IMG/VR virus record: IMGVR_UViG_3300032331_000244
Span: 1 to 55,933 of that record
Strand: one strand, 5' to 3'
Length of the DNA stretch: 55,933 nt
From: a virus
Shown: in pieces, positions 1 through 55,933 of the stretch
How positions within the stretch are numbered: the first letter of the stretch is position 1
Layout: each line of letters opens with the position of its first letter
The notes under the pieces: model-generated
Told to the model about the DNA's origin: nothing
Databases searched by the model: none
What the model saw: only the letters and a program-made list of their open reading frames with translations
Translations under genes and position numbers: made by a program

Positions 1-207
1 TATGCTAATAGTGCTACTCAAACAGTTCAAAGTCTTTCTGACCATACTGGTGAGTTGTTTACTGCTACTTCAGGTCCAATCGCTACAGGTAATATAGTGT
101 TCCAAAATGCTGCTCCAGTATTTACAACATTCAATACAGCAATTGCTGCTGATGCAAATGTTGCTAATGCTCAACCTTACGCAATCGTAACAATTGCAAG
201 TGCATAA
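1..207 (+). CDS. C-terminal end of a virion/fibre-type protein (partial)
   Basis: The reading frame is open from the first base and stops with TAA at 205-207, so only the last 68 residues of a protein that starts outside the window are seen. The segment is rich in Ala, Thr, Asn and Val, with alternating small and hydrophobic residues and repeated 'ANVANAQ'-like stretches. This composition resembles the two giant fibres further along (18326-27856 and 31023-39548). There are no charged clusters and no membrane segment. It ends 2 nt before the next start codon, which suggests co-transcription with the small membrane protein downstream. A fibre or other late structural protein is the best guess. 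No specific family can be named. Confidence 0.5.
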   Translation, partial: YANSATQTVQSLSDHTGELFTATSGPIATGNIVFQNAAPVFTTFNTAIAADANVANAQPYAIVTIASA

Positions 208-209
208 TC

Positions 210-524
210 ATGGCAACAGCAGCAAGTAAGGCACCTAAAATGCAACCTGAAACTGAGATAGCTATACTTCAGTTCCAAGTTAAGAGCCTCGAAGAAAAAA
301 TTGGGGAACTTAAAGTGGATCTGAAGGCACTACATGATGCGATTGAAGCCAATGCAGAAGAAACTAGAAAAATGCTAAAATCTATGCGTGAGCAAGATGT
401 TAAAGAACATGGGGAATTAGCAAACAAAATTTCAGTATTAGAAAAATGGCGATGGATGATGATGGGAGCCGGTATAATAATTGGTTCAATGGGATTCCCT
501 ACAGTGTCAGCACTGTTAAAATAA
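210..524 (+). CDS. Small coiled-coil protein with C-terminal membrane anchor (putative holin/spanin-like)
   Basis: This 104-residue protein has a long, charged, heptad-like helix (about residues 13-78, rich in Glu, Lys and Leu). A single hydrophobic segment follows (about residues 80-102, beginning WRWMMMGAGIIIG) and a short Lys-ending tail. A coiled coil followed by one C-terminal membrane helix is the layout of XhlA-type haemolysin/holin accessory proteins in phages, so a role at the membrane during lysis is possible. It starts 2 nt after the preceding stop and ends in the A-tract of a bidirectional terminator. A convincing lysis holin also lies at 45396-45992, so this may be a second holin-type or unrelated membrane protein. 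The topology is clear; the function is inferred. Confidence 0.5.
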   Translation: MATAASKAPKMQPETEIAILQFQVKSLEEKIGELKVDLKALHDAIEANAEETRKMLKSMREQDVKEHGELANKISVLEKWRWMMMGAGIIIGSMGFPTVSALLK

Positions 525-550
525 AAAAAGAGACTTAGGTCTCTTTTTTT
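523..550. terminator. Bidirectional rho-independent terminator
   Basis: The stem GAGAC (530-534) pairs with GTCTC (539-543) across the loop TTAG. It is extended by seven A residues (523-529) facing seven T residues (544-550), so it works in both directions. It closes the rightward small membrane-protein gene and the leftward Nudix gene. The Nudix stop codon (535-537) lies in the loop. Confidence 0.85.
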
Positions 551-951
551 GTAAGTGTCTTTAGTTTCTCTTGCACAACATCAAAGTTTACCGTGCTAAA
601 CAATCCGGGATGTAATGGTTTAGGATATTGATTATCTCCTACCCATGCATACCCGCAATGTTCTTCATTTAATATGGGAACAAACTCATCAATTACTTCA
701 CAAAAGAATGTATGATATGTGAAAGTATGATTGATGAATTTCTGTATAGGTACTAGTTTTGCGTTAGGAGGAAACAAACCAATCTCTTCCGTACATTCTC
801 TAGCAATACCCTCAAAGAGAGTTTCATCATCTTCTATTTTACCACCGGGTATACCCCAATTGCCCGGATTCTTATTGTCAGTACGCAATAGATATAGGTA
901 ACGATTTGTTTTATTGCTATAAAAGAAAACGCCTGCGGATGTATTGCTCAT
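535..951 (-). CDS. Nudix hydrolase
   Basis: A compact Nudix-family protein. The signature G-x5-E-x7-RE-x2-EE-x-G is complete at about residues 37-58 (G37, E43, R51-E52, E55-E56, G58), so the metal-binding Glu residues are intact. The enzyme should cleave a nucleoside diphosphate linked to another moiety, for example damaged or non-canonical NTPs, dinucleoside polyphosphates or capped/NAD-linked nucleotides; the substrate cannot be read from sequence. T4-like phages carry related NudE-type genes. A GTG in frame at 966 would add five residues. The ATG at 951 is preferred because a late-promoter-like GATAAATC (964-957, minus strand) lies exactly 5 nt upstream of it, the same spacing seen at other genes here, and the protein then starts MSNTSAGVFFYS. 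It is the last gene of the leftward gp14-gp15 block. Confidence 0.85.
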   Translation of the reverse strand: MSNTSAGVFFYSNKTNRYLYLLRTDNKNPGNWGIPGGKIEDDETLFEGIARECTEEIGLFPPNAKLVPIQKFINHTFTYHTFFCEVIDEFVPILNEEHCGYAWVGDNQYPKPLHPGLFSTVNFDVVQEKLKTLTKKET

Positions 952-956
952 ACTAT

Positions 957-964
957 GATTTATC
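957..964 (-). promoter_or_regulatory. Degenerate late promoter, 5 nt before the Nudix ATG
   Basis: On the minus strand GATAAATC is followed by five bases and then ATG (951). The octamer differs from the GATAAATA seen elsewhere in the window by its last base. The spacing matches several other genes, so it supports both the start choice and a leaderless late transcript. It is weaker than the perfect sites. Confidence 0.4.
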
Positions 965-970
965 ACAGTA

Positions 971-2347
971 TTAGATTACTATAGAAAAATCCCCTGAGCC
1001 ATACCAACCTTCATAACTCTTCATCCAAGTACCGTCAACGTAACGATATTGAACATTGGTAGTCAAATTGGTTACATACTCTATTGTAGTGGGTGTGGTC
1101 TCAGTACTATCAAAACTCACAAACCATGCATCATCACTAGTACTATATTCAATAATATCATTTGCATTTGCAACTAAACTTCCCCATGCTACAGTAGTAC
1201 TACCCACCGATCCAATATAGTCGGTTAAAAGATATCTACATCCATTAACTGGTCCCGGTAAACCTGCATTTGGTCCAGTCAATTGCGGATTGATTACCCC
1301 ATCTACTGGACTTAATGTATTCTGTGGTAATGTGTCTGGATCAATATTGTATATCAACAATCTATCATCATTGGGATTAGGAACAATTGTACCTACAATG
1401 TCAGTTACCATATATGGATTTTGTAACCATATCTGACTTATTCCCGGTTTTATTGTACCTGCTACATTCAATACACTAGCCCAGTATATATCTGAGTTAG
1501 GGTTAGATGGTAAATCTAAATTATTATTTCCAGGATAAAATGCAGTAGCTTCGGGTAATATTTGTAATGTATTACCTAATAATAATACTTTATATCCATA
1601 CGGTGTAGTTTTTCCTCTCGTACCTAATAATAAATCTTCATCTTGTATATCATCAACCGCTTTAGTTGCAAAAATACTATTGATAATTTTTGCAGTAACA
1701 CTAAACTTCTTAAGTTTAGCAGGAGTGCTAATCCATATAGGCATGTAAAATTTCCATGTCAGTACATCAATTGGATTACCTGTTCCTTGCGGAATTTGCC
1801 TACTGCTAAATGTTAGTCCATCTTGATATACCACAGATAATGAAGTCCAATCAATAAAGTTATCAGTGCTTTGAATTTCCATTGCAGGATTAAATAATGT
1901 GCCTAATTGCTCTATCAATTCTAATTTTTGATTATAATTCGTAGTCCACAAATCTACATTCATACGCAACGTATAAGGAACTGGCATTAATCTTTCAACA
2001 TTAAATGCTTGCCCTTGTACTGTTTCATATGTTTGAGTTTCATTGTTGTATGAACGTTGGCGAACACTGATTACTTCAGTGTAAGTAGGATCCTGTGTTC
2101 TTTTTTGATCATATTCTAAAGCACTAATATAATAAGTTATTAGAGGAGCACTAGGTAAATTACTAGCACTGTTATTAGCTAGAATGGTTGCCGCTTGTCT
2201 GCTACTGTCACCGTACATTACAGGAACTCTTACTAGTATTAAATTACCTGCCGGATCTTTACCTTTAGTAACTTGCCAATTACTAAAAATTTTAGCAAAT
2301 TGTATTAAAAATCTGCGTATCTGATTATCATAAAAAAATTGTGCCAT
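971..2347 (-). CDS. 15: Tail terminator / proximal tail sheath stabiliser, T4 gp15-like
   Basis: The N-terminal half follows T4 gp15. It has a short start leading to an 'FxYDNQIRRFLIQFAKIFSNWQV' type opening, an RVPVMYGD strand, a central 'YTLRMNVDLWTTNYNQKLELIEQL' helix region, and the 'WKFYMPIWIS' strand near residue 205. In T4 a gp15 hexamer caps the completed tail tube and sheath and forms the joint to the head neck. At 458 residues it is far longer than T4 gp15 (about 270). The extra C-terminal ~210 residues carry a beta-rich extension ending in aromatic YRYVDGTW...YEGWYGSG, a pattern I associate with T4-like phages of aquatic bacteria. It lies 8 bp downstream of gp14 (shared transcript), has an AAGGA ribosome site, and is followed after 4 nt by the upstream GTG of the Nudix frame. 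Confidence 0.8.
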   Translation of the reverse strand: MAQFFYDNQIRRFLIQFAKIFSNWQVTKGKDPAGNLILVRVPVMYGDSSRQAATILANNSASNLPSAPLITYYISALEYDQKRTQDPTYTEVISVRQRSYNNETQTYETVQGQAFNVERLMPVPYTLRMNVDLWTTNYNQKLELIEQLGTLFNPAMEIQSTDNFIDWTSLSVVYQDGLTFSSRQIPQGTGNPIDVLTWKFYMPIWISTPAKLKKFSVTAKIINSIFATKAVDDIQDEDLLLGTRGKTTPYGYKVLLLGNTLQILPEATAFYPGNNNLDLPSNPNSDIYWASVLNVAGTIKPGISQIWLQNPYMVTDIVGTIVPNPNDDRLLIYNIDPDTLPQNTLSPVDGVINPQLTGPNAGLPGPVNGCRYLLTDYIGSVGSTTVAWGSLVANANDIIEYSTSDDAWFVSFDSTETTPTTIEYVTNLTTNVQYRYVDGTWMKSYEGWYGSGDFSIVI

Positions 2348-2355
2348 TTAAATCC

Positions 2356-4068
2356 TTAAGGTTTAGGTGGTAATGGGTCGGGAGTTAGTGCTAAAATTGT
2401 AGATAATCCTTGACGTTGTGGAACGTAAACGCCATCTGTCAATTTAGTTTCTGCTGTGTTATTAATAAAGCCGGACAATTGTGATTGATTTGCTTGATTG
2501 AATCCTGTTTCGGTTCTTACTTTTTCTGATATTCTAACCCATCTTCTACCGTCCCAACGATATAGAACTTGCGGGAAATAATCAATACGTAAAAAGTAAT
2601 CTCCTACTTGAGGATTTTGAGGGAAACTTATACCAGCACCAGTTGGGAATCCATTAGGAGCTTGTCCGTCACCATCTAAGTATCCAGTAGTATATCCAAA
2701 AGAACGAGGACTACTACGTGCAATAAACTGGAATGCAGGATCACAGTCTGCACGCCAATCCATTTGAGTATTAATTACCCCAGTAAAATTAGGTGCTTCT
2801 GGGTTAGCGTCAGCAGTTGCATATGTATTATCAGCCGTACCATATGGACCGATTACTAATCCTATAGAATAAACTGATAATATTTTGTTACCACTTATTT
2901 GTCCTGAACCAGTACTTGTTCGTTCTGGTGCTAGTGAAAGAGTTTCTAAATGAGCAGTATTAAAAACATCTAGTTTTTCATAACCCATGTCAGATGTCAT
3001 ATCCCAAATACTTTTAATAGATTTCTTAGAAATTTTAATTACTGCACTTGGGTTTTTGTATTGTTTATTGCGTATCATCATAACTGTTCCAGTTGCAGTT
3101 GTAATTGGCGCACCTGTTGAATCGGTGTTAACTCCAACTGGAGGGGCAGGATTATTAATAGCGTTAGACAGAACACCGTCACTTGAATACTCCCCGTATG
3201 TAGGTACAATATATAAATTGCTATTATCATATCCTGATTTAGGTAATAATCTAGCTGCTTCTTCAAGCGCAGCATTATTAATTTCAATATTCTTATTGTA
3301 AGTAGAAAGAATATCCTTAAGATTATCTGCTGTATCTAATTGCCAGTATGCTGGGTCAGGTGGAGTAATTCCAATCGGTACATCAACTAATGATTTATAA
3401 TTTTTATCGCCAAATGTAATTACATACCCAGCTGGATAAGTTTTGTCTTTGTCCCACAATCCAAGATAGTTGTCTTGGTTAATTGGTTCTGTTAGTATTT
3501 GACTAAATTCTTCACTATCAACTAATGGCTCGCATTTGATACGCCACAAGTGCGGGAACCAAGTTGGGCTGAATCCTTCACTTGCATAGTTAGCATCGGT
3601 AATCTGCATGAATCGTTTCAACGCAGTCGGGATAGTTTCTTTTAATGGATTGTAATCAAGCAAGTGAGGCAATTCAATTACGTCACCTACCATTAATTTT
3701 CTTCCTATCAATTCAATCATGTCGTTATAATGAACAGTAATGAATATGATATCATTATCGAGGAACAAACCAAACTGACTTAAATTAAAGTCTAAATTTT
3801 GTACATTGTAATGTCCGCGTAACCGATAGATATTTGGATCATATGTTCTGTCACGGTTTTCTAAAAATAATAAATCTTGTATATTAGTCGGGGCTAATAT
3901 ATCATATTCAGGTTGAGTAGCATCAATTGACGGGCCTTGATTTGTTGGACCCATATACTTATGTACATACAAATCCGTGGCACCTGCGGTAAACTGTTCT
4001 GATATTGTTCTATCAAAAAAGTTGTAATCGTTTGTTTTATTGGGACGCCAAAGCGAGAGTCTAGGCAT
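2356..4068 (-). CDS. 14: Neck protein, T4 gp14-like, with C-terminal extension
   Basis: Residues about 15-195 fit the T4 gp14 head-tail neck protein: an early 'FDRTISEQFTAGATDLYVHKY' region, the 'PTNIQDLLFLENRDRTYDPN' segment, a central 'FGLFLDNDIIFIT' strand and a 'LMVGDVIELPHL' turn. In T4, gp13 and gp14 together close the filled head and give the tail its docking site. This version has 570 residues against about 256 in T4. One addition, about residues 205-243, has the spacing W-x5-Y-x2-G-x2-V...Y...P...W of CBM5/12 (chitin-binding type) modules, which suggests a surface-exposed sugar-binding insertion. The C-terminus is Pro-rich. It is transcribed leftward with gp15 and Nudix from a late promoter at 4096-4089. 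Confidence 0.75.
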   Translation of the reverse strand: MPRLSLWRPNKTNDYNFFDRTISEQFTAGATDLYVHKYMGPTNQGPSIDATQPEYDILAPTNIQDLLFLENRDRTYDPNIYRLRGHYNVQNLDFNLSQFGLFLDNDIIFITVHYNDMIELIGRKLMVGDVIELPHLLDYNPLKETIPTALKRFMQITDANYASEGFSPTWFPHLWRIKCEPLVDSEEFSQILTEPINQDNYLGLWDKDKTYPAGYVITFGDKNYKSLVDVPIGITPPDPAYWQLDTADNLKDILSTYNKNIEINNAALEEAARLLPKSGYDNSNLYIVPTYGEYSSDGVLSNAINNPAPPVGVNTDSTGAPITTATGTVMMIRNKQYKNPSAVIKISKKSIKSIWDMTSDMGYEKLDVFNTAHLETLSLAPERTSTGSGQISGNKILSVYSIGLVIGPYGTADNTYATADANPEAPNFTGVINTQMDWRADCDPAFQFIARSSPRSFGYTTGYLDGDGQAPNGFPTGAGISFPQNPQVGDYFLRIDYFPQVLYRWDGRRWVRISEKVRTETGFNQANQSQLSGFINNTAETKLTDGVYVPQRQGLSTILALTPDPLPPKP

Positions 4069-4088
4069 ATTTATTTCACTTTATTACT

Positions 4089-4096
4089 TATTTATC
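4089..4096 (-). promoter_or_regulatory. T4-type late promoter for gp14-gp15-Nudix
   Basis: The minus strand reads GATAAATA at 4096-4089, 20 nt before the gp14 start codon. The T4 late consensus is TATAAATA, read by the gp55 sigma factor with transcription starting about six bases downstream, so the leader would be about 15 nt. No strong Shine-Dalgarno sequence is visible in it. Confidence 0.65.
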
Positions 4097-4129
4097 GTAA
4101 ATACAGACGACCGCGTATTACCCAAACAG

Positions 4130-4158
4130 TTGACATTAAATGGTTCCTGTGTTATAAT
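4130..4158 (+). promoter_or_regulatory. Perfect sigma-70 type promoter
   Basis: TTGACA (4130-4135), a 17-bp spacer and TATAAT (4153-4158) match the bacterial housekeeping consensus at every position. Transcription should start near 4165, giving a leader of about 24 nt with GGAG (4179-4182) before the ATG at 4189. It should be read by unmodified host polymerase and so act early. Confidence 0.9.
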
Positions 4159-4188
4159 ACGTATTCAATTGAAACTTTGGAGTAATAT

Positions 4189-5352
4189 ATGGCTAGAAAA
4201 CCGACAGAAGATCAGTTTGTAAAAGCACTCAACCCCCGGGATGCTGATACAAAATACATGGGTGAAGAACCCTTCTTCCCAATTCAGCCCGATACTGAAC
4301 AACGATTCTCGGCACTCGCCCGTAGTTTCACGTGGTACACTCGGTTCTACACTAAAAAAGATGCAAAAGAACTATTGTGCCAATATCTAGATTATAACAA
4401 ACGCACTGATGAGGCTAAGCTACTTAGAAAAGTACATGAAAGCGAATTCATTTTGACATTGTGCTGGGTATCACGCATGACAATGCGCGGCCTAGAATTG
4501 ACCGAGCATGAAGAACTCACCCTTCAAAATGAAATCAAGCGATTGGTTAAGACACTAACCGAAACGGAAGTAAAAACTAGTCAAACTAGTATTGTAAAAG
4601 AAGAAACTGTATCCACTCGCCCCAACATTCAGGAAATTTTGAAAGAAAAAGCACGAGATGCCGCAGGTGAAATGGAAGGGATGATTGACGATTTTGTTAC
4701 TAAAGGCAAAGCGTCAGAAAAGACAGTTGATATTGTAGCAAAATACAATGTCATGCCGCAACATATCCCAATCATTGTTGAAATCTGGAAACGCAAGCAA
4801 GATGAATTCCAGCGTCTAAGTGATGGTGACGAGTCGTTGAAAGAGGGTTATGCGTTTCTAGGTAAGATTCAGATTCGTAACATTCTGAAATTCATTGACG
4901 GTGTGCTAGGTGACCTGAACAGTTACATTAGCATTAAGAAAGCAAGCAAGGCTCCGCGTAAACGCAAAGCAGTCCCTGTAGAAAAGATTGTTGCTAAACT
5001 TAAGTACTTGAAATTGTTTAAGGATGTAGCAAGTAAGCTAGATTTGGTAAGTGTGCATCCCACAAAACTTCACGGTGCAAGTGAGGCGTGGGTTTACGAT
5101 ACAGGTAAGCGTAAACTGCATCACTATATTGCTGACGAGTATAGCAAAGTGTTCAGTATCAAGGGAAACACCCTGTTAGGATTTGATGCGAATACTAGCG
5201 AAATGAAAACATTGCGTAAGCCCGGTGAGCAAATTAAGGAAGTGATGGGTAGCAAGCCTGCGGCACGTAAGTATTTCAAAGATATCAAAGCAGTAGGTGC
5301 AGTTCCGAATGGAAGATTTAACGAGAATATGATTATTTTGAAAGCGTTTTAA
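4189..5352 (+). CDS. Conserved phage protein of unknown function
   Basis: A 387-residue, Lys-rich soluble protein with no signal peptide or membrane segment. It is mostly helical in appearance. A helical N-terminal part (residues 40-115) is followed by a Glu/Lys/Thr-rich linker (about 118-140), a second helical region, a basic patch 'KAPRKRKAVP' near residue 258, and a C-terminal beta-rich part (about 285-387) with 'GASEAWVYDTGKRKLHHY'. The basic patch and fold would suit nucleic-acid binding, but no catalytic motif was recognised. It is driven by the best sigma-70 promoter in the window, so early expression and a host-takeover or replication role are likelier than a structural one. The following small gene begins 1 nt after its stop. 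Confidence 0.6.
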   Translation: MARKPTEDQFVKALNPRDADTKYMGEEPFFPIQPDTEQRFSALARSFTWYTRFYTKKDAKELLCQYLDYNKRTDEAKLLRKVHESEFILTLCWVSRMTMRGLELTEHEELTLQNEIKRLVKTLTETEVKTSQTSIVKEETVSTRPNIQEILKEKARDAAGEMEGMIDDFVTKGKASEKTVDIVAKYNVMPQHIPIIVEIWKRKQDEFQRLSDGDESLKEGYAFLGKIQIRNILKFIDGVLGDLNSYISIKKASKAPRKRKAVPVEKIVAKLKYLKLFKDVASKLDLVSVHPTKLHGASEAWVYDTGKRKLHHYIADEYSKVFSIKGNTLLGFDANTSEMKTLRKPGEQIKEVMGSKPAARKYFKDIKAVGAVPNGRFNENMIILKAF

Positions 5353-5353
5353 A

Positions 5354-5542
5354 ATGCAAAAGAAAGAAGTAAGAGATCGTATGTCTGAAATAATGGTCTT
5401 GATCGACAAGTCAATTGAATTGACTGATGATAGGAATGAAATGCTAATGTTAGCCTGTTGTATGCTACAGCGTACAAATGAAATTTTTAACAGCACATTA
5501 GGTGTTGAAGGTAGAAAACAAATGTTTAAGGATTATGTATGA
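5354..5542 (+). CDS. Small helical protein of unknown function
   Basis: A 62-residue, helical, Met- and Glu-rich protein starting 1 nt after the upstream stop. It overlaps the MazG-like gene by 4 nt (ATGA-type junction), so it is almost certainly translationally coupled. It has no signal peptide, Cys pair motif or known catalytic signature. Its place between an early unknown and a nucleotide pyrophosphohydrolase is the only hint. The uninterrupted frame and tight coupling support it being real. Confidence 0.6.
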   Translation: MQKKEVRDRMSEIMVLIDKSIELTDDRNEMLMLACCMLQRTNEIFNSTLGVEGRKQMFKDYV

Positions 5543-5985
5543 AGATTGATTTAAATAAATACCAAGAGTTTGTCGCGGCAGTTACTAGTGAGACTAGTAC
5601 TAACTTGACTGCATTCATGGATACATGCGATAGGATTGATGCTAACTACGAACTAGATGCATCAGACAATCAAATGAAGTATGGCCCTGATATCAATGTG
5701 CCACTGTTAATCACTGCATGTTTCGGTTTAGCCGCAGAAAGTGGTGAGTTTATTGAAGTGCCCAAGAAGATACTTTTTCAAGGAAAAGCACTTACCGATG
5801 ATGCTGTTTATCATATGAAACGAGAATTAGGCGATGTTATGTGGTATTGGATTAATGCTTGTCGTGCATTGAACCTAGACCCTAACGAAGTGATTGCCGA
5901 GAATATTCGCAAGCTAGAATCACGCTATCCCGGTGGACAGTTTGATGCACACTACAGCGAGAATCGCAAAGACGGCGACTTGTAA
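5539..5985 (+). CDS. mazG: MazG-like nucleotide pyrophosphohydrolase
   Basis: A 148-residue all-alpha NTP pyrophosphatase of the MazG/dUTPase-like superfamily. The metal-binding pairs are visible: ExxE at residues 67-70 (AAESGEFIE context) and ExxD at 96-99 (KRELGDVMWYW), followed by the typical 'NLDPNEVIAENIRKLESRYP' helix and loop. Such enzymes hydrolyse (d)NTPs to NMP and PPi. In phages they are thought to adjust nucleotide pools or, more debatably, the host alarmone level. It overlaps the preceding gene by 4 nt and ends just upstream of the regulatory hairpin before gp13, so its early transcript may read into gp13. The family call is firm; the substrate is unknown. Confidence 0.88.
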   Translation: MKIDLNKYQEFVAAVTSETSTNLTAFMDTCDRIDANYELDASDNQMKYGPDINVPLLITACFGLAAESGEFIEVPKKILFQGKALTDDAVYHMKRELGDVMWYWINACRALNLDPNEVIAENIRKLESRYPGGQFDAHYSENRKDGDL

Positions 5986-5998
5986 TACTAGGACAAGT

Positions 5999-6032
5999 GT
6001 GTTACCTGATAAATAGTATTATTAGGTAACAC
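5999..6032 (+). promoter_or_regulatory. Late promoter inside a ribosome-site-hiding hairpin (gp13)
   Basis: GTGTTACCT (5999-6007) is the exact reverse complement of AGGTAACAC (6024-6032), and the 16-nt loop contains the late promoter GATAAATA (6008-6015). The 3' arm holds the only Shine-Dalgarno-like AGG (6024-6026), 8 nt before the gp13 ATG (6035). RNA reading through from mazG would fold and hide it. RNA starting at the late promoter (about 6021) lacks the 5' arm and should be open. T4 uses this logic at genes such as e and soc. Confidence 0.75.
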
Positions 6033-6034
6033 TT

Positions 6035-6832
6035 ATGTCAACATATCCAACCGCTAGTCCTCTTTCTACCCCAACTGGTTTAACCTTATCAGAGTTAAAA
6101 GAGTTACTATTTACCAATCTTAGATATCGTCTTGGTGACGGAATCATTGATATTGAATTGGATCCTCAGCATTATGAGGCAGCGTACAATTACGCTATTA
6201 AGGTCTATCGTCAACGGGCACAAGCGGCAACGGAAGAATCTTATATTCTAATGACCATTGAGAAGAATGTAGATACTTACACTCTCCCTGCTGAGTTTAT
6301 TAATGTAAGAAGTATTTTCCGTAGAACAATCGGGTTAGAAACAGGTCCATCAAGCAGCAGTTTTGACCCGTTCAGTAGTGCTATTTTGAACACATATCTT
6401 CTCAACTATAACTATGCAGGTGGTATGGCAACATATGACTTTTATGCTGGTTATGTTGAGTTAGCAGCACGTATGTTCGGTGGTTATGTAACATACACAT
6501 TCAATCCAGTGTCTAAAGTATTGCGTATTGTTCGTGATCCAAAAGGATCCGGTGAGCGTGTATTGATATGGGCCGATGTACAAAAGACAGAAGAAATACT
6601 ATTACAGGACCCAGGTGCTGGTGTATGGATTGGTGACTTCATTCTAGCTAATCTTAAATTGATTATAGGTGAAGCCCGTGAGAAGTTTGGAACTATCGCA
6701 GGTCCAGGTGGTGGTACAACATTGAATGGTACTGCTATGAAAGCAGAAGGCAAAGCTGCAATGGAATTATTGATTGAAGAATTGAAGAAATATGTAGATT
6801 ACAGTCAACCATTGACATGGGTACAAGGCTAA
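6035..6832 (+). CDS. 13: Neck protein, T4 gp13-like
   Basis: A 265-residue protein matching the gp13 head-tail neck family. The 'LTLSELKELLFTNLRYRLGDGIIDIELDPQHYEAAYNYAIKVYRQRA' opening is typical, with 'NVDTYTLPAEFINVRSIFRR' and a C-terminal 'LLIEELKKYVDYSQPLTWVQG'. In T4, gp13 and gp14 bind the portal after DNA packaging and form the tail-docking platform. Here gp13 lies on the plus strand while gp14 and gp15 lie on the minus strand 2 kb away, unlike the T4 order 13-14-15. Expression appears controlled by the hairpin and late promoter immediately upstream. The weak AGG ribosome site 8 nt before the ATG fixes this start. Confidence 0.8.
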   Translation: MSTYPTASPLSTPTGLTLSELKELLFTNLRYRLGDGIIDIELDPQHYEAAYNYAIKVYRQRAQAATEESYILMTIEKNVDTYTLPAEFINVRSIFRRTIGLETGPSSSSFDPFSSAILNTYLLNYNYAGGMATYDFYAGYVELAARMFGGYVTYTFNPVSKVLRIVRDPKGSGERVLIWADVQKTEEILLQDPGAGVWIGDFILANLKLIIGEAREKFGTIAGPGGGTTLNGTAMKAEGKAAMELLIEELKKYVDYSQPLTWVQG

Positions 6833-6864
6833 CCTAAATGCTTTATATTGTCATGTCCCTGTAA

Positions 6865-6870
6865 TATAAT
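6865..6870 (+). promoter_or_regulatory. Possible sigma-70 -10 element for dNMP kinase
   Basis: A TATAAT lies 22 bp before the ATG. The hexamer 17 bp upstream (TTTATA, 6842-6847) is a poor -35, and the TTGTCA at 6848-6853 is too close (11 bp). It could be a middle promoter needing an activator. AGGAG (6881-6885) is a good ribosome site for the ATG at 6892. Confidence 0.4.
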
Positions 6871-6891
6871 AAGTACTTATAGGAGCATTAC

Positions 6892-7551
6892 ATGATTATA
6901 GGTATCACTGGTTTAATTGGTTCAGGCAAAGACACAATTGCTGATTATCTGACAACTTACCAGGGATTCAAACGAGTTAGTTTTGCTGCTAGTCTTAAAG
7001 ATGCAGTAGCAGCAGTCTTTGGTTGGGACCGAGAATACTTAGAAGGTACAACAAAAGCTAGCCGAGTGTGGCGTGAACAAAAAGACGAGTGGTGGAGTAA
7101 TCGTTTAGGAATGGACATTACACCTAGATGGATACTACAGTATTGGGGCACAGATGTATGCCGCAATCATTTTCACAATGATATTTGGGTAGCAAGTGTA
7201 GAACACAAATTAATAAATACCAAAGAAGATATTGTAATTACAGACTGTAGATTTAGTAATGAAGTCGCTGCTATCAAAAATGCAGGTGGCGTGGCACTTA
7301 GGGTAAAGCGTGGTCCTGACCCAAAATGGTATGATGCTGCGGTAGCATATAATAGAGGACCAGATGGGAATAGTAGTTGGTCAGTAAGCAAAACTAAACT
7401 AGATAGATTAAAAATTCATGCTAGCGAGTATAGTAGTATAGGATTAAAATACGATTACATTGTTGAGAATAATGGTACAATTGACGAGTTACACAATCAG
7501 ATTTACGAGATTGTTAATAGTCAATCTCTAAATCTCCCCGACGCCATGTAA
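6892..7551 (+). CDS. 1: Deoxynucleoside monophosphate kinase (T4 gp1-like)
   Basis: A 219-residue P-loop kinase. The phosphate-binding loop GLIGSGKDT (residues 7-15) has the Lys-Asp-Thr typical of T4 gene 1 dNMP kinase. Later 'RWILQYWGTDVCRN' and 'DIVITDCRFSNEVAAIKNAGG' match the nucleotide-binding lid and DxR region of that family. It would phosphorylate dNMPs, including those from host DNA breakdown, to dNDPs for phage replication. It is transcribed from its own weak promoter between two late genes. Its last 38 bp overlap, tail to tail, with the leftward HNH-type gene. The family call is firm. Confidence 0.85.
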   Translation: MIIGITGLIGSGKDTIADYLTTYQGFKRVSFAASLKDAVAAVFGWDREYLEGTTKASRVWREQKDEWWSNRLGMDITPRWILQYWGTDVCRNHFHNDIWVASVEHKLINTKEDIVITDCRFSNEVAAIKNAGGVALRVKRGPDPKWYDAAVAYNRGPDGNSSWSVSKTKLDRLKIHASEYSSIGLKYDYIVENNGTIDELHNQIYEIVNSQSLNLPDAM

Positions 7552-7867
7552 CATCTTTTTTCTTAACTACTTCCACGCAGTTTAGACAAATACTGCGTAG
7601 ATTGGTTTGCTCGGTGTTTTCTAAATTCCCGTCAATGTGAAACACAGTTATCTGTGTCGTAAACATACTCTTAAAACCACATAAATCACATGTGGTTTTT
7701 TTCTTGTATCCACTCTTAGTCCAATTGGCTTTGCGTGGCTTTAACTTGTTCTTTTTCCTACCACACTCATCACATATGCTTCTATAGTGAGTAATCCCCT
7801 CACGTTTGTAATTTACTGCGGTTAAATTTTTGTTACATTTTTTGCAGATAGGGCGTTGTAATAACAT
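7514..7867 (-). CDS. HNH-type zinc-binding nuclease-like protein
   Basis: A 117-residue, very basic protein with three CxxC pairs (CKKC, about residues 8-11; CDEC, 33-36; CDLC, 60-63) and a final CLNC after an 'FHIDGNLENTEQTNLRSICLNC' segment. The H-x-D-x-N ... N-L-x-x-C-x-x-C pattern is that of HNH endonucleases that use a zinc knuckle, as in small phage HNH or homing-type nucleases. Intact dNMP kinase and sheath genes flank it, so it is free-standing, not inside an intron. It overlaps the dNMP kinase gene by 38 bp at the 3' ends. A perfect TATAAATA on its own strand ends 4 nt before the ATG, implying leaderless late expression. Confidence 0.65.
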   Translation of the reverse strand: MLLQRPICKKCNKNLTAVNYKREGITHYRSICDECGRKKNKLKPRKANWTKSGYKKKTTCDLCGFKSMFTTQITVFHIDGNLENTEQTNLRSICLNCVEVVKKKDVTWRRGDLEIDY

Positions 7868-7871
7868 AATG

Positions 7872-7879
7872 TATTTATA
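7872..7879 (-). promoter_or_regulatory. Perfect T4-type late promoter, 4 nt before the HNH gene
   Basis: The minus strand reads TATAAATA (7879-7872), then four bases, then ATG (7867). The expected T4-type start lies five or six bases past the octamer, i.e. at the first or second base of the ATG, so the transcript would have no leader. Confidence 0.65.
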
Positions 7880-7884
7880 GTGGA

Positions 7885-7916
7885 ACCTTCGAAGGTACGG
7901 TTATACCGACTTTTTT
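7885..7916. terminator. Palindrome and hairpin with T-tract between the HNH and sheath genes
   Basis: ACCTTCGAAGGT (7885-7896) is a perfect 12-bp palindrome. It is followed by CGGT-tat-ACCG (7898-7908) and, after two bases, six T residues (7911-7916). The second element looks like a short rightward terminator. It would protect the sheath late promoter at 7926 from upstream transcription and reduce antisense reading through HNH. The stem is only 4 bp, so efficiency is doubtful. Confidence 0.35.
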
Positions 7917-7925
7917 GATTTTATT

Positions 7926-7933
7926 CATAAATA
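7926..7933 (+). promoter_or_regulatory. Late promoter (CATAAATA) for the tail sheath gene
   Basis: CATAAATA lies 52 nt before the sheath ATG, one base off TATAAATA. A small hairpin AGGTT-gta-AACCT (7947-7959) and an AAAGGA ribosome site (7972-7977) follow. Confidence 0.5.
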
Positions 7934-7985
7934 ATAGTATGCAATTAGGTTGTAAACCTCAAAATTTTACTAAAGGAAAAATAAA

Positions 7986-10900
7986 ATGGCATTAACATCA
8001 CCAGGCGTAGAAGTCACAATCATTGATCAAAGTCAATACTTACCAGCAGCCGGCGGCGGCGTACCACTTGTAGTATTTGCTACAGCACAAAACAAATCTA
8101 ATCCTTCGAAAACAGGTGTAGCACCGGGTACCACTGCTGCAAATGCAGGTAAATTGTATCAAATGACAAGTCAAAAAGATTTGGTAGACTTTTATGGTAC
8201 ACCTTTCTTCTATTCAACAACAAACGGAACACCTATTCAAGGTTACGAATTAAACGAATATGGCTTATTAGCTGCATATTCAGCATTAGGTATTACTAAT
8301 CGTATATATTGCTTACGTGCAGATATAGATTTATCTGCATATGTTGGTGCTGTTGGAAGACCAACTGGTGCTCCAGCAGATGGTTTATACTGGTTAGATA
8401 GTACTACAAGTACCTGGGGTATATTTCAATTTAGTGCTACTAGAAATAATGGTCGTGGAGGGTTTGTTGAAGTATCTCCTATTCTAATTAGTGATGAGAC
8501 TCAAACTATAGCAGGTGTGCCATTAGACAGTATTGGTAATATAGGCGACTATGCTGTAGTTACTATAGAACCATTAATATATCCGGCAAAACAACAGTAT
8601 TACTTCAAAGGATTTGATAATAGTTGGCATGGTCTTGGTACTCCAGGTTGGTCAGGGCAATGGCCTACTATACAAGGTACTGCATCTAATCCTACATTAA
8701 ATGTAGGTGATGTTTTTAGAATTAATATAAATGGTCAAACTACTTTCAACGTACAAGTTCCGGCTTCACCAAATAATACTGTATTCGGTGTTGCAAATGC
8801 AATTAATGACTTAGCTGCTGCATATGTTAGTGCTGATGTAGTAAGCGGAAAATTAGTTATATATTCTAAAACACCTAATCCAGGTAATACATATTTAGGA
8901 GTAGCAAATATTACAGGTACTCCATTAACTGCGTTGGGTATACCTCTAAGAAATTACTTTGCTCCATTAGTATCATACGGTACTTCAGCGCAACAACCAT
9001 TGTGGACTAGCACTGCAACAGCTCCTCACCCAACTGGTTCAGTATGGATTAAAATGGGCAGTTCTGGAAACGGTCAAGTACCAGTGATGTCACAATACAA
9101 CGCTACCTCAGGCGCTTGGATAACAAAAAATGTAACTTTAGCATTAAATGATTGGACAGCAACTAGTAGATTAGATGCAACTGGTGGTAGTCTAATACCA
9201 GTAGGAACAATCTATGGTCAATATAATTTTAACAATGGTTATAATAATGTTGCAACTCCTACTTTTTATAGAGTAAGATCAGCAGTTGGCCCAACTATAG
9301 TAACAGGTAATACTACCCCTACTACGTTTGTTCCAGCTTTTAGTTTAGCGGCAGCTAGTATATTTGTTCAAGTAAGTGTCCCTAGCAGTTCTACTTTATC
9401 TAGTACATATACAGTTAGTGTTAACACTGGTGCTACTGTCAGTCAATTTATAACAGCTTGGACTGCTGCAGGTATACCTTACACTAGCATAGGTACAAAT
9501 GACAATGGAGAAATCGTACTATCTCACACTGAAGGTGGAGAAATTATGATGAATGACTTTATTAGAACAGCAGGAGCAAATCAAGGATTTAGTAGCGGAT
9601 TGATAGAACAAGCTGGATTTGTTGCGGGTGAGAATTGCAGATATAGTTCACCAATATCACAGTCATTCTTGAGTCTAGCAACTACTAACATAACTGATCC
9701 AGCAAGTGCTGGGACTGGTGCTACAGTTAATGTAACCATTAACGACGGTATCTATATGCTAACTGGTACTGGTGTTGGTAATAGTGCAGGCACAGGGTAT
9801 GTGGTTGGTGATTTAGTACTAGTAGACGGCGCATTATTAGGCGGTGTTTCGGGTACTAATGATTTGACATATGTTGTAACAACAGTAAATGGTTCAGGTG
9901 GAGTAACAGGTTTTAGTTACTACGATGGATTTGGTAGTGGTGACTTCGGTGTTCTTTTAAGTAACTGGGCAACACTAACTAATTATCGTGTTAACGAAGG
10001 TGCACCAGTAGCACTTCCTCCAAACAACACCCCATGGTATTGGAGTGTTGCTGACCAAGTTGACATCATGGTTCAAGCTAACGGTCAATGGAATGGTTAC
10101 AGAAATATCAATTACGATAGTTCTGGACAACCCCAACCAAGCGGAACTAATGCAACTGATCCAAATGGCCCTATCATTAGCGCAAGTGAACCAACTACTC
10201 AAAGTGACGATACGGCTTTAGTATACGGTGATTTGTGGATAGATACTAGTAATTTAGAACTGTTCCCATTAATTAGTCGTTGGGAAAGTGTAGATGACAA
10301 AGACATGTGGGTATTGATTGATAATAGTAATCAAACTAGTCCAACTGGTGTATTGTTTGCAGACGCACGTTGGGCTGGCAACGGAACAACAAACGTAGCA
10401 GATGATCCTATCCCAACAATCAAGAGTTTATTAACTAGTGATTACTTAGATTTGGATGCTCCGAATCCAGACTTATACCCAGAAGGTATGTTGTTATTCA
10501 ACACACGCCGTTCGGGATATAATGTTAAGGAATTTAAAGCAGATTATTTCAATAGTTTTAATTTCCCTGATCAATCTCTACCATTAGAGAAAGCAACATG
10601 GTTAACCGTAAGTGGACTACAATCAAATGGTAGTCCATATATGGGGCGTAAAGCACAACGTCAAATGGTTGTAAAAGCATTGCGTTCAGTTATTGATACT
10701 AATACTGAGATTCGTGATGAAGATAACTTCTTTACTTTGATGGCTACACCAGCTTATCCTGAAACACAACCTAACATGGTTGTATTGAATGCAGATCGTG
10801 GAGAAACATGCTATATCTTAGGTGATACACCAATGAGATTGCCTGCTAATGCAACTGCAATTCAAGCATGGGCTACTAATGCCGCAGGTGCTACAAGCAC

Positions 10901-11585
10901 AGGTGAAGAAGGATGTGTAACACGTAATACATACTTAGGATTGTTCTATCCAAGTGGAATTGCCCCTGACTTATCAGGTAATTTAGTTGCAGTACCTCCA
11001 AGTCACATGATGTTACGTACATTCTTACGTAATGATCAAATTGCTTATCCTTGGTTTGCAGCAGCAGGTACACGTAGAGGTAATATTGACAATGCTACAA
11101 ATATTGGTTATATTGATTTAACAACCGGCGAATTCATAACTATTAAAAATAGAATTGGATTACGTGATGTATTGTATATCAACTTTATCAATCCATTAAC
11201 ATTCTTTACTGGCATTGGCTTACTAAATTACGGCAACAAGACAAGTTACAATAGTTCTAGTGCATTAGATAGAACTAACGTAGCACGATTAATTGCGTAT
11301 GTACGTAGACAATTAACTTTAGCAACAAGACCGTTTGTATTTGAACCTAATGATGCATTAACTCGCAATCAAATTCAAGGTGTTGTTCAAACATTAATGG
11401 TTGATTTAGTTGCAAAACGTGGTATATATGACTATCTAGTTATATGTGATGCAAGTAATAATACACCTGCAAGAATAGATAGGAATGAACTTTGGGTAGA
11501 CGTAGCAATTGAGCCAGTAAAAGCGGCTGAATTTATTTACATTCCGGTTCGTGTGTTAAACACAGGTGAGATAGCATCATTATAA
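7986..11585 (+). CDS. 18: Contractile tail sheath protein, T4 gp18-like, greatly enlarged
   Basis: The first residues (MALTSPGVEVTIIDQS) are the standard start of T4-like sheath proteins. The last ~320 residues (about 881-1199) carry the conserved sheath C-terminal region: 'GRKAQRQMVVKALRS', the 'VVPPS-like' AVPPSHMMLRTF stretch, 'NRIGLRDVLYINFINPL', 'YVRRQLTLATRPFVFEPND' and a final 'VDVAIEPVKAAEFIYIPV'. Sheath subunits stack around the tube and contract to drive it into the cell. T4 gp18 has 659 residues; this one has 1199. The extra ~500 residues form a Gly/Thr/Ser-rich beta region (about 120-870) with repeated 'GDLWIDTS' and 'GSVWIKMG'-type turns that probably decorate the outside of the sheath. 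A late promoter lies upstream and a strong terminator follows. Confidence 0.9.
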   Translation: MALTSPGVEVTIIDQSQYLPAAGGGVPLVVFATAQNKSNPSKTGVAPGTTAANAGKLYQMTSQKDLVDFYGTPFFYSTTNGTPIQGYELNEYGLLAAYSALGITNRIYCLRADIDLSAYVGAVGRPTGAPADGLYWLDSTTSTWGIFQFSATRNNGRGGFVEVSPILISDETQTIAGVPLDSIGNIGDYAVVTIEPLIYPAKQQYYFKGFDNSWHGLGTPGWSGQWPTIQGTASNPTLNVGDVFRININGQTTFNVQVPASPNNTVFGVANAINDLAAAYVSADVVSGKLVIYSKTPNPGNTYLGVANITGTPLTALGIPLRNYFAPLVSYGTSAQQPLWTSTATAPHPTGSVWIKMGSSGNGQVPVMSQYNATSGAWITKNVTLALNDWTATSRLDATGGSLIPVGTIYGQYNFNNGYNNVATPTFYRVRSAVGPTIVTGNTTPTTFVPAFSLAAASIFVQVSVPSSSTLSSTYTVSVNTGATVSQFITAWTAAGIPYTSIGTNDNGEIVLSHTEGGEIMMNDFIRTAGANQGFSSGLIEQAGFVAGENCRYSSPISQSFLSLATTNITDPASAGTGATVNVTINDGIYMLTGTGVGNSAGTGYVVGDLVLVDGALLGGVSGTNDLTYVVTTVNGSGGVTGFSYYDGFGSGDFGVLLSNWATLTNYRVNEGAPVALPPNNTPWYWSVADQVDIMVQANGQWNGYRNINYDSSGQPQPSGTNATDPNGPIISASEPTTQSDDTALVYGDLWIDTSNLELFPLISRWESVDDKDMWVLIDNSNQTSPTGVLFADARWAGNGTTNVADDPIPTIKSLLTSDYLDLDAPNPDLYPEGMLLFNTRRSGYNVKEFKADYFNSFNFPDQSLPLEKATWLTVSGLQSNGSPYMGRKAQRQMVVKALRSVIDTNTEIRDEDNFFTLMATPAYPETQPNMVVLNADRGETCYILGDTPMRLPANATAIQAWATNAAGATSTGEEGCVTRNTYLGLFYPSGIAPDLSGNLVAVPPSHMMLRTFLRNDQIAYPWFAAAGTRRGNIDNATNIGYIDLTTGEFITIKNRIGLRDVLYINFINPLTFFTGIGLLNYGNKTSYNSSSALDRTNVARLIAYVRRQLTLATRPFVFEPNDALTRNQIQGVVQTLMVDLVAKRGIYDYLVICDASNNTPARIDRNELWVDVAIEPVKAAEFIYIPVRVLNTGEIASL

Positions 11586-11592
11586 TAAAATA

Positions 11593-11624
11593 AGATAACC
11601 CCTTAGGGGGTTATCTGTTTATTT
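11593..11624 (+). terminator. Rho-independent terminator after the tail sheath gene
   Basis: AGATAACCCC (11593-11602) pairs exactly with GGGGTTATCT (11607-11616) over a 4-nt loop, followed by GTTTATTT. It starts 8 nt after the sheath stop and is followed at once by a new late promoter, so sheath and tube genes are separately tunable. Confidence 0.85.
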
Positions 11625-11626
11625 AA

Positions 11627-11634
11627 GATAAATA
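11627..11634 (+). promoter_or_regulatory. Late promoter for the tail tube gene
   Basis: GATAAATA lies 22 nt before the gp19 ATG (11657), with a strong AGGAG ribosome site (11643-11647) in the short leader. It is placed directly after the sheath terminator. Confidence 0.65.
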
Positions 11635-11656
11635 AGATTAACAGGAGAAACATAAA

Positions 11657-12289
11657 ATGGCAACAGCCTCACAATCATTGTTCAACATGACAGTAGCATC
11701 TGATAATGCCGGTGGCAATCAGGGCTTACTAATGCCAAAACTACAGTTCAGATTCAGAGTTAACTTTTTGAATTTTGGAACAAACACAAGTTCAGTTGAA
11801 TTAACTAAACAAGTTATTGACTGCGCTAGACCAAACGTACAGTTTCAAGAAATTACATTACCAATTTACAACTCAACAATGTATTTGGCTGGTAAAGCCA
11901 CATGGCAAACATTGCCTATCAACATTCGTGATGATGCTTCAAATACTGTAGCTAAACTAGTTGGTCAACAATTGCAGAAGCAAATGGACTTTGTTGAACA
12001 AGCAAGTGCAGCTACTGGTCAAGACTATAAGTTCCAAACTAATATTGAAATACTAGACGGTGGCAATGGTGCTGCTGCTCCTATTGTATTAGAAACTTGG
12101 GAATTATATGGTTGTTTCTTGCAAACAGTAAACTATAACACTTTGAACTATGCTACCAGTGACGCAGTAACAATTGCATTGACATTACGTTTTGATAACG
12201 CAATTCAATCTCCAATTGGAGCTGGTGTTGGTGCTAGTATCGGTAGAACAATTGGTTCAATTGCTACTGGTATTGGTGGTTCACTATAA
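11657..12289 (+). CDS. 19: Tail tube protein, T4 gp19-like
   Basis: A 210-residue tube subunit. The features expected of gp19 are visible: 'PKLQFRFRVNFLNFG' at about residue 27 starting the tube beta-sandwich, 'VIDCARPNVQFQEITLPIYNSTMYLAGKATWQTLPINIRDD' through the centre, and 'ILDGG...VLETWELYGCFLQTVNYNTLNYATSDAVTIALTLRFDNA' near the end. Hexameric rings of this protein form the channel through which DNA passes. It is somewhat longer than T4 gp19 (163 aa) and has a hydrophobic Gly-rich tail (about residues 186-210). It follows the sheath gene as in T4 and is expressed from its own late promoter with the best ribosome site in the region. Confidence 0.88.
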   Translation: MATASQSLFNMTVASDNAGGNQGLLMPKLQFRFRVNFLNFGTNTSSVELTKQVIDCARPNVQFQEITLPIYNSTMYLAGKATWQTLPINIRDDASNTVAKLVGQQLQKQMDFVEQASAATGQDYKFQTNIEILDGGNGAAAPIVLETWELYGCFLQTVNYNTLNYATSDAVTIALTLRFDNAIQSPIGAGVGASIGRTIGSIATGIGGSL

Positions 12290-12317
12290 GAACTACACTA
12301 CTATAAAAATCTAGTAT

Positions 12318-13589
12318 ATGGCTGGATTTATTCAGAACTTACTACAGGACGCTGCCGGAACATTTTTCGGTGGCGATTTCCTTCGTGATTACATACATGC
12401 TGCTAAAACTTTTAGACCTAATGCATATCAAAATGCACCTAAATTTAAATATCTATTTCATACGTATTTTGATATAAATGCTGAAGCATTCCCTGAAGCG
12501 GTCAACAATAATTATGGAATAATGGTAAAAACTGTCAAATTACCTAGCTTTACATTTGACACTGTTACATTGAATCAATATAATCGTAAAAGAATTATAC
12601 AAACAAAAATAAAATATGACCCTATTGATATTACTTTCCATGATGATAATGGAAGTGGATTAAACTCACCAAATCAAGGTGGAACTATTCGTGCTATGTG
12701 GAAAGCATATTATAATTACTATTATGCTGACGGCAGAAAACCACAAGTAATATTTCAAGGTACTAGAGGTGGAGCCGGAACTCCACAGCAAGTTGGTGGA
12801 GGTGTGATAGCTACTGCAACTGATGCTAATTATAATTCAAGAACACAGTATCAACCTTCTATAACAGGCAGTGATGATTGGGGTTATATAGGAGATACAA
12901 CAAATGCCGCTGGACAAAAAATACCTTTCTTTAAAAATATAACTGTGTTTGGTTTTAACCAACATAATTTTGTAGCGTACACATTAATTAATCCTATCAT
13001 AACTAGATTTGGTCATGATACGTATGATTATGCACAGGGCAATGGTACTATGCAACATAACATGACATTAGATTATGAGACTGTAGCATACAATGAAGGT
13101 GCAATAGATGGACAAAATCCAAATAACATAGTTACTGGATTTGGTTCTAATGAAAACTATGATAGATATGTAAGTCCTATTGCAAGACCTGGATCAAATG
13201 CAACCATATTAGGACCCAATGGTCTAACTGATGGTGTAGGAGGTGCTATGAGTAGATTTGCACAAGGTGATATATTAGGTGGAATTCAAGCAGCAGGTAC
13301 TACATACAATACTTTTAAAAATACTAACGTATTAAACATTGCAAAGTCAGAAGCAGTGAGCGGATTGTTAGGTGCAATTCAAGGAACACCCAACAGAAAT
13401 GTAAATGTAGCAACTCCTATATTTGGTGCTACATCTCAACTAATAGGAACGGCTGGTTCATCACTCAATGGAATAGCACAATCTGCAATACAATTAGGCC
13501 GGCGTGTTGCTGGAACACAAGTTCCTGGTGCCCCTACAACAAGTAATACAGTTACTGGTGGAAGAAATAGTAATCTAACTATTGATTGA
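12318..13589 (+). CDS. Tail-tube-family virion protein (tube or tube-initiator related)
   Basis: A 423-residue protein whose first ~230 residues follow the gp19/gp54 tube fold pattern. 'APKFKYLFHTYFDIN' (about 41-55) is followed by 'YGIMVKTVKLPSFTFDTVTLNQYNRKRIIQTKIKYDPIDITFHDD', then a WKAYYNYYYADG helix and, around residue 207, 'FFKNITVFGFNQHNF'. In T4 the initiator gp54 and gp48 use this fold to start tube assembly on the baseplate. T4-like aquatic phages carry a protein of this type next to gp19. The remaining ~190 residues are Gly/Asn/Ala-rich and low in complexity, perhaps an extended or disordered arm. A baseplate tube-initiator role is possible, as is a second tube-like protein elsewhere in the tail. 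Confidence 0.6.
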   Translation: MAGFIQNLLQDAAGTFFGGDFLRDYIHAAKTFRPNAYQNAPKFKYLFHTYFDINAEAFPEAVNNNYGIMVKTVKLPSFTFDTVTLNQYNRKRIIQTKIKYDPIDITFHDDNGSGLNSPNQGGTIRAMWKAYYNYYYADGRKPQVIFQGTRGGAGTPQQVGGGVIATATDANYNSRTQYQPSITGSDDWGYIGDTTNAAGQKIPFFKNITVFGFNQHNFVAYTLINPIITRFGHDTYDYAQGNGTMQHNMTLDYETVAYNEGAIDGQNPNNIVTGFGSNENYDRYVSPIARPGSNATILGPNGLTDGVGGAMSRFAQGDILGGIQAAGTTYNTFKNTNVLNIAKSEAVSGLLGAIQGTPNRNVNVATPIFGATSQLIGTAGSSLNGIAQSAIQLGRRVAGTQVPGAPTTSNTVTGGRNSNLTID

Positions 13590-13595
13590 TAAATA
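13588..13595 (+). promoter_or_regulatory. Late promoter, 4 nt before the next ATG
   Basis: GATAAATA overlaps the last bases of the preceding gene (stop TGA at 13587-13589). Four bases separate it from the ATG at 13600, so a T4-type start would fall at the start codon. No Shine-Dalgarno sequence is present. Confidence 0.55.
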
Positions 13596-13599
13596 AAAT

Positions 13600-13959
13600 A
13601 TGGCACAAATAATAGATAACAAAACATCAACCGATAGAACAATACAAATTTTTGATTCGTTTTATTCATTTAACACAATTGTTAATGCTAACGAATATGA
13701 TATTGTTCATTCTTATTTTATATCAAAATGTGACACTGTTAAAATAGCAGATAATTTTACTGCGGCATTATTTAGAATAGCACAAGAAACACAAATATAC
13801 ATCCTTGATTTGCTAGGTCAAATTAAAGGAAAAACTACAATGGAATTAAATCAAATACTTGCATATTATTTGAATAGTTTCAAAAGTAAAACAACATTGT
13901 ATGGTGTTAGTATAGCACCTAGACCAAATCAACCTATTGCACGGAACATAGTTCAATAA
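13600..13959 (+). CDS. Conserved small virion-associated protein of unknown function
   Basis: A 119-residue protein with an N-terminal 'DRTIQIFDSFYSFNTIVNANEYDIVHSYF' motif, a central helix 'NFTAALFRIAQETQIYILDLLGQI' and a C-terminal 'ILAYYLNSFKSKTTLYGV' segment. I associate this pattern with a short protein that sits beside gp19 and gp4 in T4-like phages of aquatic bacteria and has no established function. No enzyme motif or membrane segment is visible. Its position between tube-family and head-completion genes suggests a structural or assembly role. It appears to be translated from a leaderless late transcript. Confidence 0.65.
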   Translation: MAQIIDNKTSTDRTIQIFDSFYSFNTIVNANEYDIVHSYFISKCDTVKIADNFTAALFRIAQETQIYILDLLGQIKGKTTMELNQILAYYLNSFKSKTTLYGVSIAPRPNQPIARNIVQ

Positions 13960-13961
13960 TC

Positions 13962-14399
13962 ATGGGTAACTGGGCACAAGGTATATTTATTCCTAAAAAC
14001 CCACAAAAGTATGTAGGTAAGCATAAACCTAAATATCGTTCAGGGTGGGAACTAACATTCATGACCTTCTGTGATAGCCATAAAAATGTTACACATTGGG
14101 CAAGTGAATCTATGTCAATCCCCTATCGTAGCCCATTAGATGGCAAAATGCATATGTACATACCAGACTTCTTTGTTGTATATCAAAACAAGTACGGTAA
14201 ACAACTAGCAGAAGTAGTAGAAATTAAACCTAAAAAACAAAGTCTAATTGAAAGCAGAGTAGCAAGTGCAAGAGACCGTGCTGTAGTAGCGGTTAATCAT
14301 GCTAAATGGCAATCAGCAATGGCATATTGTAAAATGCAAGGCTTTACATTTAGAGTAATCACAGAGGATGACCTTTTTAGAAACGGTACACGAAAGTAA
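13962..14399 (+). CDS. 4: Head-completion nuclease, T4 gp4-like
   Basis: A 145-residue protein of the gp4 (gp50/65) head-completion family. It starts MGNWAQGIFIPKNPQKYVGK and carries 'YRSGWELTFMTFCD' (about 25-38), PDF at 68-70 and EIKPKK at 87-92. The Pro-Asp plus Glu-x-Lys arrangement is the restriction-nuclease-like PD-(D/E)xK core seen in this family and in TnsA. In T4 the product is needed at a late step of head maturation, before or while the tail joins, perhaps trimming DNA at the portal. It starts 2 nt after the upstream stop, so it is coupled to the previous gene. Confidence 0.85.
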   Translation: MGNWAQGIFIPKNPQKYVGKHKPKYRSGWELTFMTFCDSHKNVTHWASESMSIPYRSPLDGKMHMYIPDFFVVYQNKYGKQLAEVVEIKPKKQSLIESRVASARDRAVVAVNHAKWQSAMAYCKMQGFTFRVITEDDLFRNGTRK

Positions 14400-14406
14400 C
14401 TAAATA
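14399..14406 (+). promoter_or_regulatory. Late promoter variant ACTAAATA, 5 nt before the terminase ATG
   Basis: ACTAAATA is followed by CTTTT and then ATG at 14412, placing the expected start of transcription on the A of the start codon. The octamer begins on the last base of the gp4 gene. No ribosome site precedes the ATG. Confidence 0.5.
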
Positions 14407-14411
14407 CTTTT

Positions 14412-14888
14412 ATGACCAAAAAACTAGAAGAACTTTTTGAACTTCCCCAAGACGATATAGACAGCTTGGCAAAACCAACCCCAGACAATGCACAGGAAAT
14501 CACCACTGAAGCATTAGATAGTCTATCAAAAATAGAACAAGCATTGCCCCAAGTACGTGGCTTAGAAGCTGCGGATGACGAGATGGATAGTCTTGCTACA
14601 TTGGCACAAGATAGCTACAAAGACTTGATGGATTTAGGGATGCAAGTTGATAGCAGATATGCTAGTGAAATATTTAATGTTGCCGGAACAATGCTCGGAC
14701 ATGCTATTACAGCAAAGACTGCTAAATTAAATAAGAAGTTAAAGATGATTGATTTGCAATTGAAAAAAGCACAATTAGATCAAAAAGAAGCAAATAGAGA
14801 AAAAGAAATAGAAGCTACCCCAATGGGTGAAGGTAGGGAACTTGATAGAAACGAGTTGCTTAAGATGTTGGCAGCAAAATCCGACTAA
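14412..14888 (+). CDS. 16: Small terminase subunit, T4 gp16-like
   Basis: A 158-residue acidic, highly helical protein. The central region 'DDEMDSLATLAQDSYKDLMDLGMQ...SEIFNVAGTMLGHAITAKTAKLNKKLKMIDLQLKKAQL' (about residues 55-118) has the length, helix pattern and coiled-coil character of the gp16 core, and it ends in a charged tail. In T4 gp16 oligomerises and regulates the large terminase gp17 during concatemer recognition and packaging. The large subunit is not in this window. It sits between gp4 and a capsid-targeted-looking protein. It lacks a Shine-Dalgarno sequence and has a late promoter 5 nt upstream. The fold match is by pattern rather than identity. Confidence 0.7.
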   Translation: MTKKLEELFELPQDDIDSLAKPTPDNAQEITTEALDSLSKIEQALPQVRGLEAADDEMDSLATLAQDSYKDLMDLGMQVDSRYASEIFNVAGTMLGHAITAKTAKLNKKLKMIDLQLKKAQLDQKEANREKEIEATPMGEGRELDRNELLKMLAAKSD

Positions 14889-14891
14889 AAA

Positions 14892-14899
14892 GATAAATA
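14892..14899 (+). promoter_or_regulatory. Late promoter for the 14919 gene
   Basis: GATAAATA lies 3 nt after the gp16 stop and 19 nt before the next ATG, with AGGA (14908-14911) as ribosome site. A T4-type start at about 14905 gives a leader of about 14 nt. Confidence 0.6.
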
Positions 14900-14918
14900 A
14901 GATATACAGGAATAAAAC

Positions 14919-15548
14919 ATGCGAAGCCTCAAACAATACATCATGGAAAGTGTACATACTTACAACTACACTATCAAAATTGCCGGCACCATTGACAAGA
15001 ATTTTTTAGATATGTTTAAGTACAATCTAAACAAGTTTGACCCGGTGGAAATCAGTGAACCAAAAAGTACCCCAATACAGAAATCACCATATGGTTTCCC
15101 TAATTTAGAGAATGAAAGTGTAACATTGATTAAAGCTGAATTTAGATATCCAGCTACAGAACCAATGATACAACAGATTGCTCAATTGTGCGGTTACAAT
15201 GTTAATATGGTTCGCATGGTATCTACTGACTATGACGATAGCGTTGATAGTGAGATGGCTGGATATGAGAACGAAATGAGTAATAGCCCATTGCTTGACC
15301 AAGAAAAAATGGGTGAGCAACCAGATGCTAAAGCAGCAAGCAAAGCATATGGGGATTCATATCTACAATCAATCAAAGAACAAACCAAAGACAGTATGAT
15401 TGATATTCCTTACGCAGGAAAAGAAACACCGGATTCGTTTGACCCGTTCAAGCCATATTTAGATGATAAGAAGTTGGGCGATAAGAGTCCGATGAGTACT
15501 ATAAAGATGCCACCAAAGCCAAAGACTGGCGCAGCATATAACCGTTAA
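14919..15548 (+). CDS. Virion protein with a capsid-targeting-like N-terminus
   Basis: A 209-residue protein starting MRSLKQYIMES. This lines up position by position with the T4 internal-protein targeting peptide (MKTYQEFIAEA type), including the I-x-E just before the cut made by the gp21 prohead protease. The body has a conserved-looking region (about 14-75, 'YTIKIAGTIDKNFLDMFKYNLNKFDPVEISEPKSTP') and a 'TLIKAEFRYPATEPMIQQIAQLCGYNVNMVRMV' segment, followed by a disordered Ser/Lys/Pro-rich tail. Packaging into the head and cleavage after residue 10 are inferred from this motif only. It lies between the small terminase and the 889-residue internal protein candidate and probably shares a transcript with the latter, which starts 10 nt after its stop. 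Confidence 0.55.
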   Translation: MRSLKQYIMESVHTYNYTIKIAGTIDKNFLDMFKYNLNKFDPVEISEPKSTPIQKSPYGFPNLENESVTLIKAEFRYPATEPMIQQIAQLCGYNVNMVRMVSTDYDDSVDSEMAGYENEMSNSPLLDQEKMGEQPDAKAASKAYGDSYLQSIKEQTKDSMIDIPYAGKETPDSFDPFKPYLDDKKLGDKSPMSTIKMPPKPKTGAAYNR

Positions 15549-15558
15549 GGAAAAGAAA

Positions 15559-18228
15559 ATGGATATTAGAGATATATTAAAATCATTCGACCAATTAACT
15601 GAAGGCGAAAAAACTGTTTCTGATAAAGGTACAGTTCATAAAGCAGGCCCAGGTGGTTACGGAAATAAACATGGATCAGAAGATGTAAAAGATCAGTATG
15701 GTCAACGCATTGGCAAAGCAAGTCTAGCCAAGATGGGAAAAGATGATGCTCCTGCTGCTGTTAAACGTGGCAAAGGTCGTCCCCCAAAGAATGCAGACTC
15801 ATCAGGTGAAGTTAAAAAGTATGATAGTTCAGAATTGAGCAAAGCAATGGGTATGGGTAAAGCACCTAAAGCAACTGGCAAGCCAAGTGTTAAGCATAGC
15901 TTGAAAGAATATTTTGAACAACTGGATTATGCATTGAATGAAGCAGGGTTAGCAGTACAACCAATGCCTGCTACACCGCAACAAAAGCAACAACAAGCAG
16001 TAGCAACAAAGCCATCTTTTATGATTAAAGACCCGGCTAATCCTAATATGCCAGCTATCACTACACAAGACCCAGCAGTAGTTCAAGCAGCTAAGAATGG
16101 TACAATGTCAATGCAAAAGCCAGGCGCTGCTCCAACTGGTCAACCAGCTCCGGGTGCTGCACCCGCTGCAGGGGCAGGATCACAAGTTGCACCAATGAAA
16201 GAAACAGGCGATAATTGGATCAAAGATGCTACAAAAAATAAAGGTGCATTCACTGCTAAAGCAAAATCACATGATATGACTCCTGCTCAGTTTAGAGCAA
16301 AGGTGTTAGCACATAAAGAAGATTATCCTGCTAAGACAGAAAAGCAAGCACAACTTGCTAAGACATTAAGCAAGATGCACGAAGCTGATGCACCACAACA
16401 CTTTGCTCAATCAAGTCCACTAAGCACAGCTAACCGTGATGTATTAGAAAGCAAGAAGGGTGTTAATCCTTTTGCTAAGAAAGATGACAAGACAGCAAAG
16501 AAAGATGACAAGGCTGAAAAGATTGGTAAGAAAGTTACTAAAGATATAGAAAAGGTAGAAGAAGCTGCTAAACCAGACTTCTTAGACATGGACAAAGACG
16601 GTGACAAGAAAGAGCCAATGAAGAAAGCCGTTAAAGATAAAAAGAAAGTGAAAGAAGGTATGGAACATCATTTACAAGCAGCGAGACTTGAAGGTAAGAG
16701 TCATGCACTAAGAAAAATGCCATATAATTGCACACACGATGATATGGAAGAAGCACGTTGCTATCATGACGGATTTAAAGAAGGGCTAGATGAATGCTAT
16801 GGTCAAATGCCTATACTAGGTCGTACAGCAGTTGATGAAAATCCAGTAACTAATAAAATGGCTAGCTATGGTGCTGATGACATGGGTATGGACGAAGGCA
16901 ATGCTTTCACTGCTGGTCTTGCTAAAACACCACATGGTAGTAAATTTAAAGTAGGTGGAAATACATTTACTGACAGAACACGCTATGATTCAAACTTAGA
17001 TGAATTTGCTTTTGAATCATTAGACAAGCAATTGAATTCATTGCTTGAAAGCGAAGAAAAAGTATCAGAAGGCATGACTGTTTCAATCAGTAAAGGTCAA
17101 CAAGGATCTCCTGATTCAGTAAGTGTATCAGCACAAGACGGTGAAGCAGATCAGTTACTATCTATCATCAAATCAGCAGGCATGGGATTGTTTGGCGGTG
17201 ATGAACAAAATGGTTATGGCGCACCACAAGGCTCAACACAAGCTCCTGGTGGCATTGAAGTAGTTGATGATCATGATGGTATGATGGCATTGATGAAGAA
17301 GTTATCTGGTGGTGAGATGCAAAGTGGTGGCGACTACGCAGATGAAGAAGGTTACGGAGAAGAAGGTCATTCACACGAAGGTGAAGAGCCTTGCAATGAA
17401 TGCGGAATGATGGAATGTGGATGTGAGCAACCAGCTGACCAGAGTCATGACGAACAGGGACAACCAGTTATGGGCGAACAAGAATCAGAAGATCAAATGG
17501 CTTACGAAGTAGCTGAAACAAATGCTCCAGATTCCGGTGCTGATAATACTAATGCTGATGTTGCAGGTAATGCAGCAGCTAATAGTGCATTAGCAACAGC
17601 GGACGCAGGTGAAGATGAAGAAGAAGGCGAAGTATATTCAAAACCAGTATCTGAAGATGGCGATGATGAAGCTGAAGCTGAGACAGAAGTAGATGATGCT
17701 GAAAACGTAGCAGAAGGTAATGCAAATGACTCTTGCAAAAAATGTGATTGCAGTCCTTGCAAGTGTGAAACAGTGGCAGAATCATTTTCTAATCTTTACA
17801 AGAAATTAGCATTGTTATCAGAAGAATCAACTAGTGAGAAAGATGACAAAGCAGAAAAAGCCGCCAAGAAAGTCGCTAAAGATATTGAATATGACGAGGG
17901 TCATAAAGGCAAAGATGATGACAAGGCAGAAGAAGCTGGCAAAAAAGTAAAAAAAGACATTGAGTATGATGACAAGAAAGACAAGAAAAAAATAGATGAA
18001 TGGGCTAATGAAGCCGGTAAAAACGGTACAGACGCATCATTTGAAGCCGATATTGATTTTATGACTAAAGTTATCAGTGGTGGATTGAATAAACAAAAAT
18101 CTACCGGTCAAACAACTATCCCAGTTGTTGCGGGTCAAAAATCTCGCATGGGAGTTGATGGTTTAGGTAGTCCAATGAAAGAGTCTACAGATTTGTTAAA
18201 AGACTATTTAAAATTAAGCGGGCTATAA
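15559..18228 (+). CDS. Large disordered, highly charged head-internal/core candidate with metal-binding motifs
   Basis: An 889-residue, low-complexity Lys/Glu/Asp/Ala-rich protein. The start MDIRDILKSFDQLTEG ends in an L-x-E (13-15) followed by Gly, like a prohead-protease site. More such sites occur inside, including LNE 126-128 and VAE 717-719 and 739-741. Other features are a calcium-loop-like D343-x-D345-x-D347-G-D349 with E352, a Cys cluster C612, C615, C620, C622, and a second one C726, C729, C731, C734, C736. There are also three copies of a 'DDKAEKxxKKVxKDIE' repeat (from about residues 316, 762 and 787). This composition suits a scaffold/core or injected internal protein processed in the prohead. 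No enzyme domain was recognised. A strong terminator follows. Confidence 0.55.
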   Translation: MDIRDILKSFDQLTEGEKTVSDKGTVHKAGPGGYGNKHGSEDVKDQYGQRIGKASLAKMGKDDAPAAVKRGKGRPPKNADSSGEVKKYDSSELSKAMGMGKAPKATGKPSVKHSLKEYFEQLDYALNEAGLAVQPMPATPQQKQQQAVATKPSFMIKDPANPNMPAITTQDPAVVQAAKNGTMSMQKPGAAPTGQPAPGAAPAAGAGSQVAPMKETGDNWIKDATKNKGAFTAKAKSHDMTPAQFRAKVLAHKEDYPAKTEKQAQLAKTLSKMHEADAPQHFAQSSPLSTANRDVLESKKGVNPFAKKDDKTAKKDDKAEKIGKKVTKDIEKVEEAAKPDFLDMDKDGDKKEPMKKAVKDKKKVKEGMEHHLQAARLEGKSHALRKMPYNCTHDDMEEARCYHDGFKEGLDECYGQMPILGRTAVDENPVTNKMASYGADDMGMDEGNAFTAGLAKTPHGSKFKVGGNTFTDRTRYDSNLDEFAFESLDKQLNSLLESEEKVSEGMTVSISKGQQGSPDSVSVSAQDGEADQLLSIIKSAGMGLFGGDEQNGYGAPQGSTQAPGGIEVVDDHDGMMALMKKLSGGEMQSGGDYADEEGYGEEGHSHEGEEPCNECGMMECGCEQPADQSHDEQGQPVMGEQESEDQMAYEVAETNAPDSGADNTNADVAGNAAANSALATADAGEDEEEGEVYSKPVSEDGDDEAEAETEVDDAENVAEGNANDSCKKCDCSPCKCETVAESFSNLYKKLALLSEESTSEKDDKAEKAAKKVAKDIEYDEGHKGKDDDKAEEAGKKVKKDIEYDDKKDKKKIDEWANEAGKNGTDASFEADIDFMTKVISGGLNKQKSTGQTTIPVVAGQKSRMGVDGLGSPMKESTDLLKDYLKLSGL

Positions 18229-18244
18229 TAACACCGTACTTTAG

Positions 18245-18272
18245 ATACCCGGCTTAGGTCGGGTATTTTTTT
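18245..18272 (+). terminator. Rho-independent terminator before the first giant fibre
   Basis: ATACCCG (18245-18251) pairs with CGGGTAT (18260-18266) over an 8-nt loop and is followed by a run of T to 18272. It separates the head-protein operon from the fibre operon. Confidence 0.85.
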
Positions 18273-18294
18273 GGGTCACTGTTTCTTTTAAAAC

Positions 18295-18313
18295 GATAAA
18301 TACATTATAAATA
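18295..18313 (+). promoter_or_regulatory. Two tandem late promoters before the first giant fibre
   Basis: GATAAATA (18295-18302) and a perfect TATAAATA (18306-18313) are 3 bp apart. The second would start near 18319, leaving a 7-nt leader and trimming the AGGT ribosome site (18313-18316) off. The first would include it. Confidence 0.65.
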
Positions 18314-18325
18314 GGTAACATTAAC

Positions 18326-21300
18326 ATGTCTCAACAAAATATAGATTTTGGAACATTCCCAGATGATCCAGCAGCAGATGCCATACGAACAGCTTTTAAC
18401 AAAGTACAGAATAACTTTGACCAACTATTTGGTGCGAACGCAAACGCAACTGTAACATCTATTAACAGAACTCCGGGTGCTGGTATAACTGTTAATTATC
18501 CTACGGGTAACGTTGTTGTTTCTGCAAATATTGCATGTGTACAAGTTTCTACTAGTTCTTTAAGTATTGGTCGTGGTAGTAATGGTAGTAGCAGTGCAGT
18601 AATTACTAGTTCTACACAAACATTAATAGTTGATATAGATCCTGATCATGTATATTCTAATACTTTTGCAGACATTAATAACGGTTTAGCTAATTTTAAT
18701 GGTACACTTACAGTAGCTTCAAATGCACAACCAAACGTAACTAGTTTAGGTAATTTGGTACAACTAAATGTAGTTGGTAATGCAAGTTTCACTGGTTCTA
18801 ATGTTTATGTAAGTAATATAGGAAATCTTAAAATAATGGGAGGTTCAGCAGGTAACACTATTGTTACTGACGGACTAGGAAATCTTACTTGGGCAGCAGG
18901 CGGAGGTGGTAGCGGTGGTGCAGGTGGATTAGATACTCAAGTACAGTTTAATAATAATTACGCTTTATATGGTAGTAACAGCTTTTTATGGGATAACTTA
19001 GCTAATGTACTTACTGTAAGCCCGGGCAACATTGTTACAGATAATATAAATGCTAATTACTTCTTTGGTACATTAGCTAACGGTGATAGTAATATATTTG
19101 TAGATATTGATAGCAACATTAGTTTCACTGCTAATAATGTTACTACCATGATTATCACTAAAAATGGTTCTAATATTGCTGGATATGCTAATGTAACTGG
19201 TAATGCTAACGTTGGTAATATAGGTGCGACTCAAGCAATTATTGATACTAGTGCCAACATACCTATAATTCAACAAGGTAATAGTAATGTAACTATTACA
19301 AGTAATTCAAATGTTACTACATATATTACTGGTAATTCAACTGCTAGATTTACTATACATGATAGTGGAATAGTAGCTAACGGAACTGCAAATATTAGTG
19401 GCGCAGTTACAGCGGGCGGTAATATATCAACATACGGCGGTAATGGAACAGTACAAGCAAATAATCATACTGTAACAGGTGCAGCTACAGGTAATGCTAA
19501 TGTTTCTACTGTTACAGGTAATTTAGGTATTCGTGCAATTGCAAGTACTTACACAGATAACTCAGCTGCCGCAAGTGCAACAATAGCTAATTCTGCAATA
19601 CATGCTATTGCACAACCAACACTAGCGGCAGCAAATACTTCAGTAACCTTTACTAATGCATCAACATTATATATTGCAAATAGTCCGGCAGCAGGTACTA
19701 ACTCAACTATTACTAATCCATATTCATTGTATATTGCAAATGGTAGCACTTACTTTGGTGGTGCTAATAATTTCATTTTAGGTAATTTAACAGTACAAGG
19801 TAATGCAACATATTATAACATAGAATCATTCAACGTTGAGGATCCTATTATTTCGTTAGGCGGCGGACCAAACGGCAATGCATTGGTATCTAATGACGGC
19901 AAAGATAGAGGAACTGCATTACAATATTATACAACAGCACCAGTGACTGCGTTTATGGGTTGGGACAACAGTAACGGAGAGTTTGCGTTTGGTAGTAACG
20001 TGGTTCTTGTAAGTGAAGTAGTGTCGTATAATAGTTTAGGTAATGTTCGTGGGTCAGCGTGGATTGGTAATGTAGAGGGGGTAACTGCTAACTTCAGTGG
20101 TAATGTAACATCATTAAATGCTAATTTAGGTAACACTGCAAGTGCTAACTATTTTGTTGGAAGATTTTATGGTACTGCAAATGCAGCTATCATAGCTAAT
20201 ACAGTAGTTGATAATGCTCAACCAAACATCACGAGTGTAGGTACACTAACTAGTTTAGTTGTAACAGGCAACACTACATCAAATAATTTCATTGGTAGGT
20301 TAGCTAATGGTAATAGTAATATCAGCTTAATTGCAGACGGTAATATTAATTTTAATCCTATAGGTAACGCTAACTTACTAGTAGTGACTGGTACTGGAAT
20401 AAATGTTGCAGGTACTGGTAACTTCACTGGCAACCTGTCAGCAGCAGCACATTACGGTCCTTTAGCAAACGGTAATAGTAATGTTCAAATAGCAAGTGCA
20501 AATGGCGATATAACACTAACTGCGGTTGGCAACACAACTATGACAGTTACTGGCACTGGTGCTAATGTAAGTGGAACAGCAAACGTAACTGGTAATGCAA
20601 ATGTAGGTAACTTAGGAACTGATACTGCTGTCATCACTACAGGTAACATAACTACTATCAACAGTGGATTAATGCAAAACGGTAATAGTAATGTTGCTAT
20701 TACAGCTAACGCTAACGTTGCAATTGCAGTAACAGGTGCAAACAGATTAGTTGTAACATCAACTGGTGCAAACATATCAGGAACAGCAAATGTATCCGGT
20801 AATGCTAACACCGGTAACTTGGGTACAACAACACTAGTCGCTACTACTGGTAACATTACTACTATCAACAGTGGATTGATGCAAAATGGTAACAGTAACG
20901 TTACTATTACTGCTAATGCTAATATCTCTCACTTTGTTACTGGTAATGCGACTAGTCAATTAACCGTAACTGCTACTGGTGCTAATATCCCCGGATATGC
21001 TAATATAGTTGGTAATGCTAACACTGGTAACTTGGGTACAACTACACTAGTCGCTACTACTGGTAATATAACTACTATCAATAGCGGTTTAATGCAAAGT
21101 GGTAACAGTAACATTAACCTTACTGCAAATGCAAATATCGCTATTGCAGTTACTGGTGCAAACAGATTGGTTGTCACTTCAACTGGTGCAAACATATCCG
21201 GAACTGCTAACGTTTCTGGTAATGCTAATGTTGGTAATTTGGGAGCAGCACAAGTATTAGCAACTGCTAATATTACCGCACCACAATTAATATCTAATGT

Positions 21301-24300
21301 TGCAATAGGTACTGCCCCGTTAAGCGTACAAAGTACCACCCGTGTTGCTAATTTAAGTGTCGATTACGCTAACGTAAGTGATTTTGGTGTTGTAACTACT
21401 CAAACAACTGGAACTTTCTATCCAATATTTGTTAATGCAAATACAACCGGTAATCTTGCACAAGGAAGTAATGCAAACTTATCATTCAATGCAGCAACTG
21501 GTAATTTGTCTACTACATTGTTAAATGTAACAAGCAATGCTAACGTAGGTAACTTAGGAACTGCTACTGCTATTATTACTACAGGTAATATTACTACTAT
21601 CAACAGCGAGTTATTACAAAGCGGTAATAGTAATGTGTCAATTACTGCTAATGCAAATGTTGCAATTGCAGTAACAGGTGCAAACAGATTAGTTATCACT
21701 TCAACTGGTGCAAACATATCAGGTACTGCTAATGTTTCTGGTAATGCAAACGTAGGTAATATAGGTGCTACCAATGGTGTATTAACTAATTTAACAGTTT
21801 CTGGCAATATTGATAGCACAGGTAATATAAATGCTAATTATATTGTAGGGAATGATGCTTACCAAGGTGGACTAAATATAGTAGGAACGATAGGGGCTGC
21901 GGGTAATGGTCAACCAGGTGGATCAATTGGCATACAAGGTGGTAATGGCAATTCAACAGGGACAACCCTCGGCGGAGTAGTTACTATTTCTGGTGGGTCC
22001 GCTTCTGCAAATGGATCTGGGGGCTATGTAGGCTTAGTAGGTGGCTCGGGCGGAGGCACCGGAGCGTTAATTCAAGCAAACGGCGGATCCTCTATTTATG
22101 CTTTGAACGGTGGAGGTGACTTGTTATTAAGAGGCGGTGCAGGAAGAGGCACTAACACAAACGGCGGTATCATTACTATTACAGGTGGAATAGGAACTGG
22201 TACGGGAACTCCAGGCAATGTTGCAATTCGAGTATCTACTCCAATTGCATCTGGTTCTGCAAATCAAACAGTAGCTAATGTTGCAGTGTTTACTGGTACG
22301 GGTGCAAATATTACTGGTACTGCAAACATAAGTGGCAATGCTAACACAGGTAATTTAGGTACAACAACACTAGTCGCTACTACTATCAATAGTGGATTGA
22401 TGCAAAATGGTAATAGTAATATTACTATTACTGCTAATGCAAATATCTCTCACTTTGTTACTGGTAATGCAACTGCTCAATTTGTAGTTACTGCTACTGG
22501 TGCTAATATTGCAGGTACTGCTAACGTAGTTGGTAATGCTAACGTAGGTAATTTAGGTGCTACACAGGGTATATTCACTACAAGTGCTAACATCCCATTA
22601 ATCAATAGTGGCAATAGTAACATTACATTAACTGCTAACGGAAATGTTTCAACATTCATCACTGGTAATGCAACTGCTCAATTTGTAGTTACTGCTACTG
22701 GTGCTAATATACCGGGTACTGCCAATGTAGTTGGTAATGCTAACGTCGGTAACTTAGGCACTGCTACAGCAATCATCACTACAGGTAATATAACTACTAT
22801 CAATAGCGGGTTATTACAAAATGGTAATAGTAATGTGTCAATTACTGCTAATGCAAATGTTGCAATTGCAGTAACAGGTGCAAACAGATTAGTTTTAACA
22901 TCAACTGGTGCAAATATCACTGGTACTGCTAACGTTTCTGGTAATGCTAACGTAGGTAATATAGGTGCTACCAATGGTGTATTAACTAATTTAACAGTTT
23001 CTGGCAATATCGATAGCACAGGTAATATAAATGCTAATACTATTACAGGCAATAATTCAGCCGGTGGACTGGCTATTACAGGAAAAATAGGAATTGCAGG
23101 TGATTTTGAAATAGGCGGAAATATTGAAGTTTTAGGTGGTAATGGTAACGCAACTGGAAATACAATTGGAGGACCAGTACGAATTGCAGGTGGTTTTGCT
23201 TCTGCTAATGGCATTGGAGGATATGCGGAACTAATAGGAGGTACAAGCGGTGGTCTTGGTGCATCTGTCAGAGCAAGCGGCGGCGGTGGAAATTCCGGTG
23301 GAGGTGAAGGCGGTAACTTAGTAATGAATGCAGGAACAGGAGTTGGAACTGATAAAGCAGGTGGAACTACTGTTATTGCAGGTGGTAAAGGAAGTGGTGC
23401 AGGTGCGCCCGGCAATATAGCTATTCAAGTTTCTACTGCACTAACTACAGGCACAACTACTCAAACTTTATCTAATATTGCAGTGTTTACTAGCACAGGC
23501 GCAAACATAACTGGAACTGCAAACATAAGTGGCAATGCTAACACTGGTAATTTAGGTACAACTACATTAGTTGCTACCACCGGTAATATAACTACTATCA
23601 ATAGCGGGTTATTACAAAATGGTAACAGTAATGTATCAATTACTGCCAATGCTAATATCGCTATTGCAGTAACAGGTGCAAACAGATTAGTTATCACTTC
23701 AACTGGTGCAAACATATCAGGTACTGCTAATGTTTCTGGTAATGCTAATACAGGTAACATTGGTGCAACTCAGGGTATATTTACAACAAGTGCTAACATC
23801 CCATTAATCAATAGTGGCAATAGTAACATTACATTAACTGCTAACGGAAATGTTTCTACATTCATTACAGGTAATGCAACTGCTCAATTAGTTGTTACCG
23901 CTACTGGTGCCAACATACCGGGTACTGCTAATGTAGTTGGTAATGCTAATGTAGGTAATTTAGGTACAAACACTGCTATCATAACAACTGGCAATATAAC
24001 TACTATCAATAGTGGGTTAATGCAAAATGGCAATAGTAACATAAGTATCACAGCTAATGCAAATATTTCACACTTTGTTACTGGAAATACAACAAGTCAA
24101 TTGACTGTGACATCGACTGGTGCTAACATACCGGGAACTGCTAACGTAGTAGGTAATGCTAACGTCGGTAACTTAGGTACGGCAACTGCTGTTATTACTA
24201 CTGGTAATATAACTACAATCAATAGCGGGTTATTACAAAATGGTAATAGTAATGTGTCAATTATTGCAAATGCAAATGTTGCAATTGCAGTAACAGGTGC

Positions 24301-27300
24301 AAATAGACTAGTTGTTACTTCGACTGGTGCAAATATATCCGGATATGCTAATATATCCGGTAATGTTAACGCTGGAAATATTGAAGTTAGTGGAAATTTT
24401 GCTGTTGGTGTTGCTGCAACCGGATACGGAACAAACTTTGCGGTAAATACAGCAGGCGGAAATACTCCAACTATTGGTGATTTCAACAACATTGCCAACA
24501 ATACAGGACTGTACTTTAGAACTTCTGGAATAGCTAATATTCAAATTACAGGAGGTGGTTCTTTTGGATTAATTGATAACACCGGCAGTAATACATTCTT
24601 CACTGCAAATGCTGCTAGAGTTACAATACCTTCAGGCACTGCTGCAACTAGCACCACATCAGGTGCATTACAAGTAACCGGTGGCGCTGGTATAAGCGGT
24701 AACTTATATGCAGGTGGAAATATAACAACTACTGGTGCTAATGGTACCGTCACAGCAAATAATCACACTGCCACTGGTGCAGCAACTGGTAATGCTAACG
24801 TATCGACTGTAACAGGTAACTTAGGTATTCGTGCAATATCAAGTACATACACAGATAACTCAGCAGCAGCAAGTGCAACTATAGCTAATTCTGCAATACA
24901 CGCTATTGCACAGCCAACATTAGCAGCAGCAAATACAGCCGCTACATATACTAATGCAGCAACATTCTTTATTGCTGGTGCACCTTTACGTGGTACAAAT
25001 GCTACAATAACTAATCCATATTCGTTATACGTAGGGAATGGAACAAGTTTCTTTAGCGGTTCTATAAAAACGTATGGTTTGCAATCTACTGGACTTGGAA
25101 CTCCTGTTCTAGCTACTCTTGCACCTTCCACTACAGGTGGATCGTTGGCTACAAATATTTACTATTTCCGAATAGTTGCAACTGATGGAATAGGCGGGTT
25201 CTCATTACCAACCGGTGAACAAAGCGCATCGGTAACCGGCCCAACAGGTTCAGTTAGTGTTAATATTCAACCACTAGCTGGTGCAGTTTCATATCAAATA
25301 TGGTTCTCAACAACGTCAGGTGTACAAACAACGTATTTCACGATGACTGATTATGCAACCCAGGGAGGGGGACAGTGGTCATATAATTTCACCACAACTA
25401 CTGGTGCAACAGTAGGTACTTTACCCGATATCAATACAACTGGCAAAATAACTACACCTATTTTAACAGCTAGTACCGGTGTATTGTCCAACACATCCGT
25501 CCCGGCGTTAAATATAACTCAACAATGGGTAAACACATCTACCACATTCACTGCTATATTAGCAAATATAACTGACTCTACATCTGCTGCAAGTTCATTA
25601 TTAATGGATTTACAAGTTGGCGGTACAAGTAAATTTAAAGTTGATAAAACTGGTTCTGCTACATTTGGTAATGTATTGACAGGTAATGGTTCAGGATTAA
25701 GTGCAATAGCAGGTGCAAATGTAACTGGTACTGTACCTAATGCAACCAGCGCAACAAATGCGTCAGCATTATTACAGAATACATCTACTGCTACTACAGT
25801 ATATCCAACATTTACTACTTCAAGTGCAAATGGCAATGCATCTGCGGTAATTAATACAAGTATTAGTGCTAATTTATCAAATGGAGCAATAATAGCTACT
25901 ACATTTGTTGGTAATATCTCAGGTAATCTTACTGGTGGTATATTAGCTAATGGAAATAGTAATGTAAGTATTCCTGCTGCTAATGGAAACGTTAACATAT
26001 CAGCAATAGGTGTTGCTAATGTATTGATTGTCACTGGTACTGGAGCTAATATAACTGGCACAGCAAATGTTAGTGGTAATGCTAACACTGGTAACTTAGG
26101 CACAACAACATTAGTGGCTACTACTGGTAACATCACTACTATCAATAGTGGATTGATGCAAAATGGTAATAGTAATATTACTATAACAGCCAATGCAAAT
26201 ATTTCACACTTTGTTACTGGAAATACAACAAGTCAATTGACTGTGACAGCGACTGGAGCTAACATACCGGGTACAGCGAACGTTGTTGGTAATGCTAATG
26301 TAGGTAATTTAGGTACAGCACAAGTATTAGCAAGTGCTAATGTAACTAGTCCTCAGTTCATATCTAACATAGCAACTGCAACTGGTGCTCCGTTTAGTGT
26401 ACAAAGTACAAATCGTGTAGCAAATCTAAATGTTGCGTATGCAAATGTTGCAGATTTTGGTGTAGTAACAACACAAAATACTGGTACTTATTATCCAGTA
26501 TTTGTAAATGCAAATACTACTGGAAATTATGCTCACGCAAGTAATACATTGATTAGTGCTAACTTAGCGAATGGTGCTATTACCGCAACAACATTTGTTG
26601 GAGCACTATCAGGTGCAGCAACAAGTGCAACTACAGCAGGTAGTGCAACTACAGCAGGTACTGTAACAACAAATGCTCAACCAAATATCACAAGTACAGG
26701 TACACTAACAAGTGTTACAACTAGTGGCAACTTAGCTTTCATTTCAACTGGACAACGTATATTTGGTGAATTTAGTACTGCTACCCACACAAGTAGAACC
26801 TTATTTCAAACTATCACAGCCAATAGTAGTACTATTGTTGGCGTAATTCCACAAGGAACAGGAACAGTAGGACAGTTAAATCTCTATAACAACTCTGACG
26901 CCGGGAATGCTAGCATACTATCAACACTTACAGTAGCTACTGAAACATCAATTCGTTCTGGCAATGTTGGCACTGGTACATATTTGCCAATGACCTTCTA
27001 CACAAGTGGTAGCGAACGTATGCGTATTGACACTGGTGGTAATGTAGGTATTGGTGGCACTATACCCGCAAGCAATCCAAAATTGAGTATGTATGGTGGC
27101 ATTCGTTTCTTGTCGCAAGAAGCAGCAGCGAATACTTATACAGGTATTGGAAGTATTGTAGCAGACACGGTAAGTATCAGCACTTCGGGTAGCGAACGTA
27201 TGCGTGTTGATACCGGCGGCAACGTGGGGATTGGTACTTCGTCGCCAAGCTCCAAGCTAAATGTTAACAATGGGTTCTTGCAAATAGACATTGCAGGTGT

Positions 27301-27856
27301 TCAAGCCGTTAGATTGGGCTCATCTGATTCTATTGTTAGCGGTGCGGATAACAATGCCGTAATTCAAGCTGGAGCCAGCAAAGCGTTACTCATGCTGGCT
27401 GGCGCAACAGAACGGATGCGTATTGACTCTAACGGCAACGTGGGGATTGGCAATACTGCACCAACTAATACACTAAGTGTCACTGGTACTGCAAACGTAT
27501 CAGGTAACATCACTGGTGCTAATGTAATAGCAACGTCATACCACATTCGTTCAGTTGGTACTAGTATATCAGCGGCAGGCACAGTTCAAGCAAATGCTAC
27601 TGCGATTACTAAAGAAATAAATGTTGTATCTACAGTAGCAACTGGTGCAGGGGTAGTACTACCAACAGCAGTAGCAGGTATGGTAATTACTATCACTAAC
27701 ACAAGCGCAAACAGTTTATTAGTATATCCAGCAGCGAGTGGTATAATCAATTCATTAGCAGCTAACGCAGCATTTACTCACCCTACATTGGCTACACTAC
27801 AATATATTGCACCTACAACAACACAATGGTATACAGTTGGTGCTACATACGCATAA
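18326..27856 (+). CDS. Giant repetitive tail fibre protein (3176 aa)
   Basis: One uninterrupted frame. The N-terminus has 'NIDFGTFPDDPAADAIRTAF' and 'KVQNNFDQLFG', the pattern of phage fibres that count sub-objects along a shaft. The shaft is dozens of Asn/Gly/Thr/Val repeats built on 'GNSNVSITANANVAIAVTGA', 'TGANISGTANVSGNANVGNLG' and 'ITTGNITTINSGLLQ', as expected of a trimeric beta-helix. Two Gly-rich inserts (residues about 1185-1308 and 1585-1698) resemble polyglycine-helix adhesin loops. Two ~105-residue modules are shared with the second giant fibre. Near the end, three 'SERMRIDTGGNVGIG' motifs of the kind found beside fibre-tip domains precede a compact C-terminal domain (from about 3070) with 'ITKEINVVSTVATGAGVVLPTAVAG'. 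No S74 chaperone domain was seen. Role: long host-binding fibre or bristle. Confidence 0.85.
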   Translation: MSQQNIDFGTFPDDPAADAIRTAFNKVQNNFDQLFGANANATVTSINRTPGAGITVNYPTGNVVVSANIACVQVSTSSLSIGRGSNGSSSAVITSSTQTLIVDIDPDHVYSNTFADINNGLANFNGTLTVASNAQPNVTSLGNLVQLNVVGNASFTGSNVYVSNIGNLKIMGGSAGNTIVTDGLGNLTWAAGGGGSGGAGGLDTQVQFNNNYALYGSNSFLWDNLANVLTVSPGNIVTDNINANYFFGTLANGDSNIFVDIDSNISFTANNVTTMIITKNGSNIAGYANVTGNANVGNIGATQAIIDTSANIPIIQQGNSNVTITSNSNVTTYITGNSTARFTIHDSGIVANGTANISGAVTAGGNISTYGGNGTVQANNHTVTGAATGNANVSTVTGNLGIRAIASTYTDNSAAASATIANSAIHAIAQPTLAAANTSVTFTNASTLYIANSPAAGTNSTITNPYSLYIANGSTYFGGANNFILGNLTVQGNATYYNIESFNVEDPIISLGGGPNGNALVSNDGKDRGTALQYYTTAPVTAFMGWDNSNGEFAFGSNVVLVSEVVSYNSLGNVRGSAWIGNVEGVTANFSGNVTSLNANLGNTASANYFVGRFYGTANAAIIANTVVDNAQPNITSVGTLTSLVVTGNTTSNNFIGRLANGNSNISLIADGNINFNPIGNANLLVVTGTGINVAGTGNFTGNLSAAAHYGPLANGNSNVQIASANGDITLTAVGNTTMTVTGTGANVSGTANVTGNANVGNLGTDTAVITTGNITTINSGLMQNGNSNVAITANANVAIAVTGANRLVVTSTGANISGTANVSGNANTGNLGTTTLVATTGNITTINSGLMQNGNSNVTITANANISHFVTGNATSQLTVTATGANIPGYANIVGNANTGNLGTTTLVATTGNITTINSGLMQSGNSNINLTANANIAIAVTGANRLVVTSTGANISGTANVSGNANVGNLGAAQVLATANITAPQLISNVAIGTAPLSVQSTTRVANLSVDYANVSDFGVVTTQTTGTFYPIFVNANTTGNLAQGSNANLSFNAATGNLSTTLLNVTSNANVGNLGTATAIITTGNITTINSELLQSGNSNVSITANANVAIAVTGANRLVITSTGANISGTANVSGNANVGNIGATNGVLTNLTVSGNIDSTGNINANYIVGNDAYQGGLNIVGTIGAAGNGQPGGSIGIQGGNGNSTGTTLGGVVTISGGSASANGSGGYVGLVGGSGGGTGALIQANGGSSIYALNGGGDLLLRGGAGRGTNTNGGIITITGGIGTGTGTPGNVAIRVSTPIASGSANQTVANVAVFTGTGANITGTANISGNANTGNLGTTTLVATTINSGLMQNGNSNITITANANISHFVTGNATAQFVVTATGANIAGTANVVGNANVGNLGATQGIFTTSANIPLINSGNSNITLTANGNVSTFITGNATAQFVVTATGANIPGTANVVGNANVGNLGTATAIITTGNITTINSGLLQNGNSNVSITANANVAIAVTGANRLVLTSTGANITGTANVSGNANVGNIGATNGVLTNLTVSGNIDSTGNINANTITGNNSAGGLAITGKIGIAGDFEIGGNIEVLGGNGNATGNTIGGPVRIAGGFASANGIGGYAELIGGTSGGLGASVRASGGGGNSGGGEGGNLVMNAGTGVGTDKAGGTTVIAGGKGSGAGAPGNIAIQVSTALTTGTTTQTLSNIAVFTSTGANITGTANISGNANTGNLGTTTLVATTGNITTINSGLLQNGNSNVSITANANIAIAVTGANRLVITSTGANISGTANVSGNANTGNIGATQGIFTTSANIPLINSGNSNITLTANGNVSTFITGNATAQLVVTATGANIPGTANVVGNANVGNLGTNTAIITTGNITTINSGLMQNGNSNISITANANISHFVTGNTTSQLTVTSTGANIPGTANVVGNANVGNLGTATAVITTGNITTINSGLLQNGNSNVSIIANANVAIAVTGANRLVVTSTGANISGYANISGNVNAGNIEVSGNFAVGVAATGYGTNFAVNTAGGNTPTIGDFNNIANNTGLYFRTSGIANIQITGGGSFGLIDNTGSNTFFTANAARVTIPSGTAATSTTSGALQVTGGAGISGNLYAGGNITTTGANGTVTANNHTATGAATGNANVSTVTGNLGIRAISSTYTDNSAAASATIANSAIHAIAQPTLAAANTAATYTNAATFFIAGAPLRGTNATITNPYSLYVGNGTSFFSGSIKTYGLQSTGLGTPVLATLAPSTTGGSLATNIYYFRIVATDGIGGFSLPTGEQSASVTGPTGSVSVNIQPLAGAVSYQIWFSTTSGVQTTYFTMTDYATQGGGQWSYNFTTTTGATVGTLPDINTTGKITTPILTASTGVLSNTSVPALNITQQWVNTSTTFTAILANITDSTSAASSLLMDLQVGGTSKFKVDKTGSATFGNVLTGNGSGLSAIAGANVTGTVPNATSATNASALLQNTSTATTVYPTFTTSSANGNASAVINTSISANLSNGAIIATTFVGNISGNLTGGILANGNSNVSIPAANGNVNISAIGVANVLIVTGTGANITGTANVSGNANTGNLGTTTLVATTGNITTINSGLMQNGNSNITITANANISHFVTGNTTSQLTVTATGANIPGTANVVGNANVGNLGTAQVLASANVTSPQFISNIATATGAPFSVQSTNRVANLNVAYANVADFGVVTTQNTGTYYPVFVNANTTGNYAHASNTLISANLANGAITATTFVGALSGAATSATTAGSATTAGTVTTNAQPNITSTGTLTSVTTSGNLAFISTGQRIFGEFSTATHTSRTLFQTITANSSTIVGVIPQGTGTVGQLNLYNNSDAGNASILSTLTVATETSIRSGNVGTGTYLPMTFYTSGSERMRIDTGGNVGIGGTIPASNPKLSMYGGIRFLSQEAAANTYTGIGSIVADTVSISTSGSERMRVDTGGNVGIGTSSPSSKLNVNNGFLQIDIAGVQAVRLGSSDSIVSGADNNAVIQAGASKALLMLAGATERMRIDSNGNVGIGNTAPTNTLSVTGTANVSGNITGANVIATSYHIRSVGTSISAAGTVQANATAITKEINVVSTVATGAGVVLPTAVAGMVITITNTSANSLLVYPAASGIINSLAANAAFTHPTLATLQYIAPTTTQWYTVGATYA
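19450..19790 (+). repeat. ~105-aa fibre module, first copy in fibre 1
   Basis: It encodes 'NNHTVTGAATGNANVSTVTG' followed by NLGIRAI, a TYTDNSAAAS stretch, an AIHAIAQPT stretch, NASTLYIANSP and 'ITNPYSLYIANG'. A second copy lies at about 24745-25060, and seven more are in fibre 2 (about 34615-39150). The protein sequence is conserved while codons differ. Confidence 0.8.
21590..23990 (+). repeat. Two in-frame tandem copies of a ~1.2-kb block in fibre 1
   Basis: Bases from about 21590 and from about 22790 match closely at an offset of exactly 1200 bp (400 codons), for example 21723-21838 with 22923-23038. Each block holds shaft repeats followed by a Gly-rich insert. After the inserts the offset becomes 1197 bp, one codon lost. 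The shaft part is nearly identical and the Gly-rich parts have diverged. A separate exact 71-bp direct repeat is at 22580-22650 and 23786-23856. Confidence 0.85.
24745..25060 (+). repeat. ~105-aa fibre module, second copy in fibre 1
   Basis: Same module as at 19450, with NNHTATGAATGN, NLGIRAIS, an AIHAIAQPT stretch, NAATFFIAGAP and 'ITNPYSLYVGNG'. It precedes a distinct ~110-residue domain ('YYFRIVATDGIGGFSLPTGE') that has no other copy here. Confidence 0.8.
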
Positions 27857-27867
27857 TAGGAAATAAT

Positions 27868-28488
27868 ATGGTAACATTAGATTTATTAACACACATGTGT
27901 CCCAAAACAAAAGTAAGTATTCTTGAAGGATACATTGAGCCTTTGAACACTGTAGCAGAATATTATGAAATGAACGACAATCCAGCACGATTAGCAGGCT
28001 TCTTAGCACAAACTGCACATGAGAGTGGTGGTTATACTGCTATCAAAGAAAATCTAAACTATAGTGCTAAAGGACTGATGGGGACATTTAAGAAGTATTT
28101 TCCAAATGAAGATATTGCTAATCAGTATGCGAAAAAGCCAGAACGTATTGCTAATCGTGTATATGCTAACCGCATGAAGAATGGTGATGAAAATAGTGGT
28201 GATGGATATCGTTTCTGTGGTCGCGGATTGATTCAATTGACCGGGCGTGATAATTATACTAAGTTTGCAAATGATTTAGGAATGAGTTTAGAAGAAACTG
28301 TTGCATATTTAGAAACACCCAACGGTGCTGTATCAAGTGCAGGATGGTTTTGGGATAACAACAAACTAAATCAATACTGTGATAGCGGTGATTTCGTAAC
28401 ATTGACTAAACGTATCAACGGCGGTACTATTGGATTAGAAGATAGAAAGCATCATTACGAAATAGCGATGCATTATTTAACAACATAA
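27868..28488 (+). CDS. Endolysin, GH19 chitinase/lysozyme-like
   Basis: A 206-residue glycoside hydrolase of family 19 type. The catalytic-region pattern 'FLAQTAHESGGYTAIKENLNY' puts the candidate acid at E52 and the second at E61. The family-specific 'GYRFCGRGLIQLTGRDNY' (about 113-130) and the later 'AVSSAGWFWDNNKLNQYCDSGDF' are clear. Phage members cut the glycan strands of peptidoglycan at lysis. An in-frame ATG at 27826 would overlap the fibre gene by 31 bp. The ATG at 27868, behind a weak AGGA-type site (AATAGGA, 27854-27860), is preferred. There is no signal peptide, so export would need a holin (see 45396). It is placed between fibre genes and may read through from them. A baseplate-borne lysozyme is an alternative. 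Confidence 0.82.
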   Translation: MVTLDLLTHMCPKTKVSILEGYIEPLNTVAEYYEMNDNPARLAGFLAQTAHESGGYTAIKENLNYSAKGLMGTFKKYFPNEDIANQYAKKPERIANRVYANRMKNGDENSGDGYRFCGRGLIQLTGRDNYTKFANDLGMSLEETVAYLETPNGAVSSAGWFWDNNKLNQYCDSGDFVTLTKRINGGTIGLEDRKHHYEIAMHYLTT

Positions 28489-28489
28489 T

Positions 28490-31000
28490 ATGGCACAACC
28501 AACTTGGATTACAGCAGCAGGTTCTATAGGGAGTTTTCCTTACGGACGTTCAATGAGATTTGTTTTAAAAGCTACACCAGTACGACCTGCCACTAGCTTA
28601 ACTTATCAAATTTTATCAGGCAGCTTGCCTACAAATTTAGTATTGAATACTACGAATGGTGCGATAACAGGAATTCCCACTTTAGTATCTAACGATACTA
28701 CAACCACATTTACTATTCGTACTACTGACAATTTAAATAACATACGTGATAGAACATTTAGTATCATCGTGACAGGTACTGCTATACCTAGCTTTACTAC
28801 GCCAAGTGGAAAATTACTAACTACAAATGATAGTGTTTGGACTCAAATTCAAATAAATTATTCTAATCCAGATCCTAACAATAGAATAGATGTTGAATTG
28901 CAAAGTGGTTTACTACCACCAGGGCTTGAAGTAAGTACTAGTGGATTGATACAAGGGTATCCAAAACCACCATTATTATTAGAAACATTTAATCAAGTAA
29001 TAACAGTTGGATTAAGCACCAAAGCAAACACAGATTATATATATTGCTTAAACGTGTTGGGAATGACTATTGGAAGACAAGTTGTTTTTGGTGGTAACAC
29101 ATTGGGCGGAATTGAAGAAGGACAGACTTATTTTATAAAAAATATTGATTTTGTTAATAATGCAATATCAATATCTAGTACACAAAATGGTAGTGTATTA
29201 CCATTAACAGACGAGACTGGTTCAATGACTGTTACGTTACCGGAGACTACCCAAGGAACTCCAACTATAAGGACGTATAATTTTGTATTAAGAATACTAA
29301 GTTTATTAGGCACTGCTACTCAATCATATTCAATTACAGTTATAAATCAAAATTTATCTAGAGGAAAAGGCGGCCCGGGTATCAATACTAGAGCACCTAC
29401 CATACTGAATACTCGTCCATTAACAATAGCACCTAATGATAGTGATCCATACTATGGATATTATATATTACCGTCAGTACCTACTACAACTAATGCATCA
29501 ATAGGAACATTTGAAAGTAATAACTATTTTGCGTTTAAATTGATTGGATATGATTTTGACGGAGATGAACTAAAATACATATGTTCAGGATTACCCAATG
29601 GAATAACATTTAACGCTAATACAGGATGGATAACAGGTACAATAACTAGAACTACTCCTGGTATTAATATCTATAAATTTACTGCACAAGTAGTTAAACA
29701 AGATAGCACTGCAATACATTCACCTGTGTTTAATTTTCAATTCAAAATGATGTACGGTGGATTGACTGACACTGTAATATGGACTACCAGTGATGATTTG
29801 GGTACGGTGTATAATTCAACCGCTAGTACTTTAAAAGTTGCAGCAGTAGCTGATGTTGATTTATCATATAGATTAGTATCTGGCGCATTACCACCCAACT
29901 TAACATTGTTATCAAACGGGGAAATTACAGGTGTTGTAGCTAGTCAGCCAACAAAAAAATTCTTGCAAATAGATTCATCTACTGATTTCACGTTTACTAT
30001 TCAAGCATATTCAATCAAATATAATACAATAAGGTCAAATAAAACATTTAAAGTTACTGTATATCAAAAATACAATCAACCAACCGATGTTTTATATATT
30101 GAAGCAGCACCAAGTATCAGTGATAGGCAATTGTTAGAAACATTACTCACTGATGAAAGTTTAATTCCAACTGAATTGTTGTACAGGGCAGACGATGTTT
30201 ATTTTGGTAAAGCATCAAGTGTTATATATGACCATGCATATGGAATATATGCAAGTGACGTACAAGATTATATTGCAGCGGTTACAAAAAATCACTATTG
30301 GAGAAACATAACATTAGGTGAATTAAAGACTGCTATTGCAAGAAATGATGCGGGTGAAATAATATATGAAGTAGTATATAGTTCAATCATAGATAATTTA
30401 GTAAATCCTCAAGGGGTTAGTGTAGAAAATGAAATACTTTGGCCAAGACTTATAGATTTGCAGTTAGGACCGTGGTATACTAGCGTAACCAATATATTTA
30501 CAAGCTACATAGAACTACTGAATCAAAAATTTTATACTAGTTTATCACCGGGTTATGCTAATATACTATACCCTAATAGTCTATACAACATGCGTAATAG
30601 AGTAGCTGAAGTTGTAGGACAGGTCTATGATAGTACACTATTGCCAAAATGGATGACTAGTCAACAAGAAAACGGTAGTACATTGGGTTACACTCAAGCA
30701 TGGGTGATATGCTATACTAAACCAGGATTTGCAAAGACTATTAAAGAAAATATTGAAAATAATTGGGGATATGTCAATCCTCAGGGCAATTTCACTCATT
30801 ATACCTTAAATCAAATTAACTTCAATATAGATAGATTTACTGTAAACAAGACTATAACATACAATTGGGACAATAATTTAAATCCGCCTGCGTGGACCGG
30901 TCTACCTAGTGCTAGCCCAGTGCCATCTCCATTGAATAGTAAAGATTTTTATGTGTTATTTCCAAGAGAAACTATTTTACCGGATAAAACGCAATACTAA
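28490..31000 (+). CDS. Virion protein with Ig-like (He_PIG-type) repeats
   Basis: An 836-residue protein. At least four copies of a putative-Ig motif are visible, each of the form 'sG.LPpgL.l...G.I.G.P' (near residues 43-65, 140-160, 362-382 and 465-485), typical of He_PIG/cadherin-like beta-sandwich domains in phage fibres and baseplate proteins. The C-terminal third (about 545-836) differs: it is aromatic, helical and includes 'NHYWRNITLGELKTAI' and 'YANILYPNSLYNMRNRVAEVVG', which may be an attachment domain. It starts 1 nt after the endolysin stop, and its own stop overlaps the next late promoter. A connector between the baseplate and the giant fibres is a plausible role. Confidence 0.65.
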   Translation: MAQPTWITAAGSIGSFPYGRSMRFVLKATPVRPATSLTYQILSGSLPTNLVLNTTNGAITGIPTLVSNDTTTTFTIRTTDNLNNIRDRTFSIIVTGTAIPSFTTPSGKLLTTNDSVWTQIQINYSNPDPNNRIDVELQSGLLPPGLEVSTSGLIQGYPKPPLLLETFNQVITVGLSTKANTDYIYCLNVLGMTIGRQVVFGGNTLGGIEEGQTYFIKNIDFVNNAISISSTQNGSVLPLTDETGSMTVTLPETTQGTPTIRTYNFVLRILSLLGTATQSYSITVINQNLSRGKGGPGINTRAPTILNTRPLTIAPNDSDPYYGYYILPSVPTTTNASIGTFESNNYFAFKLIGYDFDGDELKYICSGLPNGITFNANTGWITGTITRTTPGINIYKFTAQVVKQDSTAIHSPVFNFQFKMMYGGLTDTVIWTTSDDLGTVYNSTASTLKVAAVADVDLSYRLVSGALPPNLTLLSNGEITGVVASQPTKKFLQIDSSTDFTFTIQAYSIKYNTIRSNKTFKVTVYQKYNQPTDVLYIEAAPSISDRQLLETLLTDESLIPTELLYRADDVYFGKASSVIYDHAYGIYASDVQDYIAAVTKNHYWRNITLGELKTAIARNDAGEIIYEVVYSSIIDNLVNPQGVSVENEILWPRLIDLQLGPWYTSVTNIFTSYIELLNQKFYTSLSPGYANILYPNSLYNMRNRVAEVVGQVYDSTLLPKWMTSQQENGSTLGYTQAWVICYTKPGFAKTIKENIENNWGYVNPQGNFTHYTLNQINFNIDRFTVNKTITYNWDNNLNPPAWTGLPSASPVPSPLNSKDFYVLFPRETILPDKTQY

Positions 31001-31003
31001 ATA
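30996..31003 (+). promoter_or_regulatory. Late promoter variant ACTAAATA for the second giant fibre
   Basis: It contains the stop codon of the Ig-like protein (TAA, 30998-31000). A 19-nt leader with CGGA (31011-31014) leads to the ATG at 31023. Confidence 0.5.
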
Positions 31004-31022
31004 TATATAACGGAATAAAAAA

Positions 31023-34000
31023 ATGAGTACAATCAACACAAACCCAATTAATGTAAATTATCCAGTCCCTGGCGTTAACAACAACAGTCAAGGATTTAGA
31101 GATAATTTTGCATCTATTGTAACCAACCTTAATACGGCTGGTGCAGAACTTACTGACTTGCAAAATAAAGTAGTAGTTAAACAAGCATTAATAGGAACTA
31201 CTGTTAATAATGACATGGCTAATACACTTATTAGCAATGCAAGTACTAGAAGTTTTAGGGCTACTACGTATAATTTAGGCGGGGCATTATCAGGAACAGT
31301 ATTAGTTAATACATCATTAGCCGATGTTCACTATGGAACCGTAGCAGAAAACACTCAATTCAATTTTGGTAGTTGGGCACCTGCAGGAACACAAGCTAAC
31401 GTACAATTGAACTTAACAGTATCAAATTCACTGGCAACTATTGCTTTTTCGGGCAACGTTGTAGTAGATAATGCTAATAATAACGGAACAAGCACACTTG
31501 AGAATTTTGTTAATATAGATGGATTAGTTACAGTTACTGTACCTTACGGTGTAACACAACTTAATTACTTAATAACTACAACAGACTGCGGTTCTACACT
31601 ATATGTAAGTCCTATCAATAGACCTAGAGTAGCTACAGCCGTTCAACAACGAACACCTACCCCAACCGGAATGCAAGGAGATGTGGCCGGTGATGTAGCA
31701 GTAGATAATACTTATTTGTATATCTGCTCTGATTCTTTTAATTCGGGTGGAGGAAATACCGTAGTTAAAACTGCAACCGCTACTGTTTCTAGTGGTAATT
31801 TAATAAACGTTGGTTCAACCACTAATCTAGTTGTATCGTCTCCTATCGTATTCACTGGAACAACATTTGGTGGAATAGTTGCAAATACTACTTATTATAT
31901 CAAATCTCTTGATGGCGGCGGAACTAGTATTACAGTATCAGAAATAGGATATGAAGGCGTCCCTGGTTCAGCATTTGCAGTATCTACTGCATCTGGTACA
32001 ATGACTGCTACAAGTTATAACGGAGATATAATTTGGAGACGAATGGGAGTTGATTCTCCTGCTGGCAATATTACTATCGACGGTAATTTAACAGTAACAT
32101 ATGCTGCTAATATTGGTACAACATTAAATGTAGTAGGAAATTCTAATGTAGGTAATTTAGGCACCGGTGGATTAATAGTTGCGACTGGTAATGTAACTGG
32201 TGGAAATTTAGTTACCGGTGGAAGATTAACTGTTACAGGCAATGCTAACACAGGTAACTTAGGTACTACACGAATATTAGCAAGCGGTAATATAACTGCT
32301 ACTCAATTAATATCTAACGTAGCAACTGGAACTGCACCATTGGTAGTAACTAGTACAACTTTAGTACCTAACTTATACGTGGCACGTGCTAATGTAGCAT
32401 CTTATGCAAATATAACTGCATTATCATCAAGCGGAACATATTACCCAGTGTTTGTTAATAGTAGTGGTGCTAGCGGAAATTATGCATTAGGCACAGACAA
32501 TGGATTAGTATTTAATGCAACAACTAATACAGTAACTACTAGTTTTTACACAGGTACACTAACAACAGCAGCACAACCAAATATTACCAGTGTCGGTACA
32601 CTAACATCATTGGGTGTAAATGGTACGGTAACCGCGGTAGCATTTACTGCGAACACCGGTGTATTTACTGGTAACGGTAATGGACTACGTTCAATTGTTG
32701 GTGCTAATGTTACTGGTAATGTAGGTAATGCATTGTATGCATATTCAGTTGCAGTAGCTAACGTAGTTGGCATAGGTAACATTGCTACTGTAAATTTAAC
32801 CGGTAGCACTAGTACTGTATTATACGGTAACGGTGTGTTTGCAACACCAACTACCACAACAAGTATCTCTAATGGTAACAGTAATGTAAGTATTCCAGCA
32901 GCAAATGGAAACGTCAATATATCAGCAGTTGGTAATGCAAACATATTAGTTGTCACTGGAACAGGTGTTAATGTAGCAGGTACATTGAATACAGGTAGTG
33001 GTAACATTACCGGTGGCAACTTAATTGGACCTTTAGCAAATGGTAATAGTAATGTTAATATACCTGCAGCTAACGGAAACGTTAATATTAGTGCTGTGGG
33101 TAATGCTAACATATTAGTTGTAACTGGTACAGGTGCTAACATCACAGGTACTGCTAATATTTCTGGAAATGCTAACGTAGGTAATTTAGGTACAGCACAA
33201 GTATTAGCAACTGCTAATATTACCGCGCCGCAATTAATATCTAATGTTGCAATAGGTACTGCACCATTAGTAGTTACAAGTACAACACAAGTAGCTAATC
33301 TAGCAGTAGCAACAGCAGGAAATGTAGCTGCTACATTGACTTCCACTGGAACTGCATATTTACCATTCATATCAGCTACTACTACAGGTAATTATCCTTT
33401 ACAATCAAATGCTAATTTCTCTGCTAATTTAGCAAATGGATATATTACTGCTACTGGATTTGTTGGAAATGGTGCTGCATTGACTGATGTTAGTGCGACA
33501 GTATCAAATGGAACAAGCAACGTAAGTATTCCATCAATTAATGGTAATGTAAACATAGTTTCTGCTGGTAACACTACATTAGCAGTTACTGGCACAGGTG
33601 CAAATATAACTGGTACAGGTAACTTTAGTGGTAATGTTAATGCTGCTAATTTAATTGGAACTGGTTTATATACTAACGGTACTACAGGAAACGCACAGAT
33701 ATTCTATGATAGTTCAAACAATTCAGTAGGTGCGTTTCAAGGAAATATTGCTAACTACATTCAAACTTACCTATGGAATTCAAACGTCAACGCAAATGCG
33801 TCAGCATCTTTTGCTGTGTATGACACAGTTGGTCCTACTGGAAGTAATTTCGTAGATATTGGTATATTAAGTAACACATGGAGCAATGCTTCTTGGACAA
33901 TAAGTGGTGCATCAGACGCTTACATGTATTCAGGTAATAGTAATTTAGCTATTGGTACTGCTAGCAGTTCTAATATTATATTCTTTACTGGTGGAACATT

Positions 34001-37000
34001 AGCTGCCAATGAAAGAATGCGTATTACTACTACTGGTGCTAACATCACAGGTACAGGTAATTTTTCTGGTAATTTATCTGCTGCTAATTTAATTGGACCA
34101 CATGCAAATGGAAATAGTAATGTTAATATACCGGCAGCAAATGGAAATGTTAATATTAGTGCTGTGGGTAATGCCAACATATTAGTAATCACAGGCACTG
34201 GTGTTAATGTAGCCGGCACTGGTAACTTCACTGGTAATTTGTCAGCAGCAGCACATTATGGCCCATTAGCAAATGGTAATAGTAACGTCAACATACCAGC
34301 AGCAAATGGTAATGTAAACATATCAGCAGTTGGTAACGCTAACATATTAGTAGTTACAGGCACAGGTGTTAATGTAGCTGGTACATTGAACACAGGTAGC
34401 GGAAATATCAATACTACCGGTAACGTTAGTGGTGCATTCTTCATAGGTAACGGTAGTCAATTGACAGGGTTAACAATCAGTGCCGGTACTGCTATTACAA
34501 ATGGTAATAGTAATGTGTCTGTAGTTGCTAACGCAAACGTGAACTTTAGTATAACTGGTACACCAAACGTAGTGTCAGTTACCTCTGGTGGTATTATAAC
34601 TAGTGCTACTAATGCAACTATTACAGCTAATAATCATACTGCATCTGGTGCTGCATCAGGTAATGCTAACGTTTCAACAGTAACTGGTAATTTAGGTATC
34701 AGAGCATTAGCAGCTACATATACAGATAGTGTTGTAGCAGCATCAACTACTGTAGCAAATGCAGCAATACATGCGATTGATAGACCAACATTAACTGCAA
34801 CTAATGCGTCAGTTACTTTTACAAATGCAGCAACTTTCTATATAGCAAATAGTCCTGCAAATTCAGGAACTACATTAATTACTAATCCATATTCGTTATT
34901 TGTAGCAGGCGGTAATAGTTTCTTTGGTGGTAACATAATTGGTGTATTAGCTAATGGTAATAGTAACGTTAACATACCGGCCGCAAATGGTAACGTAAAC
35001 ATATCATCAGCTGGTAATGCTAACGTACTAACAGTTACAGGTACTGGGGCAAACATTACTGGTACTGCTAACGTTTCTGGTTTAATTACAGGTGGTAATA
35101 TATCAACTACTTCTACAGATGGTACTGTTACAGCGAATAATCACACTATTACCGGTGCAGCAAATGGTAATAGTAATGTTTCAACAATCACTGGTAACTT
35201 AGGACTTAGATCACTAGTAACAACATATAATGAAGGTAATGCAACAGCGAGTGAAGTAATAGCAAATGCGGCTATACATGCAATCGCTACACCAACTGTT
35301 ACTGCAACTAATACCAACGTAACAGCAACTAATATGGCAACTTTCTATATTCAAAGTGCGCCAGTGCAAAGTACAAACATGATTATAACTAATCCGTATG
35401 CATTATATGTTGCAGCGGGTAATAGCTTCTTTGGTGGCAACATAATTGGTGTAGTAGCTAACGGTACAAGTAATATTACTATGGCCACTAGTGGAAATGT
35501 CTCAACATTTGTAGGTGGCAATACAACTGCTCAATTAGTTATCACTTCAATTGGTGCAAACATTCCGGGTACAGCTACTATTGGAACTGCTAATATTACT
35601 ACGGTCAACAGTAGTGTAATTCAAAATGGTAACAGTAACGTATCAATAGTTGCTAATGCAAACGTTAACTTTGGTGTCACTGGTACTGCCAACGTTGCAT
35701 CTATAACAGCAGCAGGTATCATAACTACCGCAGCAAATGCCGCAGTAACATCTAATGGTTTTACTGCTTCGGGCGTAGCAACTGGTAATAGTAACGTATC
35801 AACAATTACAGGTAACTTAGGTATTCGTGCATTATTCTCTACTTACACAGATAACTCAGCAATATCTGGTGCGACAATTGCCAACGCAGCAATACATGCA
35901 TTTGCTGCACCTAACTTAGCTGCTGCTAATACATTAGTTACATTTACAAATGCAGCAACAATGTATATTGGTGGTGCTCCTGTAGCTAACACAAATGCTA
36001 CTATTACTAACCCATATGCATTGTTTGTAGCAGGTGGAAATAGCTTCTTTGGTGGTAGTGTTATCGGAACGATAGCGAATGGTACTAGTAACCTACGTAT
36101 GACACTCAATGGAAACGTTACTATAAGTGCAGCCGGTGCTAGTAACGTATTCACAGTTACTGGAACTGGTGCAAACGTCACTGGTACAGCTAACATTTCT
36201 GGTAACGCTAATGTTGGTAACATTGGTGCAGTTAATGCAATCATAACAACCGCAGCAAACATCCCATTGATAAGAAGCGGTACAAGTAATATAACACTTG
36301 CGTCAGGTGGTAACGTATCTACCTTTATTGGTGGTAATGCAACTGCTCAACTGGTTGTTACTTCAATTGGTGCAAATATTCCAGGTACAGCTACTATAGG
36401 AACTGCTAATATCACTACTGTTAACAGTAGCGTAATACAAAATGGTAACAGTAACGTATCTATTACTGCTAACGCAAATATTAACTTTAACGTTACTAGT
36501 ACTAACATTGCGTCAATTACAACAGCAGGTATATTAACCAATTCTGCTAACGCAGCAATTAGTGCTAACAACTTTACTGCAACTGGTGCAGCAACAGGTA
36601 ACTTAAATGTCGGTACAGTTACTGGTAATTTGGGTATTAGGTCAATATCAGCAGTTTATTCAGATCCAACCGCTACTGGTGCAGTAGCATATATAGCAGC
36701 ACATGCTATCGCTACTCCAACATATTCAACAACAAGTTCAGTTACTGCAGGTAATGCTGCAAGTTTCTATATCCAAGCAGCACCTGCAAACGCCGGTGCA
36801 TTGCAACTATCAACTGCTAATTCTTATGCATTGTTTGTTGCAGCAGGTAACAGTTTCTTTGGTGGTAATATTATCGGTGGTCCTTACGCTAATGGTAATA
36901 GTAATGTCAACATTCCAGCAGCAAATGGAAACGTTAACATATCGGCAGTGGGTATCGCTAACGTATTAGTTGTCACCGGTACTGGTGCAAATATAACAGG

Positions 37001-39548
37001 TACTGCTAACATCACTGGTAATGCTAACGTTGGTAACATAGGTGCTACTCAAGGTATATTCAGTACAAGTGCTAACATTCCATTAATCATTAGCGGTACA
37101 AGTAATATTACACTTACATCAGGTGCTAATGTTTCAACATTCATTGGTGGAAATGCAACTGCTCAATTCGTAGTTACAGCAACCGGCGCAAACATTCCGG
37201 GTACCGCAAACATAACTGGCTTAATCACAGGTGGTAATATATCTACTACTGGTGCCAACGGAACTGTTACTGCAAATAATCACACTGTAACTGGTGCCGC
37301 AACTGGTAACATGAACGTTACTACGGTTACAGGTAATTTAGGTTTAAGATCAATATCAACAACATATACTGATAACGTAGTAGCAGCACTTGGTACATTA
37401 CCTATTGCAGCAGCACATGCTATTGCTACGCCAACGTATTCAACAACAGCTGCCGGTATCGTAACAGCAAACAACGCAGCAACATTCTATATACAAGCGG
37501 CACCAATTCCTACAGCAAATTTTGTATTTGGTAGTTCTAATGCTAATGCTTGGTCATTATATGTTGGTGGTGGTAACAGTTTCTTTGGTGGAAATATTGT
37601 CGGTACACTAGCAAACGGTAATAGTAATATTAGTATCGCAGCAGCAAATGCAAACGTTAACATATCAGCAGTTGGTGTTGCTAACGTACTAGTTGTTACT
37701 GGTACTGGCGCTAACATTGCGGGTACTGGTAACTTTACAGGTAATTTAACAGCAGCGGCACATTATGGCCCATTAGCAAACACTACAAGTAACGTTAGCA
37801 TACCGGCAGCAGCAGGAAACGTTAATATATCAGTCGGTGGTACGGCAAACGTACTAGTCTTGACTGCTACCGGTGCTAATATTCCGGGCACTGCTAACGT
37901 GGTTGGTTTAATCACCGGTGGGAATATTTCAACTACTGGTGCAAATGGCACAGTTACTGCAAATAATCATACAATAACTGGCGCAGCAACTGGTAACGTT
38001 AACGTTGGTACAATAGCAGGTAATGTAGGATTAAGGGCAGTATCCGCAACTTATACTGATAATCAAGCAGCAGCAACCGTAGCTAACGCAGCAATACATG
38101 CAATTGCAACTCCAACAATAGTTGGTTCAAATGCAATGATTTATACGAATATGGCAACATTCTATATTCAATCGGATGTAACGGCAAGCGGTGCCAATGC
38201 TACTATAACTAACAACTATGCATTGTTTGTTGCTCAAGGTAACAGTTTCTTTGGTGGCAACATCATTGGTACATTAGCAAATGGTAATAGTAATGTAAGA
38301 ATTGCTACTCCAAATGCAAACGTTGTTATCTCAGCAGTTGGTGTTGCCAACGTACTAGTTGTTACTGGTACTGGCGCTAACATTGCGGGTACTGGTAACT
38401 TTACAGGTAATTTAACAGCAGCAGCATATTATGGTCCATTAGCAAACACTACGAGTAATGTTAACATACCTGCAGCAGCAGGAAACGTTAACATATCAGT
38501 CGGTGGTACGGCTAACGTATTAGTTGTCACCGGTACTGGTGCAAATATAACAGGTACTGCTAACATCACTGGTAATGCAAATGCAGCTAATTTTGGTACT
38601 GGTACTGCTGTTATCACTACTGGTAACATCACTACAATCAATAGTGGTTTAATGCAAAATGGTACTGCTAATATTACTATTACCAGTAATGGTAATATTT
38701 CTATATTTGCTAATGCTAACGCAACTGCTGCATTGGTAATTGCTAATAGTGGTATAAATGTACCTGGGTATTCTAACGTAGTTGGTTCAATCACCGGTGG
38801 TAATATCTCAACGACTGGTGCTAATGGTACTGTACAAGCAAATAACTTTACTGTGACTGGTGCAGCGACTGGTAATATGAACGTTGGAACAGTTACAGGT
38901 AATTTAGGTTTTAGATCAATATCTACTACTTATACAGATAACATAGCAATTTCATCAGGTACAATACCTGTTGCAGCAGCACATGCTATTGCTACTCCTA
39001 CATATGCGGCAACAAACTCTGTAGTAACAGCAACCAACGCAGCAACATTCTATATTCAAGCAGCACCAATTCCTACAGCATCAATGGTATTTGGTAGTGC
39101 TAATGCTAATGCTTGGGCAATGTATGTAGGTGGAGGTAACAGTTACTTTGGTGGTAACGTTCGTGTAACAGCAGGCGGTATTACTTCTAACAACAGTACT
39201 GCAGGTGTTGGATACGCTGCGGGTGCCGGTAGTACAGGTACTCAGGGAACTAACCGTAATACTGCTGTTGCAATGACTGCTCCATGCGTATCTGGTTCAA
39301 TAACATTGTTCAGTACCACAACTCTTGCTAATACATGGAATAACTTTGCTGTATCTAACGTAGTATGTACAACATCAGATATAGTTATATTGAATATGCG
39401 TTCTGGCGGAAGTTTGAACAGTTATACGTTTGATATTGTATCAGTGGGTGCTAACACATTTACTATACAGGTATACAATGCAGTTGCTGTTGTGTCAGGT
39501 GAAGCCCCAGTACTTGGATTTGCAATTATTAAGGGTGCAGTATCATAA
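31023..39548 (+). CDS. Second giant repetitive tail fibre protein (2841 aa)
   Basis: It starts with 'INVNYPVPGVNNNSQGFRDN', 'FASIVTNLNTAGAELTDLQN', an N-terminal attachment-like region I associate with T4-like aquatic phage fibres. A ~330-residue head region with 'GDVAVDNTYLYICSD' follows. The shaft uses the same 'NGNSNVNIPAANGNVNISAV', 'GNANILVVTGTGANITGTAN' repeats as fibre 1 and then seven copies of the ~105-residue module (34615-39150), each ending near 'GNSFFGGNIIG'. The last ~130 residues form a distinct tip domain with 'GVGYAAGAGSTGTQGTNRNT' and an end like 'APVLGFAIIKGAVS', a C-terminal domain common among phage fibres. It is probably a trimer working with fibre 1 in host recognition. 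Confidence 0.85.
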   Translation: MSTINTNPINVNYPVPGVNNNSQGFRDNFASIVTNLNTAGAELTDLQNKVVVKQALIGTTVNNDMANTLISNASTRSFRATTYNLGGALSGTVLVNTSLADVHYGTVAENTQFNFGSWAPAGTQANVQLNLTVSNSLATIAFSGNVVVDNANNNGTSTLENFVNIDGLVTVTVPYGVTQLNYLITTTDCGSTLYVSPINRPRVATAVQQRTPTPTGMQGDVAGDVAVDNTYLYICSDSFNSGGGNTVVKTATATVSSGNLINVGSTTNLVVSSPIVFTGTTFGGIVANTTYYIKSLDGGGTSITVSEIGYEGVPGSAFAVSTASGTMTATSYNGDIIWRRMGVDSPAGNITIDGNLTVTYAANIGTTLNVVGNSNVGNLGTGGLIVATGNVTGGNLVTGGRLTVTGNANTGNLGTTRILASGNITATQLISNVATGTAPLVVTSTTLVPNLYVARANVASYANITALSSSGTYYPVFVNSSGASGNYALGTDNGLVFNATTNTVTTSFYTGTLTTAAQPNITSVGTLTSLGVNGTVTAVAFTANTGVFTGNGNGLRSIVGANVTGNVGNALYAYSVAVANVVGIGNIATVNLTGSTSTVLYGNGVFATPTTTTSISNGNSNVSIPAANGNVNISAVGNANILVVTGTGVNVAGTLNTGSGNITGGNLIGPLANGNSNVNIPAANGNVNISAVGNANILVVTGTGANITGTANISGNANVGNLGTAQVLATANITAPQLISNVAIGTAPLVVTSTTQVANLAVATAGNVAATLTSTGTAYLPFISATTTGNYPLQSNANFSANLANGYITATGFVGNGAALTDVSATVSNGTSNVSIPSINGNVNIVSAGNTTLAVTGTGANITGTGNFSGNVNAANLIGTGLYTNGTTGNAQIFYDSSNNSVGAFQGNIANYIQTYLWNSNVNANASASFAVYDTVGPTGSNFVDIGILSNTWSNASWTISGASDAYMYSGNSNLAIGTASSSNIIFFTGGTLAANERMRITTTGANITGTGNFSGNLSAANLIGPHANGNSNVNIPAANGNVNISAVGNANILVITGTGVNVAGTGNFTGNLSAAAHYGPLANGNSNVNIPAANGNVNISAVGNANILVVTGTGVNVAGTLNTGSGNINTTGNVSGAFFIGNGSQLTGLTISAGTAITNGNSNVSVVANANVNFSITGTPNVVSVTSGGIITSATNATITANNHTASGAASGNANVSTVTGNLGIRALAATYTDSVVAASTTVANAAIHAIDRPTLTATNASVTFTNAATFYIANSPANSGTTLITNPYSLFVAGGNSFFGGNIIGVLANGNSNVNIPAANGNVNISSAGNANVLTVTGTGANITGTANVSGLITGGNISTTSTDGTVTANNHTITGAANGNSNVSTITGNLGLRSLVTTYNEGNATASEVIANAAIHAIATPTVTATNTNVTATNMATFYIQSAPVQSTNMIITNPYALYVAAGNSFFGGNIIGVVANGTSNITMATSGNVSTFVGGNTTAQLVITSIGANIPGTATIGTANITTVNSSVIQNGNSNVSIVANANVNFGVTGTANVASITAAGIITTAANAAVTSNGFTASGVATGNSNVSTITGNLGIRALFSTYTDNSAISGATIANAAIHAFAAPNLAAANTLVTFTNAATMYIGGAPVANTNATITNPYALFVAGGNSFFGGSVIGTIANGTSNLRMTLNGNVTISAAGASNVFTVTGTGANVTGTANISGNANVGNIGAVNAIITTAANIPLIRSGTSNITLASGGNVSTFIGGNATAQLVVTSIGANIPGTATIGTANITTVNSSVIQNGNSNVSITANANINFNVTSTNIASITTAGILTNSANAAISANNFTATGAATGNLNVGTVTGNLGIRSISAVYSDPTATGAVAYIAAHAIATPTYSTTSSVTAGNAASFYIQAAPANAGALQLSTANSYALFVAAGNSFFGGNIIGGPYANGNSNVNIPAANGNVNISAVGIANVLVVTGTGANITGTANITGNANVGNIGATQGIFSTSANIPLIISGTSNITLTSGANVSTFIGGNATAQFVVTATGANIPGTANITGLITGGNISTTGANGTVTANNHTVTGAATGNMNVTTVTGNLGLRSISTTYTDNVVAALGTLPIAAAHAIATPTYSTTAAGIVTANNAATFYIQAAPIPTANFVFGSSNANAWSLYVGGGNSFFGGNIVGTLANGNSNISIAAANANVNISAVGVANVLVVTGTGANIAGTGNFTGNLTAAAHYGPLANTTSNVSIPAAAGNVNISVGGTANVLVLTATGANIPGTANVVGLITGGNISTTGANGTVTANNHTITGAATGNVNVGTIAGNVGLRAVSATYTDNQAAATVANAAIHAIATPTIVGSNAMIYTNMATFYIQSDVTASGANATITNNYALFVAQGNSFFGGNIIGTLANGNSNVRIATPNANVVISAVGVANVLVVTGTGANIAGTGNFTGNLTAAAYYGPLANTTSNVNIPAAAGNVNISVGGTANVLVVTGTGANITGTANITGNANAANFGTGTAVITTGNITTINSGLMQNGTANITITSNGNISIFANANATAALVIANSGINVPGYSNVVGSITGGNISTTGANGTVQANNFTVTGAATGNMNVGTVTGNLGFRSISTTYTDNIAISSGTIPVAAAHAIATPTYAATNSVVTATNAATFYIQAAPIPTASMVFGSANANAWAMYVGGGNSYFGGNVRVTAGGITSNNSTAGVGYAAGAGSTGTQGTNRNTAVAMTAPCVSGSITLFSTTTLANTWNNFAVSNVVCTTSDIVILNMRSGGSLNSYTFDIVSVGANTFTIQVYNAVAVVSGEAPVLGFAIIKGAVS
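34615..39150 (+). repeat. Seven ~105-aa modules in fibre 2
   Basis: Copies begin near 34615, 35125, 35735, 36555, 37265, 37960 and 38830. Each reads NNxTxTGAATGN, then NVxTVTGNLGIR, a YTD stretch, AAIHAIATPT, ATFYIQxAP and YALxVAxGNSFFGG. Copies 4, 5 and 7 share a variant core ('AAHAIATPTYSTT'), suggesting they arose from each other. Short shaft repeats fill the spaces. Confidence 0.85.
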
Positions 39549-39572
39549 AATATAATGGTTAGCTAAAACCTA

Positions 39573-39580
39573 ACTAAATA
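39573..39580 (+). promoter_or_regulatory. Late promoter variant ACTAAATA, 5 nt before the ATG
   Basis: ACTAAATA, then TTTGA, then ATG at 39586. The arrangement equals that of the small terminase gene, so a leaderless transcript is predicted. Confidence 0.5.
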
Positions 39581-39585
39581 TTTGA

Positions 39586-39849
39586 ATGGAACATCCATTC
39601 TTAGACAGAGCAAAGTTGTCTGAAAAGACACTAGAAGAAATTCAAACCGATCTAACCGGTTTAATGAATAAGTTAAACTTTGCCTACAGAATGGGTAATC
39701 GTCCACTAATCAATCAGCTTACTATGGTAATCGAAAGCTATCGCAGAGAAGCTGGCGAGAAACTTGATCAGGTTATGGAAAAACAAAACCTCAAGAATCA
39801 AGTCTACATACAAAAAGAGGGTGAAATTGGCAACAAAAATAGAACGTGA
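39586..39849 (+). CDS. Small conserved helical protein
   Basis: An 87-residue protein beginning MEHPFLDRAKLSEKTLEEIQ, with 'LMNKLNFAYRMGNRPLINQL' in the middle and a coiled, charged end. I recognise this pattern as a short conserved protein of T4-like phages from aquatic hosts. I know of no assigned function. It is all-helical, with no membrane part. The next gene starts inside its 3' end, so the two are translationally linked. Position after the fibres suggests an assembly or fibre-chaperone role, but this is only context. Confidence 0.6.
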   Translation: MEHPFLDRAKLSEKTLEEIQTDLTGLMNKLNFAYRMGNRPLINQLTMVIESYRREAGEKLDQVMEKQNLKNQVYIQKEGEIGNKNRT

Positions 39850-40423
39850 ATTCGCATTCCAAGCTGCGGTACACTTTGAAGGAAACTTCTTAATGACCGT
39901 ATACGAACTTTCATTGGGCATGGAAGTTGATACAGCATCTATCAAAGAACAAAATATAGCAATGGATAGAATAACTTTTTTCTTAAACGAATGTTTGGAA
40001 AATAGTGTATTCGTAGAACATGCTGATAAAAAAGCTATAGAAAAATATCTGCAAGCAGACATTAAAGTATGTACCCTTCCAGAAGAACCATACGATCAAA
40101 TTATAACCATTCTGTTACTACTTAAACTAAATGCTATTACTGAAGGTAAACTTCATATAAACAGTATCTCACTACGTTCTGGGTTAAGTGATGATGTTAA
40201 ATTTATCTATGATATAGATACTGCTAGTAATCATCCGTTTGGTAATAAATCATGGTGGACAGATGGTAGCACTACAATATCTGACTTAACCAAAACTAAC
40301 AAAAAAGACAAGATAGTTAAACTAATAAAGCAACAACATTGCGATTGGGCTAGTGTTGGATTAGATTGGGAGCAAAAAGAACACATTGCTACAGAAATTA
40401 TTTTTCACGATAAACAACCATAA
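39827..40423 (+). CDS. Conserved phage protein of unknown function (TTG start)
   Basis: A 198-residue protein read from TTG at 39827 (start MATKIEREFAFQAAVHFEG). AGAGG (39816-39820) lies 6 nt before it, the best spacing available. A GTG two codons earlier abuts the ribosome site, and the first upstream ATG (39764) has none. The gene overlaps the previous one by 23 bp in another frame. The protein is mixed alpha/beta, with 'LLKLNAITEGKLHINSISLRS' and a C-terminal 'DWASVGLDWEQKEHIATEIIF'. There is no catalytic signature. It is probably co-transcribed with the preceding small gene. Confidence 0.6.
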   Translation: MATKIEREFAFQAAVHFEGNFLMTVYELSLGMEVDTASIKEQNIAMDRITFFLNECLENSVFVEHADKKAIEKYLQADIKVCTLPEEPYDQIITILLLLKLNAITEGKLHINSISLRSGLSDDVKFIYDIDTASNHPFGNKSWWTDGSTTISDLTKTNKKDKIVKLIKQQHCDWASVGLDWEQKEHIATEIIFHDKQP

Positions 40424-40426
40424 CTG

Positions 40427-40455
40427 TTGATTTACTCAACACTACATGCTACAAT
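40427..40455 (+). promoter_or_regulatory. Sigma-70 promoter giving a leaderless start
   Basis: TTGATT (40427-40432), 17 bp, TACAAT (40450-40455), six bases, then ATG at 40462. The expected start of transcription is the A of the ATG. No ribosome site precedes the ATG. The same layout is found before the dnaJ-like gene. Confidence 0.7.
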
Positions 40456-40461
40456 ACGTAG

Positions 40462-40971
40462 ATGAAAACAGATATGTATGGGCAAATTATTCTCACAGAA
40501 AATGACCTCTGTGATTTATACATGCGTGATCCAATACGAACTATCAAAGGATGTTTCGTAGATAAACAAATAAAGTTAGATGATATTTTTCTATCCAATG
40601 AAAATCTACCTATACTAGTAGAGTATGTTGATAGTAAATTATCATTGGAAGAATTTGACAGTAACAATCAATCACAGTGGCAAATGCCTGTAGAATATCA
40701 AGAAATGGATATTGCTAAATGGGTATTGGACCAATGTAAAAACGAAGAAGAACTGCAACGGGCAGGGGATGAACTATTAAAGTTCCATGACAGGAACATG
40801 TTCCCATTACTACAGTATTTAAAGTATCTTGTTGATACAATGCGTAGAAATAATATTGTATGGGGAGTTGGTCGAGGAAGTAGCGTGGCAAGCTATGTAT
40901 TGTATTTGATAGGAATTCACAGAATAAATAGTTTGTACTATCAATTATCGATAGACGAATTTTTAAAATAA
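40462..40971 (+). CDS. DNA polymerase III alpha (DnaE)-like fragment protein
   Basis: A 169-residue protein whose C-terminal part (about 131-168) contains VGRGSSVAS (136-144), then YVLYLIGIHRINSLYYQL and DEFLK. This matches the GPGRGSAAGSLVAYLLGI...F(E)RFL block at the active-site palm region of bacterial DnaE. The rest of DnaE (PHP, fingers, beta-binding) is absent, so it cannot be a working polymerase. Proteins with this block occur as short conserved genes in T4-like aquatic phages. Roles such as a decoy for the host replisome or a nucleotide/DNA-binding accessory factor are speculation. It has a sigma-70 promoter placed for a leaderless transcript. Confidence 0.6.
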   Translation: MKTDMYGQIILTENDLCDLYMRDPIRTIKGCFVDKQIKLDDIFLSNENLPILVEYVDSKLSLEEFDSNNQSQWQMPVEYQEMDIAKWVLDQCKNEEELQRAGDELLKFHDRNMFPLLQYLKYLVDTMRRNNIVWGVGRGSSVASYVLYLIGIHRINSLYYQLSIDEFLK

Positions 40972-40980
40972 GGAGAAATT

Positions 40981-41352
40981 ATGAGTAATTATAGAACTGC
41001 AATGGGTAAATCTGTTGATATGGGAACATTGATTGCTAGAAATGAAAAGACTAGGGCAGTGGGTAATATGAAAGTTAATGCACGTGGAGACACAATTGAT
41101 GCACACGGAAGAATTATCAAACCCGTAACAGACAAAGTTAGTGATAACTATGCTAAGACTGTAGGTAACCGTTCTGCTAACGTTGTGAAAAAACCTAATA
41201 CATTACAACCAGACGCACCCAAACCAGCAGAGATTGAGTTACCTGACTTAAGTCCAATGGAACGTGAACTTGAAGAATCTTTCGCAGAAGAAGATGTTGA
41301 AATTGAAAAAATAAAAGCAGAAGAAGTGAAGAAAGCAACCAAGAAGAAATAA
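40981..41352 (+). CDS. Conserved charged protein of unknown function
   Basis: A 123-residue protein starting MSNYRTAMGKSVDMGTLIARN, with a 'NMKVNARGDTIDAHGRIIKP' region and an acidic, Lys-rich, likely disordered C-terminus (from about residue 75). It has a strong AAGGAG ribosome site 8-10 nt upstream, so it is probably well expressed. The N-terminal pattern is one I associate with a conserved structural-gene neighbour in T4-like aquatic phages; the function is unknown to me. The stop is 1 nt before the next start. Confidence 0.6.
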   Translation: MSNYRTAMGKSVDMGTLIARNEKTRAVGNMKVNARGDTIDAHGRIIKPVTDKVSDNYAKTVGNRSANVVKKPNTLQPDAPKPAEIELPDLSPMERELEESFAEEDVEIEKIKAEEVKKATKKK

Positions 41353-41353
41353 T

Positions 41354-41764
41354 ATGGAAGAAATTACACTAGACTTTGAAAACACTGACGAAAAGAAACT
41401 AGCATTCGACCCGCATAGATTCAAAAAAAGTCAATTCAAACCAATCGGCGCACATATCATTGTTTATGATATGAGTTTTGATGTTCGTATTACAACTAGT
41501 GGTATACTATTACCCAATGATGATATGAAAAGTGCTGGCATCAGACCTCGCTGGGGAAAGATATACAAGATTGGTGCAGAGAATAAAGACCCTGATTTGT
41601 ATGAAGAACTATGGGTCATGGTAAGTCATGGTCGCTGGACACGTGGAATCGATATCGAAGATGAAACGGGTAAGAAAACATTGCGTAGAGTTGATCCTAG
41701 TGATATACTGTTAGCGTCAGACGAACAAGTATATGACGAAACATTTAGCGACAAGGTGTATTAA
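41354..41764 (+). CDS. 31: GroES-like co-chaperonin (T4 gp31 counterpart)
   Basis: A 136-residue protein with the GroES pattern. 'FKPIGAHIIVYDM' opens the barrel strand, the segment 'SFDVRITTSGILLPNDD' has the place and flavour of the mobile loop that binds GroEL (hydrophobic tripeptide followed by P-x-x), and 'RWGKIYKIGAEN' gives the usual 'G.V..vG.g' strand. The end 'VDPSDILLASDEQVY' resembles the GroES C-terminal 'V..gDiVlf'. T4 gp31 replaces host GroES so that the major capsid protein can fold. The length exceeds GroES (97 aa) and is near gp31 (111 aa), with an acidic N-terminal arm. It overlaps the next gene by 1 nt. Confidence 0.72.
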   Translation: MEEITLDFENTDEKKLAFDPHRFKKSQFKPIGAHIIVYDMSFDVRITTSGILLPNDDMKSAGIRPRWGKIYKIGAENKDPDLYEELWVMVSHGRWTRGIDIEDETGKKTLRRVDPSDILLASDEQVYDETFSDKVY

Positions 41765-42072
41765 TGATAAATTGGTTTAAGCAAAAAGTTATTGGCTGGG
41801 TTAGAGAAGATTGGGATAACGCACGTTCTGACAGGGATGTAAACGTGGCTACAAATAGTATTGGTATTAGTCCTATCAGTAAAGGTCGTAGACTAGATCA
41901 TAATGGTATGAACTTTACTATACATTCAGCTAACGGTGGATATGTAATGGAGTATAATACATATGATCCTAGAACAGATGAACGCAATACTGCACTACAT
42001 CTCATTACTAGTGACCAAGATTTGGGTCAATGTATAGCACACATTATAACTTTTGAAATGCTTAGAAAATGA
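41764..42072 (+). CDS. Conserved small protein of unknown function
   Basis: A 102-residue protein starting at a TAATG junction with the co-chaperonin gene and overlapping gp44 by 4 nt. It has an amphipathic N-terminus (MINWFKQKVIGWVREDWDNA) and a beta-rich centre ('NFTIHSANGGYVMEYNTYDP', 'LHLITSDQDLGQ'), ending in a helix. Tight coupling on both sides indicates a real, co-expressed gene. No motif identifies a role; nearness to the clamp loader suggests replication or folding. Confidence 0.6.
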   Translation: MINWFKQKVIGWVREDWDNARSDRDVNVATNSIGISPISKGRRLDHNGMNFTIHSANGGYVMEYNTYDPRTDERNTALHLITSDQDLGQCIAHIITFEMLRK

Positions 42073-42995
42073 AAAATAAATTATGGGTTGAGTTGTACCG
42101 GCCGAAATCTGTATCAGATTATGTATTCGTAGACGAACGACAAAAACAACAAGTAGAAGGTTGGATACAGAATCAATCTATCCCGCATCTATTGTTGAGT
42201 GGTGACCCGGGTACAGGTAAGACTACACTAGCAAAAGTATTGATACATGAACTTGGTGTAGAAGATTATGACGTATTAGAAATCAATGCTAGTCGTGAGA
42301 ACGGTGTAGCAATTGTGCGTGACAAGATTAATGGTTTCGCACAAACTATGCCTTTCGGTAAGTTTAAAGTGATATTGCTTGACGAGGCTGACTATACTAG
42401 TCCAGAGTTTCAAGCAGCATTGCGTAATGACATGGAAGCATATGCTGATACAGTAAGATTCATTCTTACTTGCAACTATGAACACAAAATCATTCCAGCA
42501 TTGCGTGAGAGTCGTTGCCACAAGTTTCATATTGCTAAACCCGATCGTACAGAATATACCGCAAGGGCAGCAACTGTTCTTGTAACTGAGGGCATTGAGT
42601 TTGATTTAGATACATTGGATAGCTATGTTCGTGTAGCATATCCAGACTTACGTAAATGTCTGAATCAATTACAAGTTAACAGTAGCACAGGTAAACTATT
42701 GCCCCCACAAGCAGAAGGTAACAGTGAACATGAACTATTACTAGAAGCAACTACATTGTTCAAAGCTGGTAAGATTCTTGAAGGGCGGCAGCAACTGATG
42801 CAGTATATTGCATTGTATCCAACACGTATTGAAGATACTTATAAATGGATGTACGATAACTTAGACTTGTGGGGAACACAACAAGAAAAGCGTGATGCAA
42901 GTATTATCTTTATTCGTAATGGTCTTGCACAACTGCCGTTAGTAGGAATACCTGAGATTAGTTTAGCAGCGACATTAGTGGAGTTAACATCGTGA
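42069..42995 (+). CDS. 44: Sliding clamp loader large subunit, T4 gp44-like (AAA+ ATPase)
   Basis: A 308-residue RFC-small-type AAA+ protein. 'LWVELYRPKSVSDYV' opens it, Walker A is GDPGTGKTT (45-53), Walker B is VILLDEADY (101-109), sensor-1 is LTCN (133-136) and the Ser-Arg-Cys arginine finger is at 148-150. The C-terminal collar helices follow. In T4 four gp44 and one gp62 load the gp45 clamp onto primer ends, serving both replication and late transcription (the clamp activates late promoters). No gp62 was recognised in the window. It overlaps both neighbours by 4 nt (ATGA and GTGA junctions). Confidence 0.92.
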   Translation: MKNKLWVELYRPKSVSDYVFVDERQKQQVEGWIQNQSIPHLLLSGDPGTGKTTLAKVLIHELGVEDYDVLEINASRENGVAIVRDKINGFAQTMPFGKFKVILLDEADYTSPEFQAALRNDMEAYADTVRFILTCNYEHKIIPALRESRCHKFHIAKPDRTEYTARAATVLVTEGIEFDLDTLDSYVRVAYPDLRKCLNQLQVNSSTGKLLPPQAEGNSEHELLLEATTLFKAGKILEGRQQLMQYIALYPTRIEDTYKWMYDNLDLWGTQQEKRDASIIFIRNGLAQLPLVGIPEISLAATLVELTS

Positions 42996-43261
42996 GATAT
43001 CTATTGATTGTATTTGTTCGCAAACCAAACGGGCAGATTGATGAACAAGTTTCTATTGCCAAAAGAGTAAGAACATCTGACCTTCAGATGTGCAATGTTA
43101 TCATGGATTATGGTAAAAAGAAAGTTGACAAGTGTGTAGTAGAAGGTAAAGTCGTAGATACCGACTGGAATAAATTAAATGATTACTATAAAAGAATCTA
43201 TCCTACACTAATTGACCAACTAGAAAAAAGCAATACTGAAAGTGAAACATTGAAGAAGTAA
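42992..43261 (+). CDS. Small protein coupled to the clamp loader (GTG start)
   Basis: An 89-residue protein starting with GTG inside a GTGA overlap with the gp44 stop. It has an N-terminal beta-strand (RYLLIVFVRKPNGQIDEQVS), 'SDLQMCNVIMDYGKKKVDKC' and a helical C-terminus. Much too short for gp62 and without its features, it cannot be called the second clamp-loader subunit with any confidence, though the position fits a replication accessory factor. It ends at a bidirectional terminator. Confidence 0.6.
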   Translation: MRYLLIVFVRKPNGQIDEQVSIAKRVRTSDLQMCNVIMDYGKKKVDKCVVEGKVVDTDWNKLNDYYKRIYPTLIDQLEKSNTESETLKK

Positions 43262-43286
43262 AAGAGGGGCAATTGCCCCTCTTTTT
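43261..43286. terminator. Bidirectional rho-independent terminator
   Basis: AAAGAGGGGCAA (43261-43272) and TTGCCCCTCTTT (43273-43284) form a perfect 24-bp palindrome with A and T tracts on either side. The rightward gene ends at its first base, and the PhoH stop codon begins at 43287-43285 on the other strand. Confidence 0.9.
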
Positions 43287-44067
43287 AACTGTACAAGTTT
43301 AGTACATGTTCAATGATGCGGTGCCTTTGAACATCTTTAATGTCAAAAGTACATAATTGCAACCCTGGTATCACCCCCTTCCTCAATCGATTTTGTAAGT
43401 CTAGTAGCCCATTGTCGGCTGATTTTCTATCGGCTTGTTCAATATCACCAGTAATTACAATCTTACTGCCGACGCCGATTCTAGTCATAATCATTTTGAG
43501 TTGACCAGGTGTTGCATTTTGCGCTTCATCTAACACTACCCAACTATGTTTGAAGTTACGACCACGACAGAATGCCAATGGGGCAATCTCTATGATTTGT
43601 TCTTCTAACATGTGGGTTATTTCTGCCTGTGTGTAATACTCACGTAATACATCCATTAATGGTCTTGTCCATGGTTCCATCTTTTGATTGATATCTCCGG
43701 GCAAGAACCCGTGTTTTTCATCGTCTACCCCTACTGCCGGTCTGGATAATATGATTCTATCACATTCACCATCACGCATTGCTTTAATAGCTGCCTGCAT
43801 CGCCAAATAAGTTTTACCTGTTCCCGCAGGACCAGTGACAACAACGATATCCGTGTTCTCATCTAGTAATGCGATAATGTAGTTTTCTTGATTCAGTGAT
43901 TTGGGAACTAACTGTACTGGTCTTTTATTGATGCGTACAGATTTCTGAGCCTGTGAAAAGTCTATTGTTTTTGATTCTTTCATGTAAAAAGTTTGATTTG
44001 TTTTTTTGCTTGTAAAGCGAGGATCTTGCTGGGTAGTGCGTAAAGCACTGGTTTTCCGTTTGCTCAA
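43285..44067 (-). CDS. phoH: PhoH-family ATPase (TTG start)
   Basis: A 260-residue PhoH protein with Walker A GPAGTGKT (79-86), 'DRIILSRPAVGVDDEKHGFLPGD' and Walker B VVLDEAQN (177-184), followed by 'MIMTRIGVGSKIVITGD' and an Arg near the end, all standard for PhoH. PhoH is widespread in marine phages; an RNA-handling ATPase/helicase role is likely, while the older link to phosphate starvation is not proven for phages. The start is TTG (44067), with AAGGAG 8 nt upstream on the minus strand; no in-frame ATG is nearby. It is the only leftward gene in the right half of the window and converges on the clamp-loader operon. Confidence 0.9.
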   Translation of the reverse strand: MSKRKTSALRTTQQDPRFTSKKTNQTFYMKESKTIDFSQAQKSVRINKRPVQLVPKSLNQENYIIALLDENTDIVVVTGPAGTGKTYLAMQAAIKAMRDGECDRIILSRPAVGVDDEKHGFLPGDINQKMEPWTRPLMDVLREYYTQAEITHMLEEQIIEIAPLAFCRGRNFKHSWVVLDEAQNATPGQLKMIMTRIGVGSKIVITGDIEQADRKSADNGLLDLQNRLRKGVIPGLQLCTFDIKDVQRHRIIEHVLNLYS

Positions 44068-44237
44068 TGTATTTTCTCCTTCATAAGAGCGTGAGTACTC
44101 ATAATACTCATTATTATTTAAAGCAATTTAGATGATGCAAAGTAACAGACTTTTAACACAATTTTGTAGACTAAATATAAGGCTACGGTCAAGTATTTCT
44201 TATTCGTGCTAATAATCAATAAAAGATAAATATATTA
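44068..44237. promoter_or_regulatory. Divergent promoter region between PhoH and the 44238 gene
   Basis: Rightward, two late promoters are seen: ACTAAATA (44170-44177) and GATAAATA (44225-44232), the latter 5 nt before ATG 44238. Leftward, AAGGAG serves phoH. Further up, the palindrome GAGTACTC (44083-44090) and a direct repeat TACTCATAA/TACTCATTA (44086-44103) could be an operator. A leftward TTGCTT...TATTAT pair has only 14 bp spacing, so no convincing phoH promoter is claimed. Confidence 0.5.
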
Positions 44238-44837
44238 ATGAAGCACGAAACAGCCGACAATTTCTTTGACAATGTTGATTTTACCAGCATTATTGATACC
44301 GTAAAGGGTATATTTACCAGTGATGGTTCAATGAATACCCTCCTAGACTTTGAAAGAGTACTAGACGAATCCGATTTATATGCATACAGAAACTGGGAAC
44401 TAGGAGAATTAGTTCAAGGTCCAATAGTAAAACGCTATTCTGTTAACTGCATTTTCATGTGGCCATATGATTTAATGCCAAACCCAAAAGGTGCTAGGCG
44501 ATTGGTAGCGATTGGGTGTAAGGTTAAGTTTGCTAAAAGCGAGATAGAAGTTCCAGTAGAAGTTAAAGATTACGAAGATTATGTACCTGGTAGTAGATAT
44601 CCAAAAATGAAACCAAAGAAAGTTTGGTTTGTCTACATTGAAATCCCTAAAGAATTACTAGATGATATCAAAGAAGGTTCTATTGACTTAGCTGGCCAGA
44701 CAATTGATTTGGAAGAATTAGATAATTCATACGATGAAGATTTGGATAAAGACGATGGGCAAGACACGGAAGAAAACCAAGCAGCTACTGATGCTATGGC
44801 AGAACCTCAAGCCTCAACTGCTGCCCCCGCAATGTAA
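44238..44837 (+). CDS. Conserved phage protein of unknown function with acidic tail
   Basis: A 199-residue protein. The N-terminal ~150 residues are folded-looking, with 'FFDNVDFTSIIDTVKGIFTS', 'LVQGPIVKRYSVNCIFMWPY', 'LVAIGCKVKFAKS' and 'KKVWFVYIEIPKELLDD'. The last ~45 residues are very acidic and Ala/Gln-rich. There is no enzyme motif or membrane segment. The late promoter 5 nt before the ATG points to late, perhaps structural or assembly, expression. The next gene starts 8 nt after the stop. I associate this and the following gene with a conserved pair in T4-like aquatic phages, without known function. Confidence 0.6.
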   Translation: MKHETADNFFDNVDFTSIIDTVKGIFTSDGSMNTLLDFERVLDESDLYAYRNWELGELVQGPIVKRYSVNCIFMWPYDLMPNPKGARRLVAIGCKVKFAKSEIEVPVEVKDYEDYVPGSRYPKMKPKKVWFVYIEIPKELLDDIKEGSIDLAGQTIDLEELDNSYDEDLDKDDGQDTEENQAATDAMAEPQASTAAPAM

Positions 44838-44845
44838 GGTGTAAC

Positions 44846-45394
44846 ATGACAAAAAGAATCATTAATGAAGGCTTAGATTATTTGGATATGGTAGATCAAA
44901 TAGAACCTACCGTATCTGTAGATGAATATGCTGCTAAAATGGGCAAAGATAGTGATATAGTAACATTGGCATTTATTGTTAAAAGCGAAGCTGCTGGAAA
45001 TGATTTAGTTGATTGGTTTGAGCGTGGATACGATTGGATACTAGATTCTAGCATTAGCGATGGTGAATTAAGCCCTGGAAGATATCTTGTTTTTGTTGAA
45101 ATGAAGCGTAGAACAAAAGTACCAGAACGCATTGTAGAACTGATTGATGACTTAGAAACACTCACTGAGTTAACACCAAATGATTGGACTATTTCTATTA
45201 ATGATGAAGATTATGATGCTGACCCAGAAGTATTAAAGCAAGTGATTACTATTAGTCCACATGAATACCGTGAAGAAAACGAGGACGAAGAAGAATTAAA
45301 CGAAATGCGTAGACGTGCCGGACTAGAAACAGTAAACTTATACGGTAAACCAGATAGCGAGATACAAGCATATATAGCAATGGCAGGATTATAA
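44846..45394 (+). CDS. Conserved phage protein of unknown function
   Basis: A 182-residue acidic protein. 'SVDEYAAKMGKDSDIVTLAFIVKSEAAGNDLVDWFERGYDWILDSSISDGELSPGRYLVFVEM' forms an alpha/beta core, followed by 'ELIDDLETLTELTPNDWTI' and a Glu-rich stretch (about 141-152). The start MTKRIINEG contains I-N-E-G, reminiscent of but weaker than the prohead-cleavage motifs elsewhere. It has no promoter of its own. The holin gene begins 1 nt after its stop, so it shares the transcript with 44238 and 45396. Confidence 0.6.
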   Translation: MTKRIINEGLDYLDMVDQIEPTVSVDEYAAKMGKDSDIVTLAFIVKSEAAGNDLVDWFERGYDWILDSSISDGELSPGRYLVFVEMKRRTKVPERIVELIDDLETLTELTPNDWTISINDEDYDADPEVLKQVITISPHEYREENEDEEELNEMRRRAGLETVNLYGKPDSEIQAYIAMAGL

Positions 45395-45395
45395 A

Positions 45396-45992
45396 ATGGC
45401 AACGATATTAGCACAGAAAGCAACAGCAGATGTAGCAGTAGCAAAAAGTGATGATCACCATGATTTGCTAGCAGCGGATCCAACGATTCCGCAATTTCCA
45501 CAAGGAAGTAGCTATGGAACAAATACTACAACAGGCTTTGGTAGTAGTTCAGCGTTTGGAACAGGAGCGTCTGGGTTCAACCAAAACAGTTTCAACTCCC
45601 CCGGATTCAACCAACAATCAAGTTCAGGATTTGGAAGTACTCAAAACATCAATCAATCAAGTGGACAACAACCAGTATTAACTGGTGCTGCACCCACTAA
45701 CGCAGCAAGTGGTGCTGATGTATTGGTTGCACATGACAAAGAAAGTGAACACTGGGTAAATTCAAAATGGCGTCCTGCAATGGGATGGTTATACATGTCC
45801 ACATGTTTTGCTGATTTCATTTTATTTCCGGTTCTTTGGAGTCTATTACAAGCATTAAATCATGGGCAAGTTACTAGTCAATGGCAACCGTTAACATTAC
45901 AAGGTGCAGGACTATATCATATCGCAATGGGTGCTGTTTTGGGTATTGCAGCATATGGCCGTACTAAAGAAAAGGTTGCCGGCGCTAACTAA
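45396..45992 (+). CDS. Holin (3TM/GTA-type) with FG-repeat-like N-terminus
   Basis: A 198-residue protein. The C-terminal third has two clear membrane helices (about 126-153, 'RPAMGWLYMSTCFADFILFP', and 172-189, 'GLYHIAMGAVLGIAAYGRTK') separated by 'QWQPLTLQG', the pattern of the GTA/3TM holin family that releases endolysin. The N-terminal ~110 residues are odd. Residues 38-91 form a Gly/Ser/Asn/Gln/Phe low-complexity region with repeated GF, FG and FN pairs, like a phase-separating or gel-forming segment. 'EKESEHWVNSKW'-like charged residues bridge to the helices. A late lysis role with the endolysin at 27868 is inferred. Confidence 0.75.
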   Translation: MATILAQKATADVAVAKSDDHHDLLAADPTIPQFPQGSSYGTNTTTGFGSSSAFGTGASGFNQNSFNSPGFNQQSSSGFGSTQNINQSSGQQPVLTGAAPTNAASGADVLVAHDKESEHWVNSKWRPAMGWLYMSTCFADFILFPVLWSLLQALNHGQVTSQWQPLTLQGAGLYHIAMGAVLGIAAYGRTKEKVAGAN

Positions 45993-45996
45993 ACTG

Positions 45997-46025
45997 TTGA
46001 CAATAGCATCATAGTATGCTATACT
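45997..46025 (+). promoter_or_regulatory. Sigma-70 promoter giving a leaderless dnaJ transcript
   Basis: TTGACA (45997-46002), a 17-bp spacer and TATACT (46020-46025), six bases, then ATG at 46032. Initiation 7 nt past the -10 falls on the A of the ATG. There is no ribosome site. It begins 4 nt after the holin stop, so dnaJ-clpA are early/middle genes embedded in a late region. Confidence 0.85.
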
Positions 46026-46031
46026 TACTGA

Positions 46032-46835
46032 ATGGATCATTATACTACCTTGGGTGTAGCCAAAAACGCAGCACCTGATGAAATCAAAAAAGCATATCGA
46101 AAACTAGCTAGTCAGCATCATCCTGACAAGGGTGGCGACAAGGCTAAATTCCAAGAGATACAAGCGGCCTACGATACATTAAGTAACCCAGACAAACGAC
46201 AACAATACGACAATCCTGCACCGCAAGGATTCCATCAGCAAGGTGGCGTACCGCCTGGATTTGAACATATCTTTAGTCAGATGTTTGGTGGAGGTAACCC
46301 TTTTAATCCGTTCGGTCAGCAAAGACAACAGCCGCAGGCATTCAGAACTACAGTGGGAGTCACACTTGAACAAGCATATCATGGTAGTGAACAAATACTA
46401 AAACTACAAACACCCGCTAATACTCATGCAGTAACTATTAAAATTCCTAAAGGAATAAACAATGGCAATCAAATGCGTATTGATAATGTTTTAGATGGCG
46501 CTAGTTTAATGGTAGACTTTAGAGTTGAACCACATCTCAAATACGATAGACAGGGTAATGATTTATTATGTAATCATCAAATATCAGTACTAGATTTGAT
46601 TGTAGGTACTAGTTTTGAATTCACAACATTGTCTGGAAAGACATTAGAAGTTACAGTCAAACCAAAAACACAGCCATATATGCAATTAAAATTAGCAGGT
46701 CATGGCATGCCCATTTACAACACTAGTCAATACGGAGACCAAATTATATTGTTTAAACCATTCATACCTGATATAATAGACGAACAGATAGTAAATAGTA
46801 TTGCAGCCTATCAACAACAAAGGAATCAAAAATGA
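46032..46835 (+). CDS. dnaJ: DnaJ-like J-domain co-chaperone (CbpA type)
   Basis: A 267-residue type-B J-protein. The J domain (about 3-59) has '[20 protein letters not shown]' and the HPD triad at 30-32, needed to stimulate DnaK. A short Gly/Phe-rich linker (about 65-100) follows, then two beta-barrel client-binding domains ('[18 protein letters not shown]', '[15 protein letters not shown]', '[20 protein letters not shown]') and a dimerisation end. The Cys-rich zinc domain of true DnaJ is absent, as in CbpA. It should redirect host DnaK to phage clients or to the replisome. The gene overlaps the Clp ATPase by 4 nt. A complete J-protein of this kind is not part of the T4 gene set. Confidence 0.88.
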
Positions 46836-49093
46836 ACCACTCACCCGAAATAGATAGTATTATTGAAAGTGCTATTGAATACTCAAAAGAAAGAAAACAC
46901 CAATATGTAACTGTGGAACATTTACTACTTGGATTGATAAATCACACTTCATTTAAAAAATGTTTGCAAAGTTTTGGGGCAGACATTGACACTATGAATC
47001 AGGAAATAAGTTGTTATTTGGACAGTTTACATGCTATTGTAAGCAAAGATGATGAAGTAGTCCCGCGTAAAACTAATAGCTTAGAACGTGTAATGAATCG
47101 TTGCGTCACGCAAGTATTGTTTAGCGGGCGCAGACAAGTTACAACTATAGATTTGTACTTGAGTATTGCCGCAGAAGGTAATAGTCATGCACATTATTTC
47201 TTGTTGAAATATGGAATTAACAAAAATGAGTTTGTCTCACATTGGCAAAAACATTATAAGCATAACGAAACTGGTAATCTAACTGATAACCAAGCAGATG
47301 AAATACTAGAAGAATATACAATCAATTTGACACAACTGGCAGCACAAGGTAAACTTGAGCCATTGATTGGTCGTAGTAAAGAACTGGATGATATCATTAA
47401 CGTACTTGCTAAAAGGTTCAAGAGTAATGTATTGATGGTTGGTGATCCCGGTGTTGGTAAAACGGCAATCGCTGAAGGACTAGCACAGATGATGATTAAC
47501 AAAGAAGTGCCAGAATTCTTGCAAGACCATCAATTATATAGTTTAGAGATTGGATCATTGCTTGCAGGGTCTAAATATCGAGGTGACTTTGAAGAAAAAG
47601 TAAAGCAGGTGCTAGACGCATTGAACACAAAGAAAAAGACTATTTTGTTCATTGATGAAGCGCATACTATGCAGGGTGCAGGTGGTGCCAACAATGGAAG
47701 TGTTGACTTCAGTAACATGATTAAGCCAGCAATTACTAAAGGAACACTTAAAGTTATTGCTAGCACAACATGGGAAGAATACTACGATAGCTTTGAGAAG
47801 GATCGTGCATTGATGCGTAGGTTCTATCGTATATCAGTTGATGAACCTAACCACGATACAACAATTCGCATTCTTAATGGATTGAGTCTCAGACTAAACG
47901 ACTTCCACAATGTTGAAATTAGTGATGAGGCTATTAAGGCAGCAGTTGAAAGTGCTGACCGTTATATTCATGACCGCAAAAACCCAGATAAATCTATTGA
48001 TTTACTTGATGCCGCTTGTGCTAAACAGCGTGTAGCAGAGAACAAGGGTGCAATTATTACTAAAGAACTAGTGTTCGACCAAGTTGAACGATTCACTGGT
48101 GTACCTGCTGATAAGATGAAGGGCGATAACTTTGACTTGATCCATAGCTTAGAATCAAACATTAAAGATAAACTGTATGGACAAGATGAAACTGTGCAAC
48201 AGGTACTTGAACGCATCTATGTTAACTTTGCTGGCATTGGTAACGACACTAAACCAACTGGTAGTTTCTTGTTCTTGGGACCAACTGGTACTGGTAAGAC
48301 TGAACTTGCTAAACTATTGAGCAAGAACTTAGATATGCCATTGCTTAAGTATGATATGAGCGAATACTCAGAGAAACATAGCGTTAGTAGTTTGATTGGA
48401 CCTCCCCCAGGTTATGTTGGGTTTGGTGACAGCCAAGTGAGTGGTGGACGATTGATTAACGACTTGAGCAAGAACCCACATTCAATTATGTTGTTTGATG
48501 AGGTTGAGAAAGCACATCCAGATATCTTTAACATCTTCTTACAGATGTTGGACGAAGGTCATATCACTGGCAGCAACGGGAAGCAAGTTAATTGCAAGAA
48601 CAGCATCATTATCATGACCAGTAATTTGGGTAGTAGTGATAGTGAACGCAACAACATTGGATTTGGTAGTCAAGAGAAGACCGGTGAAGATGATAAAGCA
48701 TTGAAAGAATTCTTCAAGCCCGAATTTAGAAATCGTGTTGACTTGATTTGCAAGTTTAACAAGTTAGATACACTTGCTATTAAGAAGATTGTTATCAAAT
48801 TTACCGATGACTTGAAAAAGAGTTTGGTTGACAAACATGATATCACATTGAACTTGACCGAGCCAGTAGTTGAATACTTGGCAGAGCAAGGGTATGATAA
48901 GAAGATGGGCGCACGACCACTAGCACGTAAGATTGATGAGTTGATTCGGGTACCTCTAAGTAAAAAAGTCTTGTTTGAACGCATTAAATCTGCTACAATC
49001 AATGTAGTGATGAACGAAGGTGCAATTGATTTTGCAGTAACACATAAACTAACAGCTAAGGTGAACGAAGATGGGATTATTGAGGTCAGTTAA
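46832..49093 (+). CDS. clpA: ClpA-like double AAA+ unfoldase
   Basis: A 753-residue Clp/Hsp100 protein, the size of E. coli ClpA (758). An N-domain (1-140) with '[12 protein letters not shown]' precedes ATPase domain 1 (Walker A GDPGVGKT 204-211, Walker B ILFIDE 271-276) and domain 2 (Walker A GPTGTGKT 483-490, Walker B LFDE 554-557, pore loop '[10 protein letters not shown]'). The coiled middle domain of ClpB is missing, so it is not a disaggregase type. I609-G610-F611 occupies the place of the IGL/IGF loop with which ClpA and ClpX dock on ClpP, so it could feed host ClpP. It starts within the dnaJ stop (ATGA). No ClpP or ClpS gene is in the window. Confidence 0.9.
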
Positions 49094-49793
49094 AGACGTT
49101 CCTAATATTGATTACTATGAATATAAGGAAAATAACTATTACGGCAAACATAGATACCGTGCAAAATTTAGTATCGACGGATTATCATTTACTAATTATG
49201 CTAAAACTCCAGATGATTTAATCAACCGATTAAATGAAGGTGGGTATCGTAAAATACGGCCAGATAGGAAAGCCTTAGTAATGGAAAAGATTACTGAACT
49301 TAGTAACTTCATTGATTGGCGTAACAGTAACAAAAAGTCCGTAACTTTCAGACTTGAGATGGATACCATGTCAGTGTATAGCAACAATTTAGAGTTGTTG
49401 CTTACATTGAAGGAACTTGGACTAGTTACCGTAAAAATCACAGAAGTGCAATTGGAGCAATTTGCTGGTACAAAGTACTATGTCAACGAACCAAAGCACA
49501 AGTATAGAATTTATTTAAAATCTAAGTATATTGAAGAAAGAAATTTTATTAAAGATTTGCATGATACCATCAAGAAAAGTAAAGAATTGGTTCCAAGTAA
49601 TGCATTAAAAATATGGTTAAATGAGTATATCAGACGCCCAATTGCTTCACTTAATAGTTGGAGTTATCGCTATACTAGCGGAACTCATTCTATTGACTAT
49701 GATAATGAAAGCACATTAAGCTATTTGATGCTAATGTATGGCCATATGCTTGGAAAACGCTATAAATTAGAAAAGCGACCCGTACCTGTCTGA
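49071..49793 (+). CDS. Conserved phage protein of unknown function
   Basis: A 240-residue basic protein overlapping the Clp gene by 23 bp in a different frame. Features are an aromatic N-terminus ('NIDYYEYKENNYYGKHRYRA'), a 'RLEMDTMSVYSNNLELLLTLKELGLVTVKITEV' alpha/beta stretch, and a Tyr-rich C-terminus ending 'LMYGHMLGKRYKLEKRPVPV'. No catalytic motif was found. Tight overlap indicates it is made with DnaJ and ClpA, and it may be an adaptor or client of that pair, but this is only context. Confidence 0.6.
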   Translation: MGLLRSVKDVPNIDYYEYKENNYYGKHRYRAKFSIDGLSFTNYAKTPDDLINRLNEGGYRKIRPDRKALVMEKITELSNFIDWRNSNKKSVTFRLEMDTMSVYSNNLELLLTLKELGLVTVKITEVQLEQFAGTKYYVNEPKHKYRIYLKSKYIEERNFIKDLHDTIKKSKELVPSNALKIWLNEYIRRPIASLNSWSYRYTSGTHSIDYDNESTLSYLMLMYGHMLGKRYKLEKRPVPV

Positions 49794-49796
49794 AAT

Positions 49797-49827
49797 GATA
49801 AATACTCTATTAATAATGGAGTATTTA
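49797..49827 (+). promoter_or_regulatory. Late promoter forming the 5' arm of a ribosome-site-hiding hairpin
   Basis: GATAAATA (49797-49804). TAAATACTC (49799-49807) is the exact reverse complement of GAGTATTTA (49819-49827), with an 11-nt loop. The Shine-Dalgarno GGAG (49818-49821) lies at the start of the 3' arm, 8 nt before ATG 49830. Late RNA (start about 49810) lacks the 5' arm and is free; read-through RNA from the dnaJ-clpA operon is predicted to be blocked. Confidence 0.7.
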
Positions 49828-49829
49828 CC

Positions 49830-49997
49830 ATGGCAAAGATTGTAGAAGATGTAGTAGTCATCAAATTTAGTAAAATCGTTAAAGATTCAGACACCGACAA
49901 TGGTGGACTTGTAGGTGCAGATGTTCAAGTTGCACTAGAGCAAGTTGCACAAGAATTAGTCGGTGAAAGTATTGTAGTAGAAGTGGTACGAGCATAA
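49830..49997 (+). CDS. Very small late protein (55 aa)
   Basis: A 55-residue acidic protein, MAKIVEDVVVIKFSKIVKDS onward, ending VGESIVVEVVRA. It alternates beta-strand and helix, with no Cys and no membrane segment. It is supported by a dedicated late promoter/hairpin, a GGAG ribosome site and a TAATG junction with the next gene (49997). I associate small proteins of this type with T4-like virion gene clusters; the function is unknown. Its regulated ribosome site suggests that early synthesis is harmful or wasteful. Confidence 0.7.
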   Translation: MAKIVEDVVVIKFSKIVKDSDTDNGGLVGADVQVALEQVAQELVGESIVVEVVRA

Positions 49998-50356
49998 TGA
50001 GCCAATCTACTACACTTATTCTGTTCCCGCAGACAGCTTATGTTAATCCGGGTAACGCATCGCCCTACACCGTTGTAGGGAATGCTCAACCTGCTGCTGC
50101 CTATTACTTAGGAAATAGAGATTTACAGACAGTTAACCTTAGTGTGTCAAACATTATAGGTAATATCGTCATCCAAGCTACACTAGCAAATCCAGCAACA
50201 GTAGATAATCAATGGTTTGATGTTTACGAATTCAATGGAAGCGATAATCCAAACGCAAGTCAATATACAAATATCACTGGAAACTTTGTGTATATGAGAG
50301 CAAAGATTGTAGATTTCCAACAAGGTGTAGTTAACTACGTGAAGTTGAGTTATTAA
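49997..50356 (+). CDS. Small beta-rich virion protein candidate
   Basis: A 119-residue protein, almost entirely beta in pattern: 'TTLILFPQTAYVNPGNASPY', 'QTVNLSVSNIIGNIVIQATL', 'QWFDVYEFNGSD' and 'NFVYMRAKIVDFQQGVVNYVKLSY'. This looks like a single jelly-roll or Ig-type domain, as in capsid decoration or fibre-associated proteins. The start codon overlaps the preceding stop. It is followed 1 nt later by a gene with a capsid-targeting-like start, so a head role (for instance decoration) is a reasonable but unproven guess. Confidence 0.55.
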   Translation: MSQSTTLILFPQTAYVNPGNASPYTVVGNAQPAAAYYLGNRDLQTVNLSVSNIIGNIVIQATLANPATVDNQWFDVYEFNGSDNPNASQYTNITGNFVYMRAKIVDFQQGVVNYVKLSY

Positions 50357-50357
50357 A

Positions 50358-50801
50358 ATGAGTACAGAACTTTTCAGAAAGTATATTGACATGCTAAACG
50401 AAAGCATGGACATAGGCCAATTAGCACAAATTAGTGATAAGGCACTAGATGATGCATATCATTATGGTCGCAGTAGTCCTGGCAATACATTTGGATGGAA
50501 AGCTAATATGAAATCAGCCGAATTTGCATTGAAAGCAATTACGGCAGGTGAAAGAGATATTGAAAAGATTAGTGACGCAATACATCAAGGATGGAATGTA
50601 ACTGCTAAAGCATTTGTAGCACACCCAGAACAATTTGATGATACAGAAAAATTAAAAGCAGCAGGTAAGTTAGAAGCAAAACTTCAGCAGCGTGAAAAGT
50701 TGATGAACATTCCATATGCTCAACTATCAGATGAAGAACAAGAAAAAGACCGTGTAGTAGCCAGAGCGTTATTACAGGCAATAACAGGCAATCAACAATG
50801 A
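50358..50801 (+). CDS. Candidate head-packaged protein with an RyR-like domain
   Basis: A 147-residue protein. The N-terminus MSTELFRKYIDMLNES has the amphipathic targeting-peptide look, with L-N-E-S (13-16) matching the (L/I)-x-E/S prohead-protease site; E15 is also the glutamate position in the 15559 protein. The rest has 'HQGWNVTAKAFVAHPE' and 'LMNIPYAQLSDEEQEKDRVV', which follow the W...G...HP...PY..L...E...DR pattern of RyR (ryanodine receptor) domains seen in some bacterial and phage proteins. The function of such domains in phages is not established. It overlaps the next gene by 4 nt. Confidence 0.5.
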   Translation: MSTELFRKYIDMLNESMDIGQLAQISDKALDDAYHYGRSSPGNTFGWKANMKSAEFALKAITAGERDIEKISDAIHQGWNVTAKAFVAHPEQFDDTEKLKAAGKLEAKLQQREKLMNIPYAQLSDEEQEKDRVVARALLQAITGNQQ

Positions 50802-51697
50802 GTACAATAGTAATAATGCCCGGAGGCTTTCACCCGTTTCATGCAGGGCATGCCTCACTATATCAATCAGCATTGAAAGCATTTCCTGGTGCTGATGTAT
50901 ATGTGGCTGCTACTGACAGCCAAGAAGAAAGACCTTTCCCTTTTGCAATTAAAGAAAAACTTGCTAAGGTAGCAGGTGTAAAGAAAGGACATTTTGTTCA
51001 AGTTAAAAGTCCTTTCAAAGCAGAAGAAATAACAAGAAATTATGACCCTAATGGTGATGTATTAATATTTGTGCGTAGTGAGAAGGATCGTAACGAAAGT
51101 CCTAAACCAGGTGGGACAAAGAAAGATGGTAGTCCTGCATATTTTCAACCATATGATAGTAAAAATTTACAACCATTTAGCAAACATGCTTACATAGCTT
51201 ATTTACCAACGGTAGAGTTTGGGCCTGGTATTACTAGTGCTAGTGAGATTCGTTCAATGTGGCCTAAACTAAACGAGAAACGCAAGACTGCAATGGTAAT
51301 GAGTTTGTATCCAGCTACACAAAGTAACCCTGCATTAGCAGCAAATGTTGTTAAGTTATTAGATGCTGGTATGGGCGTAGAAAGTGTGAATGAAAAGATG
51401 AAGATGGGTGCTACGATTGAACCCGTAGAAGAAGGAGCAAAAGGTGCAATTGCTGGTGGAATAGCAGGTGCATATCTTACTAAAAACCCAAGAGGTACTA
51501 TAGCCGGTGCTGAATTAGGTAGCACCTTGCAGAACAAGTATAATGATGTTATGGCACATGTAGCAAAAGACTTGACCGGTACCGGTTCACCCGTCGCTAA
51601 ACTAAGAGTCGCAAGAGACACCGAACAAATGAAAAAGCGTGAGCGTAGCGATGGATTACCAGTCGAACCTAAATTTGATTACCTAGACGAAAAATAA
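50798..51697 (+). CDS. HxGH nucleotidyltransferase with C-terminal glycine-zipper segment
   Basis: A 299-residue protein. Residues 1-190 form a cytidylyl/adenylyltransferase-type fold: GGFHPFHAGH (9-18) contains the nucleotide-binding HxGH motif and ITSASEIRS (145-153) is the ISSTxIR-like signature, as in NMN, pantetheine or glycerol-phosphate nucleotidyltransferases. It should transfer an AMP or CMP group; the acceptor is unknown, NMN being one possibility. After a linker with 'SVNEKM' and 'PVEEGAKG', residues 213-245 form a Gly/Ala-rich glycine-zipper stretch that could insert in a membrane or oligomerise. This tail is not part of the enzyme family and suggests a virion or membrane location. 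Confidence 0.72.
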   Translation: MSTIVIMPGGFHPFHAGHASLYQSALKAFPGADVYVAATDSQEERPFPFAIKEKLAKVAGVKKGHFVQVKSPFKAEEITRNYDPNGDVLIFVRSEKDRNESPKPGGTKKDGSPAYFQPYDSKNLQPFSKHAYIAYLPTVEFGPGITSASEIRSMWPKLNEKRKTAMVMSLYPATQSNPALAANVVKLLDAGMGVESVNEKMKMGATIEPVEEGAKGAIAGGIAGAYLTKNPRGTIAGAELGSTLQNKYNDVMAHVAKDLTGTGSPVAKLRVARDTEQMKKRERSDGLPVEPKFDYLDEK

Positions 51698-51722
51698 AAA
51701 TATTTCATACCCCTCTTCCTGA

Positions 51723-51730
51723 TGTAAATA
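51723..51730 (+). promoter_or_regulatory. Possible degenerate late promoter (TGTAAATA)
   Basis: TGTAAATA differs from TATAAATA at one position and lies 24 nt before ATG 51755, with AAGAGGA (51743-51749) as ribosome site. It is plausible in position but weak in sequence. Confidence 0.3.
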
Positions 51731-51754
51731 ATTATATCTTAACAAGAGGACCAT

Positions 51755-52684
51755 ATGGCAACAAGAAAACCCAAAGTAACTAAAGAAGAAAAAACAGTAC
51801 CAGTAGAAATGGTACAAGAAATCGCTGCAAATGCGGCAGCAGAGCAAGCTGCAAAAACAGATGCTCCAGCAGACCAAGCACCACAAGCTGGTCAAGTACA
51901 AGTAAATGTAGATTTCTTGCGTACAACCAAAGTGCATATCGCTATGCCATGTTATGGTGGTATGTTGACTGAATCCACATTTATGAGTTTCATTAAATGG
52001 GCTAACACAGCCCGTCAATTAAACATTGACTGGACATTGGAAACAATGGTCAACGAAAGTCTTATCAGTCGTGCCCGTAACACACTAACTGCTAAGTTCT
52101 TAGACATGCCAGATGCAACACACTTATTCTTTGTTGACGCTGACATTGGCTGGGAGCCATGGCATCTATTAGTATTATTGAACCGTGATGTTGATGTTAT
52201 CGGTGGATTGTATCCAATGAAGACTATGCCAATCAAATGGGTAGTTAACGGATTTGAAGGTGCTGAAGAAGGTCCAGACGGATTACAAGAAGTATCTAAA
52301 GCAGGCACAGGTTTCTTGTTAATGAAGAAGCATGTATTTGAAAAATTAAATTCACATCCTGCTGTTAAACAATACAAGAATGATATTGGACTTGATCCAA
52401 AATATGACCAACACTTGAAAACATATTTTGACACAGCAGTGCGTCAGAATCGCTACTACAGCGAAGATTGGACATTCTGTGAAAACTGGCGTGACTTAGG
52501 TGGACGCATCTGGATGGACAAGCGTGTATTATTGCGTCACAGTGGTAGTTATGTTTTCTGTATGGAAAATCAAGAACATCTGCTTAAGACAGTTGGACCA
52601 ATGTTCTTAGAACAACAACAAAGTCTGGGAATGAAATTAGTTGACAAAGATGGCAACGAAATCAAGTCAGTAAAAGCAGCGTAA
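51755..52684 (+). CDS. GT-A type glycosyltransferase
   Basis: A 309-residue protein. After an Ala/Glu/Lys-rich, probably disordered N-terminal ~50 residues, a glycosyltransferase domain begins with 'KVHIAMPCYGGMLTESTFMS'. 'NESLISRARNTLTAKFLD' follows, and the metal/UDP-sugar-binding D-x-D is DAD (128-130) in 'HLFFVDADIGWEPWHLLVLL'. 'GGLYPMKTMPIKW' and 'EDWTFCENWRDLGGRIWMD' are typical of the acceptor half in phage and Anp1-like enzymes. It may glycosylate phage DNA bases, virion proteins or host surface sugars; the target is not readable. A strong terminator follows. Confidence 0.78.
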   Translation: MATRKPKVTKEEKTVPVEMVQEIAANAAAEQAAKTDAPADQAPQAGQVQVNVDFLRTTKVHIAMPCYGGMLTESTFMSFIKWANTARQLNIDWTLETMVNESLISRARNTLTAKFLDMPDATHLFFVDADIGWEPWHLLVLLNRDVDVIGGLYPMKTMPIKWVVNGFEGAEEGPDGLQEVSKAGTGFLLMKKHVFEKLNSHPAVKQYKNDIGLDPKYDQHLKTYFDTAVRQNRYYSEDWTFCENWRDLGGRIWMDKRVLLRHSGSYVFCMENQEHLLKTVGPMFLEQQQSLGMKLVDKDGNEIKSVKAA

Positions 52685-52685
52685 A

Positions 52686-52709
52686 AAAAGCCCCGAAAGG
52701 GGCTTTTCT
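52686..52709 (+). terminator. Rho-independent terminator after the glycosyltransferase gene
   Basis: AAAAGCCCC (52686-52694), loop GAAA, GGGGCTTTT (52699-52707). It is 1 nt after the stop codon and 6 nt before the next late promoter. Confidence 0.9.
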
Positions 52710-52712
52710 AAT

Positions 52713-52720
52713 GATAAATA
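52713..52720 (+). promoter_or_regulatory. Late promoter, 4 nt before the NTase-GNAT gene
   Basis: GATAAATA, then AACA, then ATG (52725). There is no ribosome site, so a leaderless late transcript is predicted, as for the HNH and 13600 genes. Confidence 0.6.
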
Positions 52721-52724
52721 AACA

Positions 52725-54584
52725 ATGAATCTAAAAGAACTTAATAGCTTTAAACTAAGTGATGCAGTTACATTCCACGACAAACTTAACCCTAAGTTAT
52801 GGAATGGTACTAAGTTGCGCCCAGATGTTAGAGAACAGCTTATGCTGATTGCACAAGACTTTTTAGAAGAATTAGGTGTACATGATTTAGATGTAAAAGA
52901 CATAACAATATCAGGCAGTAATGCCGCATATAGCTATACAAAGCACAGTGATTTAGATTTACATATATTAGTAGACATGGGTAATTTGCCTGTTGATGAG
53001 GTATATAAAGAGTTGTTTACTGCTAAGAAAACAATATATAACGATACACATGATATAAAGATTCATACTATTCCAGTAGAATTATATGTACAAGACAGTA
53101 GACAACCTGTAGTAAGTTTAGGTGAATATAGTGTGTTAAATGACCAATGGATAAAAATACCCACTAAGCGTAGAAGTGATTTTGACCAAACCGCTACCAA
53201 AAGCAAGTATGAAAAATTATTAGGTTTGATAGAGATAGCCCTCAAATCAAGAAAATATATCAAAGTAAAACATATAATAGACACAATCAAAAGATATAGA
53301 CAAGCAGGACTAGATAAAGGCGGTGAATTTGGTCCTGAGAATTTAGCATATAAGATGTTGCGTAGTCAGGGATATATTACAAAACTATATGATTTAAGAG
53401 ACAAGTTACATAGTGAGAAGTTATCATTTGAAACTATGTATCAGAACATTGATGAAGAATCAAATCATTGGTATGATGCTGGCCTAAAGGATGCTCAACG
53501 TGATGCTAAACTATATCCTGACAGAGTTGTTAAAAAACTTAACCCACGCACACGTTTGAAAACCATGCAAGACAAGCGGGCACGACACCCAGAAGAAGTA
53601 GAACAATACTCACTTGGTTATAGAAGTCTTAAGCAAGGTGTAGCGGAAAACAAAGCCGATGGCATCAACAAAATGTTCAACAACCTAGGTGATCCTGTGT
53701 TTGCCAATTTGCAACGTGTGGCATTGTTAGCCATGCAGGGTAGACAAAGTGAAGCCGCTGGTCGTTTGCAAACTGTGATCAAAGGTGCCGATCCAGCTGT
53801 GCAAAAGAAAATTATTGATGCTGTAAACAACATCAAACCTGTGACAATAAATGGTCGTGTGGCAGATTCTAGCACACTGGACAAAAGCAAACAGCACAAT
53901 GACTGGATCATTAACACTTTTATTCCGTGGGTACAATCTTTACTAGGGCAGCAAGGTGTGGCGGAAGAATACAACACCATGCAATTTGCAGCAGAAAAAA
54001 CTCCTGCAATAAATCCATACGGCGGGCGTAAAGATAACCAATTTCGTGGTGGCATAAGTGAAGCCGCAGATAAAAAAATCAGTTTTAAAATACAAAAAGG
54101 CAATGGTAAATTCTCTACAACTTTGACTGTTAATAATTCTCCAGCTGGTATATATCAATATGATAGTAACACAGGGCGTAGCATTGCTGAAGTTTATCCA
54201 GAATTCAAAGGCAAAGGATTAGGTAAATTATTAGTTTTACATGCTATCTACACAGCAGCACAGTTAGGATTAGATTTCCAAGAAGATGAATCAAGAACCA
54301 GTGCTTATGATAATGTATTAGATAGTTTAAGTAGCAACGGTTATATTGTAGATGACGATGGATATTGGTACGTTACGGGAGAGGGAGAACAATATCTAAA
54401 ACGATCATTGAATGAAGCCTCAGGATATATCCCAAGCGAAAAACAAAAGAATGACCCACGATTCAAGACAGCACTAACCGTAGATGTACACCCTGACAGT
54501 ATAAAAAAGAACGCAAAAGCATTCTACTGGAACACCAGTCGTGCTGGAATACCCCCAACAGCTAAAGCAAACGGCAAAATCTAA
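52725..54584 (+). CDS. Modular polyprotein: pol-beta-type nucleotidyltransferase + GNAT acetyltransferase
   Basis: A 619-residue protein built from separate modules. Residues about 1-300 contain a nucleotidyltransferase of the pol-beta superfamily: GSN 64-66, D76-x-D78 in SDLDLHILV, and a third acid at E119. After 'GVAE' (V306-E308) there is a ~100-residue helical module, then 'GVAE' again (V412-E414). A linker with I444-S-E-A follows, and a GNAT domain (about 447-560) with the acetyl-CoA loop KGKGLGK at 495-501. L562-N-E-A precedes a conserved-looking 55-residue end ('GYIPSEKQKNDPRFKTALTV'). The (L/I/V)-x-E followed by A, N or E between modules looks like prohead-protease sites. It may be packaged, cut and injected to modify host targets. 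The domain calls are good; the processing is inference. Confidence 0.68.
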   Translation: MNLKELNSFKLSDAVTFHDKLNPKLWNGTKLRPDVREQLMLIAQDFLEELGVHDLDVKDITISGSNAAYSYTKHSDLDLHILVDMGNLPVDEVYKELFTAKKTIYNDTHDIKIHTIPVELYVQDSRQPVVSLGEYSVLNDQWIKIPTKRRSDFDQTATKSKYEKLLGLIEIALKSRKYIKVKHIIDTIKRYRQAGLDKGGEFGPENLAYKMLRSQGYITKLYDLRDKLHSEKLSFETMYQNIDEESNHWYDAGLKDAQRDAKLYPDRVVKKLNPRTRLKTMQDKRARHPEEVEQYSLGYRSLKQGVAENKADGINKMFNNLGDPVFANLQRVALLAMQGRQSEAAGRLQTVIKGADPAVQKKIIDAVNNIKPVTINGRVADSSTLDKSKQHNDWIINTFIPWVQSLLGQQGVAEEYNTMQFAAEKTPAINPYGGRKDNQFRGGISEAADKKISFKIQKGNGKFSTTLTVNNSPAGIYQYDSNTGRSIAEVYPEFKGKGLGKLLVLHAIYTAAQLGLDFQEDESRTSAYDNVLDSLSSNGYIVDDDGYWYVTGEGEQYLKRSLNEASGYIPSEKQKNDPRFKTALTVDVHPDSIKKNAKAFYWNTSRAGIPPTAKANGKI

Positions 54585-54585
54585 A

Positions 54586-54633
54586 GTTTCCATATTACGG
54601 TATTTTGATAAATACTCTATAACTTTGGGAAAC
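54586..54633 (+). promoter_or_regulatory. Late promoter with a possible flanking hairpin
   Basis: GATAAATA at 54607-54614, 23 nt before ATG 54638. The 14 bases GATAAATACTCTAT are identical to those at 49797-49810. GTTTCC (54586-54591) can pair with GGAAAC (54628-54633), which overlaps the GGGA ribosome site. The stem is only 6 bp with a 36-nt loop, so sequestration is less certain than at the two other genes. Confidence 0.5.
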
Positions 54634-54637
54634 CATC

Positions 54638-55933
54638 ATGAGATTTAAGCAAATAATAGAAACAACCACAGCAGGATCAGTCGCAACCGTAGCAAAGCCT
54701 ATGATGACTCAAACCCGTGAAAATGTCAATGTTCCAGGACTAAAACCCGTAAAACAATTAATGAAAGGGAAGCCTAACAAGAAAGGTCCTTACGCTAATA
54801 GCATTACAGAAAGCAAAGTCAAAGAACTAACAATAGATTTAAAAGAGTTAACTACTGCTGAATTTCAAAAGAAATATGGAAAAACAAAAGCTGAAATCAA
54901 AGCAAGCATGACGGCAGTTAACGAAGATGATTTAGCAGAACAAGATTTAATCGTTATTCCAGGTCAAGGCAGATTAAGAAGAACCGGATTCGTTAAGCAT
55001 GATATGGATCAAGGTGAACATGAAGGACACACATTAAAGAACAGTCTACACACTATTGCCCGTGCTGCTAGTGAATTAGATGAGAGATTATCTGTTCAAT
55101 CTGAATTCCCTGAGTGGGTATCAGAGAAGATTGGCGCAGCAAAAAATATGATGGTTACTGTAATGGATTATCTAGTCAGCAGCCAAGAGATGCAACATGA
55201 TAGTGATGCCATGAATGAAGGCTCACAAAGAGTTGATTCACTTGTTACTGACGCATTGAAAGTAATGAAGGGTCCAGAAATAAGTGATGCTGTATTAGCG
55301 TTAAAGAGAGTATTAGGCGACAGAGCATATAATGAACGCCGCGGCTTTTATAGTTTCTATGTTGACCAAATACATGATATGTATAATCAGCAAAATATTA
55401 ATGAACTTAGTTCTGGTCTCTTGGGAAGAGCCGCAGAATTGGCTAAAAACAAAAGAGATCAAGCAATGGAGCCTGAGTTACATAATGCATTAGGTGGCGG
55501 TTATATGAATCCATTAGCAACACATTATGATGATGTATCACAAAAAATAAACAATAGGGCAGGACAAGTAAGAAAAAAAGAAACAATACAAAAAATCGCT
55601 TCTAAAATTGCTTCTCCGGCGGTGATGCGTAAGATGGGTATTACTGAAGGCGAAGTAAGCACTAGCAACTTACGCACAATGTATGACTTAGCTAGAATGG
55701 CTAAAAATTACTGTAGCCCTGAAGGACAAGAAGCACTTACTGAATTGTTAAAAATTCTTAAATGGTATATGGATCAAGCAGAGCAAGGTGTGGCGGAAGG
55801 TGACATGTACGGTGATGCAGAAGTAAGTTGGGAAAAAGGCGGTCGTAGAGCGCCAACTGGCGCATTCAGAAATCCAAACTTTGGTAACGTACTTCAAAAA
55901 AGTGTAAACAAACACAATAAAGCTATAGTTAAA
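54638..55933 (+). CDS. Large modular head-internal candidate (partial, runs off the window)
   Basis: The frame is open for 432 codons to the end of the window. The start MRFKQIIETTTAG is again a short Lys/Ile helix ending in I-x-E (6-8). Further (L/I/V)-x-E sites occur: ITES 56-59, ITEG 335-338 and VAEG 385-388. The last is in the 'EQGVAEG' context shared with the 52725 protein ('KQGVAEN', 'QQGVAEE'). One recognisable module is 'GEHEGHTLKNSLHTIARAAS' with 'FPEWVSEKIGAAKNMM' (about 126-175), a helical unit I associate with internal proteins of aquatic T4-like phages. No enzyme domain is visible in the available part. The ATG has GGGA 8-11 nt upstream and its own late promoter. Confidence 0.6.
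   Translation, partial: MRFKQIIETTTAGSVATVAKPMMTQTRENVNVPGLKPVKQLMKGKPNKKGPYANSITESKVKELTIDLKELTTAEFQKKYGKTKAEIKASMTAVNEDDLAEQDLIVIPGQGRLRRTGFVKHDMDQGEHEGHTLKNSLHTIARAASELDERLSVQSEFPEWVSEKIGAAKNMMVTVMDYLVSSQEMQHDSDAMNEGSQRVDSLVTDALKVMKGPEISDAVLALKRVLGDRAYNERRGFYSFYVDQIHDMYNQQNINELSSGLLGRAAELAKNKRDQAMEPELHNALGGGYMNPLATHYDDVSQKINNRAGQVRKKETIQKIASKIASPAVMRKMGITEGEVSTSNLRTMYDLARMAKNYCSPEGQEALTELLKILKWYMDQAEQGVAEGDMYGDAEVSWEKGGRRAPTGAFRNPNFGNVLQKSVNKHNKAIVK

Follow-up and report, generated by a model that had tools for sequence, protein, structure and literature searches.

A late promoter inside an RNA hairpin as a probable translational gate on the gp13-like neck gene of T4-related giant phages

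The window, by which the whole stretch of DNA analysed is meant, is a fragment, 55.9 kb long, from a T4-related phage with close relatives among IMG/VR contigs that reach 303 kb; a relative with an 88% identical gp13 sits on a 525-kb contig. The gp13-like gene in the window is a lone neck gene between nucleotide-metabolism genes, with mazG before it and a deoxynucleoside monophosphate (dNMP) kinase gene after it, an isolation that would account for the need of a gate on its expression. The features of the locus are as follows.

4130 to 4158, plus strand: sigma70 promoter (TTGACA-N17-TATAAT, 12/12, TG before the -10) heading the mazG operon (4189-5985); predicted source of early read-through RNA
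4189 to 5352, plus strand: first gene of the mazG operon (PHROG match phrog_11903, of unknown function)
5354 to 5542, plus strand: 62-aa open reading frame (ORF) without a family match
5539 to 5985, plus strand: mazG-like pyrophosphatase gene (PHROG 229, E 3e-44; Pfam MazG), adjoining the hairpin on its 5' side
5999 to 6007, plus strand: 5' arm of the hairpin, GTGTTACCT, a perfect complement of the 3' arm
6008 to 6015, plus strand: T4-type late promoter box GATAAATA, invariant in the 69-sequence alignment A2; 6008-6012 also pair with 6019-6023
6021, plus strand: predicted late transcription start, 3' of the 5' arm, placed from T4 late promoter spacing (-13 to -6)
6024 to 6032, plus strand: 3' arm of the hairpin, AGGTAACAC, holding the Shine-Dalgarno AGG (6024-6026)
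6035 to 6832, plus strand: gp13-like head-tail adaptor (neck) gene, 265 aa, ATG at 6035 (PHROG 211, head-tail adaptor Ad2, E 1e-23)
6892 to 7551, plus strand: dNMP kinase gene (PHROG 139, E 1e-50; Pfam DNMK)

Positions 5999-6032 read GTGTTACCT-GATAAATAGTATTATT-AGGTAACAC, the arms being the perfect 9-bp inverted repeat that the first-pass annotation had described around the late promoter. It is the sole perfect 9-bp inverted repeat (loop of 3-18 nt) enclosing NATAAATA in the window, and none arose in 40 dinucleotide shuffles. The feature had been drawn as 5999-6034; it holds through 6032, while the TT at 6033-6034 falls outside the stem. In RNA, the stem extends inward via G6008:U6023 and four A-U pairs to 14 bp with a 6-nt loop (6013-6018), the promoter sequence at 6008-6015 being split between stem and loop. 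RNA folding gave a minimum free energy of -18.0 kcal/mol (z -5.1), equalled by none of 200 shuffles. The AGG at 6024-6026 is, as had been claimed, the only one within Shine-Dalgarno range of the ATG at 6035, and the late 5' end anticipated near 6021 agrees with the start predicted when 13 nt are counted from the box's first base.

Occlusion of the ribosome-binding site (RBS) was measured as the free-energy cost of an unpaired Shine-Dalgarno sequence on RNA that includes the upstream region and on late RNA whose 5' end is set 13 nt beyond the late box's first base; these costs describe the RNA alone, with proteins, ribosomes, and co-transcriptional kinetics outside the calculation. The computed cost of freeing the gp13 AGG in the window drops from 11.8 kcal/mol on read-through RNA to 1.8 if the RNA starts at 6021, with medians of 11.7 and 0.9 kcal/mol over 78 distinct sequences. 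The gp13 site ranked second of 27 candidate starts in the window and first of 202 in the 263-kb relative G001, where a cost of 8 was reached by none of 77 control genes. Starts costing at least 7 in the window were those of gp13, a 55-aa gene at 49830, a gene at 51755, and the kinase at 6892, and all four have promoter-like sequence inside the hairpin. When calibrated on T4, the measure gave 14.2 and 12.9 for gene e, falling to 3.6 and 0.7 on late RNA, and similar drops for I-TevI (11.1 to 0.8), I-TevII (11.3 to 0.3), gene 49 (7.5 to 0.9), and gene 26 (10.4 to 0.0). It did not flag soc, a published case, and is thus incomplete. These costs, together with the conserved pairing described below, support the earlier proposal that RNA arriving from the mazG side would be untranslatable and late RNA translatable.

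Conservation was examined in 79 distinct upstream sequences from three scans of viral contigs, 69 of which have the late box and no non-coding insertion between mazG and gp13. The first-pass annotation had named loss of pairing in close relatives as refuting its claim; a stem over the AGG is possible in all 69 of these sequences, although it is weak in about six (L159, L194, L170, L171, L181, and L096; occlusion of 3.7-5.4 kcal/mol). In a structure-blind MAFFT alignment (A2), standard pairs occupy 87.9% of pair cells, and sliding the partner by 1-3 columns leaves no more than about 60% of cells paired. Both partners have changed in 57 cells, against 21.2 in shuffles (0/500 reaching the observed count). 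The arms differ among relatives while remaining complementary, as in GTTACCT..AGGTAAC, GTTTCCTGATA..TATCAGGAAAC, GTTCTTAGATA..TATCTAGGAAC, and GATTACCTGATAA..TTATCAGGTAATC. The check that had been called for, whether pairing is kept through compensatory changes, was run on the gp13 tree, where about 21 branches carry such two-sided changes, a single pair accounting for nine. Many of the loci are closely related and come from metagenomes that overlap; sequence duplicates were discarded, and counting on the tree lessens, without abolishing, this dependence. The outer pairs of the stem are less constant than the rest, as expected if only the hiding of the AGG matters.

A chance inverted repeat, or one kept only through complementarity between promoter flank and RBS, might be invoked given that the CCT 5' of the promoter and the AGG of the RBS are complementary by composition. 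The compensatory changes over 69 distinct sequences, with 0/500 shuffles comparable, and the recurrence of the hairpin in distant jumbo phages leave this reading with a vanishingly small likelihood, and by ordinary standards it is already refuted by the covariation. It is also highly improbable that the palindrome acts as DNA, namely as an operator bound by a dimeric protein that represses or activates the late promoter. A DNA palindrome would likewise keep two-fold symmetry, and this one is centred on the promoter; the arm sequence nevertheless varies widely with complementarity kept, which a sequence-specific operator would not tolerate. Loop length varies as well, and no palindrome is seen at the other late promoters of the window. 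On the plus strand, G-U pairs outnumber A-C mismatches by 51 to 10 (19 to 10 without the promoter-G pair), as expected for RNA. It is the arm turnover and the G-U excess that set the operator reading aside.

Sequences that do carry an insertion between mazG and gp13 form a separate group. An apparently undescribed, structured non-coding element of ~430 nt (L041:1130-1530, L058:2510-2960, and about 60 other loci) lies nearly always between these two genes, with other contexts in L219, L225, L251, and L261; compensatory changes were found in 25 of its 75 predicted pairs. It is absent from the window and from G001, and Rfam returned nothing above gathering scores for either the element or the window. 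A weak gp13 hairpin usually has this element before the gene, and the hairpin is weak where the element is present, with a median cost of 3.5 vs 11.7 kcal/mol (33 vs 72 distinct sequences; Mann-Whitney p 5e-11, uncorrected for relatedness). Costs of at least 8 still occur in five of the 33 element-bearing loci (L223, L249, L246, L263, and L260), hence element and strong hairpin do not strictly exclude each other. The distribution of the element over the gp13 tree is patchy (5 parsimony changes), and the three element loci that could be checked for the early promoter (L042, L051, and L059) still have it. We infer that the element may insulate gp13 from upstream RNA.

Beyond the close relatives, tblastn found gp13 at below 60% identity in 58 phage records. 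An equivalent hairpin precedes gp13 in eleven cultured jumbo phages (RaK2, Muenster, K64-1, 121Q, XaC1, Munch, fENko-Kae01, GAP32, CBB, Hallingskeid, and SNUABM_19), whose gp13 is 30-38% identical and whose upstream gene is co-directional. Each has a TCTAAATA, CCTAAATA, or TATAAATA box in the 5' part and the Shine-Dalgarno sequence in the 3' arm. For ten of the eleven, read-through RNA gave costs of 11.7-15.6 and late RNA costs of 0.1-3.0, SNUABM_19 being assigned by fold only. A strong hairpin is absent from gp13 in four phages with a divergent upstream gene (Atu_ph07, Phosso, SCTP-2, and Vibrio 2.275.O); PA5oct has a co-directional upstream gene, yet no clear gp13 hairpin. An earlier paper on CBB (PMC5259590) predicted ATAAATA-type late promoters before structural genes of CBB and GAP32; hairpins go unmentioned in its main text. 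The annotated gp13 starts of RaK2 (L277) and 121Q (L287) lie inside the hairpin, and the position of the Shine-Dalgarno sequence suggests that the true starts are 12 nt (RaK2) and 15 nt (121Q) downstream. A further late gate may be present in GAP32, CBB, and SNUABM_19 (L288, L289, and L292), where [TC]ATAAATA and a CACCAT...ATGGTG-type hairpin stand before a small gene located after gp13.

These phages also bear on whether the hairpin is an intrinsic terminator of the mazG-operon RNA, with the late promoter inside it letting late RNA escape. A T run does follow the equivalent stem, just before the ATG, in XaC1, GAP32, CBB, SNUABM_19, and Munch. The stem in the window, however, is followed by TTATGTCAAC, without a T run or T-rich tract, and the terminator scan found nothing at this hairpin; relatives have ACACAT-ATG or AACTAAT-ATG after the stem, and the covarying 3' arm always holds the Shine-Dalgarno sequence. 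Termination is therefore rejected for the window, where we hold it to be improbable, and kept as a possible added role for some cultured phages: it may add to RBS hiding in those with the T run.

The likely source of read-through RNA is itself conserved. Wherever the first operon gene could be located in relatives (about 60 distinct), the promoter of the mazG operon scores 11-12/12 and keeps a spacing of 17 nt without exception, and the terminator scan saw no terminator-like site between mazG and gp13 in the window; with a sigma70 promoter upstream and no terminator before gp13, early read-through is expected. As to the late phase, a gp55-like late sigma factor was detected in six large relatives with T4 gp55 as the query (E about 1e-5), that of G001 matching PHROG 12791 at E 3e-73.

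On the mechanism proposed here, host sigma70 RNA polymerase would start early RNA at 4130-4158 and transcribe the mazG operon, and this RNA would run on into gp13. On the read-through RNA, 5999-6012 would pair with 6019-6032, a pairing with covariation support, and bury the AGG, so that gp13 would remain untranslated. Late in infection, polymerase with a gp55-type sigma factor would start at GATAAATA, with the RNA beginning near 6021; lacking the 5' arm, this late RNA would leave the AGG free and gp13 would be made. The hairpin is thus, with high probability, a translational gate that silences gp13 on early RNA and is relieved by an internal late start, a reading drawn from sequence and computed folds. 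We infer the early or late timing of the mazG operon and of the kinase from promoter type only.

The same hairpin might instead block gp13 translation from any upstream RNA, late RNA included, with its own promoter setting the amount of product, in which case dosage rather than timing would be served. A comparable arrangement occurs on the minus strand of G001 at 6085 (L195), where a perfect 10-bp repeat (AGTCCTTATT-GATAAATATATT-AATAAGGACT) hides AGGA before a 2018-aa ORF; the architecture is gp13-like, but it follows a gene with its own apparent late promoter, and a block on early RNA is therefore perhaps not the sole use of such hairpins. This case is an exception to a simple rule that would confine such hairpins to positions after non-late genes. 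Against dosage stands the operon upstream of gp13, which has a conserved sigma70 promoter and at whose head a late promoter was looked for and none was found. Dosage amounts to the same mechanism with a different purpose, which sequence alone cannot separate from timing; we consider it rather unlikely.

The early/late gate on gp13 may have a counterpart immediately downstream, at the kinase.

6858 to 6883, plus strand: second hairpin, with core arms 6858-6867 and 6873-6883, hiding the kinase AGGAG (6881-6885)
6865 to 6870, plus strand: TATAAT box of the kinase's own promoter, inside the second hairpin

This box is conserved, has a weaker -35, and belongs to a sigma70-type promoter, seen in 119 relatives besides the window (6858-6885). 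Over 90 distinct sequences with the box, the median cost of freeing the kinase Shine-Dalgarno sequence fell from 10.9 on upstream RNA to 1.0 when the RNA starts at its own promoter (7.2 and 0.2 in the window). Pairing stands at 94.9%, with 81 two-sided changes vs 26.8 in shuffles (maximum 41). The hairpin may keep the kinase silent on transcripts that enter it from gp13. RaK2, Muenster, K64-1, Munch, fENko-Kae01, Hallingskeid, and 121Q have in its place a terminator-like hairpin after gp13, annotated as a terminator in Muenster and Munch. The pattern suggests a reciprocal insulation of gp13 and the kinase. Whether two consecutive promoter-in-hairpin gates insulate neighbours of opposite timing, with gp13 and the kinase each translated only from its own promoter, is a proposition to which we would give even chances. 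Should the second, sigma70-type gate also work, the principle would cover not only the early block of late genes but also a late block of early genes.

Further candidates of this kind were seen elsewhere in the window.

49797 to 49827, plus strand: second late-promoter hairpin, GATAAATA at 49797-49804, arms 49799-49807 and 49819-49827 (z -5.5, cost 12.5)
54586 to 54633, plus strand: weaker candidate, GTTTCC/GGAAAC around GATAAATA at 54607-54614, before a gene at 54638 (opening cost 5.2 vs 2.2; z only -1.1)

The former hides the GGAG (49818-49821) of the 55-aa gene at 49830, the promoter itself forming the 5' arm, and a hairpin of this type is also found in G001 at 196108; the latter arrangement recurs in G001 at 203023. 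Another possible gate, with a variant promoter, is the CCTCTT/AAGAGG repeat at 51715-51757, which encloses TGTAAATA and belongs to the gene at 51755 (phrog_1574; cost 8.0). Strong terminator-like hairpins at 11593-11616 and 52686-52707 lie just 5' of late boxes at 11627 and 52713 and could be an alternative means of insulating late genes.

An RBS-hiding hairpin combined with an internal late start is documented for T4 e, soc, 49, and I-TevI, with about 100-fold repression reported for e (PMC3014915), which confirms the precedent that the first-pass annotation had named for e and soc; further cases comprise 39, 25, 26, segB, I-TevII/III, and Aeh1 mobE (PMC2988022). The device is not known for gp13, as the first-pass annotation had it, and no description of it, whether for gp13 or for jumbo phages, was found in the open-access literature searched, subscription papers lying mostly outside that search. 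T4 gene 13 has neither a late promoter nor a hairpin within 70 nt. The traits of a T4-type gate (a buried RBS, the placement of the late promoter, an upstream early promoter without a terminator, and conserved pairing) are found at the gp13 locus by sequence and computation, and the gp55-type sigma factor in the six large relatives. As far as sequence can tell, gp13 is a new gene for a known T4-type gate, conserved across many giant phages. A device known from a handful of T4 genes would thereby have been kept on a virion gene throughout a very broad range of giant phages, cultured ones included, and the gate shows how phages with dispersed gene order could hold a late gene within an early operon.

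The closest likeness is to T4 e, in which long early RNA likewise folds into a stable hairpin with the RBS in its 3' arm, the stretch encoding the 5' arm contains late promoters, and the metric takes similar values; e, however, is a lysis gene, whereas a neck protein is concerned here, and the window comes from a distant jumbo-phage lineage. Phages of the RaK2/121Q/GAP32/CBB type share ATAAATA-type late promoters and the equivalent gp13 hairpin with the window but differ in that the promoter itself is part of the 5' arm and a T run often follows the stem. T4 I-TevI and I-TevII and Aeh1 mobE likewise present a late gene in an early or middle unit with its RBS hidden unless transcription starts at an internal late promoter (PMC2988022); those genes encode homing endonucleases, whereas the gene here encodes a structural protein and the divergence spanned is far greater.

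Follow-up and report, generated by a model that had tools for sequence, protein, structure and literature searches.

The question raised by this locus is whether several proteins that differ in their bodies share a short N-terminal leader, and whether this leader could be a portable address tag for entry into the prohead. In phage T4 a tag of ten residues is enough to bring a foreign protein into the phage head, and the natural cargo known there amounts to a handful of proteins. The DNA analysed here (the window, 55,933 nucleotides) is an IMG/VR record of 55.9 kb and represents a fragment of a T4-like myovirus; proteins of the sheath, tube, neck and head completion could be identified in it. 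Its closest isolates by sheath comparison, PA5oct, Atu_ph07 and SCTP-2 among them, are jumbo phages with an identity of about 45% or lower. The protein encoded at position 14,919 has 439 relatives in IMG/VR, including some in the near-complete records G004 (264 kb), G005 (230 kb) and G006 (349 kb), whose sequences were read in tiles. The phage group that carries the leaders is large, uncultured, aquatic, T4-like and abundant.

Four leader-bearing open reading frames had been predicted, and all of them start with ATG at the expected positions and translate into the predicted peptides; start codons were set by rule in all genes analysed. All window features given below with coordinates lie on the plus strand. 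The first leader, MRSLKQYIME (positions 14,919 to 14,948), with a predicted cut between Glu10 and Ser11, precedes the body of a 209-aa protein (14,949 to 15,548). An AlphaFold model of this protein was of low confidence (mean pLDDT 50.7) and placed a helix at residues 4-11, and its profile had no match in the PDB. The second leader, MDIRDILKSFDQLTE (15,559 to 15,603; predicted cut between Glu15 and Gly16), is carried by a charged 889-aa protein, and in the G006 homologue it reads MDFKSLLSQLDQLNEA, with different residues and the same pattern. The body of this protein (15,604 to 18,228) contains several internal h-x-E motifs, matches phrog_20603 and phrog_24078 (unknown function), and includes KRGKGRPPK, an AT-hook-like DNA-binding motif found by eye in the translation (15,763 to 15,789). 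The third leader, MSTELFRKYIDMLNE (50,358 to 50,402; predicted cut between Glu15 and Ser16; MDENVSELFRKYIDMINEN in the G004 homologue), precedes the body of a 147-aa protein (50,403 to 50,801). The fourth, MRFKQIIE (54,638 to 54,661; predicted cut between Glu8 and Thr9; MRFKQIVENS and MRFNQIVENT in homologues), precedes a body (54,662 to 55,933) that translation and body comparison assign to a modular protein truncated by the window end. The Glu at exactly residue 15, which had been claimed for two leaders, is found in the second and third, and no mutual BLAST match at E<1e-3 was detected between the bodies, which had been called unrelated. None of the four leader proteins could be assigned a function by Pfam or PHROG, and those encoded at 14,919, 15,559 and 54,638 had no match in the isolate-phage collection. 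In addition, two things absent from the original prediction were seen: internal joints with the same Glu rule, and a leader candidate, MTKRIINE/G (44,846 to 44,869), on a protein that matches phrog_13138, a PHROG called virion structural protein.

The proposed alignment of MRSLKQYIMES with the T4 leader MKTYQEFIAEA is right at I8 and E10. Thirty 14919-family proteins with 75-96% identity to the one in the window were compared: M1, S3, L4, I8, E10 and S11 were invariant, and residues 2, 7 and 9 varied. Mutational work in T4 assigned targeting chiefly to residues 4 and 7, and the processing function to residues 8 and 10, with the gp21 protease cutting after L/I-x-E (PMC9026906); the invariant I8 and E10 of the 14919 family are these processing positions. 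The T4 leaders in AF158101 are MKTYQEFIAEA (ipII and ipIII), MKTFKEFTSTTTPVSTITEA (ipI) and MAKINELLRES (gp24), so that both the short (Glu10) and the long (Glu15-19) leader forms have T4 counterparts, and the gp24 leader is closely like that of the 14919 protein. T4 IPI, IPII and IPIII have bodies of diverse kinds behind a 10-19 residue N-terminal leader that ends in I-x-E, next to a small residue, and T4 has a gp21-type protease (Mullaney and Black 1996, summarised in PMC9026906); the leader proteins analysed here share these traits, with the protease found in the near-complete relatives. Likewise, gp22, gp24, gp23 and Alt of T4 are gp21 substrates that are cut after the Glu of L/I-x-E; however, they belong to the core or shell or, in one case, are an enzyme, and do not form arrays of exchanged modules such as those proposed here. 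The present group differs from the T4 internal proteins in its many more carriers, in the dominance of the form MRAxEF[ILV]xE, and in bodies built of modules with internal h-x-E joints, a build that is not known for the T4 proteins.

A likeness of such short peptides could also arise by chance or from a general bias at gene starts, where a short helix with Lys or Arg and Glu may be common. We scanned for the pattern [LIVMF]xE[ASGN] with the Glu at residues 4-18. In the window, 5 of the 36 called genes had the motif, against 1.6 expected from shuffled N-termini (shuffle maximum 7), and this small excess accords with chance, as does the natural look of some matches that do not seem added, e.g., the MazG-like protein encoded at 5,539. 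The genome-wide scan that had been proposed to count the cargo set is only suggestive in the window alone, but in the relatives the excess was clear: the motif in the first 18 residues was about twice as frequent as in shuffles (29 vs 13.7 in G004, 35 vs 17.9 in G006 and 21 vs 10.6 in G005). When the non-redundant proteins of all viral loci (1,891) were scanned with a stricter pattern, 131 had it at residue 1 and 4-18 had it at twelve internal offsets, an about twelve-fold excess, and these 131 proteins fell into at least 41 body clusters. The requirement for Glu was specific, since replacement of this residue in the core pattern by D, Q, K, N, S, T, A or G reduced the matches from 98 proteins to 9-31. 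In the four phages without S77 (T7, lambda, N4 50 kb and S-CBP1) the strict pattern was found in 1 of 183 genes. As a positive check, the core pattern was applied to two 49-kb parts of T4, where it picked seven genes, five of which encode known head-core or internal proteins (ipII, ipIII, gp21, gp22 and gp24). The shifted-window and residue-swap controls, together with the conservation of I8 and E10, led us to reject chance or gene-start bias as highly improbable, although the assignment of any single protein is uncertain, because the leader pattern is short. The commonest form, MRAxEF[ILV]xE, is T4 MKTYQEFIAE minus one residue, and 48 sequences start with MRAxEF.

If the leaders are of the T4 type, a prohead protease should act on them. 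No match to Peptidase S77 was found in the 55.9-kb window fragment. It was found above cut-off in G004, G005 and G006, where the sequences retain the T4 segments LGExxHP and GVSSRG. The gene order in G004 (portal-like, 75-aa, 275-aa, S77, scaffold-like, major head protein) is like that of T4 20-67-68-21-22-23, the major head protein being identified by PHROG and the others, except S77, by position. Among 16 large records that bear the joint described below, S77 was present in six, and gp23 was present in the same six. The ten records without S77 are best read as fragments, because the same ten are without a gp23 match, and we therefore set their missing S77 aside as counter-evidence; a diverged protease in these ten is possible.

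The internal joints have the peptide QGVAE, which occurs three times in the window, where 0.4 matches are expected with one mismatch allowed. Two copies, at 53,634 to 53,648 (CAAGGTGTAGCGGAA) and at 53,952 to 53,966 (CAAGGTGTGGCGGAA), lie in a 619-aa modular protein (52,725 to 54,584; phrog_36119) whose own N-terminus is without an h-x-E leader; at the second of them, the left module is common to L241 and L270 and the right modules differ. The third copy (55,784 to 55,798; CAAGGTGTGGCGGAA) lies within the leader protein encoded at 54,638. One 826-aa leader protein of G004 has up to five QGVAE, and KGVAE-type variants (two) were counted separately in others. The DNA of the joint is near-constant, CAAGGTGTRGCGGAA followed usually by GGC. 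A search by peptide gave 15 QGVAE copies in the window and G004-G006. Ten of these were exactly CAAGGTGTGGCGGAA, against 0.6% identity expected from codon use, and 13 of the 15 differed from it at most at the third base of the Val codon; this codon statement is based on the four sequences read whole, because pattern scans favour exact DNA matches. In IMG/VR, 233 of 237 distinct copies among the matches listed were in the QGVAE reading frame and in one orientation. Joints in bacterial genomes were considered separately and rejected, as the 70 matches of an exact-pattern scan look like chance, their frames being mixed and the joint frame being present in 25 of 69.

Such a frozen joint might be only an uncut flexible linker at the sites of exchange, so that the leaders would be T4-type propeptides and the modules would stay joined. 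The freezing at synonymous sites fits this explanation, and a recombination joint alone accounts for the exact module boundaries and the frame lock. Furthermore, conservation of the joint by itself is not proof of a protease site, because the synonymous freezing makes part of it a DNA-level property. The variant joints argue against it: all 210 were in frame, with Glu at P1 in 205 of 210 and V, M, L or I at P3 in 209 of 210, whereas P2 took 11 different residues, that is, the aliphatic-x-Glu was kept and the middle position was free. The QGVAE joint has V at P3, where L or I is known from T4; the variant joints represent the L/I-x-E rule with V and M admitted as well. The joint Glu also aligned with the leader Glu in shared modules, and we consider an uncut linker unlikely. 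Because the joint obeys the same aliphatic-x-Glu rule as the leaders, it is most likely a further cut site. Joint proteins were richer in lysine than the others (9.5% vs 6.4%), in weak accord with DNA-associated head proteins.

Leaders and joints were linked in the same proteins. The leader pattern was present in 36 of 95 joint proteins and in 198 of 1,796 others (odds ratio 4.9, p=5e-11). The association was not significant when the Glu was changed to D (p 0.84) or to K (p 0.30), and shifted windows gave an odds ratio of 1.7-2.0. The other 59 of the 95 joint proteins did not score for the a-priori leader, and many of them bear a longer or slightly different one. In modules seen both behind a leader and behind QGVAE, the residue aligned to the joint Glu was Glu in 14 of 45, with 4.6 expected, as in the pair MKIREVINE/GWTQKYKKSINCSHP and QGVAE/GWSQKYKKSINCSHP or the pair MRINDIINE/EKTRLDPKCW and QGVAE/EKVRLDPACW. 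A natural control is provided by the module GLWANIHAKRDRIKNGSGE (GLWANIHAKR...), which G004 and L311 have behind the leader MRFSEIISEN and L202 has behind QGVAEES. The same module is without a leader in five small isolate phages, where it starts 3-10 residues past the annotated Met, and in S-CBP1 and P-SCSP1d its gene lies near the capsid gene. No match to S77 was found in these five phages in a search with T4, P-TIM68 and Atu_ph07 as positive controls, and G004, which has the leader on this module, encodes S77. The earlier view of the leader as a portable tag is thus supported by sequence, with at least 41 body clusters behind the strict leader and a module that occurs with or without it.

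The joint is also where homology between copies ended exactly, as if modules were exchanged there. Among the matches listed, the flanks of 219 copies were homologous on the left only in 81 pairs, on the right only in 68 and on both sides in 5; the scores of these pairs (149 of them one-sided) were well above the null maximum, and the median distance of the homology break from the joint was 0 residues on both sides. In four relatives of the 147-aa protein (L238, L332, L351 and L260), the C-terminus is directly continued by QGVAE and four different modules, whereas the window protein stops there. The 619-aa protein and its G004 relative differ by about 330 extra residues at the position of the window's second joint. 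The joint DNA could instead be an in-frame mobile mini-element that inserts into genes, for which the Rickettsia palindromic elements are the comparison case, and its frozen sequence and wide spread among viral contigs are as expected for such an element. Insertion should, however, leave homology on both sides, which was seen in 5 pairs as opposed to 149 one-sided pairs, and the shared frame and orientation of nearly all copies also speak against it. This explanation, already disfavoured, was rejected on the one-sided homology as extremely improbable. The joint more plausibly serves as a short homology for frame-safe exchange of modules, because its DNA is near-identical and always in frame. 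Homologous small basic modules, also present in cyanophages and pelagiphages, are the phage modules DUF6321, DUF5872 and DUF3008 (PHROGs 727, 3477 and 11180), with the DUF5872 and DUF3008 matches below the Pfam cut-offs. Small podophages, unlike the present group, encode such modules as small genes of their own that have no leader.

Alternatively, the modular proteins could be polyvalent proteins, which would be injected and processed through a protease domain within the same chain. For the packaged multi-domain proteins described by Iyer et al. 2017 (PMC5512222), delivery with the phage DNA is likewise proposed. The multi-domain layout and the likely delivery with DNA are common to both. However, the polyvalent proteins are processed by their own domains (an MPTase in the characterised cases), and the available part of PMC5512222 describes no shared joint. 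Pfam found no peptidase domain in seven modular proteins, a small sample, and the relatives have instead a trans-acting S77 protease and a leader; a polyvalent nature is in our opinion very unlikely. The ejection proteins of phiKZ and SPN3US, large packaged sets with propeptides that have several cut sites, resemble the predicted cargo of the present group. They differ in that phiKZ cuts at S/A-x-E with a diverged protease, unlike the h-x-E here, and that the available part of PMC9026906 describes neither a short leader common to them nor a joint with frozen DNA.

We consider it likely that the leaders are capsid-targeting propeptides of the T4 type on cargo proteins, often polyproteins, which would be cut after h-x-E, and that the joint DNA is a handle for swapping modules. 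Prohead entry and leader cleavage are proposed by analogy with T4 (PMC9026906). The leader (the first 8-19 residues) would form a small helix and bring the protein into the core of the prohead, where the S77 prohead protease, the gp21 homologue, would cut after the Glu of aliphatic-x-Glu. The mature body would stay in the head and presumably enter the host with the DNA. The cargo would often be a string of small modules linked by QGVAE or near variants, with QGVAE most likely as a further cut site that separates them. We more tentatively suggest that QGVAE may be under selection at two levels, namely for releasing the modules as a prohead-protease site and for in-frame swaps as a 15-18 bp homology. 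The T4-type leader is of a known kind, and the repeated h-x-E joint with frozen DNA is what sets this group apart. Among the literature matches listed, no phage paper naming QGVAE or GVAEG was found, nearly all of them dealing with alpha-synuclein or other topics, and a search of partial coverage gave nothing that unites polyprotein, prohead protease and domain shuffling.

The tag logic of T4 is thus seen here in a large uncultured group, with 439 IMG/VR relatives of one leader protein and dozens of cargo families. If the proposal is true, the leader and the joint form a plug-in system by which common aquatic phages build and re-assort polyproteins of injected cargo. Genomes of uncultured phages could then be screened with a sequence rule for packaged and probably injected proteins, which is relevant to early host takeover and to anti-defence proteins, and the frozen joint offers a concrete mechanism proposal for domain shuffling in phage proteins.

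Short modules, KKDACYYKVKSRYKVWPSAYASGAL and WSQKYKSSINCSHPKGFSQKAHCAGKKKH among them, recur across many of the proteins whose modules are separated by the predicted QGVAE-type cleavage joint (viral loci L202, L176, L264 and others). The ORF at 50798-51697 gave a weak cytidylyltransferase-like match, and a QGVAE or QGLAE joint was present in its nucleotidyltransferase-type relatives (in the large related record G006 and in locus L353). A head-gene-associated module is borne by the 39-kb genome of Limnohabitans phage DC33 (PQ492659.1, locus L435), which the record's taxonomy assigns to the Inoviridae; given this genome size and the module, that placement looks doubtful.

Two very large ORFs, at 18326-27856 (3,176 aa) and 31023-39548 (2,841 aa), consist of degenerate G-N-A-N-V-x-G-N repeats and have repeat families in common at the DNA level within the window; their products are probably fibre-like proteins. 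As a separate observation, the 169-aa ORF at 40462-40971, whose C-terminal end is WGVGRGSSVASYVLYLIGIHRINSLYYQLSIDEFLK, resembles by eye part of the palm of a DnaE-type DNA polymerase III occurring as a gene on its own.

The N-terminus of the protein at 5539-5985, which is MazG-like by eye, is MKIDLNKYQEFVAAVTSE; it resembles a T4 leader, yet it is probably the natural start of this protein, so that single pattern matches have to be taken with caution. In the related record G004, the 128-aa protein L096 (228075-228461), whose sequence includes MRAREFIAESSSGVVAYHGTNNKFSSFD, was read by eye as a small ADP-ribosyltransferase-like protein placed after a leader. A putative ADP-ribosyltransferase with a leader recalls T4 Alt.
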